IMG/VR virus record: IMGVR_UViG_3300006916_000335
Coordinates: 1 to 25,830 of that record
Direction: 5' to 3' (one strand)
Length of the DNA: 25,830 nt
DNA from: a virus
This document shows, one piece after another, positions 1 to 25,830 of the stretch (position 1 is the stretch's first letter; the number at the start of each line of letters is the position of its first letter). The notes below the pieces were generated by a model. It was not told the DNA's origin. It saw only the letters and a list, made by a program, of their open reading frames with translations, and ran no database searches. The translations under genes and the position numbers were made by a program.

Positions 1-50
1 CCGTTGTTCTGAGAGAACCACTTCTTAAGACCAGTTTTCTTCTTAGCCAT
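1..50 (-). CDS. Small Lys-rich protein, N-terminal part only (runs off the left edge)
   Basis: Reading leftward from an ATG at 50, sixteen residues (MAKKKTGLKKWFSQNN) are visible before the window ends. The first five residues match those of the next upstream small protein (112-267). The LKKWFSQ segment resembles the start of small phage proteins that begin with a K/R-rich stretch and a WF motif, but too little is present for a firm assignment. A purine-rich GGAGGGAG lies about 13 bases before the ATG, a little far for a ribosome binding site. It is the last visible member of a run of very small basic genes downstream of the capsid gene. Function unknown. Confidence 0.6.
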   Translation of the reverse strand, partial: MAKKKTGLKKWFSQNN

Positions 51-111
51 CAGCAGCAGCACTCCCTCCACGTCTTACCACAACGTGGACAAATCATCTC
101 AGATGCCGGGG

Positions 112-267
112 TCACTTCTTCTTGCCGCCGGTGCCCCAGTTCTTCGCACCCTTCTTGCGGCACTTGACGAGGGCTCCGCTGGCGTAGGCAGACGGCCACT
201 TCTTGTAACGGCCCTTGACCTTGTGGTAGCAAGCGTCCTTCTTGCCGCCAGCCTTCTTCTTTGCCAT
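112..267 (-). CDS. 51-residue Lys/Cys protein with WPSAYASGALVKC motif
   Basis: The gene reads from ATG at 267 to TGA at 112-114 and encodes 51 residues. Both ends are Lys/Gly-rich; the centre is CYHKVKGRYKKWPSAYASG followed by ALVKCRKKGAKNWG. I recognise this central block (CxxKVKxRYxxWPSAYASGALVKCRKxGAxNWG) from many phage proteins, where it stands alone or at the end of longer proteins; I know of no assigned function. The ATG overlaps the TAA of the upstream gene (TAATG), which suggests translational coupling. Two cysteines are present (residues 13 and 36 by my count). The net charge is strongly positive, so binding to DNA or to the capsid interior is plausible, but that is inference. Confidence 0.8.
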   Translation of the reverse strand: MAKKKAGGKKDACYHKVKGRYKKWPSAYASGALVKCRKKGAKNWGTGGKKK

Positions 268-389
268 TACTTCTTGCCTCGCTTCTTACCCTTCATCATC
301 TTGCCACAACCACCGGGCTTCATAGCCTTCTTGGCAGCAGCCTTACCCTTCTTGGTGTAGGGATACTTCTTACCGTTCACGTTTGGCAT
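267..389 (-). CDS. 40-residue Lys-rich protein of the MPxVxGKKYPYT type
   Basis: The gene reads from ATG at 389 to TAA at 267-269. The product is 40 residues: it starts MPNVNGKKYPYTKKGKAAAK and ends in a Lys/Gly/Met tail. The opening block (MPxVxGKKFPYTxxGKAAA) is one I know as a recurrent small phage protein of unknown function that is often near structural genes. The start lies one base past the TGA of the 391-657 gene and the stop overlaps the next ATG, so it sits inside a tightly coupled string. A GGAAG about 8 bases upstream is a modest ribosome binding site. The composition is strongly basic. Confidence 0.75.
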   Translation of the reverse strand: MPNVNGKKYPYTKKGKAAAKKAMKPGGCGKMMKGKKRGKK

Positions 390-390
390 G

Positions 391-657
391 TCAGCACTTC
401 CATCTGCGGCGAGCCTTGCGGAGCCGACTGTTCGGATCCTTGGCAGCCTTGGGGAACTTCTTCATCTGCCCCGCCGACCGGGCACAGAAAGACTTCTTAC
501 GGGGACCACCTCCGGGCTGGGGAGCCTTGAGGTTGGAGCCCGTCTTTCGATTGATGGAGGCGCGGCCCTTGGCAGTAAGCCCGCCCTTCTTGGACTTGCA
601 GCCGCTCTTGATTGAGCAGCCTTTCATCGCGCCCTTCTTTTTGACTTTCTTAGCCAC
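391..657 (-). CDS. 88-residue basic protein with GLTAKGRASINRKTGSNLKAP motif
   Basis: The first codon is GTG at 655-657, overlapping the stop of the preceding gene; the product is 88 residues. The segment at roughly 26-46 (LTAKGRASINRKTGSNLKAP) and the following PRKKSFCARSAGQMKKFPKA match a block I know from many small phage proteins (GRASYNxxTGSNLKxP...RxKSFxARMxGM). Function is unknown. I prefer the GTG because it gives an N-terminus AKKVKKKG like that of the sister proteins, although the ribosome binding site is only a G-run. An internal ATG ten codons in is the alternative start. The protein is very rich in Lys and Arg and carries four cysteines. Confidence 0.8.
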   Translation of the reverse strand: MAKKVKKKGAMKGCSIKSGCKSKKGGLTAKGRASINRKTGSNLKAPQPGGGPRKKSFCARSAGQMKKFPKAAKDPNSRLRKARRRWKC

Positions 658-1381
658 CCAAACCCCCAGTCAAAAGAGGAAGAATTCTGGACATAGGACC
701 CTGCATGAGCCCTACATTCTTTGCGGCACTAGCAGCCTTGCGTTTTGCTTTGTTTTCAGTGCCGTAGAGTTGATCATGGATTGCACCCAATCCCCCAGCC
801 CCTACCGTGCTGTTTGCAAGACGCCCCGTAATGTTTTCCATAGTTCCGGAAGTAGTTCCTCGGGTAAATGACGGGTCAATAGCCCTCGCAACTCTTTGCG
901 TTTGTGCTACACCCGGAACACGGTTTACGAACTGTAGTGGTCTCGAAGCCGCAACTACAGGAGCAACTCTATTAAACACTGCGTAAGGCCCTGCAAAAGC
1001 CAAGGCATCTTGGGGGGCATTAAGAAGGCCTTGGTTTCCATGCAGGGCGTCTGCCCTCTGGGTGTTCACAGAAATCATCTGCCCCATGCTCGGCTGTGCA
1101 GACCCGTACCTCATTGTGTTGTCGTACCTAGACCGTTGGGCATTTCCAATCTGACCGGGGCTCATCCCTCGGGCGGCCATGCCTTCAGCCTGACGGTCGG
1201 CCCCGATCTGGGGGCCTCTTGGAACAAACATATTCGGGGCAGGGGGAGTCGCTTGACTACCGCGTATAAGATCTTGGAGTTCTTCGACGCTAAGACCAGT
1301 CCGTCTTGCTTCTTGTTCAAGAAGAGAGGGAGCCGGTCGTGGGGCCGGAGCATTCGGGTTTTGAGGTCCATACTGCTGCAT
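650..1381 (-). CDS. Hypothetical 243-residue Pro/Ala/Gly-rich protein, probably virion-associated
   Basis: The gene starts at ATG 1381, preceded by GAGGAAA at a good distance, and ends with TAA at 650-652, overlapping the next gene by 8 bases. The N-terminal 50 residues are rich in Pro, Ala and Gln, with a helical stretch LLEQEARRTGLSVEELQDLI at about residues 20-39. The rest is rich in Ala, Gly, Arg and Asn, with no catalytic motif that I can see. It lies between the capsid gene and the tiny basic genes and shares their strand, so a structural or assembly role is likely by position only. No homologue is recognised. Confidence 0.8.
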   Translation of the reverse strand: MQQYGPQNPNAPAPRPAPSLLEQEARRTGLSVEELQDLIRGSQATPPAPNMFVPRGPQIGADRQAEGMAARGMSPGQIGNAQRSRYDNTMRYGSAQPSMGQMISVNTQRADALHGNQGLLNAPQDALAFAGPYAVFNRVAPVVAASRPLQFVNRVPGVAQTQRVARAIDPSFTRGTTSGTMENITGRLANSTVGAGGLGAIHDQLYGTENKAKRKAASAAKNVGLMQGPMSRILPLLTGGLGG

Positions 1382-1399
1382 GAGTTTCCTCGGAAGTCG

Positions 1400-1425
1400 G
1401 GGAGGGGGGACTATGCCCCCCTCCC
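1400..1425 (-). terminator. Strong GC hairpin just downstream of the capsid gene
   Basis: A perfect 10-bp stem (GGGAGGGGGG at 1400-1409 against CCCCCCTCCC at 1416-1425) encloses a 6-base loop. It lies 13 bases beyond the capsid stop codon and before the ribosome binding site of the next gene. There is no T-run on either side. It may therefore be a partial terminator, an RNA-processing site or a 3' stabiliser of the abundant capsid message rather than a full intrinsic terminator. Confidence 0.65.
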
Positions 1426-1438
1426 ATGACTACTGAGA

Positions 1439-3016
1439 TCAGTCGCCGTAGACCGTATCGGTCGTGACGCCAGTCAACTTCATGCCCGCGGCCTGATCCG
1501 GGATCAACTGCATTCGCAGCATACCGGGCATCTGAACGGCTTCCGTCATCTGGTTGCCGTTGTTGAGCAGGTACGGGAACTTCACGCTGCTACCGCCGGT
1601 GAGGGCCGGGACCACGAACCGGAACGGAACGTGAGCGTCGGCTTCACCCATCGACTGAAGGCCAGCGTAATCAGGCGGCACATACCGCTTCCAGTTCGAA
1701 CCGGAAGTCTTGAGTCCGTAGACCGTGCCGTCTTCGATGTACTGCGAGGAGTGGCCCTTGTAGGTCCGACCCTCGAAGGTCATCGCGAAGCCCTCCGCCG
1801 AACCTTCGTTGTTGAGGCTCGACAGGTTGTTGGTGCGGTCAATCTGGTACTGACCGATCTTCTGGGCTTCGTAAGCGAGCCACACACCGTCCGACGCGGT
1901 AAGAGCGTCGATGGTCTGACCCAACTTGCTCTTCGCCGCGTGGAAGCGACGGAGGTACTGACGCAACTTGTGTTCCGTCAGAACGCCGACGCTGCCCTTG
2001 AAGAACGACTTGAACTCAGGGTGGTCGGTAACGCTGATGGAAGCACCACTGATGGCCTCGTCACCGAGCAGGTCGCCCGTAGACTTGAGCCACGAGTTGA
2101 TACCCGCGATGCCGGTGAACGACGCCGATCCGGTGCCAGCAGCGTTTTCACCACTGTTGGCGTACACGAGAGCATCGCCAGCAGCAATCGCAACCGAACC
2201 GGGAGCCGTTCCCGCAAAGACGTTATCTGTGGAGACGAGGGTGATTTCACCCTTGAGATCGTCAACGCTGTCAACCCACACGGAGTAACGACCGGCACCG
2301 GCGTTCGAGTTGCTTCGAAGGCCGTTGCCCGAATCCTCGGACTCGTCGTAGATGTCGATCCGCTGACCAGTGAAGAACCGATCGTAGGTACCTTCGGTGA
2401 TCGAAACCTTCGAGTAGTACGGGCCAGATCCCGAGTTCGTCGGGGTACCGCTGATGGTGCCCAACTTGTAGGAATCGTTCTGGCTGACGTACCAGTAGTT
2501 GCAGAGCGTGTGGCTCAGGTTCTGAGCAAAGCCCTGAAGGATCGGCGACACCACATCACCAATGACCGCCGGGGTGGCGTCCATCTGAAGTTCACCAAGG
2601 GTGAGCGACAGGTTGGTGTACATGGCCCGCATCGGAACCGTAAGACGGAACGTCTTCGGCTTGGCACCGTCCATCGGATCCGGGAAAGACTTGCCCGGAG
2701 CGTTCTGCTTCAGAAGGCGGTTGCCAAGAGACGAAGCAGGGCCAGTGCCGTCAAAATCCTCGCCGTACAGCATGAAGTCATCGACAGGGCCGCCCTGTTC
2801 AATGACGCCGGTCATGCCGGTGCGGTACAACTTGTTGACCTGAAAGTCCTTCGAGAATTCGCTGACATTGCCAACGCCCTGCGAAGAAACAACGGTATCA
2901 CGCCAGATTGGATCCAGCGTAGGCAGAATCGTGTCGATCTGCTTCGACAGGATTTCTTCGATACGGGTGTTATCCTTATCGAAGAGGGTACCCACCGAGT
3001 TGGGAGAAAGTCCCAT
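1439..3016 (-). CDS. Probable major capsid protein
   Basis: The product is 525 residues from ATG at 3016 (GAGG about 9 bases upstream). It follows the portal and scaffold-like genes directly, the position of the major capsid gene in tailed phages, and a strong hairpin follows it. The N-terminal third is helical (IEEILSKQIDTILPTLDPIW); residues around 120-180 hold an RLTVPMRAMYTNLSLTLGEL segment and a helix before LCNYWYVSQND. About residues 185-300 are rich in Ser, Gly, Thr and Asp and look like a beta-rich insertion. I see no signature that proves the HK97 fold. The call rests on order, length and composition; a different abundant head protein is the alternative. Confidence 0.75.
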   Translation of the reverse strand: MGLSPNSVGTLFDKDNTRIEEILSKQIDTILPTLDPIWRDTVVSSQGVGNVSEFSKDFQVNKLYRTGMTGVIEQGGPVDDFMLYGEDFDGTGPASSLGNRLLKQNAPGKSFPDPMDGAKPKTFRLTVPMRAMYTNLSLTLGELQMDATPAVIGDVVSPILQGFAQNLSHTLCNYWYVSQNDSYKLGTISGTPTNSGSGPYYSKVSITEGTYDRFFTGQRIDIYDESEDSGNGLRSNSNAGAGRYSVWVDSVDDLKGEITLVSTDNVFAGTAPGSVAIAAGDALVYANSGENAAGTGSASFTGIAGINSWLKSTGDLLGDEAISGASISVTDHPEFKSFFKGSVGVLTEHKLRQYLRRFHAAKSKLGQTIDALTASDGVWLAYEAQKIGQYQIDRTNNLSSLNNEGSAEGFAMTFEGRTYKGHSSQYIEDGTVYGLKTSGSNWKRYVPPDYAGLQSMGEADAHVPFRFVVPALTGGSSVKFPYLLNNGNQMTEAVQMPGMLRMQLIPDQAAGMKLTGVTTDTVYGD

Positions 3017-3027
3017 TGTGAATTACC

Positions 3028-3924
3028 TCACGCTTTAGAGTCGCCACCGGGATCGGAGAGCGACCGGAGCAGTTGATCGGAAGTCCAGTCACGCAACTGG
3101 GCTTCAACATCACCGAAAGACTTGCCCTTGGTGTCTGGCACCTTGACGGGCTCCTTACGGTGAAGAATCTCGGTCTGCCCCGCCGTTTCCGGAACTCGTC
3201 CAATCTTGGACGTATCTCCGATTACCGTGAGCATATCCTTTGCAACCTTGTTGGCTGCCTTTTGAACTTCTTCGCCGAGCCACGAATCATCGAAGGTCCC
3301 GGCTGCATTCCGACGCTGTCGAAGGTTTTCGAGGGCTTGAGCCCTGACTCTCTCAGACAGGCTGGTCTTAACGGACTCCGCTTCATCAGGAGTGCGGTTC
3401 TGTGCGACCCATTCCATTAGAAGTTTCCCATCAGAGTCTTCTTCAATCGAAGAAGAAACTGCATTTTCCATATTTTGATGGAGGAGTTGGGCACGGAGAC
3501 GAGTAATTTCTTCGTTGTTCTTTTGAGTCGCCTGCTCAAGTGCGGGGTTAGTGGGAGGCACTTCTGGCTGTGACGGTGTGTTTTCAGCCACGGGGGCCTC
3601 CTGATCGTAAATCTTCACCCATTCTTCAACCTTCTCTTGCGGGTAGTTAGAGGCCAGAAGGATGTTCTTGGCATCCTGCTTTCTGGTCTCGTTGTCTGTT
3701 GCGGGATCCATGAGACGAACAGTCGCCTGCTGGAATGCTTCAAGACTCTGGGCGTATTCCTGAAGTTCGCCGTAGTTTTTTGCTACTTCGGCGAGATCGG
3801 TCGCGGAATACTCTTCTCCCCCCACTTTGATCGTCTGGTCCAGATCAATGGGGGGCGGAGTTTGACTTCCGTCCGGGGTTGAAGCCTCAGAAGTCTCTTC
3901 TACGGATGTCGTCTCTTCAGCCAA
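3028..3924 (-). CDS. Scaffolding-like head assembly protein (TTG start)
   Basis: The first codon is TTG at 3922-3924. AAGGAG lies six bases upstream, an ideal ribosome binding site, and the TTG sits inside the last codons of the portal gene (8-base overlap), so translation is probably coupled. The 298 residues begin with an acidic Thr/Ser/Glu-rich stretch. A segment TIKVGGEEYSATDLAEVAKN (about 31-50) follows, then helical and coiled-coil-like regions, including ATQKNNEEITRLRAQLLHQN near 130-150, and a charged C-terminus. High acidity, coiled coils and a place between portal and capsid genes fit a scaffolding protein that guides capsid assembly. No protease motif is seen. Confidence 0.75.
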   Translation of the reverse strand: MAEETTSVEETSEASTPDGSQTPPPIDLDQTIKVGGEEYSATDLAEVAKNYGELQEYAQSLEAFQQATVRLMDPATDNETRKQDAKNILLASNYPQEKVEEWVKIYDQEAPVAENTPSQPEVPPTNPALEQATQKNNEEITRLRAQLLHQNMENAVSSSIEEDSDGKLLMEWVAQNRTPDEAESVKTSLSERVRAQALENLRQRRNAAGTFDDSWLGEEVQKAANKVAKDMLTVIGDTSKIGRVPETAGQTEILHRKEPVKVPDTKGKSFGDVEAQLRDWTSDQLLRSLSDPGGDSKA

Positions 3925-5914
3925 GGTTGGCTCCTTGCATCATGCCGGGACCCGGTTGTGGACCGGCGGGTTGTGGGGCTTGCTCTGCAAACGCTGCAAT
4001 TGAATCTGGATTCGGAACCATCGCAGGAAGCGAAGCACCCATGAATTGAATCAATGCTTCACGATACTTCTTGAACTCATCGACAATCCGAGGATCCGCC
4101 TTCGTCATCAGAGGCCCAGACATAAACGAACTAAGGACTCTCAACTGCAACTCAGGCTTGCTGGTGTGTGGGGTAATGACAATCTCACCCGGCTCTGTAC
4201 CATTGCCGAAAAGATTCAGAATGTTTTGAACGACCTGTTCATATCCAGACTGATCTTCGTCCATCCACATTGCAAAGTCAAGTCCCTCCTTCAGGGCAAA
4301 CAACTTGAAGGCTTCTGGGTCCATGAGCCCCGACTGGAGAAGTTGAAGTGCCTCCTGCTTCCTAGCCACCTCAGACCGGGGATTGACTTGCTTAACTGCG
4401 AATGTCAGGTGAGAAACATTGGGGATTGGATTGTTCTGGAAGGAGATCTGGCTGTTGTCAAAGTCGATGACCGCCCCTGCAAGATTGAGATCAAGACTCT
4501 TTACTGGGATGGCTCTAGGGGAGATGAAGAGTTCTCGGCTGGCGTTAGCAACCATGCTTCGATACATCCGGCCCCAAGCCTGAACAACACCCATAGTCGG
4601 GTTGGTCATGGCCTTGTTGATCTGCTCATCAAGGAACTGAAGCCCAGAAGCAGAGTCAACTCGCCCCTTCTCCTGAAGAAGGTCTTGGACCGGGTTGATG
4701 CCTTGCATGAGTTGCTTGGCGAATGCAGCGGTCTTGCCGGGGATGTCACCCGCATTGTGGGGCGAGATCGTGAACGGACTGAACTTCTCGTTCAGCGGGT
4801 CCGGAGCATAGGAAATCATCCTCAGACCATCGCCGACTTCTCGGAGGATCGAGCGTTCGTTGAAAGAACCTTGGGGCATAACGACAACCCCGTACCGATC
4901 CATCTCTCTCACGTTGTTGAAGAGAGCCTTCAGCATCTTCTCCATCTCACGATTGATGGAGAACAAGAGATCGAAAAGACCGGCACCATGGAACGAACCG
5001 TTCTCCATGAACCGAGCGAAGCCGATGGGGCAGTAGGTCTGAGTGGAAGTAAGGTCTTGATCGTCAATCAGGTAATCACCAGAACAGATGATGTAACGCT
5101 CGCAAGTGCCCCTGACCCCATCAATCCAAAGTTCACGGACCCTCACAACGGTCATCGAATCAGTGGCCGAGGAGTTGTATCCCTTGTTGTTGAAAGGGTT
5201 GACGCTATGACCACTGCCCTGAGTGTCGTCCTCTCGAGGATCTTCAAGAGGGTCCCCGACTTGGATGTCGTAGTACTCCATCTCCTCGAGGTTGCTCTTG
5301 ATGCGGGGACCGAATTTCTCAATCAGGGTTTCAAGAGGAACAATCCTCTGGCGGATGATTCCGGACTGCTTCGTGTAATCCTGTCCCAAGGACGGGAACG
5401 GAAGAATCTCCTTCGGGTGAATGACCTCCAGATCACCTGTCAAGCCAATCGTCTCGTGTTCTGTGATATGCCCCTGAATGCCACAAGACCCCAGAGATGT
5501 GAACAGGTGGGCAAACTTAGTCGAGACTTCTGCAATCTGCTCGTCTGATACAAGAGCATCTGCAAGTACCTGAGCCGTAGCACGCTGCCTGATCATTGGC
5601 AGGCTGGTCCCAGTACGAAGAACCTTTGGCCGAAGATCCATGCTGGCAAGCCGGGCCGAAACCCGGTCAATCGCAGACAGCATCTCCTGACTCTGGAACT
5701 CCATGTTCCCCTCTTCGTCAAGATAGTGGGGGGACAGATGGCCCGAGGCGGGATCAAAAACGTCGAATCGACGCATCCCGTTGAGGTAGTAGTAAGTCAA
5801 AAGCCAAGTGATTCGCCGGTACTGGAGACGGGAGATCTCCTTTTCGGCGTGGTCACGAATGACCTGACAGATTTCAATCTTCTTCTTGGGAAGTTTGAAC
5901 TGGTGCTGAGGCAT
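3917..5914 (-). CDS. Portal protein (head-tail connector)
   Basis: The product is 665 residues from ATG at 5914, with AAGGA about 9 bases upstream. The portal forms the ring at the capsid vertex through which DNA enters and leaves. Supporting evidence is the length, the position between terminase and scaffold, and portal-like segments: RITWLLTYYYLNGMRRFDVF near residue 40, FTSLGSCGIQGHI near 140, and the later helical NREMEKMLKALFNNVREMDR near 335. The C-terminus is Pro/Gly/Gln-rich (PQPAGPQPGPGMMQGAN), as in many portals. It overlaps the preceding small gene by 41 bases and the scaffold-like gene by 8. I am fairly sure of the class but cannot name the subfamily. Confidence 0.85.
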   Translation of the reverse strand: MPQHQFKLPKKKIEICQVIRDHAEKEISRLQYRRITWLLTYYYLNGMRRFDVFDPASGHLSPHYLDEEGNMEFQSQEMLSAIDRVSARLASMDLRPKVLRTGTSLPMIRQRATAQVLADALVSDEQIAEVSTKFAHLFTSLGSCGIQGHITEHETIGLTGDLEVIHPKEILPFPSLGQDYTKQSGIIRQRIVPLETLIEKFGPRIKSNLEEMEYYDIQVGDPLEDPREDDTQGSGHSVNPFNNKGYNSSATDSMTVVRVRELWIDGVRGTCERYIICSGDYLIDDQDLTSTQTYCPIGFARFMENGSFHGAGLFDLLFSINREMEKMLKALFNNVREMDRYGVVVMPQGSFNERSILREVGDGLRMISYAPDPLNEKFSPFTISPHNAGDIPGKTAAFAKQLMQGINPVQDLLQEKGRVDSASGLQFLDEQINKAMTNPTMGVVQAWGRMYRSMVANASRELFISPRAIPVKSLDLNLAGAVIDFDNSQISFQNNPIPNVSHLTFAVKQVNPRSEVARKQEALQLLQSGLMDPEAFKLFALKEGLDFAMWMDEDQSGYEQVVQNILNLFGNGTEPGEIVITPHTSKPELQLRVLSSFMSGPLMTKADPRIVDEFKKYREALIQFMGASLPAMVPNPDSIAAFAEQAPQPAGPQPGPGMMQGANLG

Positions 5915-6176
5915 TACGAAGGTCCTTCGCGGCTAGGCCACCGGGCTTCCAATTTGGAGGTACGTCAAAAGGGTTGAAATGAATGTCCGAAAGATTCAGA
6001 TTATTAGTTGCTTTCGGCGGTTGTTGGACCGGAAGATCCACATTCTTGTCGTGGGCGTAGTAAGCCCTAGCCATTGCTTCGTACAGGAAGTACGGAATCG
6101 TGACTGGCTGGTGGGCAGGATCAGACTCTGCTCCCCCCACTTGGGGGGTCTGTGGCGGCTCTTGCGAGTAGTTCAT
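5874..6176 (-). CDS. Hypothetical 100-residue protein between terminase and portal
   Basis: The start is ATG at 6176 with GGAG seven bases upstream; the start lies inside the end of the terminase gene (56-base overlap) and the end overlaps the portal start by 41 bases. The product is polar and Pro/Asn/Gln-rich, with a central helical patch IPYFLYEAMARAYYAHDKN (about residues 27-45) and an acidic end. It has no motif I recognise. Genes in this slot are often small head-assembly or joining proteins, but nothing in the sequence shows that here. Its overlap with terminase contains one copy of the dispersed TCCCCCCAC nonamer and a C6/G6 hairpin (6133-6148). Confidence 0.7.
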   Translation of the reverse strand: MNYSQEPPQTPQVGGAESDPAHQPVTIPYFLYEAMARAYYAHDKNVDLPVQQPPKATNNLNLSDIHFNPFDVPPNWKPGGLAAKDLRNASAPVQTSQEED

Positions 6177-8061
6177 TTACAAACTCCGGGCTAATGGACC
6201 CCAACTTGTAAGCCAAGGGGGTTCCTGCGTCATCTGTCAGTTCACCGTCAAGCATCTTCTCCTCGACGGTTCTTTCATCCTCTATATCCTCTGGGTTTCG
6301 GTGGATCCTGCCTTTGAGGATGTTGCCCGACATCGAAACGGTGTCGAGGTGGTCATCCTTGGCAAGGCCACCGTCAGCGACCTCCGGATTGAACTGCTCG
6401 ATCTGGTCGAATAGGTTCGTCCAGTGGCGGTCCATCCGGCGTTCCAGCGGGAACTTGATAAGGCCGTTCTCGAACCGGAACTGGAGAGCCCCGATCCGGG
6501 CGGACTTCGAGATCATGCCCACCTTGAGGGGCACGATCTTGGGCATGTGGGCTACCCCGAACATCTCGGACGCCCGCTGCTTCACCAGACTATCGAGGTT
6601 CTGGTACAGGGCGATGCTCTGGCGGACCACTTCCGGGTGAATGGAAGGGACCCTCCACTTGTCTGCAATCTGAAAGATGTTCTTGATCAGGGTGTTCTCG
6701 TCGCACTGGGCACCCCAGATATCCAACACGAACAACTCGTTTTCAGGGGTGGCAGCCATCACAGTTGCAACCTTGAAGTCCGAGTCGCCGGTAGCCGTCC
6801 AAGAAGTGTCGACCGTCATGAAGACCCACGATTCCTTCAAGAAATCGCAGATCGGCATCTTCTTGGCGTTGCCCTCCGGATCCTTCCAATTGATGAGGGT
6901 CGCGGATTCTCGGGGATTGAGGCCATAGTCGGCATCGACGCTGGTCAACCACCAACGATGGCTGTCGTCTAGTTCGGGGAAGAACTGGTCTTCACTACTG
7001 CCGGGATCCGCCATGTACTCCGACGCGAAGTTGGCTGACCCGATCTGCTCCTTGATCTCCTCAAGGCTGATCCGCTCTTTGAGCCGAGGATCTTCTTCCT
7101 TCTGCTTCCTGTCTACCGGCCACATCTCCGGCCAGCAAGAAATCAGTTTGTCTTGCTTGTCCTTGTAGGCGGCCTTGATGATCATCCGGGACCAGTGGTC
7201 GAACCGGGGATCCCGTGCCTTCAAACCCTCTTGGCTTTCCTGAGTCTCCATGGCGTACCACGCATAGTGGCGACGACTCACGAAAGTAGCGAGCCACCGG
7301 AGGCTGGTGCCGGGCCTTGTGATCATGGGCATGACCACCTTGAAGAGCAGGGTGTCCATGTACGAACGGAGGACGGACATCGATGTCGATGCACGCGGAT
7401 CGTACTCAGGGTCATCAAGGACGTAGCAGCGGGGGCGACCACCACGCTGACGAGACTCTGACGAGATCGCCCGGAACCACGAGCCGTTCTTCAGATACAT
7501 TAACTCGATGCCGAAGGACGCTTCGCCACGACGAGGCACAATTCGCTCATCAGGAAACTCAGGGCTCCAATCGTCGAAGATACGAGCGTTCTCTTGGAAC
7601 TGCGTCTTGATGATCTGGCCGGTCTGCTTGGCGTTGTCGTTGGTTGAGGTCGCGTAGATGAAGGAGTAGCCGGGTCTCGTCAACATCTGAAGAAGGATCG
7701 ACTTCCGGATGCAGTTGGACTTGGCAAAGCCTCGCGGTGCGATGGCAATGGATGCTCGGTTCTGTGCCCACTCCTTATAGATGCCCAAGTGACCGTCCGG
7801 TAGGGGGACTGGATCCTCGTCGTAGAACATCGGATTGAAGTCGTCGGCTTCGTCGGGGCACAAGTACCAATGATCAAAGAACAACATGGCCCCAATAAAA
7901 CGATCCGCCTTGTCTTGCGGACTCGTTACAGGAACCAACCATTGGCGACAGGCATTGACTCGGGCTTCACGTTGACCATCTTCCGTCAACTCCATGTAGT
8001 CAGGAGGCAACGGAAACAGTTCGTTGCCCTCAGCCCTTGTCTCTATCCTTTTGACTCGCAT
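6121..8061 (-). CDS. terL: Terminase large subunit (DNA packaging ATPase/nuclease)
   Basis: The product is 646 residues and powers genome packaging and cuts concatemers. The ATPase domain shows Walker A APRGFAKS (residues 108-115), a variant with Ala in place of the second Gly, and Walker B VLDDPE (214-219). The nuclease domain shows an acidic residue in TVDTS (D418), a second at IHPE (about E477), and the C-terminal KDDHLD (568-573), the RNase H-like metal-binding set of large terminases. The start at ATG 8061 overlaps the preceding gene by 32 bases and has only a weak ribosome binding site. Being intact in both motor and nuclease motifs, it should be functional. It is followed by the portal region, as is usual. 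Confidence 0.93.
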   Translation of the reverse strand: MRVKRIETRAEGNELFPLPPDYMELTEDGQREARVNACRQWLVPVTSPQDKADRFIGAMLFFDHWYLCPDEADDFNPMFYDEDPVPLPDGHLGIYKEWAQNRASIAIAPRGFAKSNCIRKSILLQMLTRPGYSFIYATSTNDNAKQTGQIIKTQFQENARIFDDWSPEFPDERIVPRRGEASFGIELMYLKNGSWFRAISSESRQRGGRPRCYVLDDPEYDPRASTSMSVLRSYMDTLLFKVVMPMITRPGTSLRWLATFVSRRHYAWYAMETQESQEGLKARDPRFDHWSRMIIKAAYKDKQDKLISCWPEMWPVDRKQKEEDPRLKERISLEEIKEQIGSANFASEYMADPGSSEDQFFPELDDSHRWWLTSVDADYGLNPRESATLINWKDPEGNAKKMPICDFLKESWVFMTVDTSWTATGDSDFKVATVMAATPENELFVLDIWGAQCDENTLIKNIFQIADKWRVPSIHPEVVRQSIALYQNLDSLVKQRASEMFGVAHMPKIVPLKVGMISKSARIGALQFRFENGLIKFPLERRMDRHWTNLFDQIEQFNPEVADGGLAKDDHLDTVSMSGNILKGRIHRNPEDIEDERTVEEKMLDGELTDDAGTPLAYKLGSISPEFVNELLARAATDPPSGGSRV

Positions 8062-8335
8062 TCAGAGTCCCATTGGCAAGGAGTTCAATAGTGGCGATTC
8101 TTGCCATGATTGCCACGAACGAAACCGTGTTGTTCTTGAGGAGGCTGTAGGCATGCACGTTTTCCCACACACGAAAGAAGTCGCTGGTAGGCTCGTCCTT
8201 CTTGATGTATCGGTCATACAGCAAGGCACCAAAGCGTTCCCTGCTGCCGATCAGACCATCAACATCATTAATCGCCAAGTCGAATAGTGCTTGACCCGCC
8301 GATCTCGCCAGTCCCATCGGTCCCGACCCCTTCAT
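8030..8335 (-). CDS. Hypothetical 101-residue protein upstream of terminase
   Basis: I place the start at ATG 8335, with GGAGG about 10-11 bases upstream. The reading frame stays open to an ATG at 8518, but the extra N-terminus is low-complexity Ser/Thr/Lys that lies over the better-supported neighbouring gene, so I reject it. The 101 residues are mostly helical (LARSAGQALFDLAINDVDGL, then a segment around FFRVWENVHAYSLLKNNTVS, then FVAIMARIATIELLANG) with a basic, polar C-terminus. It overlaps the upstream gene by 68 bases and the terminase by 32. A small-terminase or packaging role is possible from position, but there is no motif to support it. Confidence 0.65.
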   Translation of the reverse strand: MKGSGPMGLARSAGQALFDLAINDVDGLIGSRERFGALLYDRYIKKDEPTSDFFRVWENVHAYSLLKNNTVSFVAIMARIATIELLANGTLNASQKDRDKG

Positions 8336-8726
8336 CGTCTTCAGTGCCTCCGCCTGAAGGGGGGAGATACTGAGCGGCGAAGTCGGGGTTTTCAGGGAGT
8401 TGACTGCGGTGGGTCGTGGCTTTGAGGTTCGAGAGTAGTTTTTGGTTGCGGGTGATGCGGACACTCTTGTTTCCTTCTTGGTTTGTTGCTGTAAATTCTT
8501 GGGTTGCGATGAGTCCATTGGCCTTTGCTACCTCATTGAGTACACGACGAAGTTGGTTGTGGGCTCTCAGAGCGATCTTAGCGTCTGGGTCCCGCATGTG
8601 CTGAACAAGAGTAGACACTTCTTCTTCGATGCTGAACGAGTTCATCTCCAATGCCTTTGAAGCAGCATCAGCATCAAAGAACGAAAGAACCTTACCGGCG
8701 TCAGCCTGATGTTCCCATTCGCTCAT
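8268..8726 (-). CDS. Hypothetical 152-residue protein; possible small terminase
   Basis: The ATG at 8726 overlaps the TGA of the large upstream gene (ATGA). The N-terminal half is helical: ADAASKALEMNSFSIEEEVS is followed by DPDAKIALRAHNQLRRVLNE and VAKANGLI, a segment that resembles conserved phage proteins found beside terminase genes. Residues about 85-105 (NQEGNKSVRITRNQKLLSNL) are basic and polar, and the tail from about 120 is Gly/Thr/Asp-rich and probably disordered. Length, acidic tail and location two genes before terL would suit a small terminase subunit, which recognises the packaging site. No clear helix-turn-helix is visible, so this is a suggestion only. Confidence 0.7.
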   Translation of the reverse strand: MSEWEHQADAGKVLSFFDADAASKALEMNSFSIEEEVSTLVQHMRDPDAKIALRAHNQLRRVLNEVAKANGLIATQEFTATNQEGNKSVRITRNQKLLSNLKATTHRSQLPENPDFAAQYLPPSGGGTEDDEGVGTDGTGEIGGSSTIRLGD

Positions 8727-10465
8727 AGTCCCCCCTTGAGCCCCTTCTGGGCAAGGGCGGCTACAACGCGAGCAAGGGGATGGCGAATGACAGACCCACG
8801 AGTCGCCTTGAACTGACGACTTCTCGGCATACCCCTTGAAAACTTAGGAGATCTGATCGAACCGACAGAGGGCTCCCTGAATCCTCTTGTCGCCTTTGCC
8901 GTTCCGATTGCATTGAGTTCGCGTCTCAATGCAGCCAATTGCCTGTTGGTGTTCACGGGTTGAGCCCGCGAGAAACCTTGGGCTCTTCCGATGGCGTCCT
9001 TCACCTCTTCAATAGTTGCTGGTCCAGCGATAGCGGCTGCCTTTCTGCCGGGACTAAGTCCTTGGATCCTAGTGACGTTCGCGGCGTTTCTTTGTAGACG
9101 TTCTCTGACCTTGGGGTCCGCCAGCATTTCTGGGGTGACGGCGTCACCATTGTAGTTTGTGACGTTGCCACCAGAAGCAAACGTTTGGATAAGAGGCTTT
9201 TTACCTTCTCTGCCCACAAAGAAGTCTTCGTGAGGAATAAGGAGAGGAGCCCTGAAGTTAGGGTTGTTCTTGCCTCTTACGATTTTCTTGACTTGATCGT
9301 CGGTAAGGCCCAGTTCTTTCTGGAAGAACTCTCCTTGCTCAGGAGAAAGCCCGAAGGAACCATCAACCGTTTTGAATTTTCTCTTGCTTTGCTGGACTCT
9401 TCGAACTTCCATGTAGCCGGGGTGTTTCTTCGAGTTGACGATCGTCAAGTCGTAAGGAGCATTGGGCTTTTTGCCGGGACTACTACCCTTGGTGGGCGTA
9501 ATTGCAACTTGGAAGTTTGCTGCTTTTGATTGTCGTGAGAACGTGGAAGAAGCAGGAGTTTCCGGGTCAGTGAAAACCGGCCCGATCTCAGTCATCTTTT
9601 CAGACGGCTTGTAGTTAGCAGCCGTTTTGTAATCGCCTGCTTTTATGTATTCATCGGTGAGATTGTCTACCGAGTCCGCCGCTTCATTAGGAATTCGAGA
9701 CTTACCCCTCGGATCATCTGGAGTAAACATCAAGGCTTTATCAACCGACGGGGAACGCCGGAGTTTTTCTGGCGTCTTTCCGGTGCTGCTGCTCATTGTC
9801 CCTGTGCCGACAATGCCTTCCTCGAAATCAGCCGCGTTCTTTGCCTTGTCGAAGACTTCCTTGAAGTCGCGGCTAACTTCTTCCGCAGCCTCTCTTGCTC
9901 GCTGGGGGTCTAGCCCAGACTTCACAAGGTCATCCATAAACAGGTTGTTTATTTCTTCCGTTGCAGCAAGCCCATCCTTGTACTGGAAGATGGCTGCAAG
10001 TTTTCCGGGGTCAACCGAATCCTTGAGCAACTCAGCCGCAGCAGCGGCTCGACCGCTACGACTCGTTGCCTTGTAATCAGCGAAGAGGCGGTCTCTGAGT
10101 CTTCGTGCCTTCTGCTCGGTGATGTCTTCTCGTTGACGCAGCCTCTTGAATCCGTGTTGTCTTTTTTCGGCAGCCTTTCGCTTCTTTGTTTTTGCTTTGG
10201 GGTTGATGGGCTGTTCTTCAATCATCCTCAACGCCGCAGCAACGTCGCTCTGCTTTGCACCGCCCATACCCGATTGACGTATTCTCTCGATTAGTTCTTC
10301 AAGGATTTGAAGATCAGGGGCTTCGGGGCTTAAGACTCTTGCTGCTTCAAAAAGCCCCTTTGAAGGCGGGGCGATAAACCCCCGCCTCAGAGAGTCTCTC
10401 ATTACTTCTCTAGAGAAGAGCGGGAACTCGTGGTCGTTGTAGGGTGCGACTCTACGGATTGCCAT
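8723..10465 (-). CDS. Large basic virion-associated protein, function unknown
   Basis: The product is 580 residues from ATG at 10465, just after the stop of the preceding gene. It is rich in Lys, Arg and Ala. Residues about 90-130 are very basic (KAKTKKRKAAEKRQHGFKRL), followed by helical segments to about 220. The middle holds polar, Ser/Pro/Lys-rich sequence, and the C-terminus is again Arg-rich (SVGSIRSPKFSRGMPRSRQF) with a final ARVVAALAQKGLKGG. I see no enzyme motif or membrane segment. Position at the head of the structural arm, size and charge suit an internal virion or DNA-ejection protein, but this is inference. Confidence 0.8.
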   Translation of the reverse strand: MAIRRVAPYNDHEFPLFSREVMRDSLRRGFIAPPSKGLFEAARVLSPEAPDLQILEELIERIRQSGMGGAKQSDVAAALRMIEEQPINPKAKTKKRKAAEKRQHGFKRLRQREDITEQKARRLRDRLFADYKATSRSGRAAAAAELLKDSVDPGKLAAIFQYKDGLAATEEINNLFMDDLVKSGLDPQRAREAAEEVSRDFKEVFDKAKNAADFEEGIVGTGTMSSSTGKTPEKLRRSPSVDKALMFTPDDPRGKSRIPNEAADSVDNLTDEYIKAGDYKTAANYKPSEKMTEIGPVFTDPETPASSTFSRQSKAANFQVAITPTKGSSPGKKPNAPYDLTIVNSKKHPGYMEVRRVQQSKRKFKTVDGSFGLSPEQGEFFQKELGLTDDQVKKIVRGKNNPNFRAPLLIPHEDFFVGREGKKPLIQTFASGGNVTNYNGDAVTPEMLADPKVRERLQRNAANVTRIQGLSPGRKAAAIAGPATIEEVKDAIGRAQGFSRAQPVNTNRQLAALRRELNAIGTAKATRGFREPSVGSIRSPKFSRGMPRSRQFKATRGSVIRHPLARVVAALAQKGLKGGL

Positions 10466-10476
10466 GCTGTTAACCC

Positions 10477-12021
10477 TTATCGGGGATAGGAACCCACGGT
10501 GTATCCGTGCGAGTAGGGATCAACCATGATCGGCTGACCGTTACCGAACCCAAGGAAGTGACCGATTCTCTGGAGAGGGTTGGGACCGAAGAAGCCTCGG
10601 TTGGAGTCGCTTGCAGTAAACGGCCTTCGGTTCCCCTGAGCGTCAACCGGCATCATCGCCAGAGGGTTTGCTGCTTCCTCGGGAGTAAGACCACGAACTC
10701 CAATCATGGGGTTTGCCTGTGCGCCTGTGAGGTATCCCCCCACTGCGTCCATGGCCCCTCCATACTGAGGAACAGGGACTCCACCCGCTGGCGGGTATCC
10801 CATTCGTTGACGAAGGTTTGCTTCGTTCAAAGAAGGGTCGTGTCCCTGCCTTGCGGTTGCGTCATCGAAGTCAGCGTAGTTGTAACCGGGGACTCCTCCG
10901 GTCATGGCTCCGGGTGGAGCGGCAGGAGGGGCCGCATTCAGTGCGTTGTTGTCGTCCACCGCCTCAACGAAACGCCGCTCTCGCTGTGCTTGGCCCGCCG
11001 CATCATATTGATTTTGGATATGGGCTCCGCGAGCATCAGATCCCTGCTGGTACATGGGCTGATTCTGAGCCCCGTAACCACTGTTATACGGCATTCCAAC
11101 AGGAGCCGGAAGCATCGGTGTTGGAAGCGTGCCGGGAGTTGCCTGACCATAGTGAGTCACCGTGGGCAGGTACGGTGCTGGTGCTGGGCCAAGACCCGAG
11201 CCTTCAAAACCCGGAGGGTTGTAAGGGGTCGGGGGAGGAAGTTCATCGGCATATGGCCCGCCGCCACGCTGGTCCGTTGAGAAGGGACCGGGGTTGGGAC
11301 GCATCGAGGGGTAGTGAGCGTAGACCACCGCCTGAAGAGGATTCGGCCCAAGTTCCTGCTGAACAGGAGGAGCCTGTGCAGGCATGAGGGTCGGGGCGGG
11401 AGCGGCGGGCACAGGAGACTCGACGATCTCCGATCCTTGCCCCCCACCATATACCTCTTCCTCGACGGGCTGAGGAAGCACGGGCGGGGTGTTTCGGCGG
11501 GCTTCGGCCTCTGCTTCTGCCGCACGGGTCTCTGCAACAAGTGCTTCTACGTCTTTTCGGTCTTGTGCAAGTTTTTCTTCGAGACGGTCTAGGTCTCGCT
11601 CAACCCGTGCGAACTTCTTGTCTTTGTTCCGACGCTTGGTCGCTTCTCTGGACGCCTCATCGCGTTCTATCTGACCCTTGGTGCGACCACGACTTGACAC
11701 GACATTCATTTCTCGTCGCCGATCGTCGATCGTCTTTGTTCTCGCGGGGTTCCGGCCACCAAACGGTCCCGCGTTTACGCGGTAGTTGGCGATTTCAGTC
11801 GCCTTCAGTGCATCGTTTGTAGGCGAGTACTCGTTTCGCGGAGCATTTTGCATCATTGTCATGAGAAGTCGCATGACATCGTCGAAACTTGTGGTACTCT
11901 GCTTGGTGCGGGAATCCTGACCCTGCTTCGTCGAATCCTTGCCCTTGAGTTCCTCGCCCTTTTTGGTCGTGGGATCTTTCTTGTCCGTCGTGGAATCTTT
12001 CTTGGCCTTGTCCTTTAGCAT
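10477..12021 (-). CDS. Proline-rich, partly coiled-coil virion protein; first gene of the leftward arm
   Basis: The product is 514 residues from ATG at 12021, with AAAGG eight to nine bases upstream in the divergent gap. Three parts can be seen. Residues 1-45 are Lys/Asp/Thr/Ser-rich and highly charged. Residues about 95-175 are Arg/Lys/Glu-rich and strongly helical, with VERDLDRLEEKLAQDRKDVE typical of a coiled coil. From about 175 to the end the protein is Pro/Gly/Tyr/Asn/Gln-rich low complexity (for example PAPAPTLMPAQAPPVQQELG). No catalytic motif is seen. Such composition is common in phage internal or tail-associated proteins. The start lies only 34 bases from the divergent helicase gene. 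Confidence 0.8.
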   Translation of the reverse strand: MLKDKAKKDSTTDKKDPTTKKGEELKGKDSTKQGQDSRTKQSTTSFDDVMRLLMTMMQNAPRNEYSPTNDALKATEIANYRVNAGPFGGRNPARTKTIDDRRREMNVVSSRGRTKGQIERDEASREATKRRNKDKKFARVERDLDRLEEKLAQDRKDVEALVAETRAAEAEAEARRNTPPVLPQPVEEEVYGGGQGSEIVESPVPAAPAPTLMPAQAPPVQQELGPNPLQAVVYAHYPSMRPNPGPFSTDQRGGGPYADELPPPTPYNPPGFEGSGLGPAPAPYLPTVTHYGQATPGTLPTPMLPAPVGMPYNSGYGAQNQPMYQQGSDARGAHIQNQYDAAGQAQRERRFVEAVDDNNALNAAPPAAPPGAMTGGVPGYNYADFDDATARQGHDPSLNEANLRQRMGYPPAGGVPVPQYGGAMDAVGGYLTGAQANPMIGVRGLTPEEAANPLAMMPVDAQGNRRPFTASDSNRGFFGPNPLQRIGHFLGFGNGQPIMVDPYSHGYTVGSYPR

Positions 12022-12030
12022 GAAATTGAC

Positions 12031-12054
12031 CTTTATGAGTCTGGAGACTTAAAG
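12031..12054. promoter_or_regulatory. Quasi-palindrome filling the divergent gap
   Basis: Arms CTTTA plus AGTCT (12031-12035, 12038-12042) match AGACT plus TAAAG (12045-12054), with a two-base TG interruption on the left and a GG centre. It occupies most of the 34 bases between two divergent genes. Its arms contain the likely ribosome binding sites of both: AAAGG on the minus strand and GGAG on the plus strand. It could be an operator or an RNA hairpin that hides either ribosome site. No convincing promoter boxes were found in the gap. Confidence 0.5.
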
Positions 12055-12055
12055 C

Positions 12056-13456
12056 ATGACCACCCAAACGCAGACGCAGACCCTTGCGTCTCCCGAACCC
12101 TTGCAAGTGGCACGATACCTCTTGGGTACGAGGTTCTCTACTCCAAACAATCGAAACGGATTGTGGTATTGGCGAGGCAATTTCTTCGAATGGTACGGAG
12201 AAAGGTGGCAAAAGCGAGATCTTGAGTGGGTTGAGTCCGCATTGTGGGTGTCTTTGGAGAACGTCACCTACAACCAAGCCACCCAAAACGGCCAGAGGCA
12301 GGTTCGTTACGCGCCCGACATTAACAAGATAAAGGGGGTTGTGCGTGCGTTGCAGGCGTTGCAGACGCTTCCGCACGAACACACCCCCGCTTGGATTACG
12401 GCACCCAAGACCAAGGAGACCAGAACCCTTGTGTCTTTTGCCGACACCGTTCTTGACGCCAAGACTGGTGACAAGTTTGATCGTGACGAAACATTCTTCG
12501 ACCCGAACGTGCTTCCCTGCAACTTCGACCCCTCCGCAAAGTGCCCTATCTGGCACCAGTGCTTGAGGGAGTGGAGTGGCGGCGACCCGGAGTGGAGCAA
12601 TCTACTCCAAAGGATGTTCGGGTATTGCCTGCTCCCGCACCGCGATTATGCCAAATGGTTCCTGATGTACGGCAAGATTCGTGGGGGCAAGGGTACCATC
12701 ATGACGATCCTCAAAGCCCTACTTGGGGAGGGCTATATGGGCACCTGCCTTGAGGATATCGCTGGTCAGTTCGGGCTCTGGGGCATCGAACAAGCAAGGG
12801 TCATGGCGATCAATGAAGTATCCGAGATATCGAATCGTGAAGGAGAGGCTGCGTGCCGTGTCCTCAAGTCAATCGTGGGGCGGGACCCGATCTCCATCAA
12901 TCGTAAATTCGAGCAGCCACTCCGGAACGTGGTCGTGGATGCCGTCCCGATCATGCAGTCAAACGAGATTCCGCGTCTCCCCAACAAGGGGCTCGGGCTG
13001 TCTGGGAAGATGGTTCTACTTCCCTTCACGGTGAGTTTCGCGGGGCGAGAGAACTACCGGCTGGCAGAACAGTTGCTGGCCGAATTGCCCGGTATTGCGT
13101 ACTGGGCATGGCAGGGGGCCAAGTTCATAGAGGCAGAATCGGACCCCAAGCGTAAGTTCCCCATGCCGGATCGGTCCTTGGCGTTGATTGACGAGTACCA
13201 CGCCGTCAACAACCCTATCGACGAGTTCCTGTCTGCCCGGTTTGAGGAGAAGGAAGGCAGTTTTGTGTCTTCCGAGGCCCTCTTTACCCACTGGAAAGAG
13301 TGGAGTAAGGAGTTGCGAGTGCCCCCAATGAGCCAAAACCAGTTGATCTACCGGCTTGTTGAAGGCACCACGTGGAACCTTACAAGGGCTCGTATTGGGT
13401 CTAAGCGGACCCGTGGGCTGCGTGGGCTAGCAATGCGACCACAAGCGACCAGTTGA
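12056..13456 (+). CDS. SF3 (P4/D5-type) replicative helicase without a visible primase domain
   Basis: The product is 466 residues. Residues about 150-200 (PNVLPCNFDPSAKCPIWHQC, then LLQRMFGYCLLPHRD) match the region before the ATPase in P4-family phage/plasmid primases. Walker A is GKIRGGKGT (206-214), a GKGT variant I know in phage members. Walker B-like AINEVSE (251-257) and the SF3 sensor-type Asn in IMQSNEIPRL (about 299-308) follow. There is no AEP or TOPRIM primase motif in the first 145 residues, so it is probably a helicase alone, with priming supplied elsewhere. The start has GGAG about 10 bases upstream. It is the first gene of the rightward arm, immediately before the origin-like repeats. 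Confidence 0.85.
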   Translation: MTTQTQTQTLASPEPLQVARYLLGTRFSTPNNRNGLWYWRGNFFEWYGERWQKRDLEWVESALWVSLENVTYNQATQNGQRQVRYAPDINKIKGVVRALQALQTLPHEHTPAWITAPKTKETRTLVSFADTVLDAKTGDKFDRDETFFDPNVLPCNFDPSAKCPIWHQCLREWSGGDPEWSNLLQRMFGYCLLPHRDYAKWFLMYGKIRGGKGTIMTILKALLGEGYMGTCLEDIAGQFGLWGIEQARVMAINEVSEISNREGEAACRVLKSIVGRDPISINRKFEQPLRNVVVDAVPIMQSNEIPRLPNKGLGLSGKMVLLPFTVSFAGRENYRLAEQLLAELPGIAYWAWQGAKFIEAESDPKRKFPMPDRSLALIDEYHAVNNPIDEFLSARFEEKEGSFVSSEALFTHWKEWSKELRVPPMSQNQLIYRLVEGTTWNLTRARIGSKRTRGLRGLAMRPQATS

Positions 13457-13642
13457 CGACCACAACATGCGGTCTACCCAGAGGGGGCTTCCTGATGGCA
13501 GGAGGCCCCTTCTGACCATACTGACCACACCCTTTCGAGAAGTAGGGTGAGATATAAATAGGTATAAGGTATAGGCCCCGTGTGGTCACTGCGGTCACTG
13601 CGGTCATATCGGCGTTCTTGACACCGAAAACGGCGACCACAC
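13437..13642. repeat. Iteron-like repeats and AT-rich block: candidate replication origin
   Basis: GACCACA occurs on the plus strand at 13437, 13458, 13523 and 13635 and inverted at about 13580. TGACCACAC (13522-13530) and GTGTGGTCA (13580-13588) form a perfect 9-base inverted pair. Between them lies an AT-rich stretch with repeated GGTATA-like words (about 13551-13574). Directly after comes a 9-base tandem: GGTCACTGC at 13584 and 13593, then the partial copy GGTCATATC at 13602. Repeats flanking AT-rich DNA next to a helicase gene are typical of an origin. A repressor-binding region is the alternative. Confidence 0.5.
13480..13513 (+). terminator. Long hairpin after the helicase gene
   Basis: A 15-bp stem with two G-U pairs (13480-13494 against 13499-13513) encloses a 4-base loop ATGG. 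It starts 23 bases after the helicase stop. No T-run follows, so it may be a weak terminator or an RNA 3' protector. It also sits within the origin-like repeat region. Confidence 0.55.
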
Positions 13643-13817
13643 CCGACCAGACTACCCAGCCGCAGAATTTTGATACGGGAGGGGTCTTTCTACTGTGTGG
13701 AGAACAGCCGACGTGGGGCCACAGGGGGGGTCCCCTCAAAACCGATGCCACCAGACCGGCTCAGTCTTTTTAGGTACTCCGACCCCACCTAGTCTAACCA
13801 TTAACCGCGTGCCTGCT
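13643..13817. other. Non-coding stretch, no gene recognised
   Basis: Between the repeat region and the leader hairpin of the next gene I see no credible gene. Open frames here have poor starts and lack natural-looking protein sequence. The stretch holds G-runs (a run of seven G near 13724-13730) and short C-rich patches. Together with 13457-13642 and 13818-13880 it makes the largest gene-free part of the window, about 420 bases. Confidence 0.6.
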
Positions 13818-13839
13818 GCCCCGTCCAAAGCGACGGGGC
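13818..13839 (+). promoter_or_regulatory. Leader hairpin before the 112-residue gene
   Basis: A perfect 8-bp stem (GCCCCGTC at 13818-13825 against GACGGGGC at 13832-13839) encloses a 6-base loop CAAAGC and ends about 41 bases before the ATG at 13881. There is no T-run after it. Similar GC hairpins lie a comparable distance before the genes at 14431 and 15640, which suggests a common leader element. Confidence 0.45.
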
Positions 13840-13880
13840 TGACGCAGTCCCGCACATTACTCACGCTCAAGGAGATTACC

Positions 13881-14219
13881 ATGAGCCGTTCACACCCTTC
13901 GTCGTCCGATCTTCTCGCTCTCGTGCAGTCCGAGCAGGTCGCCTTCATTCTCACCGCCACCGTCCGCAAGCGTCGTGTGGTTGAGATGTCCAACGGAGAG
14001 TCCAAGACCGTTGTCACCGCGAGTGTCTTGCCCACCAAGACCAAACTGCCCGTCATGATTGACGGCGACGAGTGGACTCTCAAGTACGACGACTTCTCCA
14101 AGTCTGTCGTCCTCGAACGCTGGGACGAAACCGACGCTCAGGCGAAGGCCAATGCCAAGATTCGGGCGAAGGCCGATGCCAAGAAGTCCGATGAGGCTTC
14201 CGGCGATCTCCCCGTCTGA
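13881..14219 (+). CDS. Hypothetical 112-residue protein with charged Ala/Lys/Asp tail
   Basis: The ATG at 13881 is preceded by AAGGAG at ideal spacing. The first 80 residues look like a compact beta-rich domain (FILTATVRKRRVVEM, then TVVTASVLPTKTKLPVMIDG and EWTLKYDDF). The C-terminus is a helical, highly charged tail (TDAQAKANAKIRAKADAKKS) ending in acidic and polar residues. I do not recognise the family. A small beta domain with a charged tail beside a possible origin would suit a nucleic-acid-binding protein, but there is no motif to show it. It is followed within 21 bases by a canonical terminator, so it may be a one-gene transcript. Confidence 0.8.
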   Translation: MSRSHPSSSDLLALVQSEQVAFILTATVRKRRVVEMSNGESKTVVTASVLPTKTKLPVMIDGDEWTLKYDDFSKSVVLERWDETDAQAKANAKIRAKADAKKSDEASGDLPV

Positions 14220-14239
14220 CTCCTCCCTCCCCTCTCTCC

Positions 14240-14273
14240 CCAGTCTCCGCTTCGGCGGGGGCTGGGTTTTTTT
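14240..14273 (+). terminator. Canonical intrinsic terminator with UUCG loop
   Basis: An 11-bp stem (14240-14250 against 14255-14265, two G-U pairs) is closed by C(TTCG)G, the extra-stable tetraloop, and followed by G and seven T. It is a textbook Rho-independent terminator 20 bases after the stop of the preceding gene. Confidence 0.93.
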
Positions 14274-14342
14274 CTGCGCCGCTCCCCCCTGTCGTCGGCT
14301 CCCCCCCTGCTTGCTCTACGACATAGCCCACAGTTGTTCTTT

Positions 14343-14394
14343 GACGTCGGTGGCGGGTCTGCGGAGGCGGCAGCGCAGACACCGCCACCACGTC
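14343..14394 (+). promoter_or_regulatory. Very strong 20-bp hairpin in the leader of the DUF2493 gene
   Basis: Three stacked stems pair perfectly: GACGT/ACGTC, GGTGGCGG/CCGCCACC and GTCTGCG/CGCAGAC. One single-base bulge lies on each strand, and the loop is the 10 bases GAGGCGGCAG. The element ends 36 bases before the ATG at 14431 and has no T-run. It lies downstream of a complete terminator, so it probably belongs to the leader of the next transcript. It could be an RNase III-type processing site, a protein-binding leader, a small RNA or a DNA cruciform. Confidence 0.6.
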
Positions 14395-14430
14395 GGTTGT
14401 GGTGTACTCATTTGCCTTTTGGAGATTCAC

Positions 14431-14799
14431 ATGCGTCTCATTATTGCTGGTGGTCGGGACTTCACTGACCTTGTTTTTCTTCGGCAGTCCATGTCCTTCT
14501 TCACTGATGTGTACCACGATGACCCCATCACTGAGGTTGTCTGTGGCATGGCTCGTGGTGCTGATCTCGCTGGTCGGCGTTGGGCTGGTGAGCAGGGCAT
14601 TGCTGTTAAGGAGTTCCCTGCTGACTGGGTTCGTCATGGTCGCAGGGCTGGCCCTATTCGTAACGGCGTCATGGGTGACTACGCAGATCAGGCTGTTGTC
14701 TTCTGGGATGGTAAGTCCCGTGGCACTAAGCACATGATTGACTACATGGGTGCTGTTGATAAGCCCGTCTTTATCTTTAACTACGGAGGTGACTCATGA
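14431..14799 (+). CDS. DUF2493 (YspA-like, SLOG superfamily) protein
   Basis: The product is 122 residues with a GGAG ribosome site before the ATG. The family pattern is clear: an N-terminal strand with IIAGGRDFTD (4-13), CGMARGADLAGRRWAGE (38-54), a REFPADW-like KEFPADW (60-66), RAGPIRNGVM (72-81) and VVFWDGKSRGTKHMI (89-103). SLOG proteins have a Rossmann-like fold and bind nucleotides or related ligands; the function of DUF2493 in phages is not established. It opens a four-gene set: its ATGA stop overlaps a 52-residue gene, followed by an RHH protein and a P-loop kinase. Codons ending in T are more frequent here than in the structural genes. Confidence 0.88.
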   Translation: MRLIIAGGRDFTDLVFLRQSMSFFTDVYHDDPITEVVCGMARGADLAGRRWAGEQGIAVKEFPADWVRHGRRAGPIRNGVMGDYADQAVVFWDGKSRGTKHMIDYMGAVDKPVFIFNYGGDS

Positions 14800-14954
14800 G
14801 ATTTCTCAGGCGTTGGATCGTGCGTTGGCTGGAAGATGATCTTCGTTGGTTCCTTATGGAGGAGGTGAGCAATCAAGAACTCATCTCCGACTGGGAGGTG
14901 GCGGAGAAGATTGAGGATTTGAGAATCGAGATCGAAGAAAGGAGCGTCCGATGA
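14796..14954 (+). CDS. Hypothetical 52-residue charged protein
   Basis: The ATG at 14796 overlaps the TGA of the DUF2493 gene (ATGA), and the stop overlaps the next ATG in the same way. The product starts MRFLRRWIVRWLEDDLRWFL, an amphipathic Arg/Trp-rich helix. It continues as an acidic helical region (ISDWEVAEKIEDLRIEIEER). The strict stop-start overlaps at both ends are the main support. No family is recognised. A helix of this kind could bind a membrane surface or a partner protein; that is inference. Confidence 0.7.
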   Translation: MRFLRRWIVRWLEDDLRWFLMEEVSNQELISDWEVAEKIEDLRIEIEERSVR

Positions 14955-15115
14955 AGGATGATGAATTCATGATGTCTGTTCGTTTGACTCAGGAGATCAA
15001 AGAGTCTCTTGATCGTTACTGCAAAGAGGAGGATCGCACTCGTGCTGCTGCGGTCCGACGGTTCATTCGTTTCGCACTTGCTGAATGGGAGAAGGTCAAT
15101 GACTCATCGTGGTAA
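14951..15115 (+). CDS. Ribbon-helix-helix (CopG/Arc-like) DNA-binding protein
   Basis: The product is 54 residues with an ATGA overlap to the preceding gene. It has the RHH layout: a short strand MMSVRLTQEI (7-16), helix KESLDRYCKEED (17-28), a turn with RTRAAAVRR, and a second helix RRFIRFALAEWEKV (36-49). RHH proteins bind DNA as dimers through the strand and commonly repress their own operon. The inverted repeat at 16544-16561 and the palindrome at 12031-12054 are possible targets, but nothing in the sequence links them. It was identified by reading all frames; it is a short but convincing gene. Confidence 0.8.
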   Translation: MKDDEFMMSVRLTQEIKESLDRYCKEEDRTRAAAVRRFIRFALAEWEKVNDSSW

Positions 15116-15557
15116 GTTGGTAATCGTGAGGGGGCTTCCCGGCAGCGGGAAGTCCTCTCTGGCCCGTGCAATCTCGCATCCCAGTTGTCATTGGGAGGCG
15201 GACATGTACTTCTGTCGTACCTTCGATGAGTTCGGCAACGAAGATGGGTACGACGGACCATATATGTTTGACCCCAGTCGTCTTGCTGATGCACACGCTT
15301 GGTGTCTCAAGATGACCGAGTCATTCATGGACAACACCAACAACATGGTGGTAGTCAGCAACACTTTCTCCCGTCTTTGGGAGATGAAACCCTACCTTGA
15401 CCTTGCAGAACGCAAGCGTTGGGCTGTCTCTGTCATCAAGGTGGTTGGTTCTCATGGGTCCATCCATTCGGTTCCCGTTGAAACCATCGCTCGTATGCGT
15501 GATGGTTGGGAACACTTCCCCGGTGAGATCACCGTGGAAACATGTGGTCTGGGATAG
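15099..15557 (+). CDS. P-loop kinase of the N4BP2-like (polynucleotide kinase-type) AAA family
   Basis: The product is 152 residues from ATG at 15099, overlapping the RHH gene by 17 bases. Walker A is GLPGSGKSS (12-20), preceded by a KLVIVR strand. A WEADMYF segment (about 33-39) sits where these kinases carry the lid/Asp strand. VVVSNTFSRLWEMKPYLDLA (about 84-103) and the late SIHSVPVETIARMRDGWE match the N4BP2 pattern (HGVPxExIxxMxxRWE). Members are related to the 5'-polynucleotide kinases of phage T4; substrate here is unknown. No phosphatase domain is attached. An in-frame upstream extension to 15009 lies over the RHH gene and is rejected. Confidence 0.85.
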   Translation: MTHRGKLVIVRGLPGSGKSSLARAISHPSCHWEADMYFCRTFDEFGNEDGYDGPYMFDPSRLADAHAWCLKMTESFMDNTNNMVVVSNTFSRLWEMKPYLDLAERKRWAVSVIKVVGSHGSIHSVPVETIARMRDGWEHFPGEITVETCGLG

Positions 15558-15560
15558 CCT

Positions 15561-15603
15561 ACGACGCTGGCCGCCCGCAGAGCCGGGGCGGCTGGCGCGT
15601 CGT
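15561..15603 (+). terminator. GC hairpin between the kinase gene and the next gene
   Basis: Outer stem ACGACGC (15561-15567) pairs with GCGTCGT (15597-15603); inner stem GGCCGCCC pairs with GGGCGGCT, separated by a small asymmetric internal loop. It begins 4 bases after the kinase stop and ends 36 bases before the next ATG. Only a broken pyrimidine tract (CTTCTTCT) follows, so termination may be partial. Confidence 0.55.
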
Positions 15604-15639
15604 GCATCCTTCTTCTATATCGTGATTGGAGATTTCGAT

Positions 15640-16140
15640 ATGCGTATGATTTGGATTTCTTGTTCTGAGTTTCTCAAGTCCGATCGACTCGGACGGCTTC
15701 GTCAGGCTTGGTATTGGCCCGGTGAGCGGGGTCATCCTCAGCCCGAAGGTTGGTACCACGGTGACAACATCGGTCCTTTCTCTGAACAGACTGATTGTTG
15801 GAGAGACGCTGCGATCCGTGATGCTGTTCAGAAGCACGTTGTCGGCAAGGCAGTGTGGGGGTACAAGGGTGATGGAGTTCTTCTTGTGGAGTGGATTGAC
15901 CACGAGAACAACGTCGAACACTGGATCGCTGGCCGCCCGGTCAACGATACGCCCGGTGACATCATCTCCTTTCGTATGTACCACGAAGAGTTCATGAAGT
16001 TCATGAACGGCGAGTTGATTCAGACTGCTATGCCCAATGCATCTGATACCGAGCGTGAGTTCCTGCTGTCAGGCATCTGGGCACCCGGCAATGTCTGGGA
16101 TGAGTTGATGAGTGGTGAGTTGGAACTCGACGTCGAATGA
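15640..16140 (+). CDS. Hypothetical 166-residue Trp-rich protein
   Basis: The ATG at 15640 follows GGAG nine bases upstream. The product is rich in aromatic residues, with tryptophans in WISCSEF, WYWPGERGHPQPEGWYHGD and WGYKGDGVLLVEWID. Residues about 80-120 look like a beta-sheet domain (KAVWGYKGDGVLLVEWI). The C-terminal third is helical and acidic, ending ELELDVE. I know no family. The gene is alone between a hairpin and a strong terminator, so it is probably transcribed as its own unit. T-ending codons are common, as in the neighbouring early genes. Confidence 0.8.
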   Translation: MRMIWISCSEFLKSDRLGRLRQAWYWPGERGHPQPEGWYHGDNIGPFSEQTDCWRDAAIRDAVQKHVVGKAVWGYKGDGVLLVEWIDHENNVEHWIAGRPVNDTPGDIISFRMYHEEFMKFMNGELIQTAMPNASDTEREFLLSGIWAPGNVWDELMSGELELDVE

Positions 16141-16156
16141 TCTGCAATCTCCTGCG

Positions 16157-16192
16157 ACTGGGGGGGACTTCGGTCCTCCCCGGTTGTTTTTT
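16157..16192 (+). terminator. Canonical intrinsic terminator with UUCG loop
   Basis: A 12-bp stem (16157-16168 against 16173-16184, two G-U pairs) is closed by C(TTCG)G and followed by TG and six T. It starts 16 bases after the preceding stop codon. Confidence 0.93.
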
Positions 16193-16226
16193 ATCTGTCT
16201 CCGTTACACAAGCCAAGGACTTAGAT

Positions 16227-16484
16227 ATGGTCGCATCAAACAAATCGTATGACATCAAGGACTACGAGGCACACCCGTTGTTTGCTCTCGGTGTTCCCAT
16301 CTTGCAGAAGCACTTCGACAAGATGAGAGAAGCCATGGAAGAAGGCGACATCATGAAGGTCGCCATGGAAGAGCATTCTCTTACTGGCCTTGACCTGTAC
16401 GCCATGGCGTACTCATTCAAGACTCTTCTCGATATCAACCAAGAAATCATCTCGAAGAAAGAGAATGATGGTGAGGAATGGTGA
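16227..16484 (+). CDS. Hypothetical 85-residue helical protein
   Basis: The ATG at 16227 has AAGGA eight bases upstream. The product is acidic and appears fully helical: GVPILQKHFDKMREAMEEGD, KVAMEEHSLTGLDLYAMAYS, and LLDINQEIISKKENDGEEW at the end. There are five methionines in the central part and no cysteine. No known motif is seen. It is flanked by terminators on both sides (16157-16192 and 16490-16543), which marks it as a single-gene unit. Small acidic helical early proteins in phages are often modifiers of host proteins, but that cannot be judged here. Confidence 0.8.
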   Translation: MVASNKSYDIKDYEAHPLFALGVPILQKHFDKMREAMEEGDIMKVAMEEHSLTGLDLYAMAYSFKTLLDINQEIISKKENDGEEW

Positions 16485-16489
16485 ACGAA

Positions 16490-16543
16490 CGCCACCCACC
16501 GGCACGTTCGTGCCGCCGGTGGGCGGCGGTTCTTCTTTTTTTT
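16490..16543 (+). terminator. Intrinsic terminator with long GC stem and T-tract
   Basis: CGCC and CCCACC on the left (from 16490) pair with GGTGGG and GGCG on the right (to 16528), with one mismatch. The inner stem is GGCAC/GTGCC around GTTC with a 3-base bulge. A tract of T interrupted by two C follows, ending in eight T. It starts 5 bases after the stop codon of the preceding gene. Confidence 0.88.
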
Positions 16544-16561
16544 CTTGGTATGTATGCCAAG
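16544..16561. promoter_or_regulatory. Palindromic operator-like site
   Basis: CTTGGTAT and ATGCCAAG form 8-base arms (one T-G mismatch to perfect symmetry) around a GT centre. The site lies directly after a terminator and 34 bases before the ATG at 16596, where a promoter/operator would be expected. A 2-base centre is too small for an RNA loop, so a DNA-binding dimer site is more likely. The RHH protein encoded at 14951 is one candidate binder, by inference. Confidence 0.45.
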
Positions 16562-16595
16562 AGTTTATTGACCTGCATTCAGTGAAAGGAATGCG

Positions 16596-17225
16596 ATGGA
16601 TATTTACGAGCGTCTTAACCAGACGGCGTTGATGGTTCCCAACGTGACTACGGTTGCCCTGACCGCAGTCGTCCCCGGTTCGAAGCCCGCTGTCAGCGTG
16701 TGCTTGTTCTCCCATCCCGACGACGTTTCGACTGGTGTTCAGAAGTACGAGAACATCGGCATGGTGTATGCCCCGAACGCCAAGTTGCGTCCGCAGAAGG
16801 TGACGCAGTCTGATGGCGAGGTGCGTTCTGTTTCCATCAACATTGGTGGTCTGCATCTCACTTCGTTCCTTGAGGCTGCTGGTGCTACCGAGGATGAGAT
16901 GGTTGCGATCTTCACGGCTGATCGTGATGACCGCATCGCTCTTCTTCAGCAGTTCGTTGGTGTCTGTGTTGACTGTCCGATGACTGGCCGCGTCAAGGGT
17001 GACGACGGTCAGACTCGCATCAACTTCAAGTTTGACAAGTTGGATGAATCGGCGTTTGCCGACTTCACTTCCTTTGTCGAGCGGCAGAAGTGTGCCTTCT
17101 CTGCTTGTGACGACCAGACTCTTGGTGACACTCTCACCAAGGAGGCTGCTCGTAGCAGGATGACTCGTCCCGATGAGGGTGTTGTCCCGACTGGTGTGCA
17201 GGAAGGTGATGAACTGTTGGCGTGA
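16596..17225 (+). CDS. Hypothetical 209-residue early protein
   Basis: The ATG at 16596 follows AAAGGA at 5 bases; a nearer ATG at 16591 is out of frame. The N-terminal part looks beta-rich (VTTVALTAVVPGSKPAVSVC, YENIGMVYAPNAKLRPQKVT). The centre is helical and acidic (LTSFLEAAGATEDEMVAIFT, then DRIALLQQFVGVCVDCPMTG). A second beta region follows (RVKGDDGQTRINFKFDKLDE), with four cysteines overall between residues 125 and 170. The C-terminal 25 residues are polar and acidic. I know no family. Size, beta content and acidic tail are compatible with a single-strand DNA-binding protein but do not show it. Confidence 0.8.
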   Translation: MDIYERLNQTALMVPNVTTVALTAVVPGSKPAVSVCLFSHPDDVSTGVQKYENIGMVYAPNAKLRPQKVTQSDGEVRSVSINIGGLHLTSFLEAAGATEDEMVAIFTADRDDRIALLQQFVGVCVDCPMTGRVKGDDGQTRINFKFDKLDESAFADFTSFVERQKCAFSACDDQTLGDTLTKEAARSRMTRPDEGVVPTGVQEGDELLA

Positions 17226-17247
17226 CACTTCTGTCACTCCCGTCGCA

Positions 17248-17279
17248 TGGGGGGAGGTGGGTACGCCTGCCTCCCCCCA
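17248..17279 (+). terminator. 14-bp hairpin with UACG loop
   Basis: The arm TGGGGGGAGG followed by TGGG (17248-17261) pairs through to A at 17279 with two G-U pairs around the loop TACG, a UNCG-class tetraloop. No T-run follows; it ends 18 bases before the next ATG, just ahead of GGAAGGA. It may attenuate or process the transcript, or regulate entry to the next ribosome site. Its 3' arm contains a copy of the dispersed nonamer TCCCCCCAC (17272-17280). Confidence 0.6.
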
Positions 17280-17297
17280 CTTTGTGGAAGGAATCAC

Positions 17298-17882
17298 ATG
17301 ACACTTATCAGAGTCAGCGACATACGGGACAATGATGTTCACCCGGATGCAGGGATGTCCAACATCCCATGGGAAACAGAGTATGGATACCAGCGATCAC
17401 CCAACGAGTTGGATGAGCAGGGTGACATACTCTCTGAGATTCTTTGGTATGACAGTGACACGCAGGACGAGTCTGTACTCGACGGCTTGTCTCCTGATCG
17501 ACCGACTTACCGTGGCAACCAGAAGGTATCGGAAGGCACCTTCATCACTCGCATATCTGTACGCAGTGGTGACAAGATCGTCCAGCGATCTGTTCGGCGT
17601 GAATGGCTCATCGAGCAGGCGAATGCTTTGCTTCGTGCTGCCGCTGAACTACACAGTGTTGAAGTCCAGCGTGAGTACATTCACGAAGCCGAGGGCGAGG
17701 TGGCTGGCACGATGCCGGGAGAGACTTTGTACTCTGGCCCGTGTATTCATGTCGTCTACGAAGTTCATCCCGACAAGATGCTTTGCCTTGTTGTCGATGA
17801 CGTGGTCTTTCCTGTCAAGCAGTTGACAGATCTTCGTGGCTTCGAGTGCATTGGAAAGTTGGTATTCGAGGATGATAGTTGA
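17298..17882 (+). CDS. Hypothetical 194-residue acidic protein
   Basis: The ATG at 17298 follows GGAAGGA. The first 75 residues are rich in Asp, Glu and Ser and look loosely folded (DNDVHPDAGMSNIPWETEYG, then DILSEILWYDSDTQDESVLD). Residues about 80-130 contain a strand-helix pattern ending in EWLIEQANALLRAAAELHSV. The C-terminal 50 residues are hydrophobic strands (GPCIHVVYEV, MLCLVVDDVVFPVKQLTDL). No motif is recognised. The stop overlaps the start of the next gene by 11 bases, so these are probably translated together. Confidence 0.75.
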   Translation: MTLIRVSDIRDNDVHPDAGMSNIPWETEYGYQRSPNELDEQGDILSEILWYDSDTQDESVLDGLSPDRPTYRGNQKVSEGTFITRISVRSGDKIVQRSVRREWLIEQANALLRAAAELHSVEVQREYIHEAEGEVAGTMPGETLYSGPCIHVVYEVHPDKMLCLVVDDVVFPVKQLTDLRGFECIGKLVFEDDS

Positions 17883-18072
17883 ATTCAAAGTGGTTCGACT
17901 TGACGACAAGATCATCCAAGTGAGTTCAAACAGAACGGATTACCCTACTGTTGGTACTCTTCCTCTTGTGTCAACCAAACGAATCGAAGTTTCGGTGTAC
18001 CCTCAGTTGCCTGCAATGGCTAAACAGTTTTACCAGTCACTCTTGAGACAGATGAAAGGAGGTATCCAATGA
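17872..18072 (+). CDS. Hypothetical 66-residue protein
   Basis: I place the start at ATG 17872, eleven bases inside the previous gene; upstream in-frame starts would only lengthen the overlap. The product begins MIVEFKVVRLDDKIIQVSSN and continues through TKRIEVSVYPQLPAMAKQFY. This suggests several beta strands and a C-terminal helix. The end overlaps the next ATG (ATGA). No family is recognised. Confidence 0.7.
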   Translation: MIVEFKVVRLDDKIIQVSSNRTDYPTVGTLPLVSTKRIEVSVYPQLPAMAKQFYQSLLRQMKGGIQ

Positions 18073-18224
18073 AGCGTTCCGAACGTAAAGCAATGCGTGT
18101 TCGTGAGGCTGAGGAGCGACTCGCCAGATGGCGGTCCCTCACCGACGAACAACGACTGGCTGAACTCGACAAGCGTCGAGGCAACAGCACCAAGCAGAAG
18201 GCTCGCATCAAAGCGGGCATGTGA
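18069..18224 (+). CDS. 51-residue basic helical protein
   Basis: The ATG at 18069 overlaps the preceding TGA and follows AAAGGAGG about 9 bases upstream, an excellent ribosome site. The product is Arg/Lys/Glu/Ala-rich and almost wholly helical: it starts MKRSERKAMRVREAEERLAR, has TDEQRLAELDKRRGNSTKQK and ends KAGM. Function unknown; nucleic-acid binding is plausible from charge. It is the last gene before a 269-base gap with a canonical terminator. Confidence 0.75.
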   Translation: MKRSERKAMRVREAEERLARWRSLTDEQRLAELDKRRGNSTKQKARIKAGM

Positions 18225-18311
18225 TACACGCATGGGAGGCACCTGAAGTAACGGGAATAAGACCTCCGCTCACTTTGTCCCTTTAAAAAGCGAGGTGCGT
18301 GATGCAACTGG

Positions 18312-18346
18312 GTGGCACTGGCTTCGGCCAGTGTCACTCTTTTTTT
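18312..18346 (+). terminator. Canonical intrinsic terminator with UUCG loop
   Basis: An 11-bp stem (18312-18322 against 18327-18337, one G-U pair) is closed by C(TTCG)G and followed by TC and seven T. It lies 88 bases past the preceding stop codon in the 18225-18493 gap. A weaker hairpin with one bulge (18262-18270 against 18289-18296) precedes it. Confidence 0.93.
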
Positions 18347-18389
18347 ATGTGGAGCCAGCAGTTTAGACGCCGACATTTAATTGAATAAT

Positions 18390-18427
18390 GGGAGCGTCCC
18401 GCCCGCAAGCGGGCGGCGGGACGCCCC
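18390..18427 (+). promoter_or_regulatory. Second GC hairpin in the gap before the repair/replication block
   Basis: GCGTCCCGCC on the left pairs with GGCGGGACGC on the right, with outer GGG/CCC pairs beyond a bulged A and a CCCG/CGGG inner stem with a small loop. No T-run follows. It lies 66 bases before the ATG at 18494, after a full terminator, so it probably belongs to the leader of the next long transcript. Confidence 0.5.
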
Positions 18428-18493
18428 AGTACTTGTGGTTCTGTTGTTTACCACGGGTAGATGTTTCGATTCTATCCATGGGAAAGGTGAACC

Positions 18494-18757
18494 ATGGAGA
18501 CCCCAATGATCGGTGAAGAAGTTGCAGCGAACTTTGAAACATTCATGCGTGCAGCCAAGAACGGCGACATTGCACTTGTTTCATGCAAGGACAAGAAGGG
18601 GCGGGAGTATCAAGTGTTGTCTGTTGTTGCAACAGGGGTAGAGAAGTATGCCTACCTGCCTTTCGCAATGATGATCACGCCTGCTTTCTATCCACTCGTC
18701 AACAAGTTAAATCCCCCCACCAAACTGAAAGGAGAGTGGCTTTGGGATGACGACTGA
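18494..18757 (+). CDS. Small protein of the DUF6117-like 'NGDIALVSCKDK' type
   Basis: The product is 87 residues, with AAAGG six bases before the ATG. The pattern NFETFMRAAKNGDIALVSCK, then REYQVLSVVAT, YAYLPFAMMI and LNPP near the end resembles small phage proteins (FxTLxRAxxNGDxALVxCxDxxxGExxxVIxAV...FVPFAxM...NPP) that I associate with DUF6117. Function is unknown. It is the first gene of a long overlapping series and overlaps the next start by 11 bases. Probably a compact beta-sheet protein with an N-terminal helix. Confidence 0.7.
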   Translation: METPMIGEEVAANFETFMRAAKNGDIALVSCKDKKGREYQVLSVVATGVEKYAYLPFAMMITPAFYPLVNKLNPPTKLKGEWLWDDD

Positions 18758-19433
18758 CATATCACTTCCAACCTTTTCTTCGCAGCCCTCATGCACGCGA
18801 TGTGACTTGCATCAGGGAGCCAAGAATCCGGGGGTTCCGACACGGTTCTTTGAACAGTCGGAGCCCTCTTCTACTAGGCCACCACTCATCGTGGTCGGCA
18901 TGAACCCCGGATACCAAGAGGACGCCAAGAACAAATGCTTCGTGGGACCAAGTGGAGACCTGCTTACCAAGGTCTACCTCAATCACGAAAACATTCTCAA
19001 GTCCCCCATCTATTTCACAAACGCAGCAAGATGTGCAACGCTGGAGAAAAACGCAACACCCAAACGAAAGCACTACAAAGAATGCTTTGTGTATCTGCAC
19101 GAAGACATTGAATCAATCGTCAACCACCATGGCTCTGCCTTCATGCTGTGTTTAGGTAGCCATTCCTACGCGACGATCAGTCAGTTCCTGCTTGGCAAGC
19201 AGAGGTCCTTGCGACATGGCTTTGCAAACCAAGGCCAGCCTGCTGAACTCCTGTTCAACAACAAGATCAACATCTATACAACCTTTCACCCTGCCGCAGT
19301 GCTGCGTGAGAAGAAGTATCTCTATCCAGTTTCGGATCACATTGACTTGCTTGGCCGTGCAATGTCAGGCAAACTACCCACCCCCTCAACCCCGGACATC
19401 ATTGAACCGATGTTCTTTGGAGTAAACAAATGA
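18747..19433 (+). CDS. Uracil-DNA glycosylase superfamily protein, family 4-type
   Basis: The product is 228 residues. Four cysteines occur in the spacing used by family 4 glycosylases to hold a 4Fe-4S cluster: CTRC (16 and 19), then C96 and C113. Catalytic-region motifs are IVVGMNPGYQED (48-59; the family pattern is GEAPGxxED), FVGPSGDLL (65-73), TNAARC (91-96) and the late FHPAAVLRE (180-188). The enzyme class removes uracil from DNA; the Met-Asn in place of the usual Glu-Ala in motif 1 could alter activity. It is co-transcribed with the polymerase and overlaps the next gene (ATGA). Repair of the phage genome or a replication-accessory role is likely. Confidence 0.85.
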   Translation: MTTDISLPTFSSQPSCTRCDLHQGAKNPGVPTRFFEQSEPSSTRPPLIVVGMNPGYQEDAKNKCFVGPSGDLLTKVYLNHENILKSPIYFTNAARCATLEKNATPKRKHYKECFVYLHEDIESIVNHHGSAFMLCLGSHSYATISQFLLGKQRSLRHGFANQGQPAELLFNNKINIYTTFHPAAVLREKKYLYPVSDHIDLLGRAMSGKLPTPSTPDIIEPMFFGVNK

Positions 19434-19678
19434 AGAAGACGAAAAAGACCACGAAGAAGAAGGTCGTTCGGAACACATACACCCGAGCCACCAAGTCCAC
19501 GCCCTACATGATCAACCGTTCTTACATTCTCCACGTTGGCTTCAACAAGGAGAAGGGTGGAATCAAGGTCCTTAAGGCTTTGGAAGAATTCATGGATGAC
19601 TACGGTCTTGAGACCAAGGGTCCTGCCTGTCGTGTAATCATCAAGCGATTCCTTCGAGACAACGGATACCTCAAGTGA
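19430..19678 (+). CDS. Hypothetical 82-residue Lys-rich protein
   Basis: The ATG overlaps the stop of the glycosylase gene (ATGA). The first 25 residues are very basic (MKKTKKTTKKKVVRNTYTRA). The rest has a strand SYILHVGFNKEKGGIKVL and two helices (LKALEEFMDDYG and CRVIIKRFLRDNGYL). No family is recognised. The stop overlaps a GTG start of the next gene. The tail of the next protein's fold (GGVFILHALEDFVKEY) resembles this one's GGIKVLKALEEFMDDYG, so the two may be distant paralogues. Confidence 0.75.
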   Translation: MKKTKKTTKKKVVRNTYTRATKSTPYMINRSYILHVGFNKEKGGIKVLKALEEFMDDYGLETKGPACRVIIKRFLRDNGYLK

Positions 19679-19947
19679 AAAGAACCTGCGACCGAGACTT
19701 CACGATCGACACCGAGTACTGCGAACTCAAAGGGACGGTTACTCTCGACATCACCGACGATGTCACGACCGTCATTTCCGTTGGGTTTGAAGGAGGAGGA
19801 GTCTTCATCCTTCATGCTTTGGAAGACTTCGTAAAGGAGTACATCCCCACCCTCGAAGAGTACGACGCCTTCAACCTACGCCAAGAGGAGAAGGAGTGGG
19901 ACCAATCCCAAGATGCGGATGCTTGGCGTAAAGAGAGGCATGAATGA
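19675..19947 (+). CDS. Hypothetical 90-residue acidic protein (GTG start)
   Basis: The start is GTG at 19675, overlapping the preceding TGA (GTGA), and the end overlaps the next ATG (ATGA). The product has beta strands in the first half (GTVTLDITDDVTTVISVGFE), a helix GGVFILHALEDFVKEYIPTL and an acidic, Gln/Trp-containing C-terminal helix. No known motif is seen. It shares the GG-x-hydrophobic-x-ALEDF/ALEEF helix with the preceding 82-residue protein but is acidic rather than basic. Confidence 0.72.
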   Translation: MKRTCDRDFTIDTEYCELKGTVTLDITDDVTTVISVGFEGGGVFILHALEDFVKEYIPTLEEYDAFNLRQEEKEWDQSQDADAWRKERHE

Positions 19948-20267
19948 ACAAACTCAACGCCCGAGAACGACGGGATCTAGAGGACGGAATCAGACGTGCC
20001 ACCGCTCTGTTGACCTATCGGGCTGAGTGGGCGTGGTTTCAGAAACGACGTTCGTGCGACATTCTGATCCGTGCGATAGAACATTCAAAGTCTGCCAAAG
20101 AACTGTCTTACCTTACGGGGATAGCCAGTGGTAGCATCACGCAACTCAAGAGAGGCATCACCAAAATGAAGCCTGAGCAATACTTCAAGATCATCGCCAA
20201 GGTGTACCCCGAATACGCCAAGTTGATTGAAGCGGAACTCCGTGACATAGAAAGGCTGGAAGATTGA
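19944..20267 (+). CDS. Helix-turn-helix protein immediately before the DNA polymerase
   Basis: The product is 107 residues. The central segment SAKELSYLTGIASGSITQLK (50-69) followed by RGITKMKPEQYFKI has the spacing of an XRE/Cro-type helix-turn-helix, with LTGIASGSITQLKRG matching the common LTGVSxxTISxLERG pattern. The N-terminal 45 residues are basic and helical. It overlaps the preceding gene (ATGA), and its TGA ends directly before the polymerase ATG. It may regulate early genes or bind the origin; no target can be read from the sequence. Confidence 0.72.
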   Translation: MNKLNARERRDLEDGIRRATALLTYRAEWAWFQKRRSCDILIRAIEHSKSAKELSYLTGIASGSITQLKRGITKMKPEQYFKIIAKVYPEYAKLIEAELRDIERLED

Positions 20268-22400
20268 ATGAACCTAATCAGCCTCGACATCGAGACGTAC
20301 GGAGCAGCAAAGGCCAACCACATCGGCCTACTTCTGCCACAGCAGACAGTGTTCCACCCACGCAAGTCGGAGTACATCGACGAAGTAGCAAAGGAGAACT
20401 TGATTCTGACTGCGGCAGTGACACTGCCAAAGACTCCCCCCACATCGAGCGAATTGAACTTCGACTTGCTTGCTGGGCTGGAGCCCGGTTCGACGATGGT
20501 CTTCCAACTCCATCTCGAAGAACATAGGAAGATGCTGGCGTCTTGGATCTGGAATGCAGATGTCATCCTCGGCATGAACCTGCCGTTCGACATCCAGTAT
20601 CTCAAGTACTGCGGGTACGCTTTTCATAACTGGACGAAACTCGTAGACCTGTCTGTACTGAACTACCTGCACTCAGAGTTGCGGGAAGAGCGTAGCCTCA
20701 AGGCTCTCGGCCCTATCCTTGGGGCGTACTCATACTCCGAGACACTGAAGACCGTCAGGTACAAGCGGCCTACCGACGCCAAACTGCTTCAGTACAACGC
20801 TCAAGACACACACAACACGATGCTTGCGATCAGCGAACTGTCCAAGCGTTTGATTGAGGAAAAGTTTGACTCCCATTACGACTACTTCCGTGGTGCTTAC
20901 GCCCTTGGGTTTTATTCAAAGAGCCTCAAGGTCAGCATCGAAATGTCAGAGTCCGGAGTGCCCATGTCTTCGCATCAACTTCTCCGTCTCATGGACAAGT
21001 GCAAAGCAGAAACAGCAGAGGCAGAAGAAGAGGCTCGAGAGTACGACCTTATTCTTTACGGTCCCGGTTCCGCGAAGAGCAAGGACAAGTTCATCGGCGA
21101 AGTCATCAAGTTGATCGAGGAAGTATCGAACCCCGACATCATGGATGCACTGGACGTGACCCCCAAAAGCAAGAAAGTCTCGTTCTCCGACAAGAACCGG
21201 ACCACCCTGTACGAAGCACTGCCTGAGGGCATCGACGCCGACATGTACCGACGCTGCCTTGATGCAGCCAAGAAGCACAGCAAGGCAATGAAGTTGATGT
21301 CGTCGTACTGCTATCCGTTGCTTTACCACCGACGCAACAAGCCGGAGGACATGTCATCCATCATCATTCCGCCTGACATGAAGACGGCAACGCACGTCAC
21401 AATGGAAGTTCCTGTCTACAAAACTCCTGCCGACAGAGTGGATGCAGCCGACAAGAACCTGAGTGATGAGAAGATCAAGTTGATGAAGGGGAGGTTCAGC
21501 GGGGTGAGGCTACCGGGGAGTGGCGATGCCATCGCCTACCCGACGTGGTACGTCACACCATCCCACATCAAGAACGACACGGGCAGTAGTGGCGGCACCA
21601 TTCAGGGCCGCATTACCTGCAAGCAGCCGTCCGCCCAGACATTCCCGAAGCCCATCAAGGCATGTATCCGTAGCCGGTGGGACCGGGGCAGCATCGTGGC
21701 GATGGACCTGTCGCAGGCAGAACTACGGGTGGCAGCCCTCCTATCGGGCGAGGCCAGCATGATCGACGCCTACCAGAACGACCGTGATCTCCACGCAGAG
21801 AGGGCACGCACACTCTGGGGGGACTACGACGTTGACGCTACCTCGCAGCATCAACGCAGGCAGGTCGGCAAGATGATGAACTTCGCCGACTTGTTCTTGA
21901 GTAGTGCCAACACCATGCGTGAGCAGGTGTACGCACAATCCGGAGGTGACATCCTACTTCCTTTGTCTTTCTACCAGAAGGTTGTGAAGGAGAGGAGCAA
22001 GGTTCGACCGTCCCTTACCAAGTGGCAGCAGGGACTACTTGAAAAAGTGAAGACCGAACGCAGAATCATGTTGCCACGCACCGGGCAATCAAGGACTTTT
22101 CTTGGAGACCTTGGTGCAATCAAGTCAGAAGTCGTCAACTTCCCCGTGCAAACCACGGCAGGCAACGTGACTTTGGCAATCCAACACTTTCTTCTTGACG
22201 AGTTGGATCCGAATGTCAAGATGTTCCTACAGATTTACGACGCGGTGTACCTTGACTGCCCGCCTAATCTCGTGGATCATGCGAAGGACTGCATCGACAG
22301 AGCAGTGAACCACGTTGCAACCGTGGGATACTGGCATTCGCTTCAAGTTATCTATAAGAACAAGGTTCCTCTGAAGCACGACGTGGAGACTTGGGACTGA
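20268..22400 (+). CDS. polA: Family A DNA polymerase with 3'-5' exonuclease
   Basis: The product is 710 residues and replicates phage DNA. The exonuclease domain is intact: motif I DIET (D7, E9), motif II NLPFD (D108) and motif III YNAQD (Y176, D180). The polymerase domain shows GRITCKQPSAQTFPK (template-binding region), motif A MDLSQAELRVA with D480, motif B from RRQVGKMMNFADLF (K535, N538) and motif C IYDAVYLD with D658. Motif C has Tyr and Ala where most members have His and Glu (HDE), and motif B has NFADLF instead of the usual NF/YGxxYG. The length fits short phage enzymes without the 5'-nuclease domain. The ERCC4 nuclease start overlaps its end. Confidence 0.93.
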   Translation: MNLISLDIETYGAAKANHIGLLLPQQTVFHPRKSEYIDEVAKENLILTAAVTLPKTPPTSSELNFDLLAGLEPGSTMVFQLHLEEHRKMLASWIWNADVILGMNLPFDIQYLKYCGYAFHNWTKLVDLSVLNYLHSELREERSLKALGPILGAYSYSETLKTVRYKRPTDAKLLQYNAQDTHNTMLAISELSKRLIEEKFDSHYDYFRGAYALGFYSKSLKVSIEMSESGVPMSSHQLLRLMDKCKAETAEAEEEAREYDLILYGPGSAKSKDKFIGEVIKLIEEVSNPDIMDALDVTPKSKKVSFSDKNRTTLYEALPEGIDADMYRRCLDAAKKHSKAMKLMSSYCYPLLYHRRNKPEDMSSIIIPPDMKTATHVTMEVPVYKTPADRVDAADKNLSDEKIKLMKGRFSGVRLPGSGDAIAYPTWYVTPSHIKNDTGSSGGTIQGRITCKQPSAQTFPKPIKACIRSRWDRGSIVAMDLSQAELRVAALLSGEASMIDAYQNDRDLHAERARTLWGDYDVDATSQHQRRQVGKMMNFADLFLSSANTMREQVYAQSGGDILLPLSFYQKVVKERSKVRPSLTKWQQGLLEKVKTERRIMLPRTGQSRTFLGDLGAIKSEVVNFPVQTTAGNVTLAIQHFLLDELDPNVKMFLQIYDAVYLDCPPNLVDHAKDCIDRAVNHVATVGYWHSLQVIYKNKVPLKHDVETWD

Positions 22401-22924
22401 AACGCGAGTGGGTCATCCTTCAAGACAGCAGAGAGAAGAAGCCACTGCTTTTTCCTGAGACGCTGTCGTTTCTTGACCCCACCAAGCCACCATGGTTCCG
22501 ACGCTCCGTTCGGGTACGTCTGCGTGTTGAGAAATACCCTCTTAAGACAGGGGATTACTGCCTTCTCGGCCACGAAAAGACGGCTCTCATTGAGCGTAAG
22601 GGATCATTGAGGGAGGTAGCAGGGTACTGCCTCACCAAGGATGGATGCCGCCGGTTCACCTCACAGGTGGATCGCCTCAAGGACGAGGCTGCCCTGCCCT
22701 ACCTTCTTCTCGAAGGCACCCCCGTAGATCTTCAAAGACCCACAAAATATGTGGAGAAACCGGGATTGGCTTTGGATTCTTTCCAGCGGATCCTGTTTCA
22801 AAAAGGGGTGCCCCTGATCTTGTTGCCTTCTGCAACGACTACGGCTCGTAAAGCCGTGGGCGAATGGGCGGCCCGATTGATGATCAACGGAGCAATAACC
22901 CATGGCATGGATGACGACGGATAG
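22391..22924 (+). CDS. ERCC4-type endonuclease (TTG start)
   Basis: The product is 177 residues. It carries the ERCC4 pattern: DSRE (12-15), KTGDY with D55, and IERKGS with E68, R69, K70 and S72, where the GDY-x(n)-ERK residues bind metal and catalyse cleavage. Family members (Mus81/XPF and phage/archaeal relatives) cut branched DNA; phage versions are thought to resolve replication or recombination intermediates. The first codon is TTG at 22391, overlapping the polymerase stop by 10 bases, with GGAG five bases upstream; no ATG lies nearby in frame. No helix-hairpin-helix domain follows, and the C-terminus is helical. Confidence 0.88.
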   Translation: MGLKREWVILQDSREKKPLLFPETLSFLDPTKPPWFRRSVRVRLRVEKYPLKTGDYCLLGHEKTALIERKGSLREVAGYCLTKDGCRRFTSQVDRLKDEAALPYLLLEGTPVDLQRPTKYVEKPGLALDSFQRILFQKGVPLILLPSATTTARKAVGEWAARLMINGAITHGMDDDG

Positions 22925-23177
22925 TGGATCAATCGCAAATGGTGCGACTTATACGTACAACACCATTGGGGATGCGACCCACAAGATTTGGATACTGACT
23001 GCTCAAAGCAGCATCACATACAAAAGAGGTTGTGGAGATACTTTTGCTGGACTTGGAGCGGGCATTACTGCCAACACGCCTAAGGAAGAAGTTACTGCTC
23101 CCCAAATTGAAATCACCAATGGGTCAGGCGGAGTAGCAACAGTGAAATTTATTGAGTGGGTCCGAGACCCTGCCTGA
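22902..23177 (+). CDS. Hypothetical 91-residue beta-rich protein
   Basis: The start is ATG at 22902, inside the end of the ERCC4 nuclease gene; further in-frame ATGs follow at 22908 and 22911. The product is rich in Thr, Gly, Ala and Ile with alternating hydrophobic residues (SGSIANGATYTYNTIGDATH, KIWILTAQSSITY, APQIEITNGSGGVATVKFIE), which suggests a small beta-sandwich. The stop overlaps the next ATG (TGATG). No homologue is recognised. Such folds are common in small phage structural or decoration proteins, but this gene lies among replication genes. Confidence 0.7.
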   Translation: MAWMTTDSGSIANGATYTYNTIGDATHKIWILTAQSSITYKRGCGDTFAGLGAGITANTPKEEVTAPQIEITNGSGGVATVKFIEWVRDPA

Positions 23178-23830
23178 TGGCACGAGTCCTCGTCATCGGA
23201 GACCTTCATTGTCCTGCCGACCTGACCCGGTATCGGCAGCACTGTCAGCGTGTCCGCGATAAGTACAAGACCACGAAGACCGTCTTCATCGGTGACATCG
23301 TGGATGCACACAGGTGGGGTAGATGGGATCCCCATCACGAGTCAGACTCTCCCCCCACTGAGTACAAGAAAACACTCAAGCGGGTGGAGTGGTGGCACAA
23401 AAATTTCCCTGACGCTCATGTCACCATTGGCAACCACGACATGCGGTCGGTGAAGCAGGCTCGCACTGTCGGCATTCCTGACAACATGGTGAAGTCCTAC
23501 GCTGACGCATGGCAAACCCCGTCATGGGAGTGGGTGAACAATGTCGAGATCGACAATGTCCGATACTTCCATGGCGAGGGTTACTCCGGTAAATCCCCCC
23601 ACCTCAATGCAGCCATGAACTCCATGAAGTCCACGGTCATGGGCCATATCCATGGCGTGTCAGGAATCCAGTGGTTTGCGAGGCCGGGTGGGAGGCACTT
23701 TGGAATGGCGGTGGGATGTGGGGTTGATGTGTCCCACCCCTACATGGCTTATGCCGAGAAGCATCCCACTAAACCCGTGCTATCATGCGGCGTAGTGATT
23801 GACAGGCACCCACACCTTGAGGTGATGTAA
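23177..23830 (+). CDS. Calcineurin-like metallophosphoesterase
   Basis: The product is 217 residues from ATG at 23177, chosen because it overlaps the preceding stop (TGATG); an in-frame GTG 21 bases upstream would extend into that gene. All metal-binding motifs are present: GDLH (D9, H11), GDIVD (D40, D43), GNHD (N86, H87, D88), FHGEG (H132) and GHIHG (H157, H159). The family hydrolyses phosphoester bonds in nucleic acids, nucleotides or proteins. Phage members near polymerase genes often take part in DNA or nucleotide metabolism, but substrate cannot be read here. It contains two copies of the nonamer TCCCCCCAC. Confidence 0.88.
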   Translation: MARVLVIGDLHCPADLTRYRQHCQRVRDKYKTTKTVFIGDIVDAHRWGRWDPHHESDSPPTEYKKTLKRVEWWHKNFPDAHVTIGNHDMRSVKQARTVGIPDNMVKSYADAWQTPSWEWVNNVEIDNVRYFHGEGYSGKSPHLNAAMNSMKSTVMGHIHGVSGIQWFARPGGRHFGMAVGCGVDVSHPYMAYAEKHPTKPVLSCGVVIDRHPHLEVM

Positions 23831-24060
23831 TGGCAACCAAGAAAAACTTTGCACTTCTTCACAATGTCATTGGAACTTTCATTGAAGAAGCAGGGGCAGA
23901 CGCAATGGTCGTCGTCTACTCCAAGGTACACAAGGGTAAGACAGAGACTTACTTGATTCCGTACGGCAACGCACACACCTGCAATGCCTTGATTGATTAC
24001 GCCTACGAAAACTACGATCCTCCCGAGGTCGAGGAAGTTGAAGAAGAAGCCGATGACTGA
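23830..24060 (+). CDS. Hypothetical 76-residue protein with acidic tail
   Basis: The ATG overlaps the preceding TAA (TAATG). Residues 1-60 form a compact domain (FALLHNVIGTFIEEAGADAM, VVVYSKVHKGKTETYLIPYG, ALIDYAYENY). The end is a run of acidic residues (PPEVEEVEEEADD). No family is recognised. The stop overlaps the start of the membrane protein gene. Acidic tails of this kind occur in phage DNA-mimic and DNA-binding proteins, but nothing else supports either here. Confidence 0.72.
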   Translation: MATKKNFALLHNVIGTFIEEAGADAMVVVYSKVHKGKTETYLIPYGNAHTCNALIDYAYENYDPPEVEEVEEEADD

Positions 24061-24319
24061 TTACTCAACCCAGAAAGTTTCTGCCGTGACCGGGGTTCTT
24101 CAACTTGTAGTGCTTGTTGTGGGGGTCGGAGGTTTGTTCTTCACTGTGGGCCAGAGACAGGAGACCCTCAATGTCACCCAGCAAGAAGTCTCGGATCTCA
24201 AAGCGATCTCTGCGGATCTTGTCAAAGCACAAGTCTTATCTTCGGCTAAGGACGGAGAACACGATCGCGCCCTCGAAGACATCCTTCGGCGACTCGCACA
24301 ACTCGAAGCCTCACGATGA
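24053..24319 (+). CDS. Small one-pass membrane protein with helical tail
   Basis: The ATG at 24053 overlaps the preceding stop; the product is 88 residues. One membrane segment is clear near residues 11-32 (VTGVLQLVVLVVGVGGLFFT). It is followed by a polar, coiled-coil-like region (QRQETLNVTQQEVSDLKAIS, then EHDRALEDILRRLAQLEASR). A single membrane segment plus a long helix fits an inner-membrane spanin, a holin-like protein or an accessory factor. The next gene encodes a lipoprotein, the partner expected in a two-component spanin, though that protein is unlike classical ones. A lysis role is inference. Confidence 0.72.
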   Translation: MTDYSTQKVSAVTGVLQLVVLVVGVGGLFFTVGQRQETLNVTQQEVSDLKAISADLVKAQVLSSAKDGEHDRALEDILRRLAQLEASR

Positions 24320-24329
24320 GTGGGAAGGG

Positions 24330-24941
24330 TTGGAACGACGATTGGCCGTTGCACAAATACTTGCAGTGGCGGCTCTTGTCATACTACTACTGGCAAGTTG
24401 TTCAGCATCAAAGCAGATCTCGTCGCAGACGACGGCCATCTCAGAGGCGGCGTCGTCATCGAGCGAACGCTTTGCCTACATCCAGTCCGAGTCGGTCAAG
24501 ACATCGCCGGACCTACCGAGAATAGAGCAAGCGGCACAGGGGGGACTGCAAGAGCAGGCGGATATTATCAGCCGCTCTTCCAAGATACACTATGCACTGA
24601 CGGGAGTGGAAGACCGCATCCCGGAGTGGGTCTATCTTCTGGAATACATCACGATCGCTTTGATCATATTGGGAGTAGGTTGGATCCTTTGGTATACGGG
24701 CATTGGGGCAGTCGTGAAACGACTACTTGGTTTCATACCCAGAGCCAAAAGGCAGGAAGCGGATCTTGCTTACGACGTAATGGATACAAACAGCCCTGCT
24801 ACCATGAGAGAATTCGTGGCAGCAAAGAGGGCTTCGGACGCAGAGTTTGATAGAGCCTATGAGCGAACAAGAACTCAAAGAACTGGAGAGGTTCGCACAG
24901 ATGAGCGACCCTCTTCCCGGATCAGATCTTTGGATGCTTGA
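24330..24941 (+). CDS. Phage lipoprotein with C-terminal membrane segment
   Basis: The start is uncertain: no ATG is in frame, and TTG at 24330 or 24342 are candidates. With 24330 the protein has 203 residues. A signal with RR and a hydrophobic core ends in the lipobox LASC (Cys 24), so it should be lipidated and cleaved by signal peptidase II. A Ser-rich linker and helical region follow, then a membrane segment at about 101-128 (YITIALIILGVGWILWYTGI). The charged C-terminus holds FIPRAKRQEADLAYDV and TMREFVAAKRASDAEFDRAY. The latter pattern recalls unnamed marine-phage proteins. A role in lysis or envelope modification is likely but unproven. Confidence 0.72.
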   Translation: MERRLAVAQILAVAALVILLLASCSASKQISSQTTAISEAASSSSERFAYIQSESVKTSPDLPRIEQAAQGGLQEQADIISRSSKIHYALTGVEDRIPEWVYLLEYITIALIILGVGWILWYTGIGAVVKRLLGFIPRAKRQEADLAYDVMDTNSPATMREFVAAKRASDAEFDRAYERTRTQRTGEVRTDERPSSRIRSLDA

Positions 24942-25047
24942 AGCATCCTCAGTAATCGTTTTTCTCGTTTCAAGAATAAGGAAAATGCAATGCTCACTAT
25001 CGCATCAATCGAAAGCCTCCTCGGGTCCATCTGGTTTGCAGGACTGA
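24859..25047 (+). CDS. Doubtful 62-residue overlapping gene
   Basis: The frame from ATG 24859 gives MSEQELKELERFAQMSDPLP and a hydrophobic patch SSVIVFLVSRIRKM, which look natural, but the last 20 residues do not. It overlaps the lipoprotein gene by 83 bases and the next membrane protein gene by 58 bases. The ribosome site is weak. It might be real, or a remnant. Its ELKELERFAQMSDP is loosely like ELKTLEKFLSASDE in the large gene at 25120. Confidence 0.3.
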   Translation: MSEQELKELERFAQMSDPLPGSDLWMLEASSVIVFLVSRIRKMQCSLSHQSKASSGPSGLQD

Positions 25048-25127
25048 TGTGCGTCGTTGGTTATGTGGGAGGCCACGTCTTCCCAATCAGCAAGATTGCA
25101 TCCCTGATCAGCAAGAGCGATGCTTGA
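24990..25127 (+). CDS. 45-residue one-pass membrane protein
   Basis: The gene reads from ATG 24990 (AAGGA about 9 bases upstream) to TGA 25125-25127. The product is MLTIASIESLLGSIWFAGLM continuing with CVVGYVGGHVFPISKIASLI and SKSDA. The central hydrophobic stretch (about 10-30) forms one membrane segment. The stop overlaps the ATG of the next gene by 8 bases. An ATG six bases upstream (24984) is in the same frame and would add two residues. With the two preceding membrane genes it forms a cassette of envelope proteins. Its small size would suit a holin or antiholin, but there is no proof. Confidence 0.68.
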   Translation: MLTIASIESLLGSIWFAGLMCVVGYVGGHVFPISKIASLISKSDA

Positions 25128-25830
25128 AGATCCACTAGGGCTTCTTGACCAGACGGGTCCTTCGAGAGTCCAGCCTGTGGCTCCCCCTCCGGGGAAGTTC
25201 CACAAAGAGTTTGGCTCTATCTATACCCGTCTCTTTGGCAAGAACCCCATCAGTGACGACGAACTCAAAACGCTAGAGAAGTTTCTTAGTGCCAGTGATG
25301 AAGACATTCTGGAACTACAGAAACTGATTGAAACGCAGGAACGGGTCAGGCCAAAGCCGAGCGAAGTCCCTTACTTCGATAATGAAGTAAGGACAATCGA
25401 CAAGCCTGCACCGAATGTGATCCGGTCCAACACCCGCATTTCTCCTATTCGGGGGTTGACTCCTGCAACCAATACCTTTGAACGTGTTGGTTTTCTAAAC
25501 ACACCGTTCATTGATATTGACTTCCCATCTGCATCGCACCACAAGGATGCCGTTACTTCGACGGGACTTCGCGGTGCTATTGAACAACTGCAAGACTATC
25601 AAAGACGAGTCAAGGCCAAAGGGTTCAACCCGATAGGCAATGTCTACATGACTCCCGCAGGTGTTCATTACATTGAACAGGGGTTCGAAATGAACCCCCG
25701 TACTTTCGACAGGATGGGGTTCAATAAACACACCGATCCTTTCTATCGTTCATTCTCCATGAACCCGACACCCATTGAGATGGCAAAGCATCCCAGTGAT
25801 TTCGGCATCATGGCGGGAGGCAAGGAAGGA
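25120..25830 (+). CDS. Large protein, 5' part only (runs off the right edge)
   Basis: From ATG 25120, overlapping the previous stop, 237 codons remain open to the window end. The start MLEDPLGLLDQTGPSRVQPV is Pro-rich. A helical region follows (ISDDELKTLEKFLSASDEDI, LELQKLIETQERVRP). The remainder is rich in Asn, Pro, Phe and Arg, with FLNTPFIDIDFPSASHHKDA and NPIGNVYMTPAGVHYIEQGF. There is no known motif. A location after the membrane cassette and this composition suggest a virion protein, perhaps of the tail or the capsid interior. If so, structural genes also resume on this strand. Confidence 0.75.
   Translation, partial: MLEDPLGLLDQTGPSRVQPVAPPPGKFHKEFGSIYTRLFGKNPISDDELKTLEKFLSASDEDILELQKLIETQERVRPKPSEVPYFDNEVRTIDKPAPNVIRSNTRISPIRGLTPATNTFERVGFLNTPFIDIDFPSASHHKDAVTSTGLRGAIEQLQDYQRRVKAKGFNPIGNVYMTPAGVHYIEQGFEMNPRTFDRMGFNKHTDPFYRSFSMNPTPIEMAKHPSDFGIMAGGKEG

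Follow-up and report, generated by a model that had tools for sequence, protein, structure and literature searches.

Lambdoid morons are single genes private to a phage and flanked by hairpins or terminators, and Arbiol et al. are said to have described, in 2010, mobile regulatory cassettes of promoter and stem-loop in the gaps of the hypervariable early region of T4-type phages. For the early regions, the T5 record (AY543070) annotates Rho-independent terminators beside promoters where one short unit of small unknown genes meets the next. SaPI Rep, P4 alpha and SCCmec Cch2 are helicases with a C-terminal DNA-binding domain and have short iterons directly downstream (PMC7581432, PMC4234260), and the origin of plasmid pRN1 has a terminator and a stem-loop directly 3' of a primase/SF3 helicase/winged-helix gene, the stem being retained while its sequence varies (PMC4234260).

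The window, that is, the whole 25,830-nt stretch analysed here (IMG/VR record IMGVR_UViG_3300006916_000335), has no DNA match to named phages, and its protein matches to them are distant or absent. A tRNA search for a clue to the host returned none, and a search of genome contigs returned one match, the Myxococcales MAG contig L077, which is probably a binned phage and gives no basis for naming a host. Hairpins, T-runs, position-specific conservation, compensatory changes and a conserved motif were computed directly. We consider it likely from these features that the hairpins are the boundaries of short transcription units in the accessory region between an initiator gene and a replication operon.

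Gap hairpins and their conservation

Between 13.4 and 18.5 kb, in the right arm, 7 gaps exceed 20 nt; all of them hold a GC-rich hairpin, and for each gap only 0-1 of 200 dinucleotide shuffles of its own sequence matched its best hairpin. An earlier sequence-only reading, which had placed such a hairpin in nearly every gap, thus stands against at least 199 of 200 shuffles. The GC content of these gaps (52-64%) is what would be expected if GC-rich noncoding DNA folded without any function, but that explanation is highly implausible given the shuffle counts and the retention of position and pairing across relatives despite changed sequence. No gap hairpins occur from 18.5 to 25.8 kb, where genes abut or overlap.

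Four hairpins combine a GC-rich stem with a directly following U-tract, as intrinsic terminators do, all on the + strand. Three have C(UUCG)G loops and lie at 14239-14266 and 18310-18339 (T1), each with TTTTTTT, and at 16154-16187, with TTTTT; they had been read at 14240, 18312 and 16157, respectively. The hairpin at 16483-16535, previously singled out at 16490 for its long T tract, has a stem that is longer and imperfect and precedes TTCTTTTTTTT; the hairpin therefore counts as the fourth, and matching hairpins stand at the same junction in relatives L005, L007, L010 and L017. In the near-identical 45,289-bp contig G001, 4/5 strict + strand T-run terminators fall within the ~4-kb hairpin region and the - strand has 0, compared with 0-3 in shuffled genomes.

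The other strict hairpins of the window (13471-13526, 15553-15608, 17238-17292 and 18389-18428, the last designated HP2; all +) lack a T-run 3' of the stem on either strand, as does a further one at 14343-14394 (+), and for this reason none of them is filed as a terminator. Bidirectional termination by T-less hairpins was ruled out because the - strand has no T-run. Every hairpin listed earlier was recovered in its place, but that list had overlooked two, at 13818-13839 and at 14343-14394, the latter the strongest of all (-38.5 kcal/mol). The UACG loop without a T-run read at 17248 is present in the 17238 hairpin, closed as G(UACG)C and not as the extra-stable C(UACG)G; L010 and L021 have C(UUCG)G hairpins at this junction, the one in L021 with a T-run. 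The hairpin at 13471-13526, previously taken as punctuation at 13480, lies outside the 13.9-18.4 kb interval and inside the iteron region directly 3' of the initiator gene, a putative replication origin, and was therefore excluded from the punctuation set. An Rfam scan found no known RNA family (its single lncRNA match, E 0.58, is at chance level). The gap hairpins of the window share no common repeat family, the sole recurring sequence being an 8-nt motif, so homologous recombination between gaps is unsupported.

With hairpins in the gaps and four good intrinsic terminators, the region does appear to be cut into short units, as had been proposed. The small gene at 13881..14219 (+) is a single-gene unit, and none of nine related contigs has a relative of it in this region; this gene and that at 16227 each occur in 1/10 contigs and that at 15640 in 2/10, and these private single-gene units have hairpins on both sides. 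Gene 16596 is likewise flanked by hairpins, yet it belongs to a core block (16596, 17298, 17872, 18494 and UDG) common to 7-9 of 10 contigs. An operon at 14431..15557 (+) encodes an SLOG/YspA-like protein (PF10686), a 52-aa ORF, an RHH protein (PF01402) and an AAA_33 P-loop ATPase/kinase, and is separated from the 15640 gene by the 15553 hairpin. The replication operon at 18494..22400 (+) has no gaps and encodes an 87-aa protein, UDG (PF03167), small ORFs and a family A DNA polymerase (PF00476).

Covarying stems had been expected in relatives, and the hairpins do recur at homologous junctions with compensatory changes; a lack of stem conservation, which would speak against unit boundaries, was thus not observed. 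Within a relative the arms pair better than they do between relatives (permutation P = 1e-4 for J4-T1, 2.5e-4 for J4-HP2, 8e-3 for J3 and 5e-5 for J1), a comparison biased towards within-relative pairing because the arms were picked for folding. Less of this bias affects the gapless alignment of T1, which is small (six sequences) and in which 13/13 pairs are canonical throughout (78/78 cells), with both-sided swaps that include T-A/C-G, C-G/G-C and T-A/A-T. Because MAFFT put some short-hairpin stems in the wrong place, the hairpins were aligned without gaps, anchored on the loop.

Junction J3 carries a T-run form in some relatives and a T-less form in others, and L005 and L017 lack both gap and hairpin there, so the J3 hairpin is dispensable. 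This alternation, and the T-less state of about half of the hairpins, would suit hairpins that serve mainly to stabilise mRNA or as RNase III processing sites inside long transcripts made by read-through, and a stabilising effect of strong terminator hairpins on upstream mRNA has been reported (PMC11696848). We regard it as quite improbable that this replaces a boundary function, since four textbook T-runs cluster in the region, against none on the - strand, and the T-run of T1 is retained in most relatives.

A promoter-like motif and the proposed transcription units

The conserved CCGACATA motif, written as [AC]CGACAT[AT], has 11 noncoding matches against ~1 expected in the group's 17.5 kb of noncoding sequence. 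It stands shortly 3' of T-run hairpins or T-runs, and most of its noncoding matches have a T-less hairpin 13-70 nt downstream and the next gene at 95-180 nt. MCGACATW is not enriched inside the window alone (4 versus 2.5 expected), and the argument for it is drawn from its position in the sequences of relatives. Site A (ACGACATA, 14318..14325, +) is followed by the 14343 hairpin, which lies between the motif and the start of the 14431 operon. Site B (CCGACATTTAATTG, 18370..18383, +) lies 30 nt 3' of T1, and HP2, ~20 nt 3' of the motif, is probably the 5' leader of the 18494-UDG-polymerase operon.

This arrangement suggests that the CCGACATA motif is probably a promoter. CCGACAT was rejected as a simple -10 or -35 element because no partner hexamer recurs consistently 16-18 nt away in the aligned sites. 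A search for single-subunit RNA polymerase with PF00940 matched none of 13 records, several of which are fragments, and the controls were silent too. We note that the CCGACATWWNATTG motif resembles a T7 promoter in length. The sequence-only reading had held that every unit must have a promoter of its own or depend on read-through. Promoter-like conserved motifs support this for two units only, the 14431 and 18494 operons, and a sigma70-type promoter scan, which covers sigma70-type sites alone, was at chance level (6 versus 7.8 expected), so that read-through is likely for the remaining units.

We infer termination efficiency, promoter activity, leader position and read-through as follows. The T-run hairpins at 14239, 16154, 16483 and 18310 would terminate host RNA polymerase, given a host that uses intrinsic termination. 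The single-gene units 13881, 15640 and 16227, largely private to this phage, would be hairpin-bounded in the manner of morons. Ahead of the 14431 and 18494 operons the boundary would be tripartite, with a terminator, a CCGACATA promoter and, ~20-50 nt further on, a T-less hairpin that would be part of the 5' leader, shielding or insulating the mRNA. The units that lack the motif (15640, 16227, 16596 and 17298) would probably be fed by partial read-through, giving graded expression, and the T-less junction hairpins at 15553 and 17238 may stabilise or process 3' ends.

The same elements could instead form a nut-like RNA antitermination element, at which a factor-loaded polymerase would acquire the ability to pass downstream terminators, with promoters elsewhere. 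Such an element would be useful given the dense terminators, and the form is appropriate, a conserved linear motif with a variable hairpin behind it and site A upstream of several terminators. However, boxA-like sequences are not enriched (9 versus 8.3 expected), the conserved box present being a different one; both sites lie directly 3' of a terminator at an operon start, where a promoter is needed anyway, and few terminators lie downstream of site B. Antitermination of this kind is therefore unlikely. More tentatively than the boundary reading itself, we offer a minor possibility, that the CCGACATA box and leader hairpin are an undescribed phage-specific control, either a promoter of a new class or a nut-like site served by its own factor, which would set whether terminators are obeyed and so yield short units early and one long unit later. 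With the hairpins read as unit boundaries, the region offers a testable transcription map for an uncultured phage group, comprising four terminators, two probable unfamiliar promoters and hairpin leaders.

Putative initiator gene and origin

The gene at 12056..13456 (+) encodes a D5-type (SF3) primase/helicase (PF19263, E 1e-10; PF08706, 4.5e-6; phrog_6088 DNA primase, 1.7e-56; PDB 7ola, E 7e-15), a putative replication initiator with a predicted C-terminal winged helix. The full-length model is poor in the helicase core and the C-terminal model alone was used; it has a pLDDT of 87 and the winged-helix order of elements, and in fold comparison it comes closest to the RFX DNA-binding domain (1dp7), whose wing contacts the major groove (PMC2533330). 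No primase columns other than residues 449-452 (SKRT; codons at 13400..13411, +), in the predicted wing turn, separate relatives with GACCA iterons from those with GTACCA iterons. These four residues switch together with the iterons, and in one relative wing residues and iterons are exchanged as one block.

Several short iterons lie directly 3' of the helicase gene. The array (GACCA/TGGTC, 13437..13649, no strand assigned) counts 8 copies over 370 nt of the window, at 13437, 13447, 13458, 13514, 13523, 13583, 13635 and 13645, compared with mostly 7-16 in relatives, with a spacing of about one helical turn within groups and an AT-rich stretch at 13550-13576. Beyond it, AATTTTGATACGGGAGGGGTCTTTCT (13666..13691, +) is almost unchanged even in relatives whose primase identity is as low as ~62%. 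Judged by this layout, the region 3' of the primase gene is likely a replication origin. The putative initiator/origin pair, in which four adjacent wing residues and all iteron copies co-change, is possibly the more valuable side result, offering a natural specificity switch for probing the code by which D5-type phage initiators recognise their sites.

Comparison with known systems

The putative origin shares with SaPI Rep, P4 alpha and SCCmec Cch2 the layout of a helicase followed by iterons, the winged helix here coming from a predicted model, and differs in its GACCA or GTACCA iterons and the co-switching wing turn. As in pRN1, a hairpin lies directly 3' of a primase/helicase/winged-helix gene and the stem is kept under sequence change; pRN1 has no iterons, whereas this phage has many.

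The hairpin punctuation itself is of an already known kind. Like the T4-type cassettes, it combines a stem-loop with a candidate promoter between the genes of a hypervariable early region; unlike them, the hairpins within the window belong to no common sequence family, no homologous cassette recurs from gap to gap, and no host-type early promoter was recognised in a gap by the sigma70-type scan. Genes 13881, 15640 and 16227 resemble lambdoid morons in being private, absent from close relatives and bounded by hairpins or terminators, and differ in that their terminators are present but a promoter for each is not recognised. The density of punctuation had been thought unusual for a phage early region, but T5, lambda and N4 are equally dense in terminators per 4.5 kb with one detector throughout. 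In the T5 early regions, too, terminators and promoters separate short units made up of small unknown genes; the T5 record names its promoters, whereas here an unfamiliar CCGACATA is followed by a T-less hairpin.

Gene layout and hairpin punctuation

The window, a 25.8-kb IMG/VR contig, derives from an uncultured phage in which structural genes, including that for the terminase large subunit (6121-8061, phrog_38), run leftward and replication genes run rightward, in the order D5-type primase/helicase (12056-13456), small genes, UDG, family A DNA polymerase, ERCC4-like nuclease (weak match) and metallophosphoesterase. A DNA-level search for named phages gave no match to the window. A 45,289-bp contig, G001 (loci L002, L014, L020, L038 and L045-L047), is nearly identical to it, and its primase and polymerase recur in further contigs, the primases being 62-91% identical among them. 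One contig of the group, L077 (PCCS01000007.1), sits in the bin of a Myxococcales metagenome-assembled genome; this is probably a binning artefact and not a sign of the host. The divergent arms lie only about 35 nt apart (12021-12056), so the promoter of at least one arm is probably inside coding sequence.

The sequence-only reading had placed a hairpin in nearly every gap of the early region, and strict GC-rich hairpins indeed occupy all seven right-arm gaps >20 nt up to 18.5 kb, each equalled by at most 1 in 200 dinucleotide shuffles of its own gap. T-runs follow four of them. The hairpins it listed are present, but it overlooked the strongest (14343-14394). The loop at 17248 is G(UACG)C, without the closing pair behind the extra stability of UNCG loops. 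From 18494 onward, genes abut or overlap, without gap hairpins. Across the whole 45 kb of G001, four of five strict plus-strand terminators fall in this region, and the same scan found none on the minus strand. The sole sizeable gap of the structural arm holds a very strong hairpin without a T-run (1389-1437; -36.7 kcal/mol on the plus strand, -26.6 on the minus).

A single detector was run on T7, lambda, T4, T5, N4 (first 50 kb each for T4, T5 and N4), P-SSP7, SIO1 and one Alteromonas phage. Four to six terminator-like sites per 4.5 kb, counts that take in false positives in coding DNA, were reached in T5, lambda, N4, T4 and the Alteromonas phage, and in the T5 record the short early units are separated by annotated terminators and promoters. 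By this comparison the density in the window, previously considered unusual, is ordinary, and the punctuation is of a known kind.

Nearly every gene between the primase and the kinase (AAA_33 P-loop ATPase/kinase, last gene of the 14431 operon) is private to one contig; g16596, g17298, g17872, g18494 (window genes named by start) and UDG are common to 7-9 of 10 contigs. The single-gene units at 13881, 15640 and 16227 have hairpins on both sides and are private or nearly so, which fits moron-like acquisition, although the core gene g16596 is likewise hairpin-bounded on both sides.

Conserved junctions and a three-part boundary

Four junctions are comparable across relatives because their neighbouring genes are homologous: J1 (after the primase), J2 (before g16596), J3 (g16596 to g17298) and J4 (before g18494). 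Stems are conserved, as the proposed punctuation demanded: hairpins return at the same places with differing sequences, and all 13 pairs of the J4 terminator are canonical in all six gaplessly aligned sequences, with both-sided changes at several pairs. Hairpin arms pair better within than between relatives, a result to be read with caution since the arms were chosen as hairpins. At J3 neither gap nor hairpin remains in the relatives L005 and L017, so that hairpin is dispensable. The punctuation is real and conserved, and the comparative evidence indicates that it is functional.

J4 runs from a terminator through 28-74 nt to a conserved box, CCGACAT(A/T)..ATTGCA, then about 20 nt, a strong T-less hairpin and the next gene. 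The same box, with a T-less hairpin after it, precedes the 14431 operon and recurs at a comparable place in L005, L007, L011 and L017. The group's noncoding sequence, 17.5 kb, holds 11 copies of the 8-mer [AC]CGACAT[AT] where about one is expected, two further J4 copies (L005 and L017) being masked by over-extended gene calls; the 8-mer is not enriched in the window alone. Every site comes after a terminator and stands at the head of an operon, so the box is most simply read as a promoter; no sigma70-type partner hexamer was evident beside the box. The most interesting alternative is that box and hairpin form a nut-like RNA element. Part of the interest of these findings lies in this unfamiliar boundary, whether promoter or RNA element.

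Putative origin and primase wing

Phased short repeats (iterons, 13437-13649) and an AT-rich stretch occupy the gap after the primase, together with a 26-mer that hardly varies among relatives. The 26-mer, AATTTTGATACGGGAGGGGTCTTTCT, lies at 13666-13691, between the iterons and the next gene; it is retained down to about 62% primase identity and was not found in a distant clade (39-48% identity). The window, L004 and L005 carry GACCA repeats and most other close relatives GTACCA repeats; the distant clade has GACCA once more, with only two copies in its member L035.

The primase C-terminus was modelled as a winged helix (pLDDT 87), with its best fold match to the RFX DNA-binding domain (1dp7, E 1.4e-3), whose wing touches the major groove (PMC2533330). 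Among the window, L004-L013, L023, L025-L028, L032, L036, L037, L072-L074 and L077, residues 449-452 at the wing turn (13400-13411) are the sole primase columns with enough data that separate iteron types: SKRT, TKRT, DERI or EERI with GACCA, and xGGx with GTACCA, residue 451 being Arg in all of the former and Gly in all of the latter. A tree built without the wing requires at least two separate changes of iteron type. L005 combines a GTACCA-type primase body, closest to the GTACCA-type L006 (91%), with a window-type wing and iteron block, and from a recombination breakpoint near 13406 it resembles the window (90% versus 43% at 13466; L005:10001-11728 against L006:8770-10500 and window 12056-13783); its wing codons and iterons therefore seem to have been swapped together in a single block. 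This is most likely an unusually clear natural specificity switch of a putative initiator/iteron pair.

The T-less hairpin at 13480 is most likely part of a putative replication origin, and herein lies the main interest. Its 13481-13517 stretch is 73% identical to 15128-15164, which codes for Walker A of the 15099 ATPase and also folds strongly; the likeness is probably chance. Iterons, winged-helix C-terminus, wing switch and a layout shared with SaPI and pRN1 together indicate that the region after the primase is most likely an origin of known kind. The SaPI Rep C-terminal domain recognises iterons directly downstream of rep's own gene (PMC7581432), and the pRN1 origin, with a stem-loop, has the same place relative to its gene (PMC4234260). 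As in SaPI, the iterons here directly follow the primase gene, C-terminal recognition being known there and putative here; as in pRN1, a stem-loop stands at this position, where the window has the 13480 hairpin.
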